64,000 bases of DNA from assembly GCF_026278245.1 (NCBI RefSeq), contig NZ_CP111080.1:9842-73841 (forward strand), in the 5' to 3' direction. The DNA is from Pontibacter kalidii (GTDB lineage Bacteria; Bacteroidota; Bacteroidia; Cytophagales; Hymenobacteraceae). Both the position numbers and the translations under genes were made by a program. The notes beneath the pieces are model-generated. The model did not search any database and was not told the DNA's origin. It was given only the letters and a program-made list of their open reading frames with translations. Positions 1 through 64,000 of the stretch are shown here, one piece after another (position 1 is the first letter of the stretch; every line of letters begins with the position of its first letter).

Positions 1-9
1 ACAGAGATT

Positions 10-303
10 ATGAAAAAGTTACTTGCTATGCTCGTATTGGTAGTCCTCGCTGTCCCATCTTCCTTTGCTCAAGGGGCCGGAGGCATTGATGCCGGAGCCT
101 CTGAGCTCCAAACTTACATTGACCCTGTAGGCAACTTAATCCTGGTCATCGGAGCTATTGTTGGCCTGATTGGAGGAGTTAGAGTGTACATCAAGTGGAA
201 CTCCGGAGACCAAGACACACAAAAGGCTGTCATGGGGTGGATGGGTTCCTGCGTATTCCTAATGGTGGTGGGGGTGGTGATCAAAGCCTTCTTCGGCTTG
301 TAA
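10..303 (+). CDS. traE: Conjugative transfer protein TraE (DUF4134)
   Basis: A 97-residue protein with an N-terminal signal peptide ending near SSFAQ, followed by two hydrophobic helices around residues 38-58 and 75-95. This size and layout match the DUF4134/TraE family of Bacteroidota conjugative transposons, thought to be a small inner-membrane component of the type IV secretion channel with a VirB2/VirB3-like position. It is the first gene visible of a tightly packed plus-strand tra operon; traF follows after 3 bases. Identification rests on family resemblance and gene order. The true operon start lies outside the window. Confidence 0.9.
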   Translation: MKKLLAMLVLVVLAVPSSFAQGAGGIDAGASELQTYIDPVGNLILVIGAIVGLIGGVRVYIKWNSGDQDTQKAVMGWMGSCVFLMVVGVVIKAFFGL

Positions 304-306
304 GCC

Positions 307-609
307 GTGGCTCCCGAAGATAACAGAGGATTTAATGTCTACAAGGGGCTGCAAAAGCCCCTTGTATTTAAATCCTTGAAAGGTAGATATATCTACTGGG
401 GCCTGGCCTCCGTTCTAACTGGCTTCTTTGCAGCAGTTGTCTTATCTGTTTCGCTCAACTTCTTTTCAGGTCTGGTAGCCTTGGTGATTGTGACTTTCGG
501 TGGTATGGGGTTTACGGCTATGCAGCAGAAGAAAGGGTTGCATCATAAAACGAGGTCCAAAGGGGTATACATCATGCCCGCACAATGGAAGCGTTCTGCA
601 CGAAGATAG
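307..609 (+). CDS. traF: Conjugative transfer protein TraF (DUF4133)
   Basis: A 100-residue protein beginning at a GTG codon only 3 bases after the traE stop. The N-terminal segment NVYKGLQKPLVFKSLKGRY and the following pair of membrane helices (about residues 30-70) are characteristic of DUF4133/TraF, the VirB3-like partner that sits beside the VirB4 ATPase in Bacteroidota conjugation systems. The C-terminus is strongly basic and probably cytoplasmic. traG follows in the same reading frame after a 48-base gap, so the three genes are surely co-transcribed. The GTG start is supported by the lack of any in-frame ATG near the N-terminal motif. Confidence 0.88.
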   Translation: MAPEDNRGFNVYKGLQKPLVFKSLKGRYIYWGLASVLTGFFAAVVLSVSLNFFSGLVALVIVTFGGMGFTAMQQKKGLHHKTRSKGVYIMPAQWKRSARR

Positions 610-657
610 GAGCCTGGCCCTGGCAGCACAACTTTAACGTCATCACTTTTCTCAGCC

Positions 658-3102
658 ATGAAAAAGCAGCGGTTTGGTCTGCCATACATTGGCATAGACC
701 GTCATGCCCATGATATTCTATATCATGAGCGCGGAGACTATTCGGTTATCATCAAAGTACAAAATCCTGCCCTGCAGTACTGTGCAGACGTGGAGGCTTA
801 CCATCTCTTCCACCAGACCTTTGCCAACATCGTTAAAATTTTAGGCGCAGGCTACACCCTTCAGAAAACGGACATACTAGCCAGGAAGTGCTATGTGCCG
901 AAGCAAACGGATGACCTCCTGAGTCAGAAATTTCAGGAGACATTTGCAGGAAGAGACTACCTGGACGTCTCTACATACCTGACTATAACAAGGGGCGTGC
1001 GGCGCTCCAGCTTCTTTACCTATGACGAGAAAGACTTCAAAGCATTCCAGCGGAACGTTGCCAAAGTGCTGGACATACTGGAGAGCAGGTCTTTCAAGCC
1101 CTATGCTCTGAAAGAGACCGAGGTGAAGCAGTTTATTTCCCGCATGCTTGCCTTCAACTTTTCCGATGAGGTTTATGCGCTCAATAACCTCCTTGCCTCA
1201 GAGGAAGGCCTGCAAGTCGGTGGCAGCGTTATCCGATGTATCTCGCTTGTGGACATAGATGAGATTAACTTCCCGTCCAATCTTAAGCCAAACACAGCGC
1301 TTCACATAGGGTACAGCCTCCCGGTAGACCTGATGCATTTTCTGCACCAGGTGCCAGGTTGTGACTGCCTGGTGTACAACCAGGTGATCCAAATCCCTGA
1401 TCAGCGCCATGAATTGGCCAGGCTGCAGGCCAAAAGAAAAAAACACCTCTCCATGCCTGACCCGGCCAATGATCTGAGTGTGCAGGATATTGATCAGGTG
1501 ATGGCCGATATCGCCAAGGATAACCAGCTGCTTGTGTACGGGCATTACAGCGTGCTGCTTTCAGCCAGAGAAAAGGAGATAGACCGTGCCGCTAACTATC
1601 TGGAAAGCGCTTTGTTTTCCATTGGCATTATTCCCTCCCGAAACGCATATAACCAACTCGAGCTATTCCGGTGTGCCTTGCCCGGCAATAGTTCGGAGCT
1701 TAAAGTATATGATAAGTTTTTGACTACTTCAGACGCGGCCTTATGTCTGCTTTTTAAAGAACGTTTGCTGCAAAGTGAGTCATCCAGTTTTCAGGTATAC
1801 TTCACGGACCGGCAGGGGATTCCTATCACGATTGACACAAGTGATGCGCCTATCTTCTCAGGCCGGATGAATAACCGTAACAAGTTCGTGTTGGGACCTT
1901 CGGGAGCGGGAAAATCATTTTTCATGAACCACCTGATCCGGCAGTATGCCCTGCAGCACACAGATGTTATTTTGGTGGATACCGGACACAGTTACTCCGG
2001 CCTGTGTGCCTACTACAGGGGCCGCTACATTACCTACTCCGAAGAGCAGCCGATCACCATGAACCCCTTCCGGATCTCTGCTGCCGAATTCAACGAGGAG
2101 AAGCGGGAGTTTCTCAAGTCATTGGTGGGCCTGCTCTGGAAAGGTGCCGGGGGCACTGTCAGCCAAATTGAGGACAGCGTCCTCTCTTCCGTTATCACTT
2201 CCTATTACCAACACTACTTTGAAAACGGCTTGGAGAGCAGCTACCTTTCCTTCCAGTCCTTCTATGACTTCTCCATCAGAAAGATCGAGGAGATCACGCA
2301 AAAAGAGTCTATTAACTTTGACCTGACCAGTTACCGCTTTATCCTCAAGAAGTTCTGCAAAGGGGAGGCGTATGGCCAGATTCTGAACAACGAGCTGGAT
2401 ACCACCCTGTTTGATGAGCCCTTTATTGTTTTCGAAATAGATGCCATCAAGGAGCATAAGGTACTTTTCCCGATCACCACCCTGATCATCATGGATGTGT
2501 TCCTTCAGAAGATGCGCCACAAGAAGAACCGTAAGGCGCTCATCATCGAGGAGGCCTGGAAGGCCATTGCCTCTCCGCTGATGGCCGGCTATATCCTCTA
2601 CGTCTATAAAACGGTCCGCAAATTCTGGGGAGAGGCCGTGGTCGTGACACAGGAGCTGGATGATATCATCGGCAATGTTGTGGTTAAGAACTCCATCATC
2701 AACAACTCCGATACCATCTGCCTCTTAGACCAGACCAAGTTCAAGGACAATTTCGACGAGATCGCCACGCTGCTCTCCCTCAATGAGGTGGAGCGCAAGA
2801 AGATTTTCACCATCAACAGCCTCGACAACAAAGAGGGGCGGGGCCGCTTCAAGGAAGTCTACATCAAGCGCGGGGCCATTGGTGAGGTATACGGGGTGGA
2901 GGTATCGCTGGAAGAGTATTTGACCTTTACCACCGAGCGCCAGGAAAAAGAGGCCATGCACGTGTACCTGAGCAAGTATGGGGATTTCAGGGAAGCCCTG
3001 GAAAGATTTGTCGCAGACTTCAGGGCCTCGGGGCTCAAGCTAAACGAATTTGTTCACCTTATTTTGCAACGCAGCTATGAAAAAGTACCTCTACACACTT
3101 AG
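658..3102 (+). CDS. traG: VirB4-family conjugation ATPase TraG
   Basis: An 814-residue ATPase that energises assembly of the conjugative type IV secretion system at the inner membrane. The Walker A motif GPSGAGKS lies at about residues 413-420 and the Walker B motif LIIEE at about 628-632, with the adjacent EAWKAI typical of VirB4/TraG proteins. The N-terminal half is the conserved non-catalytic domain of the family, and the length equals that of other Bacteroidota TraG proteins. Upstream in frame there is only the traF stop and no alternative ATG, so the start at 658 is preferred. Its 3' end overlaps the next gene by 26 bases. Confidence 0.95.
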   Translation: MKKQRFGLPYIGIDRHAHDILYHERGDYSVIIKVQNPALQYCADVEAYHLFHQTFANIVKILGAGYTLQKTDILARKCYVPKQTDDLLSQKFQETFAGRDYLDVSTYLTITRGVRRSSFFTYDEKDFKAFQRNVAKVLDILESRSFKPYALKETEVKQFISRMLAFNFSDEVYALNNLLASEEGLQVGGSVIRCISLVDIDEINFPSNLKPNTALHIGYSLPVDLMHFLHQVPGCDCLVYNQVIQIPDQRHELARLQAKRKKHLSMPDPANDLSVQDIDQVMADIAKDNQLLVYGHYSVLLSAREKEIDRAANYLESALFSIGIIPSRNAYNQLELFRCALPGNSSELKVYDKFLTTSDAALCLLFKERLLQSESSSFQVYFTDRQGIPITIDTSDAPIFSGRMNNRNKFVLGPSGAGKSFFMNHLIRQYALQHTDVILVDTGHSYSGLCAYYRGRYITYSEEQPITMNPFRISAAEFNEEKREFLKSLVGLLWKGAGGTVSQIEDSVLSSVITSYYQHYFENGLESSYLSFQSFYDFSIRKIEEITQKESINFDLTSYRFILKKFCKGEAYGQILNNELDTTLFDEPFIVFEIDAIKEHKVLFPITTLIIMDVFLQKMRHKKNRKALIIEEAWKAIASPLMAGYILYVYKTVRKFWGEAVVVTQELDDIIGNVVVKNSIINNSDTICLLDQTKFKDNFDEIATLLSLNEVERKKIFTINSLDNKEGRGRFKEVYIKRGAIGEVYGVEVSLEEYLTFTTERQEKEAMHVYLSKYGDFREALERFVADFRASGLKLNEFVHLILQRSYEKVPLHT

Positions 3103-3748
3103 CTTTCTGGGTCTGGTAACAGGGCATGTACTAGCCCAGCAGGTTGTTTTTGACCCAGCGGTCGTCTCCACACTTGTTGTGAACCATACGGCCCAGCAGG
3201 CGGCCTTAAATGACATTAAGGAAAACGAAGGAAAGATTGCGGCCCTGCAGACTACCATTAGCCTGAAGATGACGCAGATCAAAGAGCTGGAGGAAAAGAT
3301 GTACAACTCTCTCAAATCCGTTCAATCCATTATCGGGCAGAGTAAAAACATTATTTATGCCTCCCAAATTGCCGCAGACATAGGCCACTACCAAAACCAA
3401 ATGATGGAACTGGCGCGCGGTGACAACGAGTTGCTCCTGATCGCTGCCAAGACAGAGCTGGAGCTGCTCAACCGTACATCCGACCTGTTTACCTATATCT
3501 ACCAGGTGGCTGTTATCGGCACGGATGTGAACCTGATGAACAACGCCGACAGGCTCACCCTGATCCGCCATGTGGTGGATGAGCTGCGGGTGATGCGGGG
3601 CCTGGCCTATTCCATTACGCGCAAGATGCGTGTGGCCAAGTACGCGGGCCTTTTGAAGACCATGAACCCGATGGGACTTGCCTACCCTGACAACAGCCAG
3701 GCGATCATCCGCTCCCTGATGGATGAGTACAAGGCAATCAAGAAGTAA
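3077..3748 (+). CDS. VirB5-like conjugation protein in the TraI (DUF4141) position
   Basis: About 223 residues starting at the ATG inside the traG 3' end. This start gives a clean signal peptide (MKKYLYTLSFLGLVTGHVLA) that an upstream in-frame ATG at 3050 would obscure. The mature part is mostly helical with a long coiled-coil-like stretch near residues 40-90 and an arginine-rich C-terminal half. Position directly after traG, export signal and helical character match the DUF4141/TraI family of CTnDOT-like elements, which resembles VirB5 pilus-tip proteins. Primary-sequence similarity to the Bacteroides member is weak, so the exact family is inferred mainly from position. Confidence 0.65.
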   Translation: MKKYLYTLSFLGLVTGHVLAQQVVFDPAVVSTLVVNHTAQQAALNDIKENEGKIAALQTTISLKMTQIKELEEKMYNSLKSVQSIIGQSKNIIYASQIAADIGHYQNQMMELARGDNELLLIAAKTELELLNRTSDLFTYIYQVAVIGTDVNLMNNADRLTLIRHVVDELRVMRGLAYSITRKMRVAKYAGLLKTMNPMGLAYPDNSQAIIRSLMDEYKAIKK

Positions 3749-3763
3749 ATTATCTCTATTGCT

Positions 3764-4387
3764 ATGAAGACGTTATGTGTACCTGCTTTGTGCCTGGCCC
3801 TGCTTCCTATACTCTTCACAGATGCCCTGGGGCAGGGCGTGCAGCCAGTTAACAGTAAAAACACAAGGTACCAGCTGGAGCGGGAGGTTGTTACCCGTTG
3901 GGGAAAGTTCAATCCGAAATGGTACTTTATTCTGTTTCATAACAAGTACAGGAAAGGACCTGACAGGCGGAACATGCTGCAGCTTGCCCCTACCATGGCT
4001 TTGCTGAACCAGAACAAGGTGAAGGCGGAGGCGCAGGAGGAAGCAGTAAGCCAGGTATATGAGCAGGAGATGTTCAAGTTTGCTGACAGGTCCCTGAATA
4101 AAGGATACCACCTGTTGTATAAAAAGAAGATCGATGAACTCAACACTGCCCTATTGGGGATGAATGCTGAGGCGGTGCAGGCCGGGGTGCAGGCAGATTA
4201 TATTTTGGCCATCCATGCCGAGCGGGATAGAATTAACGCCGACATCGGGATCATCCTGGACGCTTACCTGGACGATGCCAAAAAAGGGGAGCAGCTGCGG
4301 GTATACATCGGGGAGCTTACAGCATTGAGGAATGATTTCAGGCGGCTCATCTCTCTCTTTAAAACGAGTCAGGACTTAACCGACTGA
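3764..4387 (+). CDS. Secreted protein of the tra operon, unassigned
   Basis: A 207-residue protein with a signal peptide (MKTLCVPALCLALLPILFTDALGQ), then a short basic segment containing WGKFNPKWYFILFHNKYRK and a long helical, charged remainder. It lies 15 bases after the VirB5-like gene and 4 bases before traJ, so it belongs to the transfer operon and probably acts in the periplasm. The classic CTnDOT order places traJ directly after traI, so this is an extra gene of the lineage represented here. I do not recognise its family. A role in pilus or channel assembly is only inferred from location. Confidence 0.7.
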   Translation: MKTLCVPALCLALLPILFTDALGQGVQPVNSKNTRYQLEREVVTRWGKFNPKWYFILFHNKYRKGPDRRNMLQLAPTMALLNQNKVKAEAQEEAVSQVYEQEMFKFADRSLNKGYHLLYKKKIDELNTALLGMNAEAVQAGVQADYILAIHAERDRINADIGIILDAYLDDAKKGEQLRVYIGELTALRNDFRRLISLFKTSQDLTD

Positions 4388-4391
4388 TGCC

Positions 4392-5387
4392 ATGCGTGAA
4401 TTGATCGATAAAGCCATATTTGACCTGTTCGACGGGCTCTTTCTCAATATACAGGATTTGGTGAGTGTTTTCTTGTATGATGCGCAGGCGCTTTGCGCCA
4501 TCAGCATGCTGCTGTACTTCGGCCTGGAGGCATACAAAATGATGGCCGGGGATGAAACGCTTCGCATCATGCCTTTGCTGCGCCCTTTCGCCCTGACACT
4601 GGTGATTGTTTTCTGGCCAGGGTTTATTGACGCTGTGAACCTGCCGCTGCAGCTAGTCAATGATCAGGCAAAGGGCATGTACGGCGCACAGGTAGACCAG
4701 GTGGAGGATTTGCACCGGGAACGCCTCGCGCTGGTGGACTCTGTGGCCCGAAAGCTCTCTGAGAGCAGCGCCGAGTTTGAGCGGATTGAGAGTGAGGCGA
4801 GTGACGCGAGCTGGTACGAGACCATGGGAATTGACCTGCAGCCCCTGTTTAACAAAATGAAAGGCTATTACCTGATGCTGATGGCCAAGCTGCACTTTAC
4901 GGCGATGATGGTGGTGGAGTGGATTGTGATCAGCATCTTTCAGGTATGCTCTTACATTATCTATTTCCTGCAGATCATCTTTGCAGGCATTCTGGTGATC
5001 CTGGGTCCCTTCTCCTTTGCCCTTAGCGTGCTGCCGGGCTTTCGGGACTCTTACCTGACCTGGATTGCCCGCTATATCTCCGTAGGGCTGTACTCGGGGC
5101 TGGGCTATATCATTATGTCCATCTCCTTTGTGCTGGTCAAGTATGGCTTGATGAAGGAAATAGATATCCTGAAGGCAGTACTGGGCAACGAAGAGATGTT
5201 CATTGCCTACGTTTCCTTTCCCTCGGGCGGCATCAGCTTCTACATCGTCTCCTTGATTGTGGGAGGATTGGCCATGCTGACCATTCCCATTATTTCCACC
5301 TGGATCGTGCACACCACGGGTGTGGGTAATGCCATTGGTACAATGGCAGGAGGAGCTGCGAAGGCGGCCGGAGGAATTTTAAAATAA
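4392..5387 (+). CDS. traJ: Polytopic channel protein TraJ (VirB6-like)
   Basis: A 331-residue integral membrane protein with several hydrophobic segments: near residues 28-50, 60-80, 165-215, 225-255 and 285-310. It has no cleavable signal. Size, topology and operon position match TraJ of Bacteroidota conjugative elements, the VirB6-like inner-membrane channel subunit of the type IV secretion system. The C-terminal Gly/Ala-rich tail after the last helix is usual in this family. The ATG at 4392 follows the preceding stop by 4 bases, and traK begins 17 bases downstream. Confidence 0.88.
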   Translation: MRELIDKAIFDLFDGLFLNIQDLVSVFLYDAQALCAISMLLYFGLEAYKMMAGDETLRIMPLLRPFALTLVIVFWPGFIDAVNLPLQLVNDQAKGMYGAQVDQVEDLHRERLALVDSVARKLSESSAEFERIESEASDASWYETMGIDLQPLFNKMKGYYLMLMAKLHFTAMMVVEWIVISIFQVCSYIIYFLQIIFAGILVILGPFSFALSVLPGFRDSYLTWIARYISVGLYSGLGYIIMSISFVLVKYGLMKEIDILKAVLGNEEMFIAYVSFPSGGISFYIVSLIVGGLAMLTIPIISTWIVHTTGVGNAIGTMAGGAAKAAGGILK

Positions 5388-5404
5388 ACTAAAAAGCGCT
5401 TGCT

Positions 5405-6013
5405 ATGATAAACAACCTCGAAAAGAAAATGAAGCTGGCATTTGCCGTGAGTATCGGCAGCTTTATCTCCTCCATCATTATAGTAGGCACGGTTTGCGCC
5501 TTTGCCTTTCGTTATGCCGAGGAGCAGCGGAAGAAGATTTATGTGATCGACCACTCGGTGCCGCTGCTGGTGGAGCAGACCGAGCTGGGGGTAAACCGGA
5601 CGGTAGAGTACAAGTCGCACGTGAACATGTTTCACCTGCTCTTCTTCACGCTACCTCCAGATGACGCCTACATGAAAAATAACATCTCCAAGGCCATGTA
5701 CCTGGTGGATGAATCCGGTCTGGCACAATACAACAACTTGAAGGAGAAGGGCTATTATAACCAGATCCTGGCAAGCTCTGCGGTTTTGACGATCAAAACC
5801 GATAGCGTTAAAGTGGACGAAAACAGGCACTTTACCTACTACGCCACACAGCGCATTGAGCGGGAGACCTCTGTGATGAAAAGACTTCTTGTCACGGAGG
5901 GGGATCTTGAGGAAGTGCCACGCACAGAGAACAACCCCCATGGACTTTTGATAAAGAACTGGAAAACGGTCCTAAACAAGGACTTGGAGTATGTCGAAAA
6001 GAAATCCTTTTAG
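5405..6013 (+). CDS. traK: Conjugative transfer protein TraK (VirB8-like)
   Basis: A 202-residue protein with a single N-terminal membrane anchor (about residues 11-35) and a periplasmic domain. The segments NMFHLLFFTLPPDD and NWKTVLNKDLEYVEKKSF are recognisable TraK features. The bitopic architecture is like VirB8, a scaffold protein of the inner-membrane complex. Length matches the family (about 205 residues). The last 23 bases overlap the next gene, which points to translational coupling within the tra operon. Confidence 0.9.
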   Translation: MINNLEKKMKLAFAVSIGSFISSIIIVGTVCAFAFRYAEEQRKKIYVIDHSVPLLVEQTELGVNRTVEYKSHVNMFHLLFFTLPPDDAYMKNNISKAMYLVDESGLAQYNNLKEKGYYNQILASSAVLTIKTDSVKVDENRHFTYYATQRIERETSVMKRLLVTEGDLEEVPRTENNPHGLLIKNWKTVLNKDLEYVEKKSF

Positions 6014-6377
6014 CAACAACACAAAGCAAAAGCTTTCATCCCTCAAGGAAAGTGTCAGGGACTACTGTGCCTCGAATCCTAAAGCAGTAGTGCTGGCCAT
6101 GCTGGTTTTACTTTCTGTGGCTGTCATAGGGTTGCTCATCGTCCGGCACCTGCACCAGGGGACCTATGCCGTGTCGGCTGGCAAGCTGTACAGGCAGCTT
6201 GATACTTCTGGCGACAAGATGACTATAGGCAGGTCAAGTACCGCAGATATGCTGGAGCTGATAAAGCTCTACAACACGGCCAGGCAGCTAAATCCTGACA
6301 GTCTGCGTGCCCAAGACAGTGTTTTTCTCAAAGCTATTGATCAGCGTTTAAACCGAATCATCCATGAAGCGAATTAA
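5991..6377 (+). CDS. Small bitopic tra protein in the TraL position
   Basis: A 128-residue protein with a basic cytoplasmic N-terminus, one membrane helix around residues 34-52 and a soluble periplasmic tail. It overlaps traK by 23 bases and traM by 14 bases, so its expression must be coupled to both. In CTnDOT-like operons the short traL gene lies between traK and traM, so the position is equivalent. I cannot confirm sequence similarity to TraL and leave the symbol empty. It is likely a minor component of the inner-membrane complex. Confidence 0.75.
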   Translation: MSKRNPFSNNTKQKLSSLKESVRDYCASNPKAVVLAMLVLLSVAVIGLLIVRHLHQGTYAVSAGKLYRQLDTSGDKMTIGRSSTADMLELIKLYNTARQLNPDSLRAQDSVFLKAIDQRLNRIIHEAN

Positions 6378-7545
6378 CTTTCGGCATCCCAGGTATGCCA
6401 TCCCGCTCATCATACTGCCTTTCCTTGTCCTGCTTAATTACCTGTGGCTGGACATGACACCGGCGGCCACCGCCGCACAAACGAAAGTGGAACTCACCGA
6501 GACAACAGCCCTTAATACCTCCCTTCCGGATGCCAATCTGAGAAAGCGGGACATGAAGGATAAGTTCTCGGCTTTTCAGGACGAGTTTAAGTATAGGACC
6601 GATTACTCGGCCATGCAGGAAATCGGGGAGGATAGGGTAGACCCCAGGGACATTGCCTATGGCAGCGTGTACACGGAGGAGGAGCGGCGGATGCTCGACA
6701 GTCTCAATAACCGCATCCTATCGGATCAGCAGCCGGAGAGGTTTATGGAGCGGGTAAGCCAGCGTCAGCGCCTCAGCTCAGAGCGCTATGCATCGGCGAC
6801 TGCCTCTGTGCCTGGACGGTCAACCCGCCCTATGCGAAAAGTTGAATCGGAATACGAAAAGGAAATGCGGCTGTTCCGGGAGCAGATGATGTTTATTGAC
6901 AGCCTGAGCCGGGTAGGAGAGGAGCCTGTGCCTTCACGTAGGGGCCCACAGCCGACGAAAGCCCATGCACCGGCTTTCGAGAAGCAAGAGCCGACACCGT
7001 TACCCGTAACCAAATACAGAAATACGAACAAAGCCTTTTTCAACACCATTACAGCCGACGGTGAGGAGCAGTTTATCAGAGCTATCCTGGACGAAGGGTT
7101 GAAGGTGATGCAAGGCGGCAGGATCAGGATTCGCTTGCTGGACGACATCTATGTGCGGGACTACGAAATAAAGAAAGGCAGCTACCTCTACGGCACGGTC
7201 TCCGGTTTCAGTGCCCAACGAATTGAGATAGCCATCCGCTCTATACTCTACGGCAACCAAATCATCCCGGTAGACCTGAGTATCTACGACAACGACGGCT
7301 TGGCTGGGCTGTATGTCCCGGATTCACAGTTCCGGGACTTTACAAAAGAGCTTGCCGGGAATGTGAGCAGTGGTCAGTCATTTACTTTTGAGGATTCACC
7401 TGACAATGCCAGCCAAATGCTTTACTCGATGCTGGAAAGGGTTTCTCAGACCACTACCCGCGCCGCAGGCAAAGCCATCCGGAAGAACAAAGCTAAGTTG
7501 AAGTACAACACCATTGTTTATTTGATAGATAACAAAGCCCTGTAA
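6364..7545 (+). CDS. traM: Conjugative transfer protein TraM (VirB10-like)
   Basis: A 393-residue protein with one N-terminal membrane helix (residues 11-30), a long charged and low-complexity linker (about 40-215), and a conserved C-terminal domain from about 220 containing ILDEGLKVMQGGRIRIRLLDD, GSYLYGTVSGF and NQIIPVDLSIYDNDGLAG. This order matches the TraM family, which bridges the inner and outer membranes as VirB10 does. Length is within the family range. It overlaps the upstream gene by 14 bases, and traN follows after 1 base. Confidence 0.92.
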   Translation: MKRINFRHPRYAIPLIILPFLVLLNYLWLDMTPAATAAQTKVELTETTALNTSLPDANLRKRDMKDKFSAFQDEFKYRTDYSAMQEIGEDRVDPRDIAYGSVYTEEERRMLDSLNNRILSDQQPERFMERVSQRQRLSSERYASATASVPGRSTRPMRKVESEYEKEMRLFREQMMFIDSLSRVGEEPVPSRRGPQPTKAHAPAFEKQEPTPLPVTKYRNTNKAFFNTITADGEEQFIRAILDEGLKVMQGGRIRIRLLDDIYVRDYEIKKGSYLYGTVSGFSAQRIEIAIRSILYGNQIIPVDLSIYDNDGLAGLYVPDSQFRDFTKELAGNVSSGQSFTFEDSPDNASQMLYSMLERVSQTTTRAAGKAIRKNKAKLKYNTIVYLIDNKAL

Positions 7546-7546
7546 T

Positions 7547-8335
7547 ATGAAAAAGCTATTCCTTCTATATGTGTTGTTTGCCCTGCTGTTTTCAGCCTCG
7601 GCACAGGATTCTCTTCAGGTAGTGCACGTGCATGAAAGCATCTCCACACATATTGTAAGCCCTGAGCCAATACAGTATGTAGATATCTCCACAGATGATG
7701 TAGCCGGGGACATACCTGTTGCCAATATCCTTCGGGTCAAACCCAAGCATGACGGAGCAAAACCGGGTATTATCACCATCGTTGGAGAGCGCTTCCTTGT
7801 ACAGTATAAGCTGGCCTACAGCCGGGCGGATCGGGCAGACACGGAGGTGCGTATAGACCCTACCCAGGTAGATGATTACCTGAACCCGGCTGTGGCCATG
7901 AGCCGGGAAGACATGGCGCGGTTTGCGCTGCTGGCTCTCCAGCGAAAACCCCAGTTCAACGGTGTGACTACGAAAGGGCAGGGGATGCAGGCAAGGCTGA
8001 ACAACATCTATACGGTGGGGGACTATTTCTTTATTGATCTCTCCCTCAGGAATGATACCAACATTCCTTATACAATCGATCAAATACGATTTAAGATAGA
8101 GGATAAAAAAGTTGTGAAGGCCACTAACTTTCAGCAGGTGGAGCTACAGCCCAGTTTCCAGCTTTATGACACGGGTCACTTCAAGCGCCAGTACCGGAAC
8201 GTGTTTGTGTTCAGGAAATTTACTTTCCCAGAGGAAAAGGTATTCAATATTGAGGTGGCCGAGGAGCAGATTTCTGGGCGCACCATCTCCCTTAAAATTG
8301 ACTATTCCGACATCCTTCATGCAGACACCTTATGA
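7547..8335 (+). CDS. traN: Conjugative transfer protein TraN (DUF4138, VirB9-like)
   Basis: A 262-residue exported protein with a signal peptide (MKKLFLLYVLFALLFSASAQ) and a beta-rich mature domain. Motifs such as THIVSPEPIQYVDIS near the N-terminus, a central ARLNNIYTVGDYFFIDLSLRN and a C-terminal immunoglobulin-like segment are typical of TraN. This is the VirB9-like outer-membrane-proximal component that works with TraM. traN and traO share the ATGA overlap at 8332-8335, a sign of coupled translation. Confidence 0.9.
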   Translation: MKKLFLLYVLFALLFSASAQDSLQVVHVHESISTHIVSPEPIQYVDISTDDVAGDIPVANILRVKPKHDGAKPGIITIVGERFLVQYKLAYSRADRADTEVRIDPTQVDDYLNPAVAMSREDMARFALLALQRKPQFNGVTTKGQGMQARLNNIYTVGDYFFIDLSLRNDTNIPYTIDQIRFKIEDKKVVKATNFQQVELQPSFQLYDTGHFKRQYRNVFVFRKFTFPEEKVFNIEVAEEQISGRTISLKIDYSDILHADTL

Positions 8336-8790
8336 GAAAGTCATTACTCCTTTTCTTACTGCTCTTAGTTGTGCTGCCGTGCCGAGCGCAAGAGGGCTAC
8401 ACCCACCTGAACCTGGCAGGCGGCTGGATGTACAAGGATGCCTTAACTGCTAACCTTGCCCTGGAGTTCAGCAAACGCCACTATAATTCCTATGAGATCT
8501 TCGGTGATGCCTATAAGAGCAACGTGGATGACAGCAAAAACTGGTTAGTGGGGGTTGCTTACAAACCCATGCTTACCCGATCCAGAAACACGTTTCTCAA
8601 GCTGCGCCTGGGAGCGGGCATTGGCTCTAACACCGAGCACTTCATAGGAGCCCTGCAGGCAGGCCTGGAGCTGGGCTATGTGCTGCCGGGAAATTTGGTG
8701 CTGATGCTCCAACAGAAAAACGAGGGTGTACTCCGGGTAAACCATAACTTCAGAGCTGGTTTGCTGGCGGGCATCAAAATTCCATTGTGA
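8332..8790 (+). CDS. traO: Conjugative transfer protein TraO
   Basis: A 152-residue protein with a signal peptide (about residues 1-19) followed by alternating beta-strand sequence, consistent with a small outer-membrane-associated barrel. Operon position immediately after traN with an ATGA overlap, signal sequence and the terminal HNFRAGLLAGIKIPL strand fit the TraO family of Bacteroidota conjugative transposons. It is somewhat shorter than typical TraO proteins. A 104-base gap follows before the coupling protein gene, which might contain a separate promoter, although I see no convincing one. Confidence 0.8.
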   Translation: MRKSLLLFLLLLVVLPCRAQEGYTHLNLAGGWMYKDALTANLALEFSKRHYNSYEIFGDAYKSNVDDSKNWLVGVAYKPMLTRSRNTFLKLRLGAGIGSNTEHFIGALQAGLELGYVLPGNLVLMLQQKNEGVLRVNHNFRAGLLAGIKIPL

Positions 8791-8894
8791 GCAGGATTTG
8801 GCTAGTCGACGGGAATTTCCACAGGAAAGAAATTCTGCTAAGACTTTCCCTCACATCTATCTGATAATATTGGATAACCTTTGTCAGTAACGAT

Positions 8895-10862
8895 ATGGAA
8901 GAATCCAGCGAAATCAAAAAACTTTACTCCTTCCTGCAGGGGCTTATCTACTTCACAATTGTGGTAGAGGTAGCTGTTTTCCTCTTTATGGATTCGGGCA
9001 GTATGTATGAGCTGCAGCCTGTACTGCGCAAGGTAAAGCGCATGGCTATTTATGAGCACATCTACTTCTCCAAAGCTTTTACTTTCGGGTTGATTCTGAT
9101 CGTGAGCATTGGCACAAAGGCCAGGAAGAACCTGAACCTTGACCCGCTCTGGCATATCTTCCTTCCCTTGCTCATCGGCTGCGCCTTTTTCTTTGGCTCG
9201 GGTTTCTTTTATTTCTTTGAAAGCAGCCGTATTCTTTTCTGGGATGTGTCCCTGTCTGATGCGGCTTACATCCTGCTCTCCTTCTTAGGTGCGATGATGA
9301 TTCATATAGCCTTGGATAATATCTCCAAGCATATACAGCACCGATTGATGAAGGACAAATTTAACGTGGAGAATGAGTCCTTTGAGCAGTCCAGGAAACC
9401 GGTGCATACGCCTTACTCGGTGAATATCCCAATGCTTTACTATTACCAAAAGCGAATACAGCGCGGGTGGCTTAATGTGGTAAATCCCTTTCGGGCAACA
9501 CTGCTGATCGGTACGCCTGGCTCTGGAAAGTCTTTCTCGGTGGTGTTGCCTTTTATCAAGCAGCTTCTGGGGAAAGGCTTCTCTATGATGGTCTACGATT
9601 TCAAGTTTCCAGACCTGGCCAGAACGACTTATTACCATTATCTGGTCAATAAAAAGAGAGGGGCATTGAAAAACCACAGGTTCCATGTCATCAACTTTAA
9701 CAGTGTAGAGCACAGCAGGAGGTTTAATCCTTTAAAGCCGGAGTACCTGCCTACCCTGGCTGATGCCACCGAAACGGCTGAGGCGCTGCTGGAGGCGCTG
9801 CGGAAAGGAGACAGGGACTCAGGGACTGCACAATTCTTCAACCAGTCAGCCGTTAATTTCCTAGCCAGCTGCATCTACTTTCTGAGCCGCCACGAAGGGG
9901 GGCGGTATTCTTCGTTTCCGCATGTACTTTCCTTCATCAACCTTAGCTATGATCAGATTTTCGAGGTGCTCTTTTCCGAACCTGAGCTGGAGAGTCTGCT
10001 TTCGCCTTTTGCCACAGCCTATAAGAACAGAGCCTTTGAGCAGCTGGAAGGGCAGATTGGCACCTTAAAGATTAATATTGGCCGGCTGGCCACAAAAGAA
10101 ACATTCTGGGTACTATCAGGAGACGACTTTAATTTAAAGATAACGGACCCGGAAAACCCTTCTGTTTTGGTGATTGCAAATGACCCGGCCACACAGAGCA
10201 TTAACAGCGCCTGCAACGCGCTTATCCTCAATCGCATGACACGCCTGATCAATACAAAGGGGAACTTGCCATGTGGGCTGATCGTGGATGAGTCTCCTAC
10301 GCTTTACATACACCGGGTGGAGAACCTGATCGCTACTGCAAGGAGCAACAAGATAGCTGTGCTGCTGGGCCTGCAGGAACTTCCGCAGCTGCGGCAGCAG
10401 TATGGCAGGGAAACAGCCGACACCATTTGCTCTGTAGCGGCCAATGTACTCTCGGGCTCTGCTCGTAATAAAGAAACGCTTGACTGGCTGGAAAAACTGT
10501 TTGGTAGGGTGAGGCAGCTAAAGGAGGGGCTTAGTGTGGACCGTAACCGTACCTCCGTCAACATGAACGAGGAAATGGGGCCGCTCATTCCGGCATCCAA
10601 AATAGCCAATTTGCAGGCGGGTGAGCTGGTAGGACAGGTGGCTTCCGATAGCGAAGAGTATAGCGGGAAGTATGTTGCCAGTACCTACCACTGTAAAATT
10701 AATCTCGACCTTGATAACATACAACAGGAAGAAAAGCAGTATCTTGACCTGCCAAAATTTTATAACTTTGGTACCCCCGACCAAAAAGACCAAATCCTGA
10801 GAGCAAACTACAATAAAGTTAGAAATGAGGTTAAGACACTAATCACAGCGTTACAGGTATGA
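8895..10862 (+). CDS. mobC: Type IV coupling protein (VirD4/TraG type, MobC)
   Basis: A 655-residue coupling protein that brings the relaxase-DNA complex to the secretion channel. The N-terminus carries four membrane helices (about residues 15-36, 53-70, 84-106, 115-135). The cytoplasmic ATPase domain has Walker A GTPGSGKS at 206-213 and Walker B GLIVDE at 461-466, followed by the TARSNKIAVLLGLQELPQL segment of VirD4-like proteins. Bacteroidota annotations call this protein MobC. No relaxase gene lies in the visible neighbourhood, so mobA/mobB are probably outside the window. The xre gene overlaps its stop codon (ATGA). Confidence 0.92.
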   Translation: MEESSEIKKLYSFLQGLIYFTIVVEVAVFLFMDSGSMYELQPVLRKVKRMAIYEHIYFSKAFTFGLILIVSIGTKARKNLNLDPLWHIFLPLLIGCAFFFGSGFFYFFESSRILFWDVSLSDAAYILLSFLGAMMIHIALDNISKHIQHRLMKDKFNVENESFEQSRKPVHTPYSVNIPMLYYYQKRIQRGWLNVVNPFRATLLIGTPGSGKSFSVVLPFIKQLLGKGFSMMVYDFKFPDLARTTYYHYLVNKKRGALKNHRFHVINFNSVEHSRRFNPLKPEYLPTLADATETAEALLEALRKGDRDSGTAQFFNQSAVNFLASCIYFLSRHEGGRYSSFPHVLSFINLSYDQIFEVLFSEPELESLLSPFATAYKNRAFEQLEGQIGTLKINIGRLATKETFWVLSGDDFNLKITDPENPSVLVIANDPATQSINSACNALILNRMTRLINTKGNLPCGLIVDESPTLYIHRVENLIATARSNKIAVLLGLQELPQLRQQYGRETADTICSVAANVLSGSARNKETLDWLEKLFGRVRQLKEGLSVDRNRTSVNMNEEMGPLIPASKIANLQAGELVGQVASDSEEYSGKYVASTYHCKINLDLDNIQQEEKQYLDLPKFYNFGTPDQKDQILRANYNKVRNEVKTLITALQV

Positions 10863-11209
10863 GCGTGAGCATACAGGAGTTAGGCCAAAGGCTAAAGCTG
10901 CTGCGAAAGCGGCTTGATTTATCGCAGGAGAGCCTGGCAGAGTCCATGGGGGTGAACCAGAACCAGATATCCCGGCTGGAGAACGGGGTGGGAGGGACGA
11001 TCGAACTGCTTTTACTTCTGTTCAGCTTCTACAGCAAGCACTTTCACGTGGACCTTCTTTTTTCCGACAACTTTGACATCCTGGAAAAGCACGAGAAGCT
11101 ATCCAACAGCCACAGCATCAACAGCATTGCTGTTGAAAAGCTGAAGCTGGCTCAAAGTGAGTTTTCCACGCAGATTGAGGAGGTGATACGTTTGCTTGAT
11201 ACCCCTTAA
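10859..11209 (+). CDS. XRE-family helix-turn-helix regulator
   Basis: A 116-residue protein with an N-terminal XRE/Cro helix-turn-helix at about residues 6-60, containing RLKLLRKRLDLSQESLAESMG and NQNQISRLENG. The C-terminal part is helical and probably dimerises. It starts within the coupling-protein stop (ATGA) and so is co-transcribed with transfer genes; control of transfer is a reasonable inference. Its stop codon (11207-11209) lies inside the outer core of the last attC-like site, so the cassette array abuts this gene tail to tail. Confidence 0.85.
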   Translation: MSVSIQELGQRLKLLRKRLDLSQESLAESMGVNQNQISRLENGVGGTIELLLLLFSFYSKHFHVDLLFSDNFDILEKHEKLSNSHSINSIAVEKLKLAQSEFSTQIEEVIRLLDTP

Positions 11210-11268
11210 CGTGTTAGTACAGGCTGCGAGCGAGGCGCAGCCGAGTATAGAGCCTGTGCAGTGTTAGC
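11206..11268 (-). repeat. attC-like site of the sixth (last) cassette
   Basis: Imperfect palindrome 3' of the 11289-11825 gene. Inner arms ACAGGCT (11219-11225) and AGCCTGT (11251-11257) pair, and the intervening segment contains a second GGCTGC/GCAGCC pair. The outer blocks are GTTAGC (11263-11268; sense GCTAAC) and CTTAAC (11205-11210; sense GTTAAG). The sense outer block TTGCTAAC is complementary over 8 bases to the start of the same cassette at 11855-11862. The xre stop codon overlaps the outer core. Confidence 0.85.
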
Positions 11269-11288
11269 AAGAGATATTCTTTGGTATT

Positions 11289-11825
11289 CTACAGTTTCCC
11301 ATCAAACCTGCCTTCGGTAACTTTAATAACTTCACATCCAGTCTTGGACAGTGTAAATGAGAACTTCCCTGCGATGATACCATTTTCTAAATCAAGTTTA
11401 GTAACTTCAAGTGTGCCGCTGCGGGATACTTCAGGACTCTTGTCGTAATCGCAGTATTCGTTATAGAAGCTTACTCCGCTTATCTCAGCATTATCAAATG
11501 TATAAACTCCTGCTTTATCAACTTGAGCCATAGCTATAACAAGATAATCGTACTCTGCAGGACTTTCTTTGGTTTCCCTGTAGGCTGCTATATTTAAAGT
11601 GCCACCTTTATAAGCAGGGTCGTAAATAACATTAAAATTTGACTGGAACGTACTGGGTCTGCCCTTTGGCAACCACACCTTTCCGTTCACCATAGCACCG
11701 AAAGTGTTCTTGCCTTCCATAGTATCTGCTGGAAGTTCTTCTCTGGGATTAGCGTCTTTCTTTTTACAGGATGAAAAGGAGATAAGGACTATTAGGATAA
11801 AGAGGGATAGAGTTAGTGTTTTCAT
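11289..11825 (-). CDS. Cassette gene: lipoprotein of DUF6252-like type
   Basis: A 178-residue lipoprotein. The N-terminus has a signal peptide with lipobox ending FSSC followed by lysines. The mature part includes FGAMVNGKVWLP, TLNIAAYRE and a C-terminal GIIAGKFSFTL...GRFDGKL pattern. This layout is common in Bacteroidota lipoproteins resembling DUF6252, whose function is unknown. It is the last of six minus-strand cassettes (unit 11210-11861), with a 32-base leader after the upstream attC-like core and no evident promoter of its own. Confidence 0.8.
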   Translation of the reverse strand: MKTLTLSLFILIVLISFSSCKKKDANPREELPADTMEGKNTFGAMVNGKVWLPKGRPSTFQSNFNVIYDPAYKGGTLNIAAYRETKESPAEYDYLVIAMAQVDKAGVYTFDNAEISGVSFYNEYCDYDKSPEVSRSGTLEVTKLDLENGIIAGKFSFTLSKTGCEVIKVTEGRFDGKL

Positions 11826-11856
11826 ATTTTAGGGTTTTCTGATGATTTTATTCTTT

Positions 11857-11908
11857 GCTAACGTACTGGCCTATAATGTGGCGAAGCTAAATTATAGGCG
11901 TGGTTAGC
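11857..11908 (-). repeat. attC-like site of the fifth cassette
   Basis: A 52-base site with perfect outer arms GCTAAC (11857-11862) and GTTAGC (11903-11908) and perfect 8-base inner arms CCTATAAT (11870-11877) and ATTATAGG (11891-11898). The spacers are asymmetric (7 and 4 bases) and the central loop reads GTGGCGAAGCTAA. Asymmetric spacers around two nested inverted repeats are the arrangement of integron attC sites. On the sense strand the outer block TTTGGCTAAC complements 10 bases at the start of its own cassette (12625-12634). Confidence 0.9.
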
Positions 11909-11918
11909 CAAATGTGTT

Positions 11919-12608
11919 TTATCTTGAACCGTAGTTCCTCATTTCAAGAGAGTCCAGACAATCAAAGTCAGGCCACGCAATATGAGATTCGGCTTTTACT
12001 AAGAAGAATTGCCTGCCTTCTTTAAAAAGAAGAGATTCTATTCTAAGACCGTCCTCGAGTATCACATTCTCATATACAATACTTTCTTCAAACTTGCTCT
12101 CCGCTTTGTTGAATACGCTTGCCTTACCCAACAGCAGTAGATCGCTGACGATCCACCTGTAACTTTCATTTGCTTTTACATTTGGCTCTGAAATTTTAGA
12201 AACTGGCGCATAGCCATAAGGCTCTATAAACTGCCTTTTGTATTCTTTATAGTATCTCCGCCCCATATCCTTGTGATAGTCTGGAGCAGGAAGATGTTCT
12301 ATATTAAATAGATCGGCATTTCCTTCTATTGTTCGTATTTGCTTGTTCAGTTTACTGAGGTCATTCTTTTTCTCTTGGCATAAGTCCTTGTCGGAAAGGT
12401 TCTCGACAATATAAGATTGTAAAACTGAAAGAGGAATAAAGATCAACGCCTTGCTGTTTTCATAGATAAACTGGTTGGCAGTGGTATCAATCTGCAACAG
12501 ACGAATCGGCTTCTTGTCTGCGAGCTGAGAATAGTCGCCTTGACTACTGTCTGTTGCTTTACAGGACACCAGTATAAAAACTACCAGAATGAAAACAGTT
12601 CTTATCAT
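11919..12608 (-). CDS. Cassette gene: hypothetical lipoprotein
   Basis: A 229-residue protein with a short lipoprotein signal (MIRTVFILVVFILVSC). The mature region shows IRLLQIDTTANQFIY near residue 40 and a C-terminal half with alternating hydrophobic strands. I do not recognise a family. It forms the fifth cassette (unit 11862-12633), reads away from the recombinase, and has only a 20-base leader after the upstream attC-like core. The lack of room for a promoter suggests transcription from upstream. A role in the envelope is inferred only from the lipobox. Confidence 0.75.
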   Translation of the reverse strand: MIRTVFILVVFILVSCKATDSSQGDYSQLADKKPIRLLQIDTTANQFIYENSKALIFIPLSVLQSYIVENLSDKDLCQEKKNDLSKLNKQIRTIEGNADLFNIEHLPAPDYHKDMGRRYYKEYKRQFIEPYGYAPVSKISEPNVKANESYRWIVSDLLLLGKASVFNKAESKFEESIVYENVILEDGLRIESLLFKEGRQFFLVKAESHIAWPDFDCLDSLEMRNYGSR

Positions 12609-12628
12609 TTTCTATGGTTTCACTTTTG

Positions 12629-12693
12629 GCTAACGTGCTGGTATAGCAGATTGCAAGGCGTAGCCGCAGCAGTACTGCTATACTTTGTTGTAT
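12629..12693 (-). repeat. attC-like site of the fourth cassette
   Basis: A 65-base palindrome. Inner arms GTATAGCAG (12641-12649) and CTGCTATAC (12675-12683) pair perfectly over 9 bases. Outer blocks are GCTAAC (12629-12634) and GTTGTAT (12687-12693). The two outer blocks do not match one another well, as expected if one belongs to each neighbouring cassette. The GTTGTATGGT block (12687-12696) is an exact complement of ACCATACAAC at 14775-14784, the other end of the same cassette beyond the inserted IS. Confidence 0.9.
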
Positions 12694-12698
12694 GGTTG

Positions 12699-13136
12699 TT
12701 ATTCTTCAGTTTCTGCCGAATCGTATCTATAAATATCTACATCAGTAGCAGTCTGCGTCTGATAAAGAAATTCTATAGTTTTTAAGTCATGTCCTAAAGC
12801 AGGCGTTGACTCTTCTGGATTGACATCAATGTACATCACAATTTCAAGTACAGAAGTCAGCTGGTATTTTTCTTTTAGCTTATTGATGAGTCCAACTTTG
12901 TCTTTCAGTTTCTCTACCAATTCATCTACAAGGTTGTCTATGAATATGGCTTCTTTTCCTTTTCCAGTTGACCACTTCCAACAGGCATATTTCTGATTAG
13001 CAATGTACTGCCCTTTGTCTCCCTTTTTCCAAGAGTCTGTTGGTTCTATTCCAAGTGCTCTGGTGACTTCATTTGGTTCAAAGTCATCACCATGAAGAGC
13101 AAAATAGACGTAGGATTTTGAGAGAGTGTTATTCAT
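12699..13136 (-). CDS. Cassette gene: DUF4279 protein
   Basis: A 145-residue cytoplasmic protein resembling DUF4279, a family of unknown function that is frequent in mobile and cassette-like contexts. Typical features are the N-terminal SKSYVYFALHGDDFEPNEVT, the TDSWKKGD segment, a WKWST motif and a C-terminal LEIVMYIDVNPEESTPALG. It is the only ORF of the fourth cassette, which is split by an IS110-family element inserted in its 5' leader 17 to 22 bases upstream of the ATG. Expression from an upstream cassette promoter may therefore now depend on the IS. Confidence 0.85.
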   Translation of the reverse strand: MNNTLSKSYVYFALHGDDFEPNEVTRALGIEPTDSWKKGDKGQYIANQKYACWKWSTGKGKEAIFIDNLVDELVEKLKDKVGLINKLKEKYQLTSVLEIVMYIDVNPEESTPALGHDLKTIEFLYQTQTATDVDIYRYDSAETEE

Positions 13137-13164
13137 GCTTTTAATCCTGACTAACGTTTATTTC

Positions 13165-14520
13165 TCAGGCCGTTGCAAAGCCCAGTTCTTCAGGCTTGAG
13201 GTCTAATTTAGCGATGTTTTTCTTTATCCGCTGCACCAGCTTGAGCTTTCTCTTCTCGTCGAGGAACAGGTATTGCGTGGGCGGGTTGTAGGGCACGCGG
13301 TAAGTGAGCATGTGCCAGATGATCACCGCCAGCTTGCGGGCCGTGGCGCTCACGGCCGCCTGCCTGCCCTTGCGGAAGGCCACTCTTTTAAAGAAGTCCG
13401 ACAGGTGCGTCTCACGCAGGTTGCCGATGACATTGGCCGCGTTCCGCAGGGCGATTTTCAACCGGTTGCTGCCCTTGGGAATGTGGGAGCTGAGCACCCT
13501 GCCCCCGCTCACCTTCGTGTTGGGGCAGAGCTTGAGCCAGTTGGTGAACTGCTTGGCCGTGGGAAACTTGCGGATGCCTTCGGCACCCACCTCGCTCATC
13601 AGCGCCATCACCGTCGCATGGCTCACCCCCTCGATTCGGAGCAGGTCCACCCCACCGTAGTACTGGTAGGCCAACTGGTTGAGATCCATCTGCTGCGGGG
13701 CATTCTTGTTGACCCGCTTGTAGGGTTTAGGGTCTGTTCTCAGCTCCCGCCTCTCTTTATCTGCTCCAATCTGCTCTCTAAGCAGCTGCTCGATGGCCGC
13801 GTCACAAGCCGCAATCTTATCCTGCAGCATCTTGTACATATCCAGCTCCTGGGCAAGGGTAAAGAGCAGCTCACGGCGGCCGTTGCCGCGCAGGGCCAGG
13901 GCGATTTCTTCTTTCGATTTTCGGCAGTTGCCATGCCGGAAGCAGGCCAGCTTTTCGGGATTGGTTTCCCCCTGGCAAACGGCCTCGATGATGGCCATGC
14001 CCGTCTGGCCGGTGATGTCGCGCACGACCACGTCGAGCCGCAGGTTCAGCAGGCGCAGGTACTTCTGCATCTTCTGGGTAGTGACGGCGGCCGTCTCCAG
14101 CAGCGAGGCGCGGTGGCGGCAGTAGGTCCTGAGCTCCTCGGTGGCCTGGTCAGGCAAAAAGCTGCCCGAGAGCAGCCCCAGCGCGTGCAGGCGCTGAATC
14201 CACTGGCAGTCCTGCACGTCGGTTTTGCGCCCCTTGATGTTCTTGGTGAACTTGCCGTTGCAGAGCAATACCTCCAGGCCTGCCTGCTGCAGGGCCGTGA
14301 ACAGGCTCTGCCAGTAAGTACCCGTGCTCTCCATGGCCACGGTGGAGATGTGGCAGGAAAGGAGCCACTGGGTAAGTTCCCGCACCTCGTCCTCATAAAC
14401 GCCGAACTCCCGCACCTGATCCGCTCCCTGGCCCACAGCCACAAAGTGCGAGCGGCTGCCCACGTCGATGCCGGCAGCATGTTGGTTGACAATCTCCATA
14501 GGCGTGTTTCTCTTTTTCAT
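13165..14520 (-). CDS. IS110-family transposase
   Basis: A 451-residue recombinase with both hallmarks of the IS110 family. The N-terminal DEDD RuvC-like domain shows GIDVGSRSHFVAV (Asp19), VAMESTGTYW (Glu about 65) and KGRKTDVQDCQW (two Asp near 101-104). The C-terminal Transposase_20 domain shows LLRIEGVSHATVMALMSEVG and the catalytic serine region GGRVLSSHIPKGSNRLKIAL. These enzymes use an element-encoded bridge RNA to choose target and donor sequences. The gene is full length and appears intact. A 420-residue reading frame on the opposite strand is a GC-bias shadow. Confidence 0.95.
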   Translation of the reverse strand: MKKRNTPMEIVNQHAAGIDVGSRSHFVAVGQGADQVREFGVYEDEVRELTQWLLSCHISTVAMESTGTYWQSLFTALQQAGLEVLLCNGKFTKNIKGRKTDVQDCQWIQRLHALGLLSGSFLPDQATEELRTYCRHRASLLETAAVTTQKMQKYLRLLNLRLDVVVRDITGQTGMAIIEAVCQGETNPEKLACFRHGNCRKSKEEIALALRGNGRRELLFTLAQELDMYKMLQDKIAACDAAIEQLLREQIGADKERRELRTDPKPYKRVNKNAPQQMDLNQLAYQYYGGVDLLRIEGVSHATVMALMSEVGAEGIRKFPTAKQFTNWLKLCPNTKVSGGRVLSSHIPKGSNRLKIALRNAANVIGNLRETHLSDFFKRVAFRKGRQAAVSATARKLAVIIWHMLTYRVPYNPPTQYLFLDEKRKLKLVQRIKKNIAKLDLKPEELGFATA

Positions 14521-14540
14521 AGTGGTAAAGAATAAAGTGA

Positions 14541-14734
14541 AAAACGATCCCAGGGGAATGTACGCTAGGTCTTGAAAGTATCCTGATCGGGGTCTCCCGA
14601 GGGAGCCGCCACTGAAATCACCTCAAAGCCCTCCTCAGTAGAAGGGCTCTCTACATTCCAACCAGAATGCCACCCGAGCTTTAAAGCGTCAATTAGAAAC
14701 CGGTCTTGCAAGGGATACAAAATAGATACGCAGC
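14541..14734 (-). ncRNA. Candidate bridge RNA of the IS110 element
   Basis: Non-coding end 5' of the transposase. GGAATGTA (14555-14562) pairs with TACATTCC (14652-14659) and encloses two hairpins: GG-T-CTCC/GGAGCC around loop CGAG (14591-14607) and AGCCCT/AGGGCT (14627-14632 with 14643-14648). A multi-branched structured RNA in this place is expected for IS110-group bridge RNAs. The structure is seen in the sequence; the function is inferred, and the loops that would pair with target and donor were not assigned. Confidence 0.55.
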
Positions 14735-14777
14735 AACGTTAGCGGGAGAAATCAATAGTTAATATGGGGGGAATACC

Positions 14778-14841
14778 ATACAACGGACGGGTGCATGCGG
14801 AGCCTGAAGCGTAGCGAAGGTTGAGCATGCATTGTGTTGGC
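14778..14841 (-). repeat. attC-like site of the third cassette
   Basis: A 64-base palindrome with inner arms TGCATGC (14792-14798) and GCATGCA (14825-14831). Outer blocks are ATACAAC (14778-14784; start of the fourth cassette) and GTTGGC (14836-14841). The sense block ATGTGCCAAC from 14836-14845 has the same sequence as 15193-15202 on the plus strand, i.e. a 10-base complement between the two ends of the third cassette. Confidence 0.9.
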
Positions 14842-14854
14842 ACATGTTTTTCTT

Positions 14855-15142
14855 TTATTTCTCCACCCAAGCTCCAGCCAAATCTTCATACTCCCATTCT
14901 GCCTGGTCTATTGCGTCATCTATAGTTTCATGCCATGTATCGGTTACAGATTCCCAACTTGAATCACAACCGAACAGGTAAAATCCTTCTTCATTATCAT
15001 ATTTACAGATAGCAAGTCCAACAGTGGGGTTTACTGTTTTTCCGATATGGATGTGTACAGTTTTTCCCGTAGCCCTTCTTCCTTCTACAGAAGCATAAAG
15101 TATAACCTTTGCTCCACCAACTATGTCTGGTGCTTCTTTCAT
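14855..15142 (-). CDS. Cassette gene: small hypothetical protein
   Basis: A 95-residue acidic, soluble protein without signal or membrane segment. It contains GGAKVILYASVEGRRATGKTVHIHIG, then a pattern with YLFGCDSSWE and WHETIDDAIDQAEWEYEDLAGAW near the C-terminus. Small proteins with this ending are common in bacteria as uncharacterised orphans, but I assign no function. It is the sole ORF of the third cassette (unit 14784-15201) and has a 54-base leader between the attC-like core and the ATG. Confidence 0.75.
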   Translation of the reverse strand: MKEAPDIVGGAKVILYASVEGRRATGKTVHIHIGKTVNPTVGLAICKYDNEEGFYLFGCDSSWESVTDTWHETIDDAIDQAEWEYEDLAGAWVEK

Positions 15143-15196
15143 CGCTTTAGTTATTCGTATTGGTTACTTGGATAGCATTCATAACTTGAAATATGT

Positions 15197-15261
15197 GCCA
15201 ACGGTCTCGTACAGGCAATGGGTGCGGCATCAGCCGAACATGGTGCCTGTGCTTTGTTACC
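15197..15261 (-). repeat. attC-like site of the second cassette
   Basis: A 65-base palindrome with inner arms ACAGGCA (15211-15217) and TGCCTGT (15244-15250). Outer blocks are GCCAAC (15197-15202, start of the third cassette) and GTTACC (15256-15261). GTTACCTG at 15256-15263 is complementary to CAGGTAAC at 15601-15608, the other end of the second cassette. Confidence 0.88.
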
Positions 15262-15308
15262 TGATTGAGTTTTTCTTTTTCTTGTTGTTCAAGATGAAAC
15301 GAAGAATT

Positions 15309-15584
15309 TTAAGAGAAGAAATATTCAGTCATTTCGTCTATAAATTCCTTATCCGTAAGAGGCAAGCCAGATTTAGAACCCAAAACGGAATCTATGTTGC
15401 ACTTTGGGCAAACAGCTGTCACTCTACCATCACTTTCTTCAAACCATTCCTTTATTTCATTAGGACTAAAAGTATTTTGACAGTAGAAGCATACACACAT
15501 TTCACTGGCAAGTACTTCTACTTTATGAGAATGACAATGATTATGTGCCTTTAATAAGAAGTCTATACTATACTTCATCGTCAT
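15309..15584 (-). CDS. Cassette gene: small zinc-binding cytoplasmic protein
   Basis: A 91-residue protein with two cysteine pairs, CFYC at about residues 32-35 and CPKC at about 59-62, so it probably binds one zinc ion. The C-terminal SKSGLPLTDKEFIDEMTEYFF and the central FSPNEIKEW are typical of a small family that databases label only as cytoplasmic protein. A second in-frame ATG two codons downstream (15578) is an equally good start. It is the only gene of the second cassette (unit 15202-15607), with a very short leader after the attC-like core. Function unknown. Confidence 0.8.
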   Translation of the reverse strand: MTMKYSIDFLLKAHNHCHSHKVEVLASEMCVCFYCQNTFSPNEIKEWFEESDGRVTAVCPKCNIDSVLGSKSGLPLTDKEFIDEMTEYFFS

Positions 15585-15602
15585 TCATACTTTTCTCTTA
15601 CA

Positions 15603-15654
15603 GGTAACGTACTTGGCTTTGCGGTGGCACAGCTACCGTAAAGGTGTGGTTATG
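15603..15654 (-). repeat. attC-like site of the first cassette
   Basis: A 52-base site. Inner arms CTTTGCGGT (15617-15625) and ACCGTAAAG (15635-15643) pair with one mismatch. Outer blocks are GGTAAC (15603-15608) and GTTATG (15649-15654). GTTATGTA (15649-15656) complements TACATAAC (16118-16125) at the head of the same cassette. The stop codon of the 15650-16105 gene is embedded in the outer block. Confidence 0.87.
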
Positions 15655-16105
15655 TACCGTTATATTTTGAGATAAAATCATTGATAACTTTATCAAACTC
15701 ATCTTTTCTTTCTTTGGGTATATTTTGGTAACCTATCCAATACAGGCCTTTTACTTCTTCTTTTCTCCAATATTTATTTCCTTCACTACCAGTGATAGAA
15801 TTTATTTCATTTCTATTGGGTCCACCAATTATGAATTTTCCAGCCTTTGCAACTTCTTCATAGTTCCATCCAAAGTCTTCAGTAGAAAAATAAAATAAAC
15901 CGTCGTTCTCGTATTTGAACTCATAAGACGTACCATGAGCCTGCGACTCAATTTTGTCTATGTATCCATCTGGTGGATTTAACTTATAAGTGATTCTCTT
16001 ATTTTCCTGTGTCAAATAACCCTTTTTCTTAATTACATATGATTGGCAGGATGTAACAGATATGAGAGCGATAAAACTTAAAAAAGCTATTAAAACCTTT
16101 TTCAT
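15650..16105 (-). CDS. Cassette gene: hypothetical lipoprotein
   Basis: A 151-residue protein with a lipoprotein signal (MKKVLIAFLSFIALISVTSC). The mature part contains YLTQENKRITYKLNPPDGYIDKIE and a C-terminal VKGLYWIGYQNIPKERKDEFDKVI. I do not recognise a family. It is the first cassette gene after the recombinase (unit 15608-16124) and would be the best expressed if transcription begins in the 16106-16268 region. Its stop codon is part of the attC-like outer core. Confidence 0.75.
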   Translation of the reverse strand: MKKVLIAFLSFIALISVTSCQSYVIKKKGYLTQENKRITYKLNPPDGYIDKIESQAHGTSYEFKYENDGLFYFSTEDFGWNYEEVAKAGKFIIGGPNRNEINSITGSEGNKYWRKEEVKGLYWIGYQNIPKERKDEFDKVINDFISKYNGT

Positions 16106-16268
16106 TATTACTTATGATACATAACTATAGTATATACGACAACATACGCTTATCTGCACTATGTACGTAGTAGCTAAACACTGCTTGAGTCCACTTTTGC
16201 TTACTGGATCTGATACTTGTGGCTGTAGTGCGCATGCGTTTATATAGTTAAGCTAATATAGGTGATTG
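16106..16268 (-). other. Candidate attI-like insertion site and array leader
   Basis: 163 bases between the recombinase stop and the first cassette gene. The block TACATAAC (16118-16125; sense GTTATGTA) is the recombination core at the head of the first cassette. Sense-strand sequence upstream of it holds CGTAT twice ten bases apart (around 16136-16150) and an imperfect palindrome around GTAC (near 16158-16172). No nested stem like those of the attC-like sites is present, as expected for an attI-type site. No convincing promoter was found here. Confidence 0.5.
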
Positions 16269-17723
16269 CTAGAGATTATCCAACGGGCTGACAATTTTAT
16301 CCAGCGCATGGGTGGTGATGTGGGTGTAGATCTCGGTGGTCTTGCTGCTCCGATGTCCCAGCAGCACCTGGATATACCTTAAATCCGTTCCTTGCTCTAG
16401 CAGGTGAGTGGCAAAAGAATGGCGCAGGGTATGTGGCGTGGCGGGTGCTTTCACGCCTGCCTTCTCCTTGCTGGCCCGGAACACGCTGCGGATGCTCTCC
16501 ACCGTATATTGCCCGCCCGTCTGCCCCTCAAAGAGCCACACCCTGGGCCTGTACTGCTTGTAATAAGCACGCAGGCTTTCCAGCAGCTTTTGGGAGAGCA
16601 GCGTGGTGCGGTCCTTCTTGCCTTTGCCGCCACGGATCAGCAGCAGGTTGCGCTCCGACTGCACGTCCGTAAGTTTCAGGTTGATCACTTCGCCAATACG
16701 CAGGCCACCCGCATACAAAAGCTGCAGCATGCAGCGGTGCTTGAGGTTCTCGGTCACAGAGAGGATTTTCAGCACGTCCTGCTTGCTGAGCACCTGCGGC
16801 AGCCGCTCGGGCTTCTCGGGCCGCTCCACCTGGCCCAGCTGCACCTCGTGCCGCAGCAGCACGCGCTGGTAGTAGAACTTCACGGCATTGATGGACTGGT
16901 TCACAAACGATACGGAATAGGTGCCGGCCTGCACCATCTGGCGGTGGTAGTGGTTGATGGCCTCTTCCGAGAAAGCATGTATGCCCTCCAGCCCGCTATC
17001 CCTGTGCGCATTCAGAAAGCGCAGTAGCAGGCTGTGGTAGGTGCGGATGGTACTGAGGCTGTAATTGAGCAGGAACAGCTTCTCCACGTAGTGAAGCGGG
17101 CAGGCAATATAGCCGTCGCCCTTCCGGTAACATTGTTCCCAGAGCCGGGCCTGCAGGGCCATGTCCTTCACCTGCATGGTCTGCGCCAGCCACACCTGGG
17201 CTACTCGCTCTACCTCGGTTAGCAGCGTGTGCAGACTGCTGCTTTCGGTGCGGATGACAAAGCACTGCATGTCGTGCAGCCACCTGGCCACTTTGCTTTG
17301 CTTCAGGCAGGTATGGATTTCCTTGTTGTAAAGATAACTGAGCTGTACATACGGTCTGCCCTGGTGTTCCAGGGGCTGCAGGCGCACGACGGGGCGTGCG
17401 GGCACCTTTCCCAATGGCTCTGCCACATGCTTATCTTGTTGCAGGATAACGGTTCCTTCCGCCGGGCGCAGGCGCTTGGGCCGGAACAGGTACCTTGTGT
17501 CCACCTTGGCCAGCCCCTGGAAGTGCTGGTGCGTCATCTCGATGGCCTGGCTGCTGCGGTGCATCACAAAGCACTTGTAGGTCCTGCTGTACTTGATCCA
17601 GCCAGCCTCCTTCAGTCGTTTGGAGAGGAAGGGGTTGGGCTTGTGCCAGATGCGGATAATAGCTTTGCCCGCGTGCTCCAGCGGGTTAAGGTACAAAATA
17701 GGTTTTTGATCGGGATAAGCCAT
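16269..17723 (-). CDS. Atypical tyrosine recombinase, candidate cassette integrase
   Basis: A 484-residue tyrosine recombinase (start at ATG 17723; a TTG 27 bases upstream is unlikely because TACCTTTG at 17748-17755 looks like the -7 box). Residues about 1-200 are an extra N-terminal region, followed by a SAM-like core-binding domain (about 215-300) and the catalytic domain. The catalytic set is complete: Arg342 (GLRIGEV), Lys367, His431 and Arg434 (HTLRH), His457 (LLGH), Tyr466 (IYTH). Lys-to-His spacing is 64 residues, XerC/D-like, so the extra helix insertion of classic IntI is absent. It lies at the head of the cassette array in the same orientation. Confidence 0.88.
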   Translation of the reverse strand: MAYPDQKPILYLNPLEHAGKAIIRIWHKPNPFLSKRLKEAGWIKYSRTYKCFVMHRSSQAIEMTHQHFQGLAKVDTRYLFRPKRLRPAEGTVILQQDKHVAEPLGKVPARPVVRLQPLEHQGRPYVQLSYLYNKEIHTCLKQSKVARWLHDMQCFVIRTESSSLHTLLTEVERVAQVWLAQTMQVKDMALQARLWEQCYRKGDGYIACPLHYVEKLFLLNYSLSTIRTYHSLLLRFLNAHRDSGLEGIHAFSEEAINHYHRQMVQAGTYSVSFVNQSINAVKFYYQRVLLRHEVQLGQVERPEKPERLPQVLSKQDVLKILSVTENLKHRCMLQLLYAGGLRIGEVINLKLTDVQSERNLLLIRGGKGKKDRTTLLSQKLLESLRAYYKQYRPRVWLFEGQTGGQYTVESIRSVFRASKEKAGVKAPATPHTLRHSFATHLLEQGTDLRYIQVLLGHRSSKTTEIYTHITTHALDKIVSPLDNL

Positions 17724-17747
17724 GGCAAATGAGACAGTTACTGAAGG

Positions 17748-17755
17748 CAAAGGTA
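17748..17755 (-). promoter_or_regulatory. Putative -7 box of the recombinase gene
   Basis: On the minus strand the sequence is TACCTTTG, a full match to the Bacteroidota -7 consensus TAnnTTTG, 25 bases before the ATG at 17723. No clear -33 box is found at the usual distance, so the promoter may need an activator. The adjacent repeats at 17785-17825 would be well placed for that. Confidence 0.4.
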
Positions 17756-17784
17756 AAACCTTTCAAAACCGTAGCCGTGTTATT

Positions 17785-17825
17785 ACGCGAGTATACACGG
17801 ATATACGCGAGTACAAACGCGGGTA
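17785..17825. repeat. Three direct repeats ACGCGAGTA
   Basis: ACGCGAGTA at 17785-17793 and 17805-17813, and ACGCGGGTA at 17817-17825, spaced 20 and 12 bases start to start. They fill the divergent intergenic region between the recombinase and the Zn-ribbon gene. Likely a binding site for a regulator or for the recombinase; no known motif is recognised. Confidence 0.6.
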
Positions 17826-17829
17826 AGTT

Positions 17830-18210
17830 ATGAGCCAAGCCAGAACATGCATCCAGTGCGGAACAGCCATTGTAGGCAGGAGCGATAAGCGCTACTGCTC
17901 TGACCCCTGCAGACACCTGGCCAACAATATGGTCAAGGTACAGAACCAACACGAACGCAGGATTCTCCAAATCAATGCTGCATTAAGAAAGAACCGCAGC
18001 ATTCTCAAACAGCTCAGTCCGCAGGGTAAGACCACCCTGCCCCGCCAGTACCTGGAGCTGGCAGGCTTTGATTTCCGCTACCTGACCCAGGTCTACCGCA
18101 CCCAGAAGGGAAACACCTACTATCTCTGCTATGACTATGGGTATATGCTCCTGCCTGAGGAGAAGGTATTGATCGTGAATTGGCAGCCCTACATGGATGT
18201 GGGTCGGTGA
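17830..18210 (+). CDS. Small Zn-ribbon protein
   Basis: A 126-residue protein with an N-terminal zinc ribbon, CIQCGTAIVGRSDKRYCSDPC (Cys pairs at about 7-10 and 24-28), followed by a basic helical region (residues 30-65) and a hydrophobic C-terminal domain. Proteins with this RYCSDPCRHLANN segment are common in Bacteroidota mobile elements; a nucleic-acid binding role is likely but unproven. It is divergent from the recombinase with three direct repeats in between and might be co-regulated with it. Confidence 0.75.
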   Translation: MSQARTCIQCGTAIVGRSDKRYCSDPCRHLANNMVKVQNQHERRILQINAALRKNRSILKQLSPQGKTTLPRQYLELAGFDFRYLTQVYRTQKGNTYYLCYDYGYMLLPEEKVLIVNWQPYMDVGR

Positions 18211-18591
18211 TAGCGCTGTCGGTATGTCAACTGGGATGTGCTTTTTGCTGCAACATGGTTATAGCTGAGGCGACACACGCATTTAGGTACGTTAAGTAAA
18301 GCGGTTCTTGTTGGCACAACCATTCTTGTTTCCTGTTGCCGTTTCTCACTATCTCCTATAGGGGAAAGCCATAACCCCTGATACAATTAATAGAATAGAC
18401 TTTTTTCTAGGATAAGCAAATTGCTAAGCACGGTAATAAGAGTAACAACAATCCTGTTTATATAAATTATAAGTATTTTATTTATTATTATATATAATAT
18501 AATTGAAATAATTAAAAATAATCCGTAAATCTATACTCGTGTAATATTTTTACGTAGATTTATTTAGCAATATCTACGATATAAGTAAACT
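18211..18591. other. AT-rich intergenic region
   Basis: 381 bases without a gene. The second half is very AT-rich. Close to the DUF4099 gene it has CGTAGAT (18553-18559) facing ATCTACG (18572-18578), and TAAATCTA (18526-18533) facing TAGATTTA (18555-18562), which could form an operator. A replication or transfer origin cannot be excluded, but nothing specific supports one. Confidence 0.4.
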
Positions 18592-19224
18592 ATGAACTTT
18601 GATATAAAGGACCTGCCTTATGGTCAATTCGAGCGTTTGGGGATGAGCAAAAAAGACGTGCTCTCCATGAAGTCTGGCGATTTGGTCAGCCTGCTGACGG
18701 GCAGGCGCACGAGCCTGCATACCTTTACTATCAAGGATGCCGGTCTGGAACCTCTTACCGTGGATGCAAAATTGAGCCTGAAGATGAATCCAGACAACAC
18801 CCTATCACTGCTGATCCACCCCATACGGAGGGAGATACAGAACGAGATTGGCGCCAGTAAGCAGGAGTTGGAGAAACTGCAAAACGGGGAGTTACTGGTA
18901 AAGCCATTTAAATCGCTTAATGGGGAGAAGGAGTTGTATGTTTTCCAACTGGATAAGGAGACCAACGAGATTCTAAGGGTGAGGGTACGTGATATCCAAG
19001 TGCCTAGTGCTATCAAGGATATAGTTTTGAGTACTGATCAGAAAGAGCACCTGCGGCAAGGCGGCACCCTGGAGCTTTATTCCAAAGCAAAAGATCAGCT
19101 GATCTCGGCCCGCCTGGATCTGAATGATCCTAAAGGACTAAAGATAGTGGAGGGACAGGTCTCCCTAAAAGAAAGCCACACCTTGGCAGTGAAGGAAACC
19201 CCTGTTGTGTCTATCAAACGTTAA
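18592..19224 (+). CDS. DUF4099/DUF3945-type mobile-element protein
   Basis: A 210-residue protein. Residues 1-85 match the DUF4099 pattern (LPYGQFERLGMSKKDVL, LVSLLTGRRTSLHTF, VDAKLSLKMNPDNTLSLLIHPIRREI). The rest resembles the repeated DUF3945 modules (KQELEKLQNGELLVKPF, KEHLRQGGTLELYSKA). Such proteins accompany conjugative transposons and plasmids of Bacteroidota; their role is not established. The gene overlaps slightly upstream of, and is probably co-transcribed with, the TOPRIM gene 7 bases downstream. Confidence 0.88.
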   Translation: MNFDIKDLPYGQFERLGMSKKDVLSMKSGDLVSLLTGRRTSLHTFTIKDAGLEPLTVDAKLSLKMNPDNTLSLLIHPIRREIQNEIGASKQELEKLQNGELLVKPFKSLNGEKELYVFQLDKETNEILRVRVRDIQVPSAIKDIVLSTDQKEHLRQGGTLELYSKAKDQLISARLDLNDPKGLKIVEGQVSLKESHTLAVKETPVVSIKR

Positions 19225-19231
19225 CTTGCCT

Positions 19232-20326
19232 ATGACCTTTCAGGAATACAGAGAGCAGGTGTCGATCATTCAGGTCGCCGAATCGCTAGGCTATGTGTTT
19301 GATCCCTTGAAGGGGAGAAAGAGCCCTGAGTTCAAGCACCCTGACGGAGACAGAATCATTATCAACAACCCAGGCGACAGCTCCCGGCAGATGTACTTCA
19401 ACCGGGATGGAAGCAACGACAAGGGGTCGGTGATAGATTTTGTGGCCAACCGGCTGCACCGCTTCCAGGGAAGCTTTCGCAATGAGATCGACGGTATCAA
19501 TAGGGTGCTATCTAGGTATGCCTATGCCTCTCAACCCAAAGCTCCAATCTACAATGTTACGGAAGCAAAGCCCTTTGACAAAAGCAGGTTTGTCGAATCG
19601 GAGGCCTCTGTTTTTAAGCTGCATTACCTGATCAAGGAACGAGGTCTCTCTAGCGAGACGGTGCAGCTGTTCCTGCCTTACATTAGGCTGGTGCGGGACG
19701 CAGAGAAGGATAATGCCTATACCAATATCGCTTTCCCACTGCAAAGGCCAGCTAGTAGCGAAACGATAGGCTACGACCTGCGTAATTATGGCTTTAAGGG
19801 CGTGGCAGCGGGCAGCGACCGCAAGCACGGTGTCTGGGTAGCCGACTTTGCGCAGAATCCGGTTCTTACACGCCATGTCTACTTTGCGGAGAACCCTATA
19901 GATGCCATGAGCTTCTATCAGCTGGAGAAGGGTAAGCGGGACTTCAGCAACTCAGTGTTCGTCTCGTTTGGCGGGGGGATGTCGAGAATGCAGGTGGAGC
20001 TTTCCCTGAAGGCATGGCTGCATGCCCAAAAGCATACCATTTTCGATAATGATTACCAGGGAAAGATCTATGATATCTATCTGGCCACGGCGATAGCAGG
20101 TAAGCCTTACACCTTTACAAAGAATGCCGACAGTATCACCTTCAACTTGGATGAGAAAAAGTTTGATATTCCCGTAGACAAGCTGAGCCTTTTTGCCTTT
20201 GAGAAGAACTCCGGTATTCGTTCCGGACTTCAGGTGCATAAGCCCCTTGGCCATAAAGACTATAACGACATCATACATCCCAAAAACAACCAAGAGAATC
20301 GTACCCCTGTGAAAGTGAAGTTATGA
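19232..20326 (+). CDS. DUF3991/TOPRIM primase-like protein
   Basis: About 364 residues. The N-terminus (MTFQEYREQVSIIQVAESLGY, then MYFNRDGSNDKGSVIDFVANR) is a DnaG-like zinc-ribbon substitute domain seen in DUF3991 proteins. The central part includes a TOPRIM-like strand with FAENPIDAMSFYQLEKG and VFVSFGGGMS. These proteins are thought to prime DNA synthesis of the transferred strand in conjugative elements. The ATG at 19232 is preferred over an upstream TTG because it starts the conserved region. It follows the DUF4099 gene by 7 bases. Confidence 0.85.
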   Translation: MTFQEYREQVSIIQVAESLGYVFDPLKGRKSPEFKHPDGDRIIINNPGDSSRQMYFNRDGSNDKGSVIDFVANRLHRFQGSFRNEIDGINRVLSRYAYASQPKAPIYNVTEAKPFDKSRFVESEASVFKLHYLIKERGLSSETVQLFLPYIRLVRDAEKDNAYTNIAFPLQRPASSETIGYDLRNYGFKGVAAGSDRKHGVWVADFAQNPVLTRHVYFAENPIDAMSFYQLEKGKRDFSNSVFVSFGGGMSRMQVELSLKAWLHAQKHTIFDNDYQGKIYDIYLATAIAGKPYTFTKNADSITFNLDEKKFDIPVDKLSLFAFEKNSGIRSGLQVHKPLGHKDYNDIIHPKNNQENRTPVKVKL

Positions 20327-20461
20327 TCTGGAATCTAGTATAGCAGTCAAAGACTGTAGGAGATGAAATGCAGTTTCTGTGTTTCGCATGGCTGTTACGG
20401 TTAATTAAGTCTCTGTAGAAAATATTTTTCACCTAACTATAAACCATTTAGTTTTTAGGCT

Positions 20462-20902
20462 ATGAAAAAGCTATCTCTCTTCTCCCTTCTGTTGTGCATA
20501 GTTCTACTCTTTGCTGGTTGTGATGACGAAGGCGAGGGCCCGGTCCTGCCTGATACTGCTACCTATCGGGTAGATTACAGCCAGTCTGGGGATTATGAGA
20601 AATTCATTAAGATTATTACTATTGGAGGTGGCGATTTCAAAGTGAGGGGTACTAGCGAAGCTATGCCGGCCGTGTTATTTGACGGGAACCTTTCGGAAAC
20701 GTCCTATTCCTTTGAAGCGGATAATGTAAGGGAACTTACTGTACACGCTGCCAATGAGTTCAGTGCTGTAGAGGATGGCCCTGCTTCCATGCAGATGCGC
20801 TTTGTTATTTACAAGAACGGTAAGCAGATAGATGAGAAGACCTTCAATTACAATGAGGCTTCAGGGGAGAAGAACGAATACTTGAATTATAAGGCTAAAT
20901 AG
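20462..20902 (+). CDS. Hypothetical lipoprotein
   Basis: A 146-residue lipoprotein with lipobox LLFAGC followed by acidic residues, a signal for outer-membrane sorting in many Bacteroidota. The mature part is beta-rich and contains ATYRVDYSQSGDYEKF and MQMRFVIYKNGKQIDEKTFNYNEA, a pattern seen in small Bacteroidota lipoproteins of unknown function. It stands alone between the TOPRIM gene and a MarR regulator on the opposite strand. A weak hairpin with GTGCC/GGCAC arms and TTTTA after it (21100-21119) lies well downstream. Confidence 0.75.
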   Translation: MKKLSLFSLLLCIVLLFAGCDDEGEGPVLPDTATYRVDYSQSGDYEKFIKIITIGGGDFKVRGTSEAMPAVLFDGNLSETSYSFEADNVRELTVHAANEFSAVEDGPASMQMRFVIYKNGKQIDEKTFNYNEASGEKNEYLNYKAK

Positions 20903-21176
20903 TAGACACTTTTCATCCTGTTCATGCTGCGCCATCTGGTAAAAGAGATTGCCAAAACAGTATAGACTTAATTATTTCTTCTACACAAAGCGTGTTGTAA
21001 GTATGTCATGAAGGCTTTGCTCTTAACTGGCACATATAAAGAGTAATATTTATATAATAGCTGTTATAAGGGAAAGGCCGTTTGCAGGCTCCTGGAGGGG
21101 TGCCGCTGTTGGCACTTTTAAGGGCAAGAAAAGACTGTAGGAAAAGGTCCTGCTAGTGGTGAGCTATTCTTGCACG

Positions 21177-21671
21177 TCAGTCTGCTCTGCAGCAAGCGTT
21201 CCCCCAAGCTCTCTCTCTTAGGGACTCTCTTACCTTGTGAAGCAGCTCTGCCAATTCTTTAGCTTCTTCCTCAGTAAGGCTCTCTATCATGGCATCCACT
21301 TGGTGCAAATCCTTATCAATAGCTCCCAAAGCTTTCTGTCCCTTATCTGATATCAGGATATTGACCAAGCGCTTATCTCCTATGTTTGTAGTGACCTCCA
21401 CCAGCCCCTTTCCTTGCAAACGGCTTACCAGCCGCGAGGCATCGGACATCCTGTCCAACATCTTCTCGCGCAGGAAGGAAGTGGACACGGGCCGGGGGTA
21501 CTGGTCGCGCAGGATGCGCAGGGCGTTATACTGCTGCCCCGTCAGGCCATACTTTTGAAAGAATCTGTTGTAGCTGTTCGAAAGAAAGCCATACGTATAC
21601 AGAATACTCATGCTGGCTTTCTGCCATTCATTCCGAAATGATTTGACGCCTAATTGGTTCTCTAAGTTCAT
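21177..21671 (-). CDS. MarR-family transcriptional regulator
   Basis: A 164-residue winged-helix regulator. The DNA-binding region (about residues 45-110) contains LTGQQYNALRILRDQYPRP, the recognition helix segment MSDASRLVSRLQGKGLV and the wing DKRLVNILISDKG, all typical of MarR proteins. The C-terminal helices would dimerise. No obvious target operon is adjacent: the neighbouring gene is an IS256 transposase that may have displaced it. The ligand is unknown. Confidence 0.88.
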   Translation of the reverse strand: MNLENQLGVKSFRNEWQKASMSILYTYGFLSNSYNRFFQKYGLTGQQYNALRILRDQYPRPVSTSFLREKMLDRMSDASRLVSRLQGKGLVEVTTNIGDKRLVNILISDKGQKALGAIDKDLHQVDAMIESLTEEEAKELAELLHKVRESLRERAWGNACCRAD

Positions 21672-21728
21672 AAGTGCAGTCAGGTGAGTTTACCAAGTAT
21701 AGTAAAAAATAATGAGGGAGTGTAATTC

Positions 21729-23029
21729 AAACTGTGTCATCATTTCCCTTTTGTCAAGGTTCACTTCAAGTCCAGTTGCATCCTGTCGCCGAACCAGATG
21801 GCCAGTTGCTGGGCTGTCTGGCTCCAGTTGCTTAGCGGCATGACCCATTTCCGGCTGATGTTCTGGTGCGAGAGGTAAATGAGCTTCAGCAGGGCCATGT
21901 CAGAGGGGAAAGCCCCCTTGGTCTTGGTCACCTTCCGCACCTGGCGGTGAAAGCCTTCTATCGTGTTGGTGGTGTAGACCAGGCGGCGAATCGGCTCGGT
22001 GTACTTAAAGTACGTAGTGAGCCTCTCCCAGTTCCGCTGCCAGCTCTCGAGCACCTTGGGGTACTTTTTGCCCCACTTCTCTTCCAACTCCAATAGCCGC
22101 AGTTCAGCCAGTTCCTTTGTCTCAGCCCGGTACACCGGCTTTAAGTCCCGCAGGAACTCCTTCTGGTCCTTGGAGCCGACGTACTTGATGCTGTTTCGTA
22201 TCTGATGCACGATGCAACTCTGCACTTCAGTTTGTGGAAAGACACTGCTGATGGCTTCCGCAAAGCCTTTTAGGTTGTCGATGCAGGCAATGAGCATGTC
22301 GGCAACGCCCCGCTGCTGCAGGTCGGTGAGCACTGAGAGCCATAAGGTAGCTCCTTCACTTTCTGATACATACACGCCCAGCAGCTCTTTGTGGCCATGG
22401 CGGTCTATGCCCAGGATGTTGTAGACGGCTTTGCTGACAATACGCCCCTCCTGCCGCACCTTGTAGTGCATGGCGTCCAGCCAGACGATGCAGTAGAGCC
22501 TGTCCAGCGGCCTTGCCTGCCACTCCTTGACCTGGGGCACGATCTTCTCGGTGAGGGCGGCTAAGGTATCATGGGAAATGTCCATGCCGTACATTTCCTT
22601 GAGATGAGCCGAAATGTCCCGCAAACTCATCCCCAAACCGTACATGCTCAGGATACGGGGCTCCAGGTTCTCGGCCAGCACCGTCTCCCGCTTTCGAATG
22701 ATCTGCGGCTCAAAGCTTGCCGAGCGGTCGCGGGATGATTCCACATCAATCACCCCGTCCGAGGTGCGCACCTGTTTGGATACTTTGCCATTGCGCCTAT
22801 TGCCCTTTTGGCGTTGCTCATCCGATAGGTGTAGGTCCATCTCCGCGTCCAGGGCGGCCTCCAGAAAGTGCTTTAACAGGGGGCCTAAGGCGCCATCTTT
22901 GCCAAAGGTGGGTTTGCCGCTCCGGAACTCATCCAGGAACTGGCGCTTGATCTTCTCCAGATTCAGCTCGTTTTTGTCTTCCATGTTGACTGTGTTAAAG
23001 GTAATACTGCTAATCCTTTGACACAGTTT
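21729..23029 (-). mobile_element. IS256-family insertion sequence
   Basis: A roughly 1.3 kb element bounded by 11-base inverted repeats AAACTGTGTCA (21729-21739) and TGACACAGTTT (23019-23029). It holds a single complete transposase gene on the minus strand. No 8-9 base target duplication is visible next to the repeats, so either the insertion is old or one end has been rearranged. Confidence 0.85.
21761..22984 (-). CDS. IS256-family transposase
   Basis: A 407-residue DDE transposase of the mutator/IS256 family. The catalytic Asp positions lie in WLDAMHYKV and LIACIDNLKGF, and the Glu in YTTNTIEGFHRQVRKVTK; the helical insertion between the second Asp and the Glu carries QSCIVHQIRNS, a family signature. 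Length is that of intact members, with no frameshift. It is enclosed by 11-base inverted repeats. Confidence 0.95.
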   Translation of the reverse strand: MEDKNELNLEKIKRQFLDEFRSGKPTFGKDGALGPLLKHFLEAALDAEMDLHLSDEQRQKGNRRNGKVSKQVRTSDGVIDVESSRDRSASFEPQIIRKRETVLAENLEPRILSMYGLGMSLRDISAHLKEMYGMDISHDTLAALTEKIVPQVKEWQARPLDRLYCIVWLDAMHYKVRQEGRIVSKAVYNILGIDRHGHKELLGVYVSESEGATLWLSVLTDLQQRGVADMLIACIDNLKGFAEAISSVFPQTEVQSCIVHQIRNSIKYVGSKDQKEFLRDLKPVYRAETKELAELRLLELEEKWGKKYPKVLESWQRNWERLTTYFKYTEPIRRLVYTTNTIEGFHRQVRKVTKTKGAFPSDMALLKLIYLSHQNISRKWVMPLSNWSQTAQQLAIWFGDRMQLDLK

Positions 23030-23571
23030 ATTTTACAGCCTCTTGCTAGGGGGAAACTTCACAAGTCTGCTATTTCCAACCTCATCCCTCTTATCTAACA
23101 TACGGTAAATTATTTATGAATAACATCCCTATATATAAATTGTCTTATAATTTACCTTATGTTAAATAGTTAATGCTTGTTATTAATAAAACAGTATATT
23201 TATTTATCATAGAAGCCAATAATTGTAAAGCATTAGTTTTGAATTAACTTTTAGAGTTATAATTGGCAGCTAATTCCAACTGCATCACATCGATAATTGA
23301 CTATTTGGCGACTTACCTTGAACGAATGGCCATATAGGCGCTTTATTGCCACGGACAGTGTTGCTCACTCTGCTGACGAAGAAGCGGGGCTGCACAGATG
23401 ATAAAGTCTGGAAAAGGGGAAAGAATAGAGCCAGCCAAAACTCCCTTTGGCCTAACGGCACCAAAGAGTGGAAGATAAATACAGGAAAAAGTGGAGCCAC
23501 AACAGGTATATCATGTACTAGCATTCAGCCTGGCCTAGGAGTAGCACCGCCTGAAAGGCCCGTACCACTGA
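23030..23571. other. Intergenic region with a long inverted repeat
   Basis: 542 bases without a credible gene. An 18-base inverted repeat with one mismatch occupies 23096-23113 (starting TAACATACGG) and 23147-23164 (ending CTTATGTTA), separated by 33 AT-rich bases. It could be a strong hairpin or the remnant of a short element. Short ORFs here lack family signals. Confidence 0.5.
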
Positions 23572-24372
23572 TTAGCTGTCCAATTTTACTAATATGGTGG
23601 TTCCCAGATAGCCACTCCCCCCGTCACGCACGACATGCCACCCCATGTCTTCTAGGTTCTCCTGAATATAGCGGTTCAACAAGCCATGGGCTACAAGTGC
23701 TACTTTAGGCCTATCCGCGCTTGCACTGACCAGGATTTGGGCTGCCTCCTGTGCCCGTCGGCGGGCATCCGCGAAACTTTCAGCCCCCTGCCGGTCTATA
23801 CCCAACACCCACTTGATGCGGGCAGCAGTGGTCCAGAATTTGATTGGCATGCGTAAGCTAGGGCTATGCTCGCCCATGGCCGTTTCAAACTCTCTAAAAA
23901 CCGGTGAGACGGTCATTTGGCTATCTGCCCCAAACACATATTGTGCTGTCGCTCTGGCCCTGTTGATAGAACTGGCGAATACGGCCACCTCTTTTGGGTT
24001 CTGAATTTCAAAGAAAGGAGCATCTGGCGTCACTATGCCTACACTATCATAATCTACTGCAAACTTCCTGGCTTCCATATAAGAAAACTTACCCGTCTTT
24101 CGCAAATCAGGTTCGCCATGTCGAATGAGAGCAATTTGACGCAGGTTGCCGTTAACAGGGAACGTCAGGTCTTTTTCCTGCAGAAACGACACCTGCTGCA
24201 CCACCGGCTTCCCTTTGGCAGTGACATACGAAGCGCCTACACCCATTGCTTCAAACTTAGCCGCTATAGCCTTGATGGTTTGATGTAAATCATCCTTGTC
24301 TTTTGCAGCTACAGAAGTAATGGCAAGGATGGTTAATATGCAACTCAAAGCTGCTTTCCTGATCGAATTCAT
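23572..24372 (-). CDS. Exported histidine phosphatase-family protein
   Basis: A 266-residue protein with a signal peptide (MNSIRKAALSCILTILAITSVAA). The catalytic RHGE motif is at residues 84-87 and the second histidine is in LVAHGLLNRYI, with an intervening INRARATAQYV that provides the phosphate-binding Arg. This is the histidine phosphatase (phosphoglycerate mutase-like) fold. An exported member probably hydrolyses phosphorylated extracellular compounds; the substrate is unknown. It stands alone, with the IS256 element downstream. Confidence 0.85.
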   Translation of the reverse strand: MNSIRKAALSCILTILAITSVAAKDKDDLHQTIKAIAAKFEAMGVGASYVTAKGKPVVQQVSFLQEKDLTFPVNGNLRQIALIRHGEPDLRKTGKFSYMEARKFAVDYDSVGIVTPDAPFFEIQNPKEVAVFASSINRARATAQYVFGADSQMTVSPVFREFETAMGEHSPSLRMPIKFWTTAARIKWVLGIDRQGAESFADARRRAQEAAQILVSASADRPKVALVAHGLLNRYIQENLEDMGWHVVRDGGSGYLGTTILVKLDS

Positions 24373-25024
24373 TTCACATTATGTAAGAGGATGTACTAAT
24401 GCTATAACTTAAAATAGTCATGGGAAGTTCATCATTATGAGCGGTCTTAGCTGCACCAAAAGTTTAAGAATAAGTTGCCTTCTTTTTAGTTGACAGTAAG
24501 GAACATGGGCTTTGATAGTTATACTACTGACAGGCAATACCAAGCTTGGGAAACCGGATGAACAATGTTTCGCATCTCTTACTCAAGACGCATGGTTGAG
24601 GAGGAGCATGAGGTTAATAACCCCAAGACCTTAGATAAAGACCTTGGGGCACAATCAACGCAATCAACACAAACATAAGACTGCCGTTCTTTAAACGGAA
24701 ACAGGTGTCCCTAGTTCCCTTACTTGCAATACATTCAGGGCTTGAGGATTTTATTTGCAATGGAATCAGGGTAATTTACATTAAATAACATCGATGGTAT
24801 GCTTGTTTTTCCAAAGTTCCTGCAAGGAGAATTAATTCATGAGACTGCTGGTGATCAGCTCGTTTGTTGCCCCACTTGGTCGTACTGTGCCACGCAGAAT
24901 CTTCTTCTAGGGACTGCAGTGCTCAACCCTATGATCCCGCCGGTTTCGGTTTCTTGCATGTGTGTAAGCAACTTGTTGGTAGCATCTTGTTCTTTTTACT
25001 GAACACCGTGCCACTCAGGCGCCA
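24373..25024. other. Intergenic region with one hairpin
   Basis: 652 bases without a gene I can support. The only marked structure is at 24621-24649: CCCCAAG and CTTGGGG, with an inner CTT/AAG pair behind a symmetrical 2-base internal loop. It has no T-run, so its role as a terminator is uncertain. A 67-codon ORF at 24799-25002 has no recognisable features. Confidence 0.45.
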
Positions 25025-25936
25025 CTACAAGTGAGTTCCTTTCTCCTTATATCCACTGCTCTCAAGTTGGATGGTGGTGTGCGATATTTTAAAGTTAGAG
25101 GTGACAGTTTGGTTTATTCTGCTTAGCAATTCGTCGTAAGAGGCCTTGTTATCAGCAGCTAAGACTACATGCGCGCTCATCGCATTGACGCCAGAAGTCA
25201 AAGACCAGACATGCAGGTCGTGCACTTCTTCAATTCCTTTTATCGCTTTCATGGAGGTGCGCAATTCATCTATGTTCACGTCTGAAGGCGTTCCCTCTAA
25301 CAACACCCCAACTGCCTCTTTAAGCAGTATCCAGGTTCTGGGAAGGATAAAAAGCCCTATTCCTGCTGACAAAATCGGATCGGCATAATACCAACCGGTT
25401 GTCCACATGATGATACCTGCTACGATTACTCCTACAGATGTAAGCATATCAGAAAGAACTTCAAAGTAAGCTCCCTTCATGTTCAGGCTTTCCTTAGACC
25501 CCTTCCGTAGGATAAACATACCTGTCAGATTCACTACTAAACCGACTACTGCTACCAGCAGCATGGCTTTGCTCTCTACCTCTGGTGGGTCAAGAAAGCG
25601 CTGATAAGCCTCGTAGAGGATATAAAGCGAGATGCCAATCAGAACCACCGCATTGGCAAGCGCAGCCAATATCTCAGCACGATAGTAGCCGTAGGTGCGT
25701 GCAGGGGAGGCAGGCCGCTCTGCCAGTATAATGGCGAAGAGCGCAAAAGCAAGCCCTCCCACGTCCGTTAGCATATGGCCGGCATCAGCAAGCAAGGCAA
25801 GGCTCCCTGTTAAAATGCCTCCCACCACCTCAACAATCAAATACAGCGATGTAAAGGCTAGTACCAGTTTAAGCCGGCCTTTATTTTGGCTGCTTGCAGA
25901 TACAGCGTGTCCCTGTGGCATAGGCTTATCTATCAA
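25025..25936 (-). CDS. CDF-family divalent cation exporter (CzcD-like)
   Basis: A 303-residue cation diffusion facilitator with six membrane helices. The transport site shows the HxxxD motif in helix 2 (His54, Asp58 in ADAGHMLTD) and FEVLSD in helix 5, where glutamate replaces the usual histidine, as in CzcD of Cupriavidus. The cytoplasmic C-terminal domain includes GIEEVHDLHVWSL, typical for zinc-binding CDF proteins. It exports Zn, Cd or Co by proton exchange and fits the metal-resistance theme of the region, although it is separated from the other metal genes by several kilobases. Confidence 0.92.
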   Translation of the reverse strand: MIDKPMPQGHAVSASSQNKGRLKLVLAFTSLYLIVEVVGGILTGSLALLADAGHMLTDVGGLAFALFAIILAERPASPARTYGYYRAEILAALANAVVLIGISLYILYEAYQRFLDPPEVESKAMLLVAVVGLVVNLTGMFILRKGSKESLNMKGAYFEVLSDMLTSVGVIVAGIIMWTTGWYYADPILSAGIGLFILPRTWILLKEAVGVLLEGTPSDVNIDELRTSMKAIKGIEEVHDLHVWSLTSGVNAMSAHVVLAADNKASYDELLSRINQTVTSNFKISHTTIQLESSGYKEKGTHL

Positions 25937-26627
25937 TTAGTGTCTAGCTTTTATTGTGGTGTAATTTGTACGGGACGACTATCATATTGTTAGGGATACA
26001 GCTTCGGGAAGATAGCACCACATTAAGGTTTCACACACCCCACCACAGTAGTTGACAAAAAAGTTTTGAATGCGCACAACGCAGTTCTTGTGGCTTGATA
26101 TAAAGCAAGCTACAATATTATTCTCCCCGCTTTGGAGGAAAGAGCGGCGGGTTTGAGAACATCACCACTACCTTGGTAATGGTGATGTTCAAGGCCGATA
26201 GCCTGCTGTCGCAAATGGTGCCGGGCTCATAAGATTAAAGAAGTGTCAGCCCAGGAAAATGGACTTTATGAACCATCCGGACGTACATACCTGGCATTTC
26301 TGGGTAGACTAGACTCTGTCTGTTACGTAGAGGAACCAGATAGCGCACGAGACGAAGGGCACGATACACGATACAGGCACATTGCCTCCATTCTACGCTA
26401 TCATGGCCCAAATCGAACCGACAGAGATTCCCTGCCCCGAATAATCTTATAGCACATAAGCTCCCTTTTATATGGTTAAAGTATAGAAGGGAACATGGAT
26501 ATATTATGCCTACTAAAGAGTTTTGATGCCCACTACCTACAAGTACTATCGTTCAGGCTTGTGGGTTAATCGATTTTTTCTATACCAATTGTATTTCCAA
26601 TACCTGATAGCCCAAGAGAAGAACACA
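25937..26627. other. Intergenic region with a near-perfect palindrome
   Basis: 691 bases with no supportable gene. At 26157-26190 lies a 34-base hairpin: arms GAACATCACCA and TGGTGATGTTC plus inner TACC/GGTA, with one internal mismatch and a 2-base loop. It could be a bidirectional terminator or a protein-binding palindrome. The 69-codon ORF at 26243-26452 looks random. Confidence 0.5.
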
Positions 26628-27476
26628 TCAAACCTGAAGATGACCCTTTCCATCTTTGTCAGCACTCAAGCACAGAGCTGCCTGCTCAATATCTAGGAAA
26701 GGAGAAGTATAGCCACTAGAGGGACCGTCTACGTATAATATTGTCCTATTTTTGATTGTATCAATGATAGGTTTGGTTACCTCCACAGGAAGGGCAGGAC
26801 AACCTTGGCTGCGACCCAAGCGGCCATTGGCCTTGATAAAGCCTTCGCTGGCATAGGCTGCTCCATGCACCACAATATACCTACCCAAGGCATTTGAATT
26901 ATAATCAGCGTCTAATCCTGTCAGCTTTAGCGAGAGCCCATTCTTGCCGACATAGGTCTCTTGGGTAAGATAAAATCCTAAGCTGCTCTGGTACGAGTTA
27001 GGAACGTTAGAAAAGGTAGTTGCGAATTCTCCACCGCTGCCTTGCCCATGAGCTACCCAAGTATTGTACACCACTTTGTTTGTAGCCAAGTCAATGACCC
27101 ACAGACGACGATTTTTGCTGGACTGGTTAAAATCCACAATGGTGATCAATGCCTTATTCTGTGATAAAGAGTCCGTTGACATCAGATTATGATACCCCGT
27201 AACTGCTTCTCTGAATGTTTCGAGCGAGAGCCCCATCAACTCTAAACCTGCCTCTTTATAGGAGCCCTCTACATACTGCTCAAACACAGCCTTGGGAGCG
27301 GAATCAGTGACAGAAGCACTCTTGTCAACAGGACTCTCTGATATTACAGCCGCTTTATGCAGGTTTGTTTCTGCTTTTACTGGGGGAGAGCCGCTGCCTT
27401 TGCCGCTGCCTTTGAGGACAAAGCCCATGCTGAGAGCAACAGCAAAGACAACTAGAGCGAAGCTGATGGATTTCAT
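26628..27476 (-). CDS. Murein L,D-transpeptidase-like protein (YkuD_2)
   Basis: About 282 residues from the ATG at 27476, which starts a signal sequence (MKSISFALVVFAVALSMGF); a longer reading frame to 27572 adds 32 residues without export features. The conserved part starts at ALITIVDFNQSSKNRRLWVIDL and includes VVHGAAYAS and the catalytic GRLGRSQGCPALP with the active cysteine. This is the YkuD_2 branch of L,D-transpeptidases, which form or edit peptidoglycan cross-links or attach proteins to it. It is a single-gene unit. Confidence 0.85.
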   Translation of the reverse strand: MKSISFALVVFAVALSMGFVLKGSGKGSGSPPVKAETNLHKAAVISESPVDKSASVTDSAPKAVFEQYVEGSYKEAGLELMGLSLETFREAVTGYHNLMSTDSLSQNKALITIVDFNQSSKNRRLWVIDLATNKVVYNTWVAHGQGSGGEFATTFSNVPNSYQSSLGFYLTQETYVGKNGLSLKLTGLDADYNSNALGRYIVVHGAAYASEGFIKANGRLGRSQGCPALPVEVTKPIIDTIKNRTILYVDGPSSGYTSPFLDIEQAALCLSADKDGKGHLQV

Positions 27477-27788
27477 AAAATGTCTTCCTGTCATGTCGTT
27501 TTTCCGATAGAACACCATGACGACCCTTGATTGTTCCATTCCTAAACCAACGCTGCCAGTTAGCTTGGTCATTAATCAAGGCTGGCCAGTGGGACATAGT
27601 AGGGTCTATTATTTTGTTGCAAAGGCCATGTAGCAAGTATTAACATGGCATATCCTATATGGTATACTGAAGCAAAATAAGCTCTGAGCCTGGATCGATC
27701 CTCTTTGGAGAGCGATGCAACGGGAGCGTGACGCAAGTCCATCGGGCTGCAGAGCGCGTGTAATTCAAAGGAGACTATCACCTTCCCG

Positions 27789-29192
27789 TTACATGTGAAC
27801 AGCCCTGCCCCCTGTGGCCGCCAAGCAAGCCTCTTTGAAAGACTCTGAGAAGGTAGGGTGTCCGTGCGTCATGCGTGCGATGTCCTCTGCAGAAGCCCTG
27901 TACTCCATGGCCACGACGGCCTCCACGTAGGTATCGGCGATACGGGGACCGATCATATGCACACCCAGTATTTCGTCTGTTTGCGCGGATGCCAGCACCT
28001 TGATAAAGCCGTCCGTATCCATGCTTATCTTGGCCCGGGCATTTGCTTTGAACGGGAAAGAACCCACCTTGTAGGCGATGCCCTGCTCCCGGAGCTGCTC
28101 TTCCGTGACGCCTACTCCGGCCACTTCCGGCGCTGTATACACGATACTGGGGATAAGGTTATAGTTAATGAGGGGTCGCTGGCCTGCTATGGTTTCTGCC
28201 ACAAAAACACCTTCTTCGCTGGCCTTATGCGCCAGCATAGCGCCCTTTATAACATCTCCTATGGCATAAATGCCTGGAACAGCTGTCTGCAGTTGTTCAT
28301 TCACCGGTATCATGCCCTTTCCGTCTGTCCCGATGCCAATATTCTCTAGCCCTAAATCAGTGGTATAAGGCCTGCGGCCTACCGCCATCAGGCAGTAGTC
28401 TCCTGTCAGGGAAATTTCTTCCTTAGATTCAAGCGCCTGCGCGGTCACCGTCACTTCTTCACCAGTACGTATCACCTCTGTTACCTTGTGCTGCAAAAGA
28501 AATTCTATCCCCTGCTTCCGGAGAGACCGCTGCAGTTCTTTGCCCAGTGCCAAATCCATTGCGCCAATCAGGGTGTCCATATATTCCACCACCGTTACTT
28601 TGGCCCCCAAGCGGTTGAAGACTGATCCAAGCTCCACCCCAATAACTCCCCCTCCGATCACGATCATGTGTTTAGGGATTTCTGTTAAGGATAGCGCTTC
28701 CGTAGAGCTTATGATCCGCTCCTTATCCAGCGCGACATTAGGAAGGGAACTGGGTTTTGAGCCTGTGGCTATGACGATATTAGCGGATTCTATAGTTTGT
28801 GTACCGGATTCTTGGGTGATTTTAACAGTGTTTTTATCTTTGATCGTGCCTGTCCCTTGATACACGGTCACTTTGTTCTTTTTCATTAAGAAGGAAACCC
28901 CATTGATAATCTCTTCTACCACTGCTTTCACGCGCCCGTTCATCTTAGCGATGTCCACAGCAGGATTCTCAAAAGTCACCCCGAACTTCGGGAAGTCATG
29001 CACTAGCCTATGGTAGTGCTCCGATGCCTCCAGCCACGCTTTAGACGGTATGCACCCCACATTCAGGCAGGTGCCGCCAAGGGTGCTGTATTTTTCTATA
29101 AGGGCTGTCTTGAGACCAAGCTGGGCACATCGGATGGCACATACATAACCCCCAGGGCCGGAGCCAATAATAACTGCATCATATTTTTCCAT
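27789..29192 (-). CDS. lpdA: Dihydrolipoyl dehydrogenase
   Basis: A 467-residue flavoprotein disulfide reductase. FAD-binding GSGPGG is at residues 10-15, the redox cysteines Cys42 and Cys47 are in GGTCLNVGC, the NAD-binding motif is VIGGGVIGVELGS, and the C-terminal catalytic dyad is in HGHPTFSE. These identify the E3 subunit of 2-oxoacid dehydrogenases. It lacks the N-terminal heavy-metal domain and the C-terminal Cys pair of mercuric reductase, so MerA is excluded. No E1/E2 genes are nearby; it may be an extra copy carried by the island. Confidence 0.93.
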   Translation of the reverse strand: MEKYDAVIIGSGPGGYVCAIRCAQLGLKTALIEKYSTLGGTCLNVGCIPSKAWLEASEHYHRLVHDFPKFGVTFENPAVDIAKMNGRVKAVVEEIINGVSFLMKKNKVTVYQGTGTIKDKNTVKITQESGTQTIESANIVIATGSKPSSLPNVALDKERIISSTEALSLTEIPKHMIVIGGGVIGVELGSVFNRLGAKVTVVEYMDTLIGAMDLALGKELQRSLRKQGIEFLLQHKVTEVIRTGEEVTVTAQALESKEEISLTGDYCLMAVGRRPYTTDLGLENIGIGTDGKGMIPVNEQLQTAVPGIYAIGDVIKGAMLAHKASEEGVFVAETIAGQRPLINYNLIPSIVYTAPEVAGVGVTEEQLREQGIAYKVGSFPFKANARAKISMDTDGFIKVLASAQTDEILGVHMIGPRIADTYVEAVVAMEYRASAEDIARMTHGHPTFSESFKEACLAATGGRAVHM

Positions 29193-29286
29193 TGAAGCTA
29201 TAAATAAGGAATTTAAATCTTTGTTAAATTTAAATTATTTCGAGAAAAGTCTGTGCATTGGCTTTGGGTTTAAACCAATGCAAAAC

Positions 29287-29862
29287 ATGAGGGTAAAGAC
29301 ATCTATAACTATTACTGCCTTTATTATTACAATAGTTATTCTTACCCTGGGTTATATTTCTTTTGGCATATGGCCTACGGTTATTTTTACCTCCGGTTTT
29401 TAAGGTTGATTTATTTTATGGCTAATTATGCCCACAAATCCAGATTTCTCATCTATAAAAATTCAATTTTTGGGTAACCTTCTGCTTATTCCTGGTCCAT
29501 AGAATAGAAGAAACTTTTTTCGGGATTTTTGCCTGACTTTCGACCTTACAAGGGTTCCGGTTTCTGAAATAACTTCTGTACCTATAACTTTGCTTGTGCT
29601 TACATCTGTAGGTGCTTGGTTGTCCATTCCATTTCTCCATGGCAGGGGGTATGCCTTTGGATATTATTTAGCCTGGACCTTTTTTGCAGCTATGGGTATT
29701 ACAGAACTCGCTCATTTTATTTTTCCATTCTTCACGAATGGAGGCGACAGTTATTTCCCAGGAATGGCAAGTGTCTTTGTACTTGCTCCATTCGCCTGGT
29801 GGGGAATGTATAGGTTTACCAGAAAATCAACACCTCATCCGTTAGATTCTCATAACATTTAA
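29287..29862 (+). pseudogene. Broken HXXEE-domain membrane protein
   Basis: Three reading frames must be joined to recover one membrane protein. The first piece (from ATG 29287) ends with an early stop near 29401. The middle piece around 29465-29545 in another frame encodes HRIEETFFGIFA, the HxxEE motif that names the family. The last piece (about 29550-29862) continues with LTRVPVSEIT and the GITELAHFIFPF segment. At least one stop and two frameshifts interrupt it, so it is most likely decaying. The family function is unknown. Confidence 0.65.
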
Positions 29863-29954
29863 ATTTAACCAAAAAAAGCTACACCCACATCGGCAACAAC
29901 TACTTTCCACATAGTTGCCAGAATAGGTATATAAGGCGGATCAGCCTCAGGCTA

Positions 29955-30112
29955 AGGCACTAATTCTATACCGATCATTGCCAGCACGACCCCGGCAGCC
30001 AGGTGCAGCGCCAGGCTTAGTTTTTTTCGGATACGTTGAACATGTCCGCTAGTACTTCTCCTAATAAGCTGCCTATACGATGGCTAGTAGCTCCTATTTG
30101 GTCTTGCTAAGC
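29955..30112 (-). pseudogene. Remnant of a ZIP-family metal transporter
   Basis: On the minus strand one frame reads GATSHRIGSLLGEVLADMF and, after a frameshift near 30030, another reads KKLSLALHLAAGVVLAMIG then IELVP and a stop. This pair resembles the N-terminal part of ZIP-family zinc transporters. Only about 50 codons remain, directly downstream of the P1B-4 ATPase. Assignment is by recognition of the LALHLAAGVVLA pattern and is tentative. Confidence 0.45.
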
Positions 30113-30153
30113 AGCAAGCCGGCAGGTATTTATTTTTGATCAGCATCGCAGGG

Positions 30154-32661
30154 TTACTTTTTCTGATATGCCAGAAGCCGCAAGGCGTTGAAGACTACCA
30201 GCAGGGTAGACCCCTCATGAATCAGCACCGCCACGCCGATGTTAGCGAGGCCCAGAATGGTGGCGGGGATCAAAAGCGCCACTATGCCCAGGCTTACCCA
30301 AAGGTTCTGCTTGATGATGCTCCTGGACTTGCGGCTCAGCCCAATGGCAAAGGGAAGGTTCTCCAGCTTGTCGGACATCAGGGCAATGTCGGCGGTTTCC
30401 AAAGCCACATCCGACCCAGCGGCCCCCATCGCGATGCCAACCGTGCTGTTGGCCATAGCCGGGGCATCGTTTACCCCGTCCCCCACCATCGCTACTTTGC
30501 TCTCTTTTTGGCGAAGCTCTTTTATGGCGTTCACCTTCTCTTCAGGCAACAGGCTACCCCAGGCGTCAGTGAGGCCGATTTCCGCAGCCACTGCGTCCGC
30601 TACCTTCTGGTTGTCGCCGGTGAGCATGATCATCCGCTTGATACCTATCTTCCTGAGCTCCTCCAAGGTGGCCTTTGCCGCTGCACGCGGCGTGTCCATC
30701 AAGGCCAGTATACCGATATAGCGGTCATTTTCGCGCACCAGCATGGTGGTGTTTCCCGCTGCCTCCAAAGCCTGCACTCTGTCTATCAGCTCCTCTCCAG
30801 GCTTTACGGCATCCAGTTCCTCGAAGAGCTCCAGGTTGCCGATATAAATCCTGTTCCCCTCGAGGGAGGCTTTGATGCCTTTCCCCAGCACAGCCTCTAG
30901 GTCCTCCGCATTGGGAACAGGCATGCCTTTCAACCTTCCCTTTCCGTCCCTGACGATAGCCCTGGCCAGCGGATGGTTACTCAGCGCCTCCACGGCGACG
31001 GCTTTTTTCAGGAGATCATGCTCCTGTATGTCACTAACTGGAATAACGTGCGTGAGCTTAGGTTTGCCTTCTGTCAGTGTGCCGGTTTTATCGAAGGCCA
31101 GTGCGGTCAGCACACCCAGGTCTTCTAATGGGCGGCCTCCTTTAATGAGGACACCTCCGCGAGCGGCGCGCGCTACGCCGCTCAGTACGGCGCTTGGCGT
31201 GGAAATGGCCAGGGCGCAGGGACTGGCTGCCACTAACACGGCCATCGCCCTGTAAAAGCTCGCTCTGAACGGTTCGTCGACGACCAAAAAGGCAAAGTTC
31301 AGCAGCAGCACCAGCAGGAGTACGGAGGGCACGAAGTGCTTCTCAAATTTATCGGTAAAGCGCTGGGTGGGGGACTTTTGGGTTTGAGCCTCGTTCACCA
31401 GCTGTACCAGGCGTGATAAAGTGGAGTCCTTTGCTTCTTTGGTCACTTTTATTTCCAACGTGTTATTCCCGTTGATAGTCCCGGAGAACACGCGGCTTTC
31501 GGCCCTGATCTCACTATCCGGCCCAAAGTCCTGCTCCGGGTCCTCTACCGGCAGCTTATCCGCAGGCACACTCTCGCCCGTAATAGGAGCCTGGTTCACG
31601 CTGCTGCGTCCTTTGACCACCACCCCGTCCGCCGAAATCTTGCTATTAGGCTTCACCACGATCACATCGCCCAAGCGAAGAGTCTCGATGCCCACCTCTT
31701 CGGTTTTGCCATTCCGTTTGAGCAAGGCTGTTTTGGGCGCCAGCTCCGCCAGCGCTGCAATGGACTTGCGGGCTTTGTTCATAGCATAATGCTCCAGGGC
31801 GTGCCCCATGCTGAAGAGGAACAGCAGCAGCGCCCCCTCGGCCCACTCTCCCAGGATAGCGGCCCCGATAGCTGCCACCAGCATCAGGAAGTCTATCTCA
31901 AAGTTCCTTTTAAGTATCTCCTCCACCGCCTCCTTGGTGGTAAAAAAGCCTCCAAAAAAGTAGGCTCCAATGTAGAGCGAGAGGCTTACCCAATCCGCCG
32001 CACCCTCCACGAAGCTCAAGCCGAAGCCCGTACCTAACAGCACACCACAGATAATGGAAAAGATCAGCTCGGTGTTCTTGCCAAAGATGCCCCCATGCTC
32101 GTGCGTGTGGTCGCTGCCTGGCTCCATTTTCTTTTTTAACCTTTGGTGCCCTTCTGCTTCTGCCTCCGCTACACGACCTCCAGTTTGGCGTGTATAGTCT
32201 TCAGCACTAACAGAGGCGTCCAGAACATTCACGCCTTCCTTCCTTAGAGTAGAGATAATTTCTCCTTCACTGGTGCTGGACCTATCGAACTCTAGTCGCA
32301 CCATGCCTGTGGGGGCAACGGAAGCCTGAATCACCCCCTCTGACTGTTGTAAAGCCTGCTCTAGGTGGCGGGCATGGCGAGCATGGCGAATACCGTCTAC
32401 TGCCAGGAGCCTATGCCCAATTTTTTCAGCCAGTGAAGCTCCAGTTTGCCTGGCCAGCGCCTCGATGCGGGCCATGGAAATCTCTTCCGGATTATAGTGA
32501 AAGCAAAGCTGCGGCACGCCATCCTCCTGCCCGTTGGAGACATGCACGCTTTCTATGCCTTCCCGGCCCTGCAGCCGGTCCATTAGCTCACGTACACAGC
32601 GGTCTTTTTCATCCGGCACTTGGGGTAAAAGGAGGGGGATTTCTATTTTGAGCTTCTCCAT
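30154..32661 (-). CDS. P1B-4-type heavy-metal efflux ATPase
   Basis: An 835-residue P-type ATPase. The phosphorylated Asp524 is in DKTGTLTEG; the ion-path motif in membrane helix 6 is SPC (480-482) rather than CPC, and helix 8 has HEGST (815-819). SPC plus HEGST is diagnostic for the P1B-4 subgroup, which exports cobalt, iron or zinc-like ions. The N-terminus (about 190 residues) has two ferredoxin-like segments without CxxC plus His-rich RHARHARH and DHTHEHGG. GDGVNDAP completes the hinge. A second P-type ATPase lies upstream on the same strand. Confidence 0.93.
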   Translation of the reverse strand: MEKLKIEIPLLLPQVPDEKDRCVRELMDRLQGREGIESVHVSNGQEDGVPQLCFHYNPEEISMARIEALARQTGASLAEKIGHRLLAVDGIRHARHARHLEQALQQSEGVIQASVAPTGMVRLEFDRSSTSEGEIISTLRKEGVNVLDASVSAEDYTRQTGGRVAEAEAEGHQRLKKKMEPGSDHTHEHGGIFGKNTELIFSIICGVLLGTGFGLSFVEGAADWVSLSLYIGAYFFGGFFTTKEAVEEILKRNFEIDFLMLVAAIGAAILGEWAEGALLLFLFSMGHALEHYAMNKARKSIAALAELAPKTALLKRNGKTEEVGIETLRLGDVIVVKPNSKISADGVVVKGRSSVNQAPITGESVPADKLPVEDPEQDFGPDSEIRAESRVFSGTINGNNTLEIKVTKEAKDSTLSRLVQLVNEAQTQKSPTQRFTDKFEKHFVPSVLLLVLLLNFAFLVVDEPFRASFYRAMAVLVAASPCALAISTPSAVLSGVARAARGGVLIKGGRPLEDLGVLTALAFDKTGTLTEGKPKLTHVIPVSDIQEHDLLKKAVAVEALSNHPLARAIVRDGKGRLKGMPVPNAEDLEAVLGKGIKASLEGNRIYIGNLELFEELDAVKPGEELIDRVQALEAAGNTTMLVRENDRYIGILALMDTPRAAAKATLEELRKIGIKRMIMLTGDNQKVADAVAAEIGLTDAWGSLLPEEKVNAIKELRQKESKVAMVGDGVNDAPAMANSTVGIAMGAAGSDVALETADIALMSDKLENLPFAIGLSRKSRSIIKQNLWVSLGIVALLIPATILGLANIGVAVLIHEGSTLLVVFNALRLLAYQKK

Positions 32662-32904
32662 TGATCTTCGATGTTGTTGTATAGCCTAGATTAATACCTT
32701 CTTGCAGGTTACGTGCCTACTGGCAACTAGGTAGCACTCCAGGGTAGTAAAGAGCGCTCGCTCTCTTCAAACCAATATGCGTGGCGCTTGAGTGTCCTTA
32801 AAGCCAAGTCCAGCACAGCCAGCCAGCCTCTTCGCTTAAACAGGAAGTTACCAGTAGCTTCCAATGAAAATACATGAGCCACACCACAAAGATGACTATT
32901 ATGC

Positions 32905-34932
32905 TTATTTAAACTTCATTCGCTGGATCCGTACTGCGTTCAGTATGGCCAGGAAAGCGACGCCCACGTCGGCAAACACGGCCTCCCATAGACTGGCCAG
33001 GCCGCCAGCCCCCAAGATCAGCACGATGGCTTTCACCACGAAGGCCAGCGTGATGTTCTGCCACACGACCTGCTTGGTCTTCTTGCCAATGTCGATGGCC
33101 GTAGCGATCTTGGAAGGGTGGTCTGTCTGGATCACCACGTCCGCCGTCTCAATGGCTGCGTCCGAGCCAAGCCCCCCCATAGCCATGCCCACATCGGCCA
33201 GTGTGATCACCGGCGCATCGTTGATTCCGTCGCCCACGAAGGCAACTGTCCTGCCCTCTGCTTTCAGCTTCTCCACTTCGCTTACTTTATCCTGCGGCAG
33301 TAGGCCTCCATATGCCTCATCCAGTTGCAGCTCACCAGCAACCTTCTGCACGATGCTCTCCTTGTCACCGGAAAGCATCACCAGCTTATTCACCCCCAGC
33401 TCACGCATTCTCCTCACAGCCAAGGGAGCGTCCTCTTTAACTTTATCAGCAATGGTGATGTAACCTGCATAGGTTCCGTCTACGGCCACCAACACGATCG
33501 TTTCCACTATCTCCTTCACGCTGGAATCATAGACAATACTGTACTTATCCAGCAATCGGGTATTTCCCACCAGCAGCTGCCTGCCCTCCACTTGGCCCTT
33601 CAGTCCATGACCGGAAATCTCCTCCACGTTTCTCACCGAGAGGCTCTGGTAGGTCAGCCCCACTTCTGAAACAATAGCCTGGGCGATCGGGTGCGTGGAT
33701 TTACTCTCCAGTCCGGCTACAGCCTCCAGGAACCAGGCCTTATCATCCAGTAATGTCTCTACTCGCTGTACCTTAAATACCCCCTCGGTCAGCGTGCCGG
33801 TCTTGTCCATCACTACCGTGTCTACCTGCGTCATTAGGTCCAGGAAATTAGCCCCCTTAAACAGGATGCCGTTACGTGAGGCGGCTCCGATGCCCCCGAA
33901 GTAGCCGAGCGGGATGGATATCACCAGCGCGCAGGGGCAGGAGATGACCAAGAAGACCAACGCCCGGTAGAGCCACTGATTAAAATCATAAGCCTCCACG
34001 AAGAAGTAGGGGATGAAAGTGAGGCCAAGGGCGAGGAAGAAGACAACAGGCGTGTACACTTTGGCCAGACGGGTGATAAGCTGCTGCGTTTTGGCCTTGC
34101 GGCTACCGGCCTCCTCCACCAGCTGCAATATTTTGGAAAGGGCACTGTTTTCATAAGCAGAAGTTACCTTCAGCTCGATTACCCGGTCCAGGTTAATCAT
34201 CCCGGCCAGCACCGTCTCGCCCTGCTTTTTAGTATCTGGTTTAGACTCGCCTGTCAGGGCGGCGGTGTTGAAGGAGGATCGTTCAGAGAGCAGCTCCCCG
34301 TCCAAAGCCACCTTTTCGCCGGCCTTCACCTGTACTACATCCCCCACTTGCACCTCTTTCGCCTTCACCGTCAATACCCCATTAGCGGTCACGAGCCCAA
34401 CCTCATCCGGCCTGTTGTCGATGAGTGCCTTGATAGAACGCCTGGAGCGCAGCACAGCTGCTTCCTGGAAGTGCTCACCTATGACATAGAAAAGCATCAC
34501 AGCAACTCCTTCTGCATATTCGCCAATATAGAAGGCACCCAACGTAGCCATGCTCATCAGGAAAAACTCATTGAAGAAGCTGGAACGCAGGCTTTTGATG
34601 GCATGCCACACCACCCGCCAGCCCACCAGCACATAGGCTATACTGTAAACTGCAAAACGAAGGTAACCTGTAAACCAAGGGGTGTCCAGGTAGTCAAGCA
34701 AAATGCCTCCCAGTAGCAGGACAAGGCTGATGGCCGTGGGGATGTAGGAAGCCTTTGCCTCTTCTTCTGCCTCCTCATGCTCCTGAGCCCCCTTAACTTT
34801 TGTTCTTCCATCTGTAGAGCAGCATTCTGCCCCCACATTCGGCCCTGGTGCTTCCGCTGTCCTCGGGGAAGTGATCTCCAGGGGCTTGAAACCCGTCTCT
34901 ATCGCTTTATTCTTGCTGTCTTCACTGTTCAT
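32905..34932 (-). CDS. cadA: CadA-like P1B-2 Zn/Cd/Pb efflux ATPase
   Basis: A 675-residue P-type ATPase with SCPCALVIS in helix 6, DKTGTLTEG at the phosphorylation site, the THPIAQAI histidine-proline loop and GDGINDAP. Asp655 in the last helix (ADVGVAFLAILN) supports the P1B-2 (zinc, cadmium, lead) class. The N-terminal region lacks a full heavy-metal domain but carries a Cys pair (ECC) and an acidic stretch. It lies upstream of the P1B-4 ATPase and 56 bases after an AlbA_2 gene on the same strand; a common transcript is possible. Confidence 0.92.
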   Translation of the reverse strand: MNSEDSKNKAIETGFKPLEITSPRTAEAPGPNVGAECCSTDGRTKVKGAQEHEEAEEEAKASYIPTAISLVLLLGGILLDYLDTPWFTGYLRFAVYSIAYVLVGWRVVWHAIKSLRSSFFNEFFLMSMATLGAFYIGEYAEGVAVMLFYVIGEHFQEAAVLRSRRSIKALIDNRPDEVGLVTANGVLTVKAKEVQVGDVVQVKAGEKVALDGELLSERSSFNTAALTGESKPDTKKQGETVLAGMINLDRVIELKVTSAYENSALSKILQLVEEAGSRKAKTQQLITRLAKVYTPVVFFLALGLTFIPYFFVEAYDFNQWLYRALVFLVISCPCALVISIPLGYFGGIGAASRNGILFKGANFLDLMTQVDTVVMDKTGTLTEGVFKVQRVETLLDDKAWFLEAVAGLESKSTHPIAQAIVSEVGLTYQSLSVRNVEEISGHGLKGQVEGRQLLVGNTRLLDKYSIVYDSSVKEIVETIVLVAVDGTYAGYITIADKVKEDAPLAVRRMRELGVNKLVMLSGDKESIVQKVAGELQLDEAYGGLLPQDKVSEVEKLKAEGRTVAFVGDGINDAPVITLADVGMAMGGLGSDAAIETADVVIQTDHPSKIATAIDIGKKTKQVVWQNITLAFVVKAIVLILGAGGLASLWEAVFADVGVAFLAILNAVRIQRMKFK

Positions 34933-34988
34933 AATTCTTCTGTTTAAGATGCTGCCTTTTGCGTGACCCTGTACTTTCAGAGGCCTTC

Positions 34989-35747
34989 CTAGCTCATTCT
35001 TTCAATATACTCCAGGGCCTCTGTTACCTCTAGTTCCCGGGTGCTTACGCCCTCCCGGATATAAAAATGCGAGCGCTCACCCACGTGCACGTAGACAGGG
35101 AAGGAAGCACGTTTTACCTGTATACGACAAATGTCTTTTCCCTCAACTACCTGGAAGCTTACCTTTAACAGTGCGCAGCAGCTAGGTTCCAACACGCTTT
35201 CTACCACCTGCAGGAGGTGCTGACGAAAATTCTCGCGGCCTGAGTTTCCCAAAACCTTATAGTCTTCTTCCATTCCCCTACAGCTGCCGTCCTTGTCCAC
35301 GCCAATAAAAAGAAAGCCCCCTTGCGTGTTCATCAAGCCTGCCATTGTACTAGCTACAGCCAGCGCCGGACCAGATGAGAACTTTGATTGCCCAGGAGCT
35401 CCCAGCATTCTTGGCAGTAGGGCAACAACCTGAGTCTCTCCCACTTTAATGAGGCCCATGATTTGCCTTACGACCTGAAACTCCCTTATTGCCTGAAGCT
35501 TTTTATTACCGGTTGCTACTCTCAGGAGGAAGATTGCTAATAAGAGCCCAAGCAGCAGCCAGAGGATGTATTGCTCTGAATCTTGAAAGGAGAAGTTGCC
35601 CTGAATTATCAGGACAACTTCTCCCAGCCAAGACTTCTGCTTATGTGGCGCCTCGATGTTGCCCACAGAAAGCATCAGTGGGTATAGGGATACCATAGCA
35701 ACTGCTATCCATGCCACTATCCATAGTATTTTTGACTTTACACTCAT
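34989..35747 (-). CDS. Membrane-anchored AlbA_2 (Schlafen-like) protein
   Basis: About 252 residues from the ATG at 35747 (an upstream ATG at 35777 would add 10 residues before the membrane helix). Two hydrophobic helices occupy about residues 6-30 and 52-72. The C-terminal domain matches the AlbA_2 family: VASTMAGLMNTQGGFLFIGVDKDG, then FYIREGVSTREL at the end. AlbA_2 domains bind nucleic acid or nucleotides and are usual in regulators and defence proteins; a membrane-tethered form is unusual. It lies between two metal-resistance units, so its link to metals is unclear. Confidence 0.7.
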   Translation of the reverse strand: MSVKSKILWIVAWIAVAMVSLYPLMLSVGNIEAPHKQKSWLGEVVLIIQGNFSFQDSEQYILWLLLGLLLAIFLLRVATGNKKLQAIREFQVVRQIMGLIKVGETQVVALLPRMLGAPGQSKFSSGPALAVASTMAGLMNTQGGFLFIGVDKDGSCRGMEEDYKVLGNSGRENFRQHLLQVVESVLEPSCCALLKVSFQVVEGKDICRIQVKRASFPVYVHVGERSHFYIREGVSTRELEVTEALEYIERMS

Positions 35748-35927
35748 TCTTCCACATACTACACGGTGAAGAAGCACGCTCTACAAGCTCATTCGGTTAC
35801 CTGCGCGGGACATAAACGACTTATTCACTACCTTGGAAGAAGCTCTTGCGGCTAACTCTTCCACCATGTTCTCTTCCTGAAGAAAGTGAAAACGGCACGG
35901 ATACTGAGCGCTTAGCCCCTTTGATTG

Positions 35928-35969
35928 CCTGCAATAGGTTTCTCTGCAGGCAGAGAAACCTATTGCAGG
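35928..35969 (-). terminator. Long perfect hairpin after the czc operon
   Basis: A 19-base perfect stem, CCTGCAATAGGTTTCTCTG (35928-35946) with its exact complement at 35951-35969, closed by a 4-base loop. It begins 8 bases beyond the czcB stop, so a terminator or 3' stabiliser for the efflux operon is likely, although there is no T-run. Confidence 0.7.
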
Positions 35970-35976
35970 TCCAGGT

Positions 35977-37185
35977 TTAATGATGTCCGCCCTCGTCCTC
36001 TGAATTGCGCATCTTCGAGAGCAGTGAATAGGCTCCTTTGGTGACGAAATTTGCTGAGGCCGTATCTACACCGGCAGGAAGCGCCACCTGCACGTAACCG
36101 CTCTCTGCCACGCCTTTTTCTATCGGTACCATCCTGAAGCGCTTCATGACTGCCTCACCTTCTTTCTCCTCTCCTGTGAAGAGGAAGATGTAGTCATTCC
36201 CCGCATCCTGGACCACAGCCGTTTCCGGTAAGGCTAATACCTGCTGTCCGTTAAGCTCGACATTGGCCTTCACAAACATCCCCGGAGTCAGCTCTTTGTC
36301 CTGCTCTTTCATCTGAGCCAGTACCTGAATCGTTCGCTCCTGGCTTATCTCTTTGCCAATAAGGTGAATCGTGGCCACACGCTGCGCCGCCTGCTCATTT
36401 GGCAAGGCGTACCAGACAGGCTGCCCAACTTTTAAGGCAGCTACATCTTTTTCAAATACAGTAAGCTCCACAAACATTTTATCTGTATCCGCTATCCGGA
36501 ACAGCACATCCGTGGGGGCGACATACTGGCCGACACTTGCGTTTATGAATGTGACATACCCATCAATGGGGGCATATATGGGAAGTATACGGCTAATACC
36601 GCCCGCTCTTAGGGAGCTTGGATTGACTCCGATAATCCTTAGCTTTTCCTCCAATCCCTGCACACGTGCCTGCAGGCTTCTGTATTCGGCTGTTGTCTGC
36701 TGGAAGGTCTTGGCGGCCGTTACTTGTTCTTCCGCCAGTTCCTTCTGCCTTTGGTATTCCTGCTCCATAAAGCCTAACCTACTTTTTGCCTCCAGGTAAT
36801 CCTGTTGCAGGGTCACAAAATCAGGGTTCTCGATCCTGGCGATCAGCTGCCCTTTCTTCACGCGCTCCCCTTCCAGCAGACTGGTACCCTTGACGAATCC
36901 CCCCATAGGGGCGCTCACCGAGGCCGTGCTCTGAGGTGGTACTTCCAATTGCCCCGTCACAACGAGGCCTTTGCTGAGGTTGCGCATTTCCGGCTTGCCC
37001 AGCGCAATGCCTGCCACCCGGTACTGCTCCGCGGTCAGTTCCGCTACGTTGGGGTTTTCCTCTTCACCGTGGCCAGCTTCCTGCTCCTGTTCTGCTTCAT
37101 GGGTAGGGGCAGTTTCCTCATTGCACGAGGAGAAAAACAGTAAGCCTGCGATAAAAAATAGATTTATGTTCAGAATCCTTTTCAT
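35977..37185 (-). CDS. czcB: RND efflux periplasmic adaptor (CzcB/CusB-like)
   Basis: A lipoprotein of about 402 residues (lipobox FFSSC; start at ATG 37185, with a less likely ATG 9 bases upstream). Membrane-fusion signatures are VSAPMGGFVKGTSLLEGERVKKGQ (lipoyl half-motif), a coiled-coil hairpin (about residues 130-195), the second lipoyl half IYAPIDGYVTFINASVGQYV, and a beta-barrel. A His/Glu-rich segment near the N-terminus and a C-terminal GGHH may bind metal. It links the inner-membrane pump to the outer-membrane channel. czcA lies 20 bases upstream on the same strand. Confidence 0.93.
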   Translation of the reverse strand: MKRILNINLFFIAGLLFFSSCNEETAPTHEAEQEQEAGHGEEENPNVAELTAEQYRVAGIALGKPEMRNLSKGLVVTGQLEVPPQSTASVSAPMGGFVKGTSLLEGERVKKGQLIARIENPDFVTLQQDYLEAKSRLGFMEQEYQRQKELAEEQVTAAKTFQQTTAEYRSLQARVQGLEEKLRIIGVNPSSLRAGGISRILPIYAPIDGYVTFINASVGQYVAPTDVLFRIADTDKMFVELTVFEKDVAALKVGQPVWYALPNEQAAQRVATIHLIGKEISQERTIQVLAQMKEQDKELTPGMFVKANVELNGQQVLALPETAVVQDAGNDYIFLFTGEEKEGEAVMKRFRMVPIEKGVAESGYVQVALPAGVDTASANFVTKGAYSLLSKMRNSEDEGGHH

Positions 37186-37214
37186 GTGGGACAAATTCAG
37201 CTTTAAAGTTTTTA

Positions 37215-40200
37215 TTATTGGTTTTCTATCAGGAAGTTCAGCTCGATGACTGCCCTGTCGTACTGGTAGAGGGTATCCAGGTAATTGGTCCTGATGGCCA
37301 ATGCCCTGTTCAGGCTAAGGATGTAGTCCTGGTAGTTAATTTCCCCTGCGCGATAAGCCCGGGTAGCCTGGTTGATGATTAGCTCTGCCTGTGGCAGGGC
37401 TGTCTGCTCATAATAGTCCAGGCTACCCTGCAGCTTCAGCGCCTGCTGAAGTGCACCCTCTACGTCTGCCCGCAGCTCGTTTTGTGTATCCTGTAGGTTC
37501 ATTTGAGCTGCGTCTGCCTGTATCCTAGCCGCCTCTATACGACTCCTCTGTGGCTTTGCCCACAGTGGGATGGCCACGCCGAAGGACACCTCCTGGGGCG
37601 CCTCGAACTCCTCTCCCCCCCTTTTTCCATGATTCCCGGCAATGGTTCGGTTCGTATAGCCCAGCTGTAGGTCCGGCAGTAGCCTGGACCGCTCCAATTT
37701 GGTTTCCGCCTGCCGCACCTCGACCTGTTGGCGGGCCAGTCGGAGCCGCGGATTCCGCTCCAGCATTTCCTCGGTTATGCCTGGCAGGGGCAAGCGGCTG
37801 AGTACCGTGTCTGCCGTGGCTACCAGCGTGTCGGTTGCCAGCAAGGCCTGCAGGCGCTCCTGGAACACGGCCCTGTCGGCCTCCGCCTGAAAGACGCTGT
37901 TGCGCACTTCCGACAGCTGCGTCTCGGCCGTCACCTGCTCCAGCAGGTGAGTCTCACCGGTCCGGAGCCTGACCTGGGCGGCCCGGAGGAAAGCTGTGTA
38001 CAGGCTATCCTGATAGGTGAGCAAGCTGAGTCGGGAGCGTGCATAGACTATTCCGTAGTAGTTGAGCCTCACGTCGCGGACGACTTCCCGCTGGCGCTGG
38101 GTCAGGCCGATCCTGCTTGCCTGGGTGAGTTCCCCGGCAAGCTTTGCCTGTCTGGCATAAAGAGTCGGAAAGGCAAACGTCTGCAACACAGAAACCTCAG
38201 TGTCATACTCTCCAGACTGTAGCTTACCGGTGGAGTACTGCAGCTGCGTCTTATTGATGTCCCAGGCTGCCCCTTTGAGCGACTGGCTCCTCTTGACGCC
38301 AAGCCTGGCGGCCTCTACGGAGGGGTTTCGGTTAATTGCCTTGGCAACGGCCTCATCGAGCGTGTACACTTCTACCGGATGCTGCTGCTGGGCCTGTGCC
38401 GGCTGCGCCCTGCCCATAAGCAGGGCAACCGTGGCCAAAACCGTCACTATCGCGGTTGCCGGAAATCCACTGTCACTTGCTTTGCGTTGCTTTCTGCTGG
38501 AGAGATACCCTTCGATGAGAATATAAAGCACGGGCAGCACCACCAGCGTCAGCATGGTGGAGGTGATAAGCCCTCCGATCACTACCGTGGCCAGTGGTTT
38601 TTGCACCTCAGCCCCTGCCGTGTTGGAGAGCGCCATCGGCAAAAAGCCAAGGGAGGCCACCGCAGCCGTCATCAGCACGGGGCGAAGACGTGTGGAGGTG
38701 CCGTTGAGCACCACATCCCGCAGGCTCAGGCTATTGTGCTCCTTGCGCTGTCGGTTGAATTCAGCGATGAGCACAATACCGTTTAACACTGCCACCCCGA
38801 ACAAGGCAATGAAACCCACACCGGCCGATATGCTGAAGGGCATATCCCTCAGCCACAGGGCCAGTACGCCCCCGATGGCCGACAGCGGTATGGCAGTGAA
38901 GATGAGCAGCGAGTGGCGCACGGAGCCGAAGGTGAAATACAACAGTAGGAATATCAGCGCCAAGGCAGCCGGAACAGCCACCGAGAGCCGCTTGTTGGCT
39001 TCCTGCAGGTTCTCAAACTGCCCCCCATACGTGACAAAGTAGCCCGTGGGAAGCTGCACCTGCCGGTCTATTTTCTGCTGCACCTCCTCCACCACGCTGG
39101 CGACATCCCGCCCCCGGACGTTAAACCCCACGATGATGCGGCGCTTGGCGTCCTCGCGCTGTATCTGGTTTGGCCCTTGCCGAAACACAATGTCTGCCAC
39201 TTGCTCTAGGGGCACCTGTACCCCATTCGGTGTAGTGACAAAGAGCTGCCGCACATCGGCTATGTCCTGTCTGTTCTCGTGCGTGAGCCGCACGACCAGG
39301 TCGAAGCGGCGGTCTCCCTCGTAGACCATCCCGGCGCTTTGGCCGGCAAAGGCCGCGTTGATGGCTTGGTTCACCGTCTCCACGTCCAAGCCGAACCTGG
39401 CTATCTGATCCCGTTTGATGTCCACCACGATCTGCGGCAGGCCGGACACCTGCTCCAGGTACAGGTCCTCGGCCCCCTGCACGGTGGACACGATGCTGCC
39501 AACCTCTTGGGACAGCCGGGTCAGCTCCTGCAGGTCCTCTCCAAAGATCTTGATGCCCACGTCCTGGCGCACCCCGGAGATCAGCTCGTTGGAGCGCAGC
39601 TGGATTGGCTGTGAAACGCCAAAGGTAACTCCCGGTATGGCCTCCAGCGCCTCTGTCATTTTGTTGGCCAGCTCCTCCCGTGTCTCCGCACTGGTCCACT
39701 CCTCCTTGTCTTTTAAGGTAATGGTCACGTCGGCGGACTCCATCGGCATGGGGTCTGTCGGTATCTCTGCCGCGCCGATTTTGCTGATCACATCTTTAAC
39801 CTCAGGAAACTGCTCTTTCAGGATACGGGAAGCCAAGGTTACTTTTTCAATCGTCTCAGACAAAGAGCTCCCGGTCAGCAGCCTTGTCTCCAGCGCAAAA
39901 TCGCCCTCCTCCAGGGTGGGGATAAACTCGCTGCCCATGCGGGAGAAAAGCACCAGGCTCAGGGCAAACAAACCTACGGCTATGGCCAAAACAAGTGCCT
40001 TGAAGCGAAGCGCTCCATGGATGATCGGAGTATAGAGCCGCTGGAAGAAATCCATCATGCGGTCGGAGATGGTGCGCTTGTGTGTAATGTTCTTGTTCAG
40101 CAGCAGTGCCGACATCATGGGCACGTAGGTGAGCGAGAGGATGAAGGCCCCGAGTATGGCAAAGGAAACAGTCAGCGCCATGGGCCTAAACATCTTGCCC

Positions 40201-41603
40201 TCTATACCAACCAGCGCGAGTATCGGCAGGTACACGATCAAAATGATGATCTCGCCAAAAGCAGCGGCGGAGCGGATTTTCCGCGCCGATTCGTACACCT
40301 CCTCATCCATTTGCGCCTGCGTCAGCCTGCCTTTGCTGCGCAGCCCCAGGTGGTGCATGGTCGCCTCCACGATGATGACGGCCCCGTCGACGATAAGGCC
40401 AAAGTCGATGGCTCCCAGGCTCATCAGGTTACCTGTCACGCCGAACAGGTTCATCAGGATGATGGCAAAGAGCATGGCCAGCGGAATGACAGAGGCTACC
40501 ACCAACCCTGCGCGGAAGTTTCCCAGGAAGAGCACCAGCACGAAAATTACGATCAATGCCCCTTCAATCAGGTTTTTCTCCACTGTGCCGATGGCGCGCC
40601 CGATCAGCTCGCTCCGGTCGAGAAACGCCTGGATCTCCACGCCCTCGGGCAGTGACTTCCTTATCTGTTCGAGCCGCTCTTTGACCCGGTCCACCACCTG
40701 GTTGGTGTTCTCGCCCTTGAGCAGCATCACAATACCGCCCACGGCCTCCCCTGTGGCGTCCGTAAGGGCACCGTAGCGGTTGGCACTGCCGAAGCGTACC
40801 TGGGCAATGTCAGAGATTAGCACAGGAGTTCCATTGGCAGTGTTAGTGACCACGACCTTCTTGACCTCATCCAGGCTGCTGATAAGCCCCTCGCTGCGGA
40901 TAAAGTAGGCGTTGGGTTTTTTGTCGATGTAAGCCCCACCCGTGTTCTGGTTGTTGCGCTCCATCGCAGCCAACACGTCACTGATGCTCAGGTTATAGCT
41001 GCGGAGCCTGGCAGGGTCGATGGCCACTTCATACTGCTTCACAAAGCCCCCGAAGCTGTTAACCTCCGCCACGCCGGGCGTTCCGAGAAGCTGCCGTCTG
41101 ATGATCCAGTCCTGGATGGTACGCAGCTCCATCGCGTCATACTGCTTCTCATAACCAGGCTTGGGATGCACGACGTACTGGTAGATCTCGCCCAAGCCTG
41201 TGGAAATGGGGGCCATCTCCGGGCTGCCTATGGCTGGGGGTATGATGTTTTTGGCCTCCACGAGCCGCTCGCTCACCTGCTGGCGGGCCCAGTAAATGTC
41301 CACATTGTCTTCAAACACAATGGTCACCACCGAGAGGCCGAAGCGGGAAATGGAGCGCACCTCCTCAATATCGGCGATGGTGGACATGGTCTGCTCCACC
41401 GGGAAGCTGATGAGGCGCTCTACTTCTTGGGCTGCCAGGGAGGGGCTGGTGGTAATCACCTGCACTTGGTTGTTGGTGATGTCGGGTACGGCATCGATGG
41501 GCAGCTGCGTGACGGAATAGCTGCCCCAGACAACAAGCGCAAGGGTGAAGATACCGATGATGAACTTGTTGTAAATGGAGAAATGTATAATGCGGTCAAG
41601 CAT
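37215..41603 (-). CDS. czcA: CzcA heavy-metal RND pump fused to a CzcC/TolC-like channel
   Basis: A 1,462-residue protein. Residues 1 to about 1040 are a complete HME-type RND pump with 12 helices; the proton-relay motif DFGLIVDGAVIIVE has Asp400, Asp406 and Glu413, as in CzcA (divalent cations) and unlike copper/silver CusA. A linker with a hydrophobic, signal-like stretch ending AQPAQAQQQ (about 1050-1075) precedes an outer-membrane efflux domain (about 1078-1462; TLDEAVAKAINRNPSVEAAR, FGVAIPLW). Such fusions occur in Bacteroidota. With czcB it makes a two-gene tripartite efflux system. Confidence 0.93.
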   Translation of the reverse strand: MLDRIIHFSIYNKFIIGIFTLALVVWGSYSVTQLPIDAVPDITNNQVQVITTSPSLAAQEVERLISFPVEQTMSTIADIEEVRSISRFGLSVVTIVFEDNVDIYWARQQVSERLVEAKNIIPPAIGSPEMAPISTGLGEIYQYVVHPKPGYEKQYDAMELRTIQDWIIRRQLLGTPGVAEVNSFGGFVKQYEVAIDPARLRSYNLSISDVLAAMERNNQNTGGAYIDKKPNAYFIRSEGLISSLDEVKKVVVTNTANGTPVLISDIAQVRFGSANRYGALTDATGEAVGGIVMLLKGENTNQVVDRVKERLEQIRKSLPEGVEIQAFLDRSELIGRAIGTVEKNLIEGALIVIFVLVLFLGNFRAGLVVASVIPLAMLFAIILMNLFGVTGNLMSLGAIDFGLIVDGAVIIVEATMHHLGLRSKGRLTQAQMDEEVYESARKIRSAAAFGEIIILIVYLPILALVGIEGKMFRPMALTVSFAILGAFILSLTYVPMMSALLLNKNITHKRTISDRMMDFFQRLYTPIIHGALRFKALVLAIAVGLFALSLVLFSRMGSEFIPTLEEGDFALETRLLTGSSLSETIEKVTLASRILKEQFPEVKDVISKIGAAEIPTDPMPMESADVTITLKDKEEWTSAETREELANKMTEALEAIPGVTFGVSQPIQLRSNELISGVRQDVGIKIFGEDLQELTRLSQEVGSIVSTVQGAEDLYLEQVSGLPQIVVDIKRDQIARFGLDVETVNQAINAAFAGQSAGMVYEGDRRFDLVVRLTHENRQDIADVRQLFVTTPNGVQVPLEQVADIVFRQGPNQIQREDAKRRIIVGFNVRGRDVASVVEEVQQKIDRQVQLPTGYFVTYGGQFENLQEANKRLSVAVPAALALIFLLLYFTFGSVRHSLLIFTAIPLSAIGGVLALWLRDMPFSISAGVGFIALFGVAVLNGIVLIAEFNRQRKEHNSLSLRDVVLNGTSTRLRPVLMTAAVASLGFLPMALSNTAGAEVQKPLATVVIGGLITSTMLTLVVLPVLYILIEGYLSSRKQRKASDSGFPATAIVTVLATVALLMGRAQPAQAQQQHPVEVYTLDEAVAKAINRNPSVEAARLGVKRSQSLKGAAWDINKTQLQYSTGKLQSGEYDTEVSVLQTFAFPTLYARQAKLAGELTQASRIGLTQRQREVVRDVRLNYYGIVYARSRLSLLTYQDSLYTAFLRAAQVRLRTGETHLLEQVTAETQLSEVRNSVFQAEADRAVFQERLQALLATDTLVATADTVLSRLPLPGITEEMLERNPRLRLARQQVEVRQAETKLERSRLLPDLQLGYTNRTIAGNHGKRGGEEFEAPQEVSFGVAIPLWAKPQRSRIEAARIQADAAQMNLQDTQNELRADVEGALQQALKLQGSLDYYEQTALPQAELIINQATRAYRAGEINYQDYILSLNRALAIRTNYLDTLYQYDRAVIELNFLIENQ

Positions 41604-41635
41604 AATTAAAGTTTTTAAATCAAAATTCTGTTAGG

Positions 41636-41920
41636 TTATTTTAAATGAACAGAGAAGAAATGGTAAGCCTTGGCGATGACGGCTAAAGCGCCCAGGAGGG
41701 TGGCAGCAATCAGGACGGCCATTTTTAGCCGCCTCTGCCACTTAGGTTGCCGCCCCCGCCAGTTGTGTTGCCTATTTCTCTGCCCTGGTTTCCTTCTCTT
41801 ATTGGCTTTTTTCTTGCTTACTTTTTTCAATTCCGATTGGCAAAATGTTTTAGAATGCTCTCGTCGGGTTACTGCGTTCTGAATTCGAAGGAATAAACAG
41901 GAACAGAAGGACACGTACAT
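41636..41920 (-). CDS. Small basic membrane protein, doubtful
   Basis: A 94-residue ORF 32 bases upstream of czcA. It has a very basic middle (KKVSKKKANKRRKPG, RRLK) followed by one hydrophobic helix (MAVLIAATLLGALAVIAKAYHFF) at the C-terminus. No family is recognised. Position and strand fit the efflux operon, and a shorter start is possible. It may be a real small membrane protein or a chance frame. Confidence 0.35.
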   Translation of the reverse strand: MYVSFCSCLFLRIQNAVTRREHSKTFCQSELKKVSKKKANKRRKPGQRNRQHNWRGRQPKWQRRLKMAVLIAATLLGALAVIAKAYHFFSVHLK

Positions 41921-41971
41921 ACCAGTGCCGGTTATGTACAGGTCTGTTCACAAAAAAGAAAGGGAAACGGG

Positions 41972-42292
41972 TTAGGCTACCTTCGGCGGTTGCCAGATGG
42001 AATAGGAAAGGAAGGGGATAAAACTACTCTTGTACAGATCCACCTTCTGAATTGCCTGCTGTGGGGAGGTGTGCTCGATTACGGCTGTGCTTTGTGCCTG
42101 AAAATGGGTATGGCAGCAATGGCAGGAGCAAAATGGGGAGCATCCATCCGCAATATTATCCTGATGGTCCTGATGTGTGCCAGCCATAGCCACTGCCTGC
42201 CGTTCACTCGAAACCGCACTTGCCCTGTCCATGCATGGTTTCAGGGAAAGCGTGAGCAATAGCAGAATCAATATGGAGAGTATAAACCTCAT
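41972..42292 (-). CDS. DUF6660-type Cys/His-rich metal-operon protein
   Basis: A 106-residue exported protein with a signal sequence (MRFILSILILLLLTLSLKPC) and a cluster CSPFCSCHCCHTHF around residues 51-64, followed by a conserved C-terminal SFIPFLSYSIWQPPKVA. Such proteins (DUF6660) lie at the head of heavy-metal efflux operons in Bacteroidota, where the Cys/His cluster likely binds metal in the periplasm. It is the first gene of the czc unit. The 228 bases upstream presumably contain the promoter, but I see no clear consensus. Confidence 0.75.
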   Translation of the reverse strand: MRFILSILILLLLTLSLKPCMDRASAVSSERQAVAMAGTHQDHQDNIADGCSPFCSCHCCHTHFQAQSTAVIEHTSPQQAIQKVDLYKSSFIPFLSYSIWQPPKVA

Positions 42293-42520
42293 TCAGTGCA
42301 AAGGTAAGAGAAAAAATAATGCAATGGCATTGCGGATGTTGAAATTATTCCTATAATGATCCCTTGAAAGGGCCAATATAATGTTACGTTAGTTTACGCC
42401 TTTAAGATGGTACTTGCTAAAAGATTAAGAGTTAGCTGGTGCTAATCTATAGCTCGAGCGTTCTACGCTGCAAATTCTGCTGGTTTACACTATCCAATGA
42501 TAAAAATAGTGATAAACAAC

Positions 42521-42730
42521 CTAGCAGCAGCTTCTGCTTTGCTGAATAGGCGGGCAAGGGACTGTGCCGTAGGAGCAGTACACGCAGCAGTCCCCTGGCC
42601 TCGGTTTCAGAAGCTTCTTGCACTTTTCACACGCATAAAAGTACTGGCAGGCATCTGTGGGCATCTGCTCTTCCTTTCGATGCCCGCACTCCGGACAGGT
42701 GATAACTGAGCTTAGACTAGTCTCTCCCAT
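42521..42730 (-). CDS. GDCCVxCSY family small metal-binding protein
   Basis: A 69-residue protein with ten or more cysteines: CPECGH at residues 12-17, CEKCKK, the family signature GDCCVYCSYGTVPCPPIQ and a terminal SCC. Proteins with this signature follow mercury transport genes in several phyla and probably bind metal. It begins 2 bases after the merTP stop on the same strand, so it is the third gene of the ArsR-MerTP operon. Confidence 0.85.
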   Translation of the reverse strand: MGETSLSSVITCPECGHRKEEQMPTDACQYFYACEKCKKLLKPRPGDCCVYCSYGTVPCPPIQQSRSCC

Positions 42731-42732
42731 GC

Positions 42733-43338
42733 TTACTTCTTCTTAGCTACCTCCACTGTATAGCCCGTCTTTTTAGCCGCCTGTAGGATATCCAAGGGCT
42801 TCACCCTTGTGCTGTCGTAGGAGATGGTGGCGCTTCCAGCCTTGTACGAGGTGCTCACATGAAAGACTCCCGGCACCTCGCCTATCACCTGGCTCACCTG
42901 CGCCTCACAGCCCGCACAGGTCATTCCCTCCACTTTCAGTTCCATTGTCTGCTTAATGTCGCCCTCGGCACCGTTGGCTATCGGATTTGTTTGCCCATAG
43001 AAAGCACCTGCATAATTTGGGAAGGTAAGCAGAAGCAACGCAAGGCAACTCACCAATAGCAACACCCTGTTCGACTTCCAGAATGAGAACTTATCATTTT
43101 GCTCACAGTCGCAGCTAGAGGCTGACCTGCCCGGTTTCAGACGTTGATACCACGCCAAGCCCAGGACTGCGATGGTAATGCCTATCAGATACGGCCTGAG
43201 TGGTTCAACCCAGTCAAAAGAAGAAGCAACCCCTGTGGCACCTACCATTACGGCCAGCAGCGGTGTGATGCAGCAAAGAGAGGCCGTAAATGCAGCCACT
43301 ATGCTGCTACCCGCAAGCTTAGATGAAGTATTTCTCAT
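42733..43338 (-). CDS. merTP: Mercuric transport fusion protein MerTP
   Basis: A 201-residue fusion. Residues 1-115 are MerT-like with three membrane helices and the Cys pair in ASLCCITPLL; residues about 130-201 are a MerP-like heavy-metal domain with GMTCAGC. It moves Hg(II), and perhaps other soft metals, into the cytoplasm for detoxification. An intervening SSCDC may be a third metal ligand set. It follows the ArsR-family regulator by 5 bases. No merA is visible in the window, so the downstream fate of the imported metal is unexplained. Confidence 0.92.
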   Translation of the reverse strand: MRNTSSKLAGSSIVAAFTASLCCITPLLAVMVGATGVASSFDWVEPLRPYLIGITIAVLGLAWYQRLKPGRSASSCDCEQNDKFSFWKSNRVLLLVSCLALLLLTFPNYAGAFYGQTNPIANGAEGDIKQTMELKVEGMTCAGCEAQVSQVIGEVPGVFHVSTSYKAGSATISYDSTRVKPLDILQAAKKTGYTVEVAKKK

Positions 43339-43343
43339 TTCAC

Positions 43344-43721
43344 TTAGTTTGTTTTTATTTCTATTTCCCTGATGATTAGCTCCAACAGGGGCTTTATTAC
43401 TTCCTGGCGCTCCTGCTTTAGGGAATAGAACACGGTCTGCCCTACCTTCTTACTTTGGATGATGTTAGCATCCTTGAGCTTGCGCAGGTGCTGCGAGACA
43501 GCGGGCATGGTCATTTGCAGCACGTCGCTTAGATCACAGACGCACAGCGATTCCTCCTGCTCCAACAGGTATAGTAGCTTAAGCCTTGTCTCACTCCCTG
43601 CCAGGCTAAAGACCTGGCTCAGGGTCTGTATCATACCGGCTGCAGTCTCCAGCCGATCAGAGCATAGTTGCAGTCTTTCTTTATTGGTGTAAACCCGAAT
43701 ACATAACTTCTCTTCTTCCAT
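43344..43721 (-). CDS. ArsR/SmtB-family metal-responsive repressor
   Basis: About 125 residues from the ATG at 43721. An ATG at 43736 lies before the expected transcription start and is rejected. The winged helix-turn-helix includes SETRLKLLYLLEQEESLCVCDLSD with the metal-sensing CVC, the recognition helix TMPAVSQHLRKLKDANI and a wing. It is the first gene of the MerTP operon and its own operator lies in its promoter, so autoregulated derepression by mercury-like metals is expected. Confidence 0.9.
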   Translation of the reverse strand: MEEEKLCIRVYTNKERLQLCSDRLETAAGMIQTLSQVFSLAGSETRLKLLYLLEQEESLCVCDLSDVLQMTMPAVSQHLRKLKDANIIQSKKVGQTVFYSLKQERQEVIKPLLELIIREIEIKTN

Positions 43722-43737
43722 AGCAATTTCTGTCAAG

Positions 43738-43769
43738 CAAATTTAATAAATGATAAGTATTTAAGCAAG
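43738..43769 (-). promoter_or_regulatory. Bacteroidota promoter of the mer operon
   Basis: On the minus strand: -33 element CTTG (43766-43769), 20-base spacer, -7 element TAAATTTG (43738-43745), fully matching TTG-n19-21-TAnnTTTG. The transcription start would be near 43731, upstream of the ATG at 43721. Confidence 0.75.
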
Positions 43770-43782
43770 TACTTAAATACTT
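43755..43782. promoter_or_regulatory. Operator palindrome of the mer ArsR repressor
   Basis: AAGTATTTAAG (43755-43765) and its exact complement CTTAAATACTT (43772-43782) with a 6-base centre. It overlaps the -33 box and spacer of the mer promoter, the right place for repression by the ArsR-family protein. Confidence 0.75.
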
Positions 43783-43796
43783 GCAAATGTTACTCA

Positions 43797-45743
43797 ATGG
43801 TACAACCGATGGTATCAGTATTGCCACTATTTTCAGCACTAGAGGATTTAACACAACTTCATAAATTTTATGTTCTACTCCCTCATCAACTGAGGCTTAT
43901 GAGACAAGTAGGAAAACTGACCATTGAAGATGTCCTGAATTATGAAACAGGAGAGCAAGTGAGCGCATATATTTTTTTTAAAAAGCCTTTAGATGAAATC
44001 ACAGAGCACCGCTCAGAGTTACAGAAAGCTATTCAAGGTTACCGGGAGCCGCTGTACGTCTGCTATTACTGCAAGCAGCTGATCAGGATCAGGGGTGGGA
44101 ATTTTAACAGCGGAAAAAGTAAAAAGGACAGCTTCCACTTCGCTCATCTAAAAGATAGCGCAGCCTGCCATATAAAAACCAACCATGTATACACACGGGA
44201 GGAGGTTGACCGCATCAAATACAATGGTGCCAAAGAGAGCGCACTGCACATTCACCTCAAGGAACAGATCGCTGCTTACCTGAACAAAAACAGGTTGTTT
44301 AAAAAGGGGGTATCCTCTGTTGAGATAGAAAAGGTTGTTAAAAGCAAGCTCATTGAAAAGGAGTGGCGTAAGCCTGACATCAATGCCTCTTTCCAGGATA
44401 AGCGCGTGGCTATTGAGTTGCAGCTTTCCACCACCTGGCTGAGTGTGATTACCGGCAGGCAGCATTTCTATCAGGAAGAGGGCAGCTATATACCCTGGGT
44501 GTTTCATAAGTTCAGCCTGGATGATGATGTCAGAAAGCTAACCTATAATGATGTGATCTTTACCAATCACCATAATGCTTATGTTTTCGACGAGGAATGT
44601 AGCAGGAAATCAGATCTTGAGAACGATCTGGTGCTGAAGTGCTACTACAAGAAGTATTACCGGCAGGGGCTTGAGATAATGGATACCTGGGAAATGACTT
44701 ATGTTACCCTTTCCGACCTGACCTTTGATACCGTAAGCTATAAAGTCTACTTTCACGATGCGAAGAAGGAGAAGAGAGAAGTGGAACTCGCCGTTGCCCG
44801 GGAAAGAAACAGAAGAGCCCTCCTTGAAAGGGAACAAGAAAATGAAGCCGAAAAACGCAGGGCCGCACAGGCCAGAATCCTGGAGCAAAGAAAGGCTGAA
44901 GAGAAAAGAAGAATAGCTGCTCATACCGAGTTAAAAGAAAACCTGTCAAAATTAACCCAGCAGCTTCACGGGCTCCAACAGGAGAAAGATAGTGCGGAGA
45001 GGAAAGCACAACGATTACAGGAAAGAGTAGAGAACAGGATGCAAATCCTAACAAATCTTATAGCTTTTGCTGATAAAACTTATGACCTCATAACTGGTAA
45101 AAGCCGCTCAAACCCTTTCCACAGGAACTTCGAATACGGCCATTATGAAATGGTGAACACACTGCGTGCAGAGTTCCTGGAGACTGGCAAAGAGTTAGAG
45201 GCAAGCTTTGCGCGGGCATTCGTAGAGAAAGGTTACTGGCTGAAGAAGCAGGCCGACCTTCCTACACTGGGGCAAATAACAATAGCGGGAGTAAGTTACC
45301 AAATTCTACCTGAGGTAGATCAATACTTCCAGCTGATAAGACCTCATTATGCTCGAGTGAAATATATACCGAAGTCAGCTGTGGGAACGCTTTTCGAGGG
45401 GGCTGAGCTTCGGTCTGTGCTTTCTGAAACTAACCTATTGGAGGTCTTTACCAAGAGCAGCTTATTTCTCTTGGTTGAACATGGTCAGGATGTATTGACC
45501 TTTTCTGATAAAGTAGAGGCTTGCCAGAGATCTATTTCGCGCATTGACGAGATGCAAGTAGAGTTAAAGATTCAATTGCAAGATAGGATAAAGCAAACTT
45601 TTGAAGCGGAGATAGCTGACTCTAAACTCGAAAAATCGAATATTGAAATCAGTAGTGAAGCATTAGATGGTGAGATAAGCGTTTTGCAAGCAGAGGTGGT
45701 AAGCTTGAAAAGCGTCCTGGATGATTTAAGAGGCTCCTTTTAA
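43797..45743 (+). CDS. DUF6035 CoiA-like nuclease-domain protein
   Basis: A 648-residue protein resembling DUF6035. It has a zinc-ribbon-like CYYCKQLIRIRGG and FHFAHLKDSAACHIK, then a CoiA/PD-(D/E)xK-like core where Asp194 (KPDINA) and Glu207 (AIELQL) are candidate metal ligands. A long charged coiled coil spans about residues 320-425, followed by a helical C-terminal domain. CoiA relatives act on DNA in competence; DUF6035 proteins are common in defence-rich regions, but their role is not established. It diverges from the mer repressor and shares its regulatory gap. Confidence 0.75.
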   Translation: MVQPMVSVLPLFSALEDLTQLHKFYVLLPHQLRLMRQVGKLTIEDVLNYETGEQVSAYIFFKKPLDEITEHRSELQKAIQGYREPLYVCYYCKQLIRIRGGNFNSGKSKKDSFHFAHLKDSAACHIKTNHVYTREEVDRIKYNGAKESALHIHLKEQIAAYLNKNRLFKKGVSSVEIEKVVKSKLIEKEWRKPDINASFQDKRVAIELQLSTTWLSVITGRQHFYQEEGSYIPWVFHKFSLDDDVRKLTYNDVIFTNHHNAYVFDEECSRKSDLENDLVLKCYYKKYYRQGLEIMDTWEMTYVTLSDLTFDTVSYKVYFHDAKKEKREVELAVARERNRRALLEREQENEAEKRRAAQARILEQRKAEEKRRIAAHTELKENLSKLTQQLHGLQQEKDSAERKAQRLQERVENRMQILTNLIAFADKTYDLITGKSRSNPFHRNFEYGHYEMVNTLRAEFLETGKELEASFARAFVEKGYWLKKQADLPTLGQITIAGVSYQILPEVDQYFQLIRPHYARVKYIPKSAVGTLFEGAELRSVLSETNLLEVFTKSSLFLLVEHGQDVLTFSDKVEACQRSISRIDEMQVELKIQLQDRIKQTFEAEIADSKLEKSNIEISSEALDGEISVLQAEVVSLKSVLDDLRGSF

Positions 45744-45856
45744 AGCACTTTCTTTTATTTTGTCAAGTTTAATAACAAAAAAACTTGACATGTAATAGCT
45801 AAGCTACTACCTTTATAGAACCATTAGGCTAAACCAGTGCACAACTTAGAAAGGAA

Positions 45857-46585
45857 GTGATGAGCATTATGCAGAAAGTCCGGGAAAGAATCGAGCAGGC
45901 ACAGCCCGGGCAGCTGCTGACTTACGCCGATTTTCAGGTAAGCGACAGCCAGCTGGAGGCCCTGGCAGCGGCACTCAGCCGCCTGACCAGGCAGGGGGTG
46001 ATCAACCGGCTGGCGAAAGGCCGTTACTACAAGCCAAAGGAAACTGTTTTCGGGAAAGTGAGACCATCCGAAAAAGAGATCATCAAGAGTCTTAGCACCT
46101 CCAAAGGCAAAGTCAAAGGTTACGAGAGCGGTTTGGGGCTTTACAACCAGCTGGGTCTGACCACGCAGGTCCCCCGGGAGGTGACGCTGGTGACCCGCAA
46201 GCAGCGGCGGGTGGCCAGCGTCGGGAAGACCAAGATCCGTTATGTCCAAAGCCCCACCAGCTTCAAGGAGTCCGACATAGACAAGCTTCAAATCCTGGAC
46301 GCCCTGCGCGGTTACAAGAAGATTCCGGACCGTAACAACAAAAAGACCATCCTCATTTTACTGGAGTACATCAGGAAGCTGACTGAGCGTGACACATCAC
46401 GTCTTATAGAGCTGGCGCTGGACTACAACCCAGCTACCCGTGCCCTGCTGGGAGCCCTGCTGGAGCAGCTGGGATATGCTAAGGAGGCAGACAGGCTAAA
46501 GCAGTCACTCAACCCGCTGACTAAATACAAACTGGGCATTAGCGAGAGCATTTTGCCCAACAGAAAAGACTGGAATATTATATGA
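45857..46585 (+). CDS. AbiEi/DUF6088-type antitoxin
   Basis: A 242-residue protein. The N-terminal winged helix (QLLTYADFQVSDSQLEALAAALSRLTRQGVINRLAKGRYYKP) and the following domain with REVTLVTRKQRR match the DUF6088/AbiEi antitoxin family, which represses its own operon and neutralises AbiEii. An alternative ATG at residue 2 or 5 makes little difference. It overlaps the toxin gene by ATGA at 46582-46585, as usual for these pairs. Confidence 0.9.
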   Translation: MMSIMQKVRERIEQAQPGQLLTYADFQVSDSQLEALAAALSRLTRQGVINRLAKGRYYKPKETVFGKVRPSEKEIIKSLSTSKGKVKGYESGLGLYNQLGLTTQVPREVTLVTRKQRRVASVGKTKIRYVQSPTSFKESDIDKLQILDALRGYKKIPDRNNKKTILILLEYIRKLTERDTSRLIELALDYNPATRALLGALLEQLGYAKEADRLKQSLNPLTKYKLGISESILPNRKDWNII

Positions 46586-47556
46586 ACCTGCACCAAAACC
46601 CGGAGGTATTCCGGGATGCCATTACGGCCACGGCAGAGGCCTTGCAGATCAGGGATGTGTATGTGGAGAAAGACTACTGGGTGACGCTGGTGCTTTACCG
46701 CCTGGCCCACTCCCCCTACGTGGAGCAAGCCATCTTCAAGGGCGGCACCTCCCTATCCAAAGCCTACAACCTGATCGAGCGTTTTTCCGAGGACATCGAC
46801 CTGGCCATCAACGCCGACGAGGGCATGACAAACAACCAGGTCATGCAGCTGATCCGCAAAATCTCAAAAGAGATCACAAAGGACATGGTTGAAGTAGATG
46901 ACCCGCACCGGACCAGCAAAGGCTCCCGCTTCCGCAAAACACTGCACGACTACGGAGCCTCCGTGCAGGGAGACTACGGACAAGCAACTGACAAGATTCT
47001 GGTCGAGATCAACTCCTTTGCCAGCCCTAATCCACACCAGCTGATGCCGATCAAGACCTATATCAGCCAGTTTATGGCTCAACGTGGTTTGCTGGAAATG
47101 ATCCGCCAGTACGAGCTAGAGCCTTTTGAGGTAAATGTGGTGAGCCTAGAGCGCACCTTCACAGAGAAAGTACTGGCCCTAGTGCGGGCTTCTTATGCCG
47201 AAAACCCAGTAGATGAATTAGGTAGCAAGATCCGCCATGTATATGACCTGCACGCCATGCTGAAAGCACCTGCAGTGACCGCCTTTCTGCACAGCGAGGA
47301 CTTCTTCGAGATGATCCAAGCTGTACAGGCCGATGATGCCCGCAACAGCGAGTTCCAGGGGGACTGGGCTCAGCAGCCATTGGATGCGTGCCTGCTGTTT
47401 GCAGATGTGAGAGGAGCCTGGAGTTCTTTAGAGACGGCCTACCAGCAGGAATTCCGATCCCTCGTGTATGGCACGCTGCCTGCCCCGGAGGAGGTAATTG
47501 CCGTCTTGGGAACGGTCGGTGCCCGCCTCCAGGTATTTGGAGGCAGGAAGAGTTAA
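46582..47556 (+). CDS. AbiEii/AbiGii-type nucleotidyltransferase toxin
   Basis: A 324-residue nucleotidyltransferase. The conserved motif is FKGGTSLSKAY (52-62) followed by FSEDIDLAI with catalytic Asp71 and Asp73; an upstream YVEKDYWV is also typical. AbiEii-like toxins transfer nucleotides to tRNA or protein targets and cause abortive infection during phage attack. It is the second gene of the ATGA-coupled pair. A hairpin at 47586-47610 may end the transcript. Confidence 0.92.
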   Translation: MNLHQNPEVFRDAITATAEALQIRDVYVEKDYWVTLVLYRLAHSPYVEQAIFKGGTSLSKAYNLIERFSEDIDLAINADEGMTNNQVMQLIRKISKEITKDMVEVDDPHRTSKGSRFRKTLHDYGASVQGDYGQATDKILVEINSFASPNPHQLMPIKTYISQFMAQRGLLEMIRQYELEPFEVNVVSLERTFTEKVLALVRASYAENPVDELGSKIRHVYDLHAMLKAPAVTAFLHSEDFFEMIQAVQADDARNSEFQGDWAQQPLDACLLFADVRGAWSSLETAYQQEFRSLVYGTLPAPEEVIAVLGTVGARLQVFGGRKS

Positions 47557-48093
47557 GTCAGATAGGTAGCATTGACTTAGTGTAATTAGTCCCACAAGCT
47601 GTGGGATTAACTGCTCCTCAAACTATAGAATTAAATAATAAGAAATCGCCCAGGCCGTGCACAGCCTCCTTTCCTGGTAATACTCCGCTATATCTCATTG
47701 GCTATTGGTTGGCTTTCGAAGGTAAGGAAGTGTTTTCCTCCTGTATAAGCGTAGGCTTTCTTATCAGTCTGCTTCCCTCCTTTATATCCTATGATTTCCA
47801 ATTCTATGGCGGCCGGCGGAGTCTTCACAGTTGAGAAACCATAGGTCTGGGTATGACACTATCAAGTTGATTGTATTTAAAAAATAATATATAACAATAA
47901 AAATTTTTAAATTCATTCTCAATATCTTTAGAAGAGCATATACAACTCATGCATATAGCTCAGATAGAAGGAATAGGCATTTTAGTAAGTAGTAGCCAAT
48001 TAATAATACACATCACAGCATAGTGTTTTTCATGAATGAGGGCTAAAGAACTTATCTTAAAACAAACTTATAATAAAGGGATATTGAGAATGT
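47557..48093. other. AT-rich intergenic region with a terminator-like hairpin
   Basis: 537 bases. Near its start, TCCCACA (47590-47596) and TGTGGGA (47600-47606), extended by a few further pairs to about 47586-47610, form a hairpin that may terminate the AbiE transcript. The remainder is strongly AT-rich and presumably holds the promoter of the next operon. ORF 47601-47834 has no protein-like features. Confidence 0.5.
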
Positions 48094-50196
48094 ATGAAAA
48101 TATTTAAAATTGAAATAGATAATTACCGATTATTAAAATGCTTTTCCATTGACTTGGAAAAGGACCTTTCACTAGTTATCGGCAAAAACAATACTGGTAA
48201 AACATCTATTCTTTCTGTTCTTGATAAGTTTTTATGTAAACCTGATAAAAACAGATTCACTGTTGACGATTTTAATATTGATTTCAAGAATGAGCTCAAA
48301 ACTATAATTAATGCAGAAGAGGCTTTAACTGAAGAAGGCTATACACGCTTAGGAATAAGGCTCAAGCTTTTTATCGAATATACAGAAGTAGATAACCTGT
48401 CCAATATCAGCCAATTAATGATGGACCTAGATCCAGACAATAATGTTATCGTTCTCGGTTTTGAATATACAATGGACTTTGCTGGGTATTCACAGTTGAG
48501 AAAGGAGTACCGCGAGTATGAAGCTAAACAAAACAAAAAGAAGGAGGAAAAGCAGCAACAAAACCAGAACTACAAGATCAGCACTTTACTGGACTTCTTA
48601 AAATTGAATCACACAGATTATTTTAAGATAAGTAAACACTCATTGGGGTATGATTCGGCTACAAAAAAGGCAAATGAGAGCATTTATATAGATTTGAATT
48701 CTGAAAAAATAAGTATTGCCGATATAATTAACTTCAAATACATCAGCGCCAAGAGAGATGTCACTAATAAAGATATTGATAAGACACTTTCAGGCCAAAC
48801 ATCACGAATATATAGGCGCACCGAGGCTAGTGATGAGCAGAACATAGCCGTTGAAGATTTCAAAGACAAACTAAGTGAAACGGATACTCATCTAAGTGGG
48901 ATTTACAAGTCTCTTTTTAATAATATAGTAAAGAAAGTTAGGGATTTCGGCGGTGTAAAAATCAATGAATCAGAGATTGAAATTATCTCTACTCTTCAAC
49001 ACCGGGAACTACTTGAAGGGAACACTACTGTAGTTTACAAACATGATGCGGACAATCATCTACCTGAACACTACAATGGTTTGGGCTACATGAACCTCAT
49101 CAGTATGATCTTTGAAATAGAGATTCTTGTACATGAGTTTGAACGGGAAAAAGAGAAAAGGCCTGCAGACATAAATTTGTTATTTATAGAAGAACCGGAG
49201 GCACATACCCATCCTCAGATGCAATATGTTTTCATTAAGAACATAAAAAGACTGTTAGGTGAAGGCATTAAGCGGAAAGATGGAGAGCATAGGGACTTGC
49301 AATATATCATAAGCACTCATTCGGCTTGCATTGTTGCAGACAGTGATTTTGACGATATCAAGTATTTGAAAAAGGAGAATGAATGCGGGGTAATTGCTAA
49401 GAACTTGAAAGACTTGAAACAGGATTATGATGACACAACTACTCAATATCAATTTCTGAAACAGTACCTAACTATCAGCCGGGCAGAAATATTCTTTGCT
49501 GACAAGGCAGTATTAATTGAAGGAGATACAGAACGCATACTTGTTCCAACACTTATGCGAAAGGTGGACATTGAAGAAGAAAAGAAGTATGCAGCATCAG
49601 TTGATCCTGATGCATACCTGCCATTGCTTTCTCAAAACATTTCTATTATTGAAGTTGGAGCATATTCTCAAATTTTTGAAAAATTCATTGATTTCTTAGG
49701 TGTTAAGGCATTGATCATTACCGACCTTGACGCTGTTGATGATGAAGGGAAAAAGTGTAAAGTAGCTTTAGGCGTTGATTACTCTAATGAGGCAATTAGG
49801 TCTTTCTTCGGTGACCCTTCTTTTAATAATCTCACGGACTTTCTTCTTACAGACAAGATTTTCGGTAAAGTTGACGGCTCTTGGGTGAACCAGGTAGATG
49901 GAAAGCTTTGTGTTGTGTATCAAACCAAAGAGAACGGGTACAATGCTAGGAGTTTCGAGGATGCATTCATTAACATTAACAAAGAATATATAAAGAATAA
50001 CAAAAGTAGCTTTAGAGGGCTTCAGCATAAATCACATTTTGATAATGGCCTTGGACCTTATGAATTGGCTGAAAAGTGTATAAAAAAGAAAACACATTTT
50101 GCCTTGGACATCCTCTTCCATAGCGATGCAGATTTCAGTAACTGGGAAATTCCCTCTTATATCAAAGAAGGTTTATTATGGTTAAAGAAAGATTAA
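48094..50196 (+). CDS. Gabija-like GajA: OLD-family ATPase-TOPRIM nuclease
   Basis: A 700-residue protein. The ABC-type ATPase shows Walker A GKNNTGKT (30-37), a signature-like region and Walker B LLFIEEPEAHTHP (362-374). The C-terminal TOPRIM nuclease has LIEGDTE with Glu476 and DLD at 544-546. This is the OLD/GajA architecture: a DNA-nicking enzyme controlled by nucleotides. It overlaps a UvrD-like helicase by 19 bases, as gajA does with gajB. It is longer than the usual GajA (about 580), so it represents a divergent branch. Base composition is much more AT-rich than neighbours, suggesting separate acquisition. Confidence 0.8.
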   Translation: MKIFKIEIDNYRLLKCFSIDLEKDLSLVIGKNNTGKTSILSVLDKFLCKPDKNRFTVDDFNIDFKNELKTIINAEEALTEEGYTRLGIRLKLFIEYTEVDNLSNISQLMMDLDPDNNVIVLGFEYTMDFAGYSQLRKEYREYEAKQNKKKEEKQQQNQNYKISTLLDFLKLNHTDYFKISKHSLGYDSATKKANESIYIDLNSEKISIADIINFKYISAKRDVTNKDIDKTLSGQTSRIYRRTEASDEQNIAVEDFKDKLSETDTHLSGIYKSLFNNIVKKVRDFGGVKINESEIEIISTLQHRELLEGNTTVVYKHDADNHLPEHYNGLGYMNLISMIFEIEILVHEFEREKEKRPADINLLFIEEPEAHTHPQMQYVFIKNIKRLLGEGIKRKDGEHRDLQYIISTHSACIVADSDFDDIKYLKKENECGVIAKNLKDLKQDYDDTTTQYQFLKQYLTISRAEIFFADKAVLIEGDTERILVPTLMRKVDIEEEKKYAASVDPDAYLPLLSQNISIIEVGAYSQIFEKFIDFLGVKALIITDLDAVDDEGKKCKVALGVDYSNEAIRSFFGDPSFNNLTDFLLTDKIFGKVDGSWVNQVDGKLCVVYQTKENGYNARSFEDAFININKEYIKNNKSSFRGLQHKSHFDNGLGPYELAEKCIKKKTHFALDILFHSDADFSNWEIPSYIKEGLLWLKKD

Positions 50197-52103
50197 CATT
50201 AGAGCCAGAAGTACAGGAAATTTTCCAGTGCATTGATAACAATTGTAACTTTTTATTAAGCGGAGGTGCGGGAAGCGGAAAAACTTTTTCTTTGGTCCAG
50301 GTTATCAGACAGGTAATTATCGAAAACCCAACTGCCAAAGTCGCTTGCATGACATATACTAATGCGGCAGTTAAAGAAATTGAAGAACGTGTAAACCATA
50401 AGAATCTAAATGTGTCTACTATTCACGACTTTTTATGGGATAATATCAAGCATTTTCAGAAGGAGCTAAAATCTGCCATTATTACATTAGCGAATGATGT
50501 AGAAGCTAAAATTTCTATCGATGAAGGAAGAGCTATTCCGGCCGATTATTTTAATAATCTTGAAAAAGGGGTTCAATACAAAGAGTACTTAAAACTCAAA
50601 GAGGGAATTATTTCTCATGACGAATTATTGATCATAGCGAATTTCCTTTTCGAAAATCACCCAAAGCTTAGCTCTATCGTTAAAGATAAATTCCAGTTTA
50701 TTTTCATTGACGAATACCAAGATACAAGCAAGTCAGTCGTTGCTATTTTCTTAAATCACTTCAGAAAAAGCCAGAAGAAAAACCTTATCGGGTTCTTTGG
50801 AGATGCCATGCAATCAATTTATGATGATGGTATTGGGAACCTAGATGAATACAAGGGAGATGCAGCAGATATGGTCCGTGAGGTCAAGAAAACACAAAAT
50901 AGAAGAAGCCCCCTAAAAATAATTGAATTGGCTAACAGATTAAGAACGGATGGAATAGTACAGGAGCCTTCAATTGATGAGGGTGCACCGAACATGGTAG
51001 CTGGACAGGTAAAAGAAGGCAATATTCTGTTTATTCATTCAAATAATGGTGATGTTGCAGCAGTAAAGCAGTACTTGACTCATAACCACAATTGGGATTT
51101 TAGCAATGCCAAGGAAACTAAAGAATTAAATCTTACCCATAACCTAATTGCTGATAAAGCTGGTTTCCGGACGCTGATGGATATTTATGATAGTGATCCA
51201 GTGATTGGGTTGAAGAATGATATCTTAAATAAAATCAAAAACAGCAATAAGAAAGGTTTATCTGAGATTGAGATAACCGAAGATGATAGTTTTGATACTG
51301 TTGTTAATAAACTTCAACTAAAGAATAAGCAAAGGCAACTCAAAAAGGAGTTACTGCTTCAAGATGACAATAACGCCAATCTTTATAACCAATTGAAGCA
51401 CAAGCCTTTCTCAGAAGTTAAAAAAATCTATCTGTCTAAAGACGCCTTAATTGACGACAAAAAGCAAGATGAAAATGGCGATCACAAAAAAGGGTCAAAA
51501 CGTGACAGTTTGATAAAACACCTCTTTAAGATCCAAAGTAATATCGTGTTATACAAAACTGGGCGATACAACGAGTTTCTTAGAGTTACTGATTATAGAT
51601 ACAAAATTAACCAAGTTACAGATAAGCGGACTTTAAAAAATAATATTGAAAGTTTAGTCAATGTAGGTAATAAAACAATCGAGGAAGTAATCAATGATGC
51701 TCATGAAAGAGGTATTTGCCTAATAGATGATACGTTAGAGAAGTTTATAGTAAAGAATGAGTACTTATATAATAGGGTAAAAGAAGTTCAATTTGAAGAA
51801 TTTCAAAAGTTGTATGACTACTTGGAAGGTAAAACTCCTTTCTCTACACAACACAAAACTAAAGGAACAGAATTTAATAATGTACTTGTTGTTTTAGACA
51901 ACGGGGGCTGGAATAACTACAACTTTGAAAATCTATTTCTAAACACAGGTAAAGAAAGCGTTCTCAAAAGAACACAAAAAATATTTTATGTTTGCTGTAC
52001 CCGGGCAAAAGAAAATTTGGTGGTTTTCTATCATAACCCTAGTAAGCAAGTGATAGTTTCTGCAACTGAGTGGTTTGGAGCTAAAAATATTGTAGCCATT
52101 TAA
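50178..52103 (+). CDS. Gabija-like GajB: UvrD/Rep-type helicase
   Basis: A 641-residue superfamily 1 helicase. Motif I GGAGSGKT is at 29-36, motif Ia ACMTYTNAAVKEIEER, motif II IDEYQDTSK at 177-185, and late motifs QHKTKGTEFNNVLVVLDN and FYVCCTRAKENLVVF near the C-terminus. It overlaps the OLD-family nuclease by 19 bases, matching the GajA-GajB arrangement of the Gabija anti-phage system. Usual GajB is about 500 residues; the middle insertion (about residues 300-470, lysine/glutamate-rich) accounts for the extra length. Same AT-rich composition as its partner. Confidence 0.8.
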   Translation: MVKERLTLEPEVQEIFQCIDNNCNFLLSGGAGSGKTFSLVQVIRQVIIENPTAKVACMTYTNAAVKEIEERVNHKNLNVSTIHDFLWDNIKHFQKELKSAIITLANDVEAKISIDEGRAIPADYFNNLEKGVQYKEYLKLKEGIISHDELLIIANFLFENHPKLSSIVKDKFQFIFIDEYQDTSKSVVAIFLNHFRKSQKKNLIGFFGDAMQSIYDDGIGNLDEYKGDAADMVREVKKTQNRRSPLKIIELANRLRTDGIVQEPSIDEGAPNMVAGQVKEGNILFIHSNNGDVAAVKQYLTHNHNWDFSNAKETKELNLTHNLIADKAGFRTLMDIYDSDPVIGLKNDILNKIKNSNKKGLSEIEITEDDSFDTVVNKLQLKNKQRQLKKELLLQDDNNANLYNQLKHKPFSEVKKIYLSKDALIDDKKQDENGDHKKGSKRDSLIKHLFKIQSNIVLYKTGRYNEFLRVTDYRYKINQVTDKRTLKNNIESLVNVGNKTIEEVINDAHERGICLIDDTLEKFIVKNEYLYNRVKEVQFEEFQKLYDYLEGKTPFSTQHKTKGTEFNNVLVVLDNGGWNNYNFENLFLNTGKESVLKRTQKIFYVCCTRAKENLVVFYHNPSKQVIVSATEWFGAKNIVAI

Positions 52104-52187
52104 AAAGTAAATCCTACCACTAAATTGAGATAAATATTGGTTGCTGCCTATAACATCAGTGCTACTCTCACTCCTATTGTATAAATT

Positions 52188-52207
52188 TAGCCTTTTTATA
52201 AAGGCTA
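52188..52207. promoter_or_regulatory. Inverted repeat before the first fic gene
   Basis: TAGCCTTT (52188-52195) and its exact complement AAAGGCTA (52200-52207) with a 4-base centre, ending 4 bases before the fic ATG. It may act as an operator or a leader hairpin that limits toxin translation. Confidence 0.5.
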
Positions 52208-52211
52208 TACC

Positions 52212-52790
52212 ATGGGAGAATACACAACTGCAGCAGATGATAACCTGTTAGGCATAGCCGACAAAGCACAGCTCAACGAACTGGAGGCAAAGGGAGTGCT
52301 GCGAGCAGAGGAGTACATGCTGGACCTGGACTTTCCAGTCGAAATCACTACCAGCCTCATTTTAGATATTCATAGAACTGCATTCGGTGAAGTTTATGAG
52401 TGGGCGGGAAAGTGGAGAAACAAGGATTTACAGGTAGGGTCCTATACGCCACCAAGGTTCTTTGATATTCCCCGCCTAATGTCGGAGTTTATCTATGACC
52501 TCAACTACCGGCTACAGAACTTAGATAACAATAACACAAATACATTGGTGAGGGATCTGGCTTGGGCGCATCACAAGATGGTGCACATACACCCCTTTGT
52601 GAACGGTAACGGCCGCTCAGCACGCCTGATTACGGACCTATTGGCTTACATGCACGGCTATCAAAGTGTGGAGCTGTATCAACGAGAAGGGGATGGCAGA
52701 AAAAAATATCTGCAAGCCGTGAAGCTTGCAGATACACATGATTTCTCAGAATTGGAGCAGATGATTAGGGCGCAGCTTAAGCCTTTGTAA
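52212..52790 (+). CDS. Fic-family AMPylase (toxin-type)
   Basis: A 192-residue Fic protein. The complete active-site loop HPFVNGNGRSAR is at 127-138 with catalytic His127. The flap region contains GEVYEWAGKWRNKDLQVG. Fic enzymes transfer AMP or related groups from nucleotides to target proteins, often topoisomerases. No internal (S/T)xxxE(G/N) inhibitory helix is seen in the N-terminal part, so an antitoxin in trans is expected; a matching 56-residue protein is encoded at 52777-52947 on the opposite strand, overlapping the last 14 bases. Confidence 0.9.
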   Translation: MGEYTTAADDNLLGIADKAQLNELEAKGVLRAEEYMLDLDFPVEITTSLILDIHRTAFGEVYEWAGKWRNKDLQVGSYTPPRFFDIPRLMSEFIYDLNYRLQNLDNNNTNTLVRDLAWAHHKMVHIHPFVNGNGRSARLITDLLAYMHGYQSVELYQREGDGRKKYLQAVKLADTHDFSELEQMIRAQLKPL

Positions 52791-52947
52791 GCCGCTGCTC
52801 CTCCTTCACCTCACTGTATAGCTTCTCCAGGCGGTCTTTGCTTACGCCCTGGTTCTCCAGCAGCATAGAGCCGTGCACCGACTTTACCACCATCGAGCGC
52901 ACAAATGCCTCATCCTTCAGCTTTGGGTAACGGTCTCTAAGTTTCAT
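52777..52947 (-). CDS. Candidate Fic antitoxin with SMLLEN motif
   Basis: A 56-residue ORF starting with MKLRDRYPKLKDEAF. Residues 27-32 are SMLLEN, a full match to the Fic inhibitory motif (S/T)xxxE(G/N), in which the glutamate blocks ATP positioning in the Fic active site. Size (about 55 residues) equals known small Fic antitoxins such as YhfG/FicA. It is convergent with and overlaps the fic gene by 14 bases, instead of preceding it as usual. The motif match is seen in the sequence; inhibition is inferred. Confidence 0.6.
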   Translation of the reverse strand: MKLRDRYPKLKDEAFVRSMVVKSVHGSMLLENQGVSKDRLEKLYSEVKEEQRLTKA

Positions 52948-52956
52948 GGTCTTTTT

Positions 52957-53217
52957 TTAGTAGAGTACTTGCGGCAATGCTGCTACAATACAAATAGCTG
53001 TCATCAACGACGTTAGCAAAGATAGTTGTTTGTACGCTACAAGCAATACCAGTGCCAATAATAACAACAATGATAGTGCATACGATAATTCCAATCCAAA
53101 AGTTAAAGCTGGCGAAAGTCTGGGTATGGGTATAAACCATAAGGCAAAAAGGATAAAGAAGCAGAGGGTTCTGTAGAGCCGGGAGGATGCTCTTCTATTG
53201 AGGCAGAAGGAACTCAT
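52957..53217 (-). CDS. Small hydrophobic membrane protein
   Basis: An 86-residue ORF with two or three hydrophobic helices (TLCFFILFALWFIPI, LSYALSLLLLLALVLLVAY, LMTAICIVAALPQVLY). It ends 9 bases before the candidate Fic antitoxin on the same strand, so the two may be co-transcribed. An overlapping 67-codon ORF (52937-53140) in another frame is also hydrophobic, so the coding frame is not certain. No family recognised. Confidence 0.4.
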   Translation of the reverse strand: MSSFCLNRRASSRLYRTLCFFILFALWFIPIPRLSPALTFGLELSYALSLLLLLALVLLVAYKQLSLLTSLMTAICIVAALPQVLY

Positions 53218-53362
53218 TTCAATGATGCTTGTACAACCGTAGCCTATGAACTGGCTGGAACTCTAGAAAAGGGTCTTGCTTGTGCAGTTGAAAGTAAACG
53301 TCAGATTATGCATAAAGCTAAGTTTACTTTAACTTACTGTCCGTAAACCTAGTCTCCAACCG

Positions 53363-56300
53363 ATGGCGCAACTCTACTCTCCCATATTTTCCAGAAAATA
53401 CCTCAAATCCAAAGCCCAGAACTTCCACCTGTCCCAGTTCCCAGACCTGGCAAAGAAGCGGGCATTCATTGAAAAATGGCAGAGTGGTATTAAAAGTGGC
53501 AAAATCCTGAAGCAGAAAGAAGAGGAACTGCAGAGTGAGTTCCTGAATATTTTCTTTGGGGAGGTGCTTGAGTATGTGTATAGCCCAGAGGCAACGAGAT
53601 GGAACCTAAGCAAAGAGCACAAGTCTGACTCAGACAGTACAAAGGCTGACGGTGCATTGGGTTATTTCTGGATGTTCGGCAGTGAGCGCAAAGCGGATGT
53701 GAGGGCTGTGATTGAGCTGAAGGACGCGCGAACTGATCTTGACAAGCCGCAGAACCGTTTCCACGACAAGCGCAGCCCCGTGGAACAGGCCTTCAGCTAC
53801 GTTCCGAAAGCCGGCGGCAACTGCCGCTGGGTACTGGTCAGCAACTTTCTGGAGATAAGGCTGTACCACCACTCCGATCAGAGCCGCTATGAACAGTTCG
53901 ATGTGATGCAGCTGCATGAAGAGGCCGAGCTGCTTCGCTTCCTGTTTCAGGTGCACAAGGACCGACTAATGCTAGAGCACGGGGAGTCGGCAACAGAGCA
54001 GCTCTACAGGGAGCGGCAGGCAGAGGAGCAGAAGATCACAAAGAACTTCTATGGGGACTATAAGAAAGCACGCCTGGACCTGTTCCGGCATCTACACAGC
54101 CAGAACCCGGAGGTACCGGAGCTGACTATATTCCAGAAAACGCAGAAGCTGCTTGATCGGGTGGTGTTCGTTTGCTTCTGCGAAGACCTGACAATCATAC
54201 CGCCGTACACCTTCCGGAGCCTTCTGAAAGCTGTAAAAGAAGACAAGTTTAACCGACAGGACACCAAGATCTATGAGCGGGTGAAGGGCTTGTTTCATGC
54301 CATCGACAAGGGCTATCCGGAGGAAGGAATCAACAAGTTTAACGGAGGCCTGTTCGCCCCAGACGCGTTGCTTGACAACCTGCAGATAAAGGACAGCACG
54401 CTGGAGCACATCATTTCCCTGGAGAAGTACGATTTTGCCTCGGATCTGAATGTGAACATCTTGGGGCACATATTCGAGCAAAGCATCTCGGACATAGAGG
54501 AGACAAAGGCAGAAATAGCGGGGCAGGACTTCGAAGCCGAGACCGGGAAGAGAAAGAAAGACGGCATATTCTATACTCCGGAGTACATTACCCGCTATAT
54601 TGTAAAGGAAGCCGTAGGGGGTTGGCTGCAGGACCGACAACGGGAACTGGGCTTTGAGAAGCTGCCCGAGCTTACCGAGAATGACTACGCCAGCATCCGA
54701 TTCGATGCAAAGAAAAAGCTAGTGACAAATAAGGCGGTGGAGAAACACCTAAAAGCATGGGACGCTTACCGGGAGGCCCTGCGAAACATCAAGGTGCTGG
54801 ATCCAGCCTGTGGATCCGGTGCGTTCCTGAACCAGGTATTCGATTTCCTGTTCCAGGAGGGGCAACGCGTGAACAAGGAGCTCGCCCGGCTGCGTGGCGG
54901 GCAGTTTGAGGCCTTTGACCTGGACAGGCACATCCTGAACAACAACATATTCGGTGTGGACCTAAACGAGGAGAGCGTTGAAATCACAAAGCTTAGCCTC
55001 TGGCTCAAGACTGCTAACAAAAGTAAGGAGCTCACAACGCTTGATGCCAACATCAAGTGCGGTAATTCACTAGTCTCTGATCCGGCAACTGCTGGAGAGA
55101 AAGCCTTTGACTGGCAGAAAGAGTTTTACGATGTTTTTGCAACAGGTGGCTTTGATGTTGTGGTGGGCAATCCCCCTTACGGAGCTACAGTCTCTGATGT
55201 GGAGAAAAAATATTTTGACGCTTTTTACTCAACTACACAGTACAATTATGATACTTATAAATTCTTCTTTGAGAAGGCAAGTAACGTCCTGAACAGTGGT
55301 GGGTATCTCGGGTACATAACACCCAACACCTTTCTGGTTTTAGAGAATGGGGTGCAGTTGAGGAAATTTCTGTTTGAAGACCATGTATTGATCAGCCTGC
55401 TTGAAACATTTAATGTTTTTCCGGATGCAATAGTGGAACCCTTAGTATCGATATTCAAGAAAGCGAGGGTAGCAGATGATTATAAATTCCATGTTTTGCT
55501 CAACAGCCGCATTAATAAGCAAGAGTTTAATACCAGCTTACTTGAAACCATTGGCTTCTCAAGAAATGATTTGTTCGAAAGTGATAAGCTCATTTTTAAT
55601 TATAGGGCTACAGAAATAGCAAGAAAGCTTAGAAAGAAGATCAAGGACATAAGCACTCCCCTCGTTGAAAGCTGTATTGTGACAACTGGAGTAAAGCCTT
55701 ACCAGACGGGGAAGGGCGTTCCAAAGCAGACTAAAAAGGACGTAAAAGAAAAACCATTTACAGCATTTAATTTAATTGATTCAAGCTGGTCTCCACTGAT
55801 CAGAGGTACTCAGGTGAACAGATACAGCTTAAAGTGGGACGGAGAATATATAAAGTATGGAGAGTGGTTAGCTGAACCGAGAGGGAAAGAAGCTTTTCTA
55901 CAACCTAAACTATTTATTAGGAGAACAGACGACAAACTGTTGACTGTATATGATGAAAACAGCTATATAGGTGTCAATTCGGTTCATACTATAGTACCTA
56001 GATCCAGCACCCTAAGCATTAAGTATGTGGAAGCACTGTTGAATTCAAAATTAATGAAGTGGGTGTTTCAGTTTGATAACTTCCACATGGTAGGAAAACC
56101 ACTTGCAGAGGTAAAGGTGATTTTTGTTGAACGGCTACCAATAGTTATCGCTGAATCTCAACAGGACTTAATTGAGAGAGCAGACTTAATGAGAGCGAAG
56201 AGCAGGGAGTTACAGGAGCTCGCAAATAAGTTCTTAACACTGCTTAAGACAGAATTCAATACTGTTACTCCAAGTCAAAAGATGATGCAGTGGTATAGCC

Positions 56301-56512
56301 TATCTTGGTCAGACTTTGTCAAGGAACTAAAGAAATCAAAAGTGAAATTAACCTTAGCTCAGAAAGCTGAGTGGGTATCTTATTTCGAGGCGCAGCAAAA
56401 GTTAGCTGCTCAAATCCAGCAACTACTTCAGCATACTGACAATGAAATTGATCGGATGGTTTACCAATTATATAACCTCACAAGAGAAGAAATTGAGTTG
56501 ATAAACCATTAG
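53363..56512 (+). CDS. Type IIG restriction-modification enzyme (Eco57I-like)
   Basis: A 1,049-residue fusion of nuclease, methyltransferase and specificity regions. Near the N-terminus Asp112 and Glu118-Leu-Lys120 (ADVRAVIELKDA) form a PD-(D/E)xK site. The adenine methyltransferase has motif I DPACGSGAF starting at Asp480 and motif IV NPPY at 603-606. The C-terminal third resembles a target-recognition domain (LIRGTQVNRYSLKWDGEY, PRSSTLSIKYVEALLNSKLMKWVFQFDN). Such single-chain enzymes modify one strand and cut nearby. It has no separate methylase or specificity partner. Confidence 0.88.
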   Translation: MAQLYSPIFSRKYLKSKAQNFHLSQFPDLAKKRAFIEKWQSGIKSGKILKQKEEELQSEFLNIFFGEVLEYVYSPEATRWNLSKEHKSDSDSTKADGALGYFWMFGSERKADVRAVIELKDARTDLDKPQNRFHDKRSPVEQAFSYVPKAGGNCRWVLVSNFLEIRLYHHSDQSRYEQFDVMQLHEEAELLRFLFQVHKDRLMLEHGESATEQLYRERQAEEQKITKNFYGDYKKARLDLFRHLHSQNPEVPELTIFQKTQKLLDRVVFVCFCEDLTIIPPYTFRSLLKAVKEDKFNRQDTKIYERVKGLFHAIDKGYPEEGINKFNGGLFAPDALLDNLQIKDSTLEHIISLEKYDFASDLNVNILGHIFEQSISDIEETKAEIAGQDFEAETGKRKKDGIFYTPEYITRYIVKEAVGGWLQDRQRELGFEKLPELTENDYASIRFDAKKKLVTNKAVEKHLKAWDAYREALRNIKVLDPACGSGAFLNQVFDFLFQEGQRVNKELARLRGGQFEAFDLDRHILNNNIFGVDLNEESVEITKLSLWLKTANKSKELTTLDANIKCGNSLVSDPATAGEKAFDWQKEFYDVFATGGFDVVVGNPPYGATVSDVEKKYFDAFYSTTQYNYDTYKFFFEKASNVLNSGGYLGYITPNTFLVLENGVQLRKFLFEDHVLISLLETFNVFPDAIVEPLVSIFKKARVADDYKFHVLLNSRINKQEFNTSLLETIGFSRNDLFESDKLIFNYRATEIARKLRKKIKDISTPLVESCIVTTGVKPYQTGKGVPKQTKKDVKEKPFTAFNLIDSSWSPLIRGTQVNRYSLKWDGEYIKYGEWLAEPRGKEAFLQPKLFIRRTDDKLLTVYDENSYIGVNSVHTIVPRSSTLSIKYVEALLNSKLMKWVFQFDNFHMVGKPLAEVKVIFVERLPIVIAESQQDLIERADLMRAKSRELQELANKFLTLLKTEFNTVTPSQKMMQWYSLSWSDFVKELKKSKVKLTLAQKAEWVSYFEAQQKLAAQIQQLLQHTDNEIDRMVYQLYNLTREEIELINH

Positions 56513-57066
56513 CGGTAAAAGCCCCTCACTTTACATAAAAATACTTATCGGCTGAACCGCCACAACAGGCATCAATTCAATATACACTCAGATTAGAAGC
56601 GACTTCTTTAAATAGAGAGGATAATAAAGTTTAAAGGACGCTACCAATGTGACTACCAGTTGTGACGGCTATAATCCCCTCAAATAAATCGTGAGCGCAT
56701 ATATATTTACAACAGATCGTCCACGGAGAAAGCATGAGCTATAATAAAGGCTAAAACATCACGACAAATATTTTCATAGAGACGATGCATTTGACGTATA
56801 CATTTCCCTTCTCTTTCCCGTTCGTGAAGGTTAATACCACCTGATCAGAAACCGCGACAGCGAGCACCTCCTCCGCTGCCGCTATCAGGTAGCTTTTCCC
56901 TATAGGTTTTATTCTTTATTTGACTTGCTAATTTCTAAAATCCCTGGCTGCGCAAGGGAGATCTGTCAGTGTGGCAGCTTATAACGTTTTACAAACGCAC
57001 GATTATAAAATGTTATAGCTATCTTTGCCCCCGAGTTTCACCTATATATAATAAGGAGTAGCGAAG
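56513..57066. other. Intergenic region with a resolvase-type inverted repeat
   Basis: 554 bases without a gene. TATAACGTTTT (56980-56990) and AAAATGTTATA (57007-57017) form an inverted repeat with one mismatch, 38 bases overall, similar in size to a res subsite and 50 bases before the serine recombinase gene. TATCTTTG (57020-57027) matches the Bacteroidota -7 box, and AAGGAG (57053-57058) is a rare clear ribosome-binding site. Confidence 0.5.
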
Positions 57067-57756
57067 ATGAAGTACGTGGCCTACTACCGGGTCTCCACCA
57101 AGAAGCAAGGCCAGAGCGGGCTGGGCCTGGACTCGCAGCGCGAGATGGTGAAAGGTTTCCTGAAGGCCGGCGACACACTGCTGGCCGAGCACATCGAGGT
57201 GGAGAGCGGCAAGCGCAACGACCGACCGGAGCTGGAGGCGGCCATTGCCCTAGCGAAGCGGGAGCAGGCCCAGCTGCTGATCGCCAAGCTCGATCGTCTC
57301 AGTCGTAACGCCGGGTTTATCTTCAAGCTGCGTGACAGCCACGTGGACTTTCTAGCCGTGGATATGCCCGATGCCAATACTCTGACCATCGGAATCTTCG
57401 CCGTATTGGCCCAGCATGAGCGGGAGTTAATCAGCTCCAGGACCAGAGCCGCGCTCCAGCAAAAGAAGCTACAGGGTTTTGCCTTGGGTACGCCTGAGAA
57501 CTTGACCCAGGGAGCCAGGACGAAAGGACTTCAGATACGGCAGGAGAACGCAGCATCGCACAAAGCCAACCGACAGGCCACGGAACTGATCCAGATGTAT
57601 CGGGAAAAGGATATGACCTATCAGCAAATTGCTGACCGGCTTAACAGCCACGGCTTCACCACCCGCAGGGGAAAGAAGTTCTTTGCCATCACCGTTCAGC
57701 GGCTGCACGTCCGACAAGGGCAGCTTCAAACGGATGCCCTCACCAGCGTAGTTTAG
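57067..57756 (+). CDS. Serine recombinase (resolvase/invertase type)
   Basis: A 229-residue serine recombinase. The catalytic serine is Ser10 in YYRVSTKKQG; the conserved Arg positions lie in IAKLDRLSRN and QHERELISSRTRAAL. The C-terminal helix-turn-helix (about 165-215) contains MTYQQIADRLNSHGFTTRRG. It likely resolves co-integrates or multimers, or inverts a segment. A candidate binding site (inverted repeat) is directly upstream, and it is preceded by an AAGGAG ribosome-binding site. Confidence 0.9.
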   Translation: MKYVAYYRVSTKKQGQSGLGLDSQREMVKGFLKAGDTLLAEHIEVESGKRNDRPELEAAIALAKREQAQLLIAKLDRLSRNAGFIFKLRDSHVDFLAVDMPDANTLTIGIFAVLAQHERELISSRTRAALQQKKLQGFALGTPENLTQGARTKGLQIRQENAASHKANRQATELIQMYREKDMTYQQIADRLNSHGFTTRRGKKFFAITVQRLHVRQGQLQTDALTSVV

Positions 57757-57834
57757 GCTTACTATATTTATATTGAAAGTGCTTCATCTTTTGTATCTTA
57801 TGTGGCATAAGAGTTATCACCCTATACTCCTCCT

Positions 57835-59016
57835 ATGCAACATGTACATATTTTTCTTGATGAATTCGGAAACGCCAGCCTAAACCTGGATAAAGCCGGT
57901 ACCTTCTCCCATTTTGTTCTGACAGCTGTTCTCCTGGATAAGACGAAGCTGGAGCAGGCCCGGCTGCTAAGGGATACGATCAGCCAACGCTTCTTCCAAG
58001 GCCAACCCATCAAGTCCAACCGTATCCCCAATGATGAGAAGGGCTTCCGGAAAAGATTGGAGGTATTAAGGGAGCTGCGCCAGTTGGACTTCGTGGTGCT
58101 GGGGATGGTCATCAACAAGAGCAAGCTGGAGGGAGCAGGTTTTGATCATAATGATGTGTTCTATAAATACTTCAACAGAATCTTTCTCAAGCAGTTTCCC
58201 AAAAACTTCACTGCTTTCTCGATTCATGCCGATCAGCTTGGCTGGCCAGCGTTCCGGCGCAGCCTGCACCATTACATTGAAACCAAAGTTATCCAGCGGG
58301 ATCTGTTCACGCCGGAGCGCTCGTACCGCCTGGTAGAGGATAAGTCAGAGGAGCCCTTGGTGCAGCTGGCAGATTTTCTTTCTGGCTGCCTGGGCAAGAT
58401 TTACTGCACCAGTCACAGCCACGAAAAGGCACCCGCACTGTTCGATCTGCTGCACGACCGTACGTTCATTGACTTTTTCCCTTTTGAAAGAACAGACTAT
58501 CTCCTCTCCCCTACCCCCGAAGATCGGCAGAAGAACCACCTTATACGAAGAATAGCCTCGGAGTCCGCCCAAGAGGCACTCTCTGGCAGAAACAGCCTTT
58601 CGGAGGAGGCGCTTGCTGTGTTGCAGTATCTGTACCTGATGTTCCGCACCGCGCCTGACCGCCTCATCGAGAAACGGGAGATCATTGATAAGCTAAAAAG
58701 AAGATTTCCGACTTTTTCGGAGCAGCAGCTGCGGGTTTGTGTCCAGCACCTGCGCGACAACGGGGTGCTTATCGCAAGTATCCAAGGTAAGTCAGGCTAT
58801 AAGCTTCCTGACGGCGTGGAGGATATCGCTGGCTTCTATAACCGCTACCTCAACAGCATTGTTCCGATGCTTAACCGCATCAATATCTGTAACCGCAAGT
58901 TGATGGTGAACAGTGTGCAGGAGGTGGACCTGCTTCAAACTAACACCGCTTATTCGCTTTTGCATGAGTTGATCAAAACACTGAATAAGGAGAAGTATAC
59001 TTCTTTGGCCAATTAA
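57835..59016 (+). CDS. DUF3800-domain protein
   Basis: A 393-residue protein. The first 220 residues match DUF3800, a family with an RNase H-like fold: FLDEFGN with Asp9 and Glu10, then a late QLADFLSG with Asp180, the expected acidic residues. The C-terminal part (about 245-393) is helical with a winged-helix-like stretch (LTIERREIID-like region around 285-320). DUF3800 proteins accompany defence and mobile genes, but the activity is unknown. A small inverted repeat CTTATG-TGG-CATAAG lies at 57797-57811 in its leader. Confidence 0.78.
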   Translation: MQHVHIFLDEFGNASLNLDKAGTFSHFVLTAVLLDKTKLEQARLLRDTISQRFFQGQPIKSNRIPNDEKGFRKRLEVLRELRQLDFVVLGMVINKSKLEGAGFDHNDVFYKYFNRIFLKQFPKNFTAFSIHADQLGWPAFRRSLHHYIETKVIQRDLFTPERSYRLVEDKSEEPLVQLADFLSGCLGKIYCTSHSHEKAPALFDLLHDRTFIDFFPFERTDYLLSPTPEDRQKNHLIRRIASESAQEALSGRNSLSEEALAVLQYLYLMFRTAPDRLIEKREIIDKLKRRFPTFSEQQLRVCVQHLRDNGVLIASIQGKSGYKLPDGVEDIAGFYNRYLNSIVPMLNRINICNRKLMVNSVQEVDLLQTNTAYSLLHELIKTLNKEKYTSLAN

Positions 59017-59287
59017 GATTCTTCACTCGAACTGGGTACCTGGGGAAAACAAATTCTCTGCTTTTATCTGCTGTAGTTATGCCATATTTACTATTAACCT
59101 TGTATATATCTTTGATATTATAGATATTGACACACTTTAATTAATAATTTTTATTTATTACATAAAATTTAAAATGTGTTACATTTTAATTATCTAGCTT
59201 ATCGTAATATATTGTGGTATAGTTTCTTAATAAATAATGGACGACAAGCTCACTTATGTTAAACAAGACTAATATATTGCGGTACTT

Positions 59288-60394
59288 TCACGACTTACCA
59301 TGAACAGACTTTAGTCCAGGCACTACTTCTTCCCTGCTATACCACTTTTTTTTAAACCAGAAGGCGGCATTCACCAGCAGTATCAGCGCAGGCACTTCCA
59401 CCAATGGGCCGATCACGCCAGCAAAGGCCTGGCCTGAGTTGATGCCGAAAACACCAATGGCGACAGCTATGGCCAGCTCAAAATTGTTGCCTGTGGCGGT
59501 AAAGGAAATGGCTGTGTTCTTCGAATAATCAGCACCAAGCATTTTGCCTAAGACAAAGCTGAGAACAAACATGATGACGAAATACAGTACCAGCGGCACG
59601 GCTATCTGAAGCACATCGAACGGAATCTGCACCATCAACTCCCCCTTTAGGCTGAACATCAGTACGATGGTGAAAAGCAGGGCTATCAACGTGATGGGCG
59701 AAATGAAGGGAATGTACTTGCTGTTGAACCATTCCAGCCCCTTCCATTTAATCAGTCCGTAGCGGCTCACGATGCCAGCCAAGAATGGAATGCCCAGGTA
59801 AATCAGCACGCTTTCCGCTATCTGCCCGATAGTGATGTTGATTTCGGCACTCTCAACACCGAAAAGAGGGGGGAGCACCGAGATGAACAGGTAAGCATAC
59901 AGGCTGTAGAAGAAAATCTGGAAGACACTGTTCACGGCCACCAGACCTGCGGCATACTCCCGGTTGCCCTCCGCCAACTCGTTCCACACCATCACCATAG
60001 CGATGCAACGGGCAATGCCGATCAGTATCAGCCCGATCATGTACTCTGGCTGGTTATAGAAGAAAATAATAGCCAGGAAGAACATCAGGAATGGGCCGAT
60101 AACCCAGTTGAGCAACAATGACATACTCAGAATCTTCACGTTCTTGAACACCTCGCCCATCTTCTCATAGCGCACCTTCGCCAGTGGCGGGTACATCATC
60201 AGTATCAAGCCAAGGGCCAGTGGAATGTTCGTTGTGCCGCTGGAAAAGGAGTTTATGAAACCGGAGGACTCAGGCAGAAAATACCCAATGCCCACGCCCA
60301 GAAACATGGCGAGGAATATCCACAGGGTCAGGTAGCGGTCAAAGAGCCTGAGTTTCTTCCGCTGATGGGCAGGGGCACAGTTGGTGGCACTCAT
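59288..60394 (-). CDS. arsB: ACR3-family arsenite efflux permease
   Basis: A 368-residue permease with ten membrane helices. The Acr3 signature [21 protein letters not shown] contains the essential cysteine; a second family segment is [29 protein letters not shown]. It extrudes As(III) (and Sb(III)) using the proton-motive force. It is the last gene of a four-gene minus-strand operon led by arsR. Start at 60394 fits the family's charged N-terminus before the first helix. Confidence 0.95.
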
Positions 60395-60442
60395 ATAAAA
60401 AATACTTTTTTCTTATTCGGTTTAATTATCGTAGGGCTCTGA

Positions 60443-61219
60443 TCAACACCCTTTTCTCAGGTTCTCGGCATACTCGTTGGGTAGGACGGACTCCTCAACG
60501 GCTCTGGCCGCCTTCTCAAAGTCATACTTGAAGCGGATGAATTCTACCTGCACGCTGTCTTTGTCCAGCACGGAGCTGTTGTCGTTTAGCGTCAGCATCA
60601 CATAGCCGCCCCGGTTGTCCCCGTCCTTTGGCTTGCCCACCGAACCGATGTTAATGGCGTGGCGGAAATGGTTTTTCCCACCCTCGCCTGAGTTCAGCAC
60701 CCGGTGGTAAGGCTTGTGCGTGTGCCCGAAGCACATGATGTCGGCATCGGCATCAGCCATGATGCGCAGCAGGCTCTTTTCCTCCCGGTCTTCGAAGAGG
60801 TACTCGTTTATCTTCCTCGGGCTCCCATGCACCAGCAGCAGGTTCAGCCTGTCTTCGTTAAGCTGATACTCCACCATGATATGCGCCGGCAGCGTCCGCA
60901 GGTACTGGCGCTGCTCGGGCTTTATGACCTGGTTGGTGAAAGAAATAGAGACGGAGCCGTTTGACTTGTCCTGATCGGTCTTGTAAGCGCAGCCGCACTC
61001 GTTGCTCATCCTGCCAATACCAAAGTCATAGTTCCCCGCGATAGTGGGAATGTTACGCTTCCTGATCTCGTCCACCACCTCGTTTGGCCAGATGTTGTAG
61101 CCTACCAGGTCCCCGAGGCAGTAAATGAAATCAGGTTTTCTTTCTTCCACATCGGCAAAGAACGCCTCCAGGGCGGGCAGGTTGGCGTGGATGTCGCTGA
61201 ACAATGCAATCTTACTCAT
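60443..61219 (-). CDS. Metallophosphoesterase in the arsenic operon
   Basis: A 258-residue calcineurin-like phosphoesterase. Motifs are FSDIHANLPALEAFF near the start, YCLGDLVGYN, AGNYDFGIG, LLVHGSP, and FGHTHKPYH, giving the complete dimetal site. It is flanked by the DUF6428 gene (45 bases upstream) and acr3 (48 bases downstream) on the same strand, the place where an arsenate reductase is usually found. Its substrate and its role in arsenic resistance are unknown. Confidence 0.88.
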   Translation of the reverse strand: MSKIALFSDIHANLPALEAFFADVEERKPDFIYCLGDLVGYNIWPNEVVDEIRKRNIPTIAGNYDFGIGRMSNECGCAYKTDQDKSNGSVSISFTNQVIKPEQRQYLRTLPAHIMVEYQLNEDRLNLLLVHGSPRKINEYLFEDREEKSLLRIMADADADIMCFGHTHKPYHRVLNSGEGGKNHFRHAINIGSVGKPKDGDNRGGYVMLTLNDNSSVLDKDSVQVEFIRFKYDFEKAARAVEESVLPNEYAENLRKGC

Positions 61220-61264
61220 ATGTCTGGTGTAGTTGAAGTGACTTTTGTTTGTAGGATTGGGCTA

Positions 61265-61720
61265 CTAGCAGCAGCCGCCACCTGGTGTGCAGGCACTGCC
61301 TGAGGCTATTACCTTGAGCTTCTCCACGGGAATGCCACATTTGTCTGGTGCAAGGCAATTGGTTGTCTTTGCCTGCAGAACAAAGTCCTTACCGTTAAAG
61401 CCCAGGTCATACTTGCCGGTGGTCTCGCTTTGGTACTCCACCTCGATGTCCAGATCCTCCATGCCCAGGACTTTTTCTGAAAGGGCAATGATGCTCAGCA
61501 GCTTCTGAGGCTTAAGGCGGTGATCATAGTCATTGGCGTCCCAGAGCTGGAAGTTGGCTACCTTCTCATTCCGTACGGTGCCCCCGCAGTCAATGAAGTT
61601 CTTGGTTACCACACCCACCTCCGTGACGTGGAAGTGCTCGGGCACCTTAGCTCCGTTTTCCAGCTCAAAATTCACCGCCTCGGCTGTTTGCAATATGTTC
61701 TTTACTTCTGATAGTCTCAT
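61265..61720 (-). CDS. DUF6428-type arsenic-operon protein
   Basis: A 151-residue soluble protein with conserved AVNFELENGAKVPEHFHVTEVG, KNFIDCGGTVRNE and a C-terminal GSACTPGGGCC. It resembles DUF6428, a family found in Bacteroidota ars operons, usually right after arsR. The cupin-like HFH motif and the terminal cysteines may bind As(III) or a metal. It starts 18 bases after the arsR stop and is surely in the same transcript. Biochemical function unknown. Confidence 0.85.
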   Translation of the reverse strand: MRLSEVKNILQTAEAVNFELENGAKVPEHFHVTEVGVVTKNFIDCGGTVRNEKVANFQLWDANDYDHRLKPQKLLSIIALSEKVLGMEDLDIEVEYQSETTGKYDLGFNGKDFVLQAKTTNCLAPDKCGIPVEKLKVIASGSACTPGGGCC

Positions 61721-61738
61721 GGCATTGGTATTTAATGT

Positions 61739-62071
61739 TTAACAACAGGTTGAATTCTGGTCCTTGACGCTAGCCAGCAAGCCGGAGAAATATGTGCTCA
61801 GGTGCTCGAAGGCTCTCTCGTCCAGGCAGTAGCAGACGGCATTGCCCTCCACCGTGCCTTTTATGATGCCAGCGTTTTTGAGTTCTTTCAGGTGTTGCGA
61901 GACCGTTGCCTGCGCCAGGGGCAGTTCGCTTACGATGTCACCGCAGACACAGGTCCTGGCTTTGAGCAGGTGCTCGATGATGGCGACTCTCGCCGGATGC
62001 CCCAACGCTTTCAGCACCATGGCAGTTTTATTCTGGCTCTCGGTGAAAAATTCTGCTTTAGTGATTCCCAT
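61739..62071 (-). CDS. arsR: Arsenic-responsive repressor ArsR
   Basis: A 110-residue ArsR-family repressor. The sensor motif CVCGDIV lies at about residues 37-43 at the start of the DNA-binding helix region, the recognition helix is LAQATVSQHLKELKNAGII, and the C-terminus ends in CC. As(III) binding to the cysteines releases the operator and opens the ars operon. A 28-base palindrome lies 5 bases before its start codon and is a good autoregulatory site. Confidence 0.93.
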   Translation of the reverse strand: MGITKAEFFTESQNKTAMVLKALGHPARVAIIEHLLKARTCVCGDIVSELPLAQATVSQHLKELKNAGIIKGTVEGNAVCYCLDERAFEHLSTYFSGLLASVKDQNSTCC

Positions 62072-62075
62072 TATA

Positions 62076-62103
62076 TTATCGTATCATTGCAATAATACGA
62101 TAA
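62076..62103. promoter_or_regulatory. ArsR operator palindrome
   Basis: TTATCGTAT (62076-62084) and its exact complement ATACGATAA (62095-62103) surround a self-complementary ATTGCAAT centre, giving a nearly perfect 28-base palindrome directly upstream of arsR. Confidence 0.8.
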
Positions 62104-62634
62104 ACTTTGCAGCTAGTAAACAAGTTCCTTGTATTTTTCATGTGCCCACTCTCGGTCAATGAATATAAAACAACTGACGGGCAATTGCTGCTCCTGTGAA
62201 AGTACCAAAAACGCCCCCTCCAGGAGGCCGGAAAGGGGGGTATAACTGGTATTATGTTGAATAGAAGGATTTTCTGAGTTGAGTGCAGTTGGTAAACAAA
62301 GCAAGATTGAGGTGTTAAGCTTACTCAGGTATGCTTTAGCCATTGCAGAAGAATTGTAGATCACTATTGAATAACCTATTAAACTTTGAAAGTTAACCCT
62401 TTAGTAGCTTCTTTTTGCTCAATAAATAATATTTATTAAGCATTAATTAACAAATATTATTTATAAAATATTTTCTTCATCCTCCCTTAACAGGTTACAT
62501 ATTTGATTACTTCTTCCACTAAGTACTGATACTGCTTTCAAATAATTATAATTCGCTAAAGAAGCTCTTAAGGCTACTTATAACTTTACATTGCTAGCAA
62601 CTTGAACATATGATTGCAGCAAAGCCAATTTTTA

Positions 62635-62666
62635 CTTGTGTAAGTAACAATATATTGTTACATTTG
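62635..62666 (+). promoter_or_regulatory. Promoter of the second Fic operon
   Basis: -33 element CTTG (62635-62638), 20-base spacer and -7 element TACATTTG (62659-62666), matching the Bacteroidota consensus. The predicted start is about 40 bases before the ATG at 62712. Confidence 0.72.
62644..62661. promoter_or_regulatory. Operator palindrome of the second Fic operon
   Basis: A perfect 18-base palindrome, GTAACAATA with its complement TATTGTTAC, located inside the spacer and -7 box of the promoter. Probably bound by the antitoxin for autorepression. Confidence 0.7.
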
Positions 62667-62711
62667 ATAAGCCTATTTCGTATACCAATACAGGCATTAC
62701 CTTGAGTTAGC

Positions 62712-63122
62712 ATGAACAGAGTAAAAGGCATTTTACAGAACGGGACCACGATCATACTGGAAAACTATGACCAGAGCAACGTGGACGATATGTACTTCAT
62801 CAAAGCCATAGAAGCCACGAACCAACGCAATCACAGAACTATAGCAGAGTACTTCAACGGACTGATCAGAAGCCTGGAGACAGTACAGCAGGAGGTCAGG
62901 GAGCAGAAAGTACAGCAGCTTTTATCTCAGTACAGAGACAGGCCTGTGGTATCGGAAAAGGTTCGCCAGGAACGGAGGGAGCAACTCGGGCAGACAAACC
63001 ACATCGCTGCCTGCGAGGGCTACGAGGAGGAGGAGCTCAACAAGGTGCTGGACGAGCTGTATATCAACGGGCAAATCACGCCTGAGGAGATGACTCAGGT
63101 ATTCAACTTAAAGTATCTGTAA
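62712..63122 (+). CDS. Probable Fic antitoxin (VbhA-like)
   Basis: A 136-residue, mostly helical protein encoded just before fic, sharing one base with its start. The C-terminal helix region contains IAACEGYEEEELNKVLDEL and NGQITPEEM. This resembles the VbhA-type inhibitory helix (S/T)xxxEG followed by an aromatic residue and an ITxEE turn, with isoleucine in the first position. The N-terminal region (VKGILQNGTTIIL...TNQRNHRTIAEYF) may bind DNA at the operator. Assigned by motif and position. Confidence 0.65.
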   Translation: MNRVKGILQNGTTIILENYDQSNVDDMYFIKAIEATNQRNHRTIAEYFNGLIRSLETVQQEVREQKVQQLLSQYRDRPVVSEKVRQERREQLGQTNHIAACEGYEEEELNKVLDELYINGQITPEEMTQVFNLKYL

Positions 63123-63745
63123 TGAACGACAGGTACTGCTATCCTGGCACCAATGTGCTGATCAATCATTTTGACATCAGGGACGCAGCTAAGCTAAGCA
63201 AATTAGAGCTTACCCACTGGAGACATAACGTATTGGCTTTGCCTGGTAAATTAGCCAGTCAACTAAAGTTTAATTTAGCGCTTTGGCAGCTGATCCACAA
63301 GGAAACCTTTGGCACCGTCTATCCTTGGGCAGGGAAGCTCCGGAGTGTAATGATCTCCAAAGGCAATGCTGTACATGCCGCGCCACGTATGATTGAGCCC
63401 TATGCCAACCACTTACTTCAGGAGCTGAAGGCAGCGGGGTATTTAAAGGGACTGGATAGGGAGCAGTTCCTATTGAAGGGATCTTATTTTTTTGAGGAAC
63501 TGAATGCCGTTCACCCCTTCCGGGAGGGAAACACCAGAACACTAAAGGTTTTCTTTTCCCTTTTGTCCCGACAGGCGGGGTATGAGATAGACTGGCGCAA
63601 AGTTTCGGCACAGCAGTACCAACAGGCAGAGCAGGCATCTTTTGCTGTAGGAAACAAAGGCCCCTCCCCTTTTTACCCGCTGTTTAAGGAGGCCCTTGAG
63701 TCCGTCGAGTTATCAAATAAGCAATCTATCAGGTTCAAACTATGA
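63122..63745 (+). CDS. Fic-family protein (second system)
   Basis: A 207-residue Fic protein. The N-terminal YCYPGTNVLINHFDIRDAAKL is typical for the Fic toxin subgroup with a separate antitoxin, the flap region has GTVYPWAGKLRSV, and the active-site loop is HPFREGNTR at 131-139 with catalytic His131. Threonine replaces the second glycine of the HPFxxGNGR consensus, as in many BepA/VbhT relatives. It is the middle gene of a three-gene operon with single-base and ATGA overlaps. Confidence 0.9.
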   Translation: MNDRYCYPGTNVLINHFDIRDAAKLSKLELTHWRHNVLALPGKLASQLKFNLALWQLIHKETFGTVYPWAGKLRSVMISKGNAVHAAPRMIEPYANHLLQELKAAGYLKGLDREQFLLKGSYFFEELNAVHPFREGNTRTLKVFFSLLSRQAGYEIDWRKVSAQQYQQAEQASFAVGNKGPSPFYPLFKEALESVELSNKQSIRFKL

Positions 63746-63978
63746 GTGAGAATAACCAAGGCGAGACATGCGCAGCGTGTGATCCTAAGACCCACATCAG
63801 CGCAGAGGTGAAGGCTATGTTTAAGGAGAAAAACCTAACCTGGGAGAAGTTGGCTGAGCTGGATGAAGGTGTCGGCCGTGGGAAGGGGAGCTATAGGCAA
63901 ACCTTTTTGGCAAGGCTTATCAAAGCCCAGGAAACGCTTCAGAAGGTTGGGTACAGCATCCGAATCGAGAAAGGTTAG
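63742..63978 (+). CDS. Small protein of the Fic operon
   Basis: A 78-residue soluble protein starting within the stop codon of fic (ATGA). It has a CAAC pair at residues 10-13 and a helical rest (ISAEVKAMFKEKNLTWEKLAELD, FLARLIKAQETLQKVG). No family is recognised. Its tight coupling suggests it belongs to the same toxin-antitoxin operon, perhaps as an accessory subunit. The window ends 22 bases after its stop. Confidence 0.6.
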   Translation: MSENNQGETCAACDPKTHISAEVKAMFKEKNLTWEKLAELDEGVGRGKGSYRQTFLARLIKAQETLQKVGYSIRIEKG

Positions 63979-64000
63979 TTCTGTAAAGATTTATATTTTG

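Follow-up and report, generated by a model that had tools for sequence, protein, structure and literature searches.

A probable integron-type cassette array beside a tyrosine recombinase that appears to lie outside the IntI family, in Pontibacter kalidii

An extra domain of the I2 type is regarded as essential in the known integron integrases. Its helix I2 is described as present in no other protein, and is tied to the recombination of single-stranded cassettes (PMC7790495). In the account of PMC9668308, attI of archaeal integrons lies directly downstream of intI, while in Spirochaetota IntI has the reverse orientation. The sites termed attG are presented as secondary genomic insertion sites, divergent from the classical att sites (PMC12901181). 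Among tyrosine recombinases, Smyshlyaev et al. distinguish an 'Integron-like' subgroup, some members of which do not fully conserve the insertion; their description of it mentions no cassette arrays in members that lack it (PMC8138268). For Bacteroidetes proper, the IntegronFinder 2.0 report gives a single complete integron, in Salinibacter ruber M1, where an earlier survey had only In0 (PMC9024848).

The locus analysed here lies in a 64-kb stretch of P. kalidii DNA (NZ_CP111080.1; the window), and has the integron-like order of recombinase gene, docking site and one-gene cassettes. We conclude that it is very probably an integron-type cassette array, and that the adjoining non-IntI recombinase is predicted to capture and excise the cassettes. 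The replicon bearing it is likely to be a plasmid of a Pontibacter-type bacterium. Like a classical integron it has AAC...GTT sites, a G|TT crossover, folding of the bottom strand and an attI-like site beside the integrase gene, and its one-gene cassettes are bounded by attC. It differs in that the integrase seems to stand outside IntI, with no extra domain and with N-terminal HARP-like repeats, and in having a dyad before the attI-like site and recombinase-less attI docks on the chromosome.

All the elements of the array are on the minus strand. The tyrosine recombinase of 493 aa is encoded at 16269..17750, with a TTG start at 17750 and an in-frame ATG at 17723. The attI-like site (16123..16166; model R2, E = 1.1e-12, and crossover search) and six attC-type sites of 46–59 nt, between 11208 and 15651, lie 3′ of this gene. 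The sequence-only reading had seen six one-gene units after a same-strand recombinase, each ending in a nested palindrome; all six sites are confirmed by covariance model R1, and the nested architecture stands, while the measured lengths are slightly shorter than the 52–65 bases first given. Cassette 1 (15608..16124), placed by its ORF with the boundary and crossover searches, carries a gene (15650–16105) for a 151-aa protein of no confident family, and ends in attC 1 (15606..15651; R1 32.3 bits, E = 6.9e-7). Cassettes 2 (15202..15607; gene 15309–15584, 91 aa) and 3 (14784..15201; gene 14855–15142, 95 aa), both defined by ORF and boundary signature, end in attC 2 (15200..15258; 52.0 bits) and attC 3 (14782..14838; 51.0 bits). 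Cassette 4 (12634..14783; ORF, family match and boundary signature) has a DUF4279 gene at 12699–13136 and is interrupted by an IS110 element with its transposase at 13165–14520; across the insertion the boundary signature still matches 6/6, and the cassette terminates in attC 4 (12632..12689; 51.9 bits). Cassette 5 (11862..12633; gene 11919–12608, 229 aa; ORF and boundary signature) is followed by attC 5 (11860..11905; 43.4 bits). Cassette 6 (11210..11861; gene 11289–11825, Riean_0653 family) ends in attC 6 (11208..11265; 57.7 bits), and is the sole cassette shared with L038, one of two other genomes (L038 and L039) that carry the same platform. After the last G|TT comes the far junction TTAAGGGG (11201..11209), the same in L038 and L039, which overlaps the stop codon of an HTH gene (10859–11209).

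Model R1 was trained on 76 sites of other genomes, none from the window. In a scan of the 64-kb window at E <= 1 it returns exactly the six array sites, with E values from 1.2e-14 to 6.9e-7; Rfam at gathering threshold gives no match in the window. The covariation of R1 on alignment A1 is not counted as proof because those sites were chosen by folding. At all 5 adjacent pairs in the window, the bases that follow one site are complementary to those that precede its successor. Over 20 loci, such complementarity reaches at least 5 of 6 in 124 of 153 adjacent pairs, whereas 1000 shuffles give a mean of 5.2 and a maximum of 15 of the 153, and the same test applied within one site succeeds in only 10 of 173. 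Thus the six sites bound cassettes, and on this signature we reject ordinary terminators or repeats as the identity of the palindromes. In these 20 loci 173 of 179 sites are on the strand of the recombinase, and all 173 are 3′ of it; the exceptional loci are L047, with six sites on the opposite strand, and L048, where the sole site is 4.4 kb away. The bottom strand is computed to fold more stably at 179 of 181 sites, and the computed strand comparison of site pairs gives A·C over G·T by 55 to 9 in 77 rows outside the training set. As this strand has the more stable fold and keeps its pairs, we predict it to be the one that recombines.

The first cassette begins at the G|TT of the attI-like site, 143 nt past the recombinase stop as calculated from the coordinates, and in 18 of 19 arrays the crossover search finds TA|GTT 134–146 nt beyond the stop codon. 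The attI-like site, preceded by its dyad, is therefore placed beside the integrase gene as in a classical integron. We propose that the recombinase would recombine folded, single-stranded attC with the attI-like site lying 3′ of the recombinase gene. Each cassette opens with the TT that follows one G|TT and closes with the G of the attC belonging to it; a free circle is thus predicted to contain a single complete site.

The recombinase proteins of L038 and L039 are identical to that of the window, the flanks are 95.6–97.3% identical and the two junctions are the same, with one or two sites in place of six. Thus the expectation that strains would share the sites but differ in the genes is borne out, and cassette content differs from copy to copy of one platform, as it does in classical integrons; a chromosomal dock discussed below is a further instance. 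The suggested link to a conjugative element also fits, since window positions 1–11200 match Pontibacter actiniarum plasmid NZ_CP021236.1 (95.6%) over a stretch whose annotation names TraG, TraK, TraM, TraN and a type IV coupling protein. That plasmid diverges after window position 11200, and neither R1 nor R2 matches the part of it that was read. A search for a clean empty platform found none; the P. actiniarum plasmid does not qualify because the other flank is missing there.

The recombinase matches Pfam Phage_integrase (E = 1.7e-40), and is predicted to comprise two N-terminal repeats, a core-binding domain and a catalytic domain. It scores 193.4 bits with TIGR02249, the IntI model, under the cut-off of 265, and model positions 181–240 are unmatched. 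Between the two aligned stretches it has 19 residues where VchIntI4 has 59, and is thus some 40 short at the extra domain of IntI; the additional I2 domain that marks an IntI is absent. It also falls under the curated cut-offs of XerA_Arch (the best NCBIfam model, 200.6 bits against 220), XerD (181.2 against 329.6) and XerC (178.6 against 335.15), although 4 of 9 distant family members reach that of XerA_Arch. Unlike XerA, XerC and XerD, it belongs to a separate clade, has N-terminal repeats and adjoins a cassette array. In the tree the 20 IntI rows form one clade (100/100) on a long stem, with all 29 new rows outside; ICE_L007 and BAC_L138 were left out of this tree for their long branches, and L131 and L137 out of both trees for stop codons. 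The AU test (p = 0.386) makes the tree compatible with IntI branching either inside or outside the new group. The best reading of these sequences is that the recombinase lies outside the IntI family in a separate, I2-less integrase lineage, one that may fall in the 'Integron-like' subgroup of Smyshlyaev et al.

Without helix I2, recognition of the hairpin must come from elsewhere. It could be supplied by the N-terminal HARP-like repeats, a suggestion for which we put the chances about equal either way. The N-terminus of the window recombinase has no match to any Pfam family at E <= 10, HARP (PF07443) included, and its link to HARP is therefore indirect. It runs through distant members of the family, of which L222 scores 29.4 bits with HARP (gathering score 25), and 4 of 10 repeats match it at E <= 1; the window-side and distant repeats are homologous by hhalign (97.6%, E = 3.6e-12). 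When the distant repeats are used as a profile against the PDB, only weak matches result; the SMARCAL1-type chain 4o66 (E = 0.053) comes after two unrelated chains. The N-terminal part modelled alone has a pLDDT of 37.

The array is not the only place in the genome with such sites. There are 37 R1 matches at E <= 0.1, of which 31 are on the chromosome, where 16 attI-like docks hold cassettes with no intact recombinase adjoining. Eleven of 13 chromosomal clusters examined begin at an attI-like sequence, and so look like docked cassettes; the possibility raised at the outset, that the palindromes are ordinary repeats occurring genome-wide, is not borne out. The cluster test shows no such start for L108, which adjoins a recombinase remnant, or for L118. 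At 17 of the 18 R2 places in this genome an R1 site follows on the 3′ side within the locus, and the remaining place (L155) is a partial match; no empty chromosomal dock was found among the 18. One chromosomal dock has unrelated inserts in three genomes. In its comparison between genomes 28 of the 30 returned loci were scanned (L259 and L268 were left out); R2 is clear in L239, L240 and L242, weak and partial in L248 and absent from the other 24. In their dispersal away from an integrase these cassettes resemble CALIN and attG cassettes. Unlike attG, the docks carry the full attI-like sequence of ~44 nt shared with the recombinase-linked site. What they hold suggests that the plasmid-borne recombinase may act on them in trans. 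That they have no recombinase of their own suggests that a single enzyme could be moving genes around at numerous sites on the chromosome.

How widespread is this arrangement? The recombinase with its array recurs across Bacteroidota. In 200 genomes of one family attC is found in 77 and attI in 72, all of which have attC, while 123 lack both; the per-genome attC counts are lower bounds (strict filter, 27 scored). Hence a large pool of mobile genes, mostly of unknown function, may have escaped notice, and such a system would go undetected, or be called CALIN, in surveys built on an IntI hit. Distant relatives picked by protein have 47 sites in 181 kb downstream against 2 in 237 kb upstream; the site finder used gives no site at 23 of the 55 named loci for which 1 kb or more of downstream sequence is available. 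For relatives from genus g5 (16 genomes, ~45% identity) a single R1 hit is all that R1 and R2 bring up, and no array is seen at L056, so that some family members may be something other than cassette integrases. In eight genomes of the same genus that lack the recombinase at E = 1e-40, attC is nevertheless present, and five of the eight also have attI docks. In one Adhaeribacter genome (G029) attC and attI occur with a classical IntI and no family recombinase at E = 1e-40, and thus another enzyme may serve such sites.

The presence of sites in genomes without the recombinase is what would be expected if the cassettes were a CALIN, put together by a classical IntI at another place or an earlier time, with a Xer-like recombinase as a mere neighbour. 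IntI does exceed the cut-off in two genomes of the family, both Adhaeribacter-type, but two in 200 is to be set against attC in 77, and P. kalidii itself has no IntI above cut-off. Moreover, the fixed point beside the recombinase at which the first cassette begins in 18 of 19 arrays, and the enrichment of sites 3′ and not 5′ of its distant relatives, argue against this origin, which we consider very improbable. The recombinase might instead descend from IntI by secondary loss of helix I2, leaving a degenerate classical integron. It shares with IntI a common core and a C-terminal ending of SPLD type, VchIntI4 is among the best structural matches (a fold search with the whole model, in which only the catalytic half is covered), and the AU test leaves an origin of IntI inside the new group possible. 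Yet the single long-stemmed IntI clade excludes every new row, and the arrays look intact and exchange cassettes, so that loss of I2 is very improbable. A role confined to resolving dimers or to integrating the conjugative element, the palindromes being terminators or ordinary repeats, would suit XerA_Arch as best model and the 31 chromosomal R1 matches. It is contradicted by the complementarity between successive units, by their exchange between fixed junctions and by the docks at 11 of 13 chromosomal clusters, and is scarcely credible.

The distinct integron-type capture system put forward in the sequence-only reading is supported by the exchange between elements and by the difference of the recombinase from IntI; capture itself we infer. 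To that reading the analysis adds the IS110 insertion, the attI-like site, the complementarity at the cassette boundaries, the chromosomal docks devoid of a recombinase and the occurrence across the phylum. On a broader proposal the balance is even: that I2-less recombinases across the phylum Bacteroidota form a second integron class, using folded single-stranded attC by way of their HARP-like N-terminal repeats and serving a network of recombinase-less chromosomal attI docks, and that IntI may derive from such an integrase. A cassette integrase of this kind, if real, would break the link between helix I2 and single-strand cassette recombination, and would make the origin of integrons directly testable. 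A small divergent gene (17830..18210, plus strand) on the 5′ side of the recombinase is a possible partner of it, and is there in 18 of 20 related loci.

The six palindromes of the array are, as judged by comparison of sequences, attC-type sites, and the units that they end are cassettes. The contig (73,841 bases) is the second of two in a genome of 5.05 Mb, and positions 1-11200 of the window match, at 95.6%, a stretch with tra genes on a Pontibacter actiniarum plasmid; because of its size and this match, we infer that the contig is a plasmid. Six short genes, with a palindrome behind each, lie 3′ of the tyrosine recombinase of 493 amino acids (16269-17750, minus strand) and on the same strand. 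Relatives of this recombinase are found under names that include Pontibacter, Rufibacter, Nibribacter and Adhaeribacter, with others besides. On its 5′ side there is a small, divergently oriented gene whose start may bind zinc (17830-18210, plus strand), a counterpart of which is present in 18 of 20 related loci. Cassette 4 contains an IS110 transposase (13165-14520, minus strand), and an IS110 transposase also lies near a cassette array on the Rufibacter tibetensis plasmid NZ_CP012644.1 (L158:16268-17326).

A structure finder applied to 20 related loci gave 80 sites, of which 76 were aligned; two of the four left out looked false and two were close copies of a window site. The attC covariance model R1 was trained on these 76, none from the window, and it finds exactly the six sites there at E ≤ 1. 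Covariation in the alignment was given no weight, being biased since the sites had been picked by structure. If the units move as circles, the bases past the GTT of one site should be complementary to those ahead of the AAC of the next. The successive pairs of the window match at 5, 6, 6, 6 and 5 of six positions. Across 20 sources, 124 of the 153 adjacent pairs that lie less than 2.5 kb apart with AAC and GTT intact at both sites match at five or more of six, where 1000 shuffles averaged 5.2 such pairs and never exceeded 15; the control comparison inside one site reaches this level in 10 of 173. The sites lie on the strand of the recombinase in 173 of 179 cases, every one of these 3′ of the gene. 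The remaining six are all in one locus (L047), on the other strand and with the nearest ∼6.7 kb beyond the gene; this array is possibly inverted or separate. Among 21 recombinase-bearing sources searched, L056 alone has no site.

Folding with DNA parameters gives the bottom strand the greater stability in all but two of 181 sites (179), with one tie and one reverse, the mean difference being 2.6 kcal/mol. All six window sites favour the bottom strand, one by just 0.2 kcal/mol. An A•C on the top strand is a G•T wobble on the bottom strand, and at the stem positions of the top strand A•C exceeds G•T, with 43 against 10 among the training rows and 55 against 9 among 77 other rows, a bias whose p-value overstates independence because the sites are related. 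Many draft contigs stop ∼1 kb or less from the recombinase (e.g. G121:C23:357, G028:C37:150 and G101:C7:717), as would be expected where a cassette array brings repeated sites.

In 19 arrays the left arm of the first site was used to look for the place where the first cassette begins. In 18 of these the start could be placed, 134–146 nt past the recombinase stop, and by its coordinates it is 143 nt past the stop in the window. The insertion point is a conserved stretch ending in a TA|GTT-type core, with divergence beyond; in L039 and L040 the arm matches at only 4 of 6 positions, at the same place. The model of this attI-like site (R2), trained on 14 copies linked to a recombinase and 11 chromosomal ones, matches the window at 16123-16166, a copy outside its training set. 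Two other genomes carry a recombinase identical to that of the window (L038 in G075 and L039 in G129), with flanks matching at 95.6–97.3% and breaks at attI and at GTT|AAGGGG by the HTH gene. On this common backbone the window has six sites and L039 two, with other content, and L038 has one cassette, the counterpart of the last window cassette. The anatomy, the unit boundaries, the insertion point and the natural exchange of cassettes are evident from the sequences.

Movement of the cassettes would be best attributed to the window recombinase, which lacks I2, the extra domain of IntI. The IntI model TIGR02249 scores 193.4 bits on it against a cut-off of 265, with model positions 181–240 unmatched, and on alignment with VchIntI4 19 residues stand opposite 59 of that chain; this short stretch we take to be the location of I2. 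The catalytic residues are kept across 65 relatives. A careful tree of 54 rows unites 20 IntI in a clade (100/100) and five Xer in another (100/99), leaving the 29 new recombinases outside both; a quick tree of 56 rows agrees on the IntI clade. These 29 may be a single clade or a grade giving rise to IntI (AU p 0.386). An AlphaFold2 model (mean pLDDT 82, pTM 0.54) places two N-terminal ββαββαβ repeats ahead of the core-binding domain. They are homologous to those of distant members (hhalign 97.6%), and the repeats of one distant member reach the HARP gathering score. HARP domains are known in connection with SMARCAL1 and with forked DNA, which suggests that the repeats may recognize hairpins. 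Four of nine distant members reach the cut-off of NF040815, named by NCBI ‘site-specific tyrosine recombinase/integron integrase’, so that some records are called ‘integron’ by automatic annotation. Searches of the open-licence literature (subscription papers and preprints being outside its scope) gave no recognisable report in which cassettes accompany an I2-less integrase, and none that describes such arrays in Pontibacter.

Cassette sites are also present on the chromosome of the same genome, where there are 31 R1 matches, single or in small clusters. An attI-like sequence heads 11 of the 13 clusters examined, and the 2.5 kb upstream of those 11 show no convincing remnant of a recombinase. 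The genome contains 18 places that match R2, 17 of them with an R1 site 3′ on the same strand. The recombinase beside them is intact on the plasmid and a remnant at one chromosomal place; 15 chromosomal places have no recombinase piece in the locus. The recombinase also has a degenerate copy on the chromosome (G000:C1:1308835-1309006; read as L004, L108 and L156); R1 sites follow it, which makes it a decayed second platform. A remnant of the divergent gene is also seen there, in L156. All 39 same-genus genomes tested have R2 places, 1–18 in each, and five of these dock-bearing genomes have no recombinase at 1e-40 (G058, G083, G099, G105 and G131). At a dock by a conserved gene, three genomes have the flank and the attI-like site in common and inserts without detectable similarity; one of the three is G083, and the exchange there may therefore be old or derive from a lost element.

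How widely is the system distributed? Of 200 genomes of the host family, 82 have a relative of the recombinase at E ≤ 1e-40, 77 have attC by R1 and 72 have attI by R2, all within the 77; neither site is found by these models in the other 123. Genera g4 and g5 have no R1 or R2 sites save one R1 match, and 16 g5 genomes carry a recombinase relative of ∼45% identity. IntI scores above its cut-off in two of the 200, both of genus g3 (L099 in G029 and L100 in G014), with no R1 site in the 19.9-kb stretches around it. One of these two genes has an internal stop codon.

The phylum was sampled with 296 genomes; a relative at E ≤ 1e-42 is present in 94 of them and an R1 match in six, so the sequences of distant sites differ. 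A search for palindromes that ignored the sequence of the sites, save AAC and GTT, was made around 22 loci: 20 chosen among the 94 genomes for long contigs (two, G356 and G395, already known for R1 matches elsewhere), plus L056 and L057. Downstream it gave 65 sites over 197 kb, a density of 3.3 per 10 kb, and upstream five over 82 kb (0.61 per 10 kb), with 0.68 per 10 kb in shuffles. Of 24 pairs, 14 reach 5 of 6 in the boundary match, where shuffles give 1.4 on average and 6 at most. Among 14 distant loci with a first site, 11 have an attI-like crossover 40–100 nt beyond the stop; in one of them, L126, a better match lies further away. In a second set, the best 80 named loci, picked by protein only, there are 47 sites in 181 kb downstream against two in 237 kb upstream. 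Of the 14 adjacent pairs in this set 12 match, where shuffles give 1.2 on average and 7 at most. Where at least 1 kb is available downstream, a site is present in 32 of 55 named loci and the crossover is seen in 12 of 55. Three loci from outside the Bacteroidota fit, in Saccharibacillus kuerlensis (L223), Paenibacillus sp. NFR01 (L228) and a Spirochaetota MAG (L222), with the same recombinase type, attC-like sites and a matching crossover; thus the system is not confined to that phylum. The site search found none in several other non-Bacteroidota records, including L192, L224, L230, L231, L233, L234 and L238. Acinetobacter plasmids (H11–H32) carry relatives of 48–49% identity over residues 256–492, one of them annotated TnpF.
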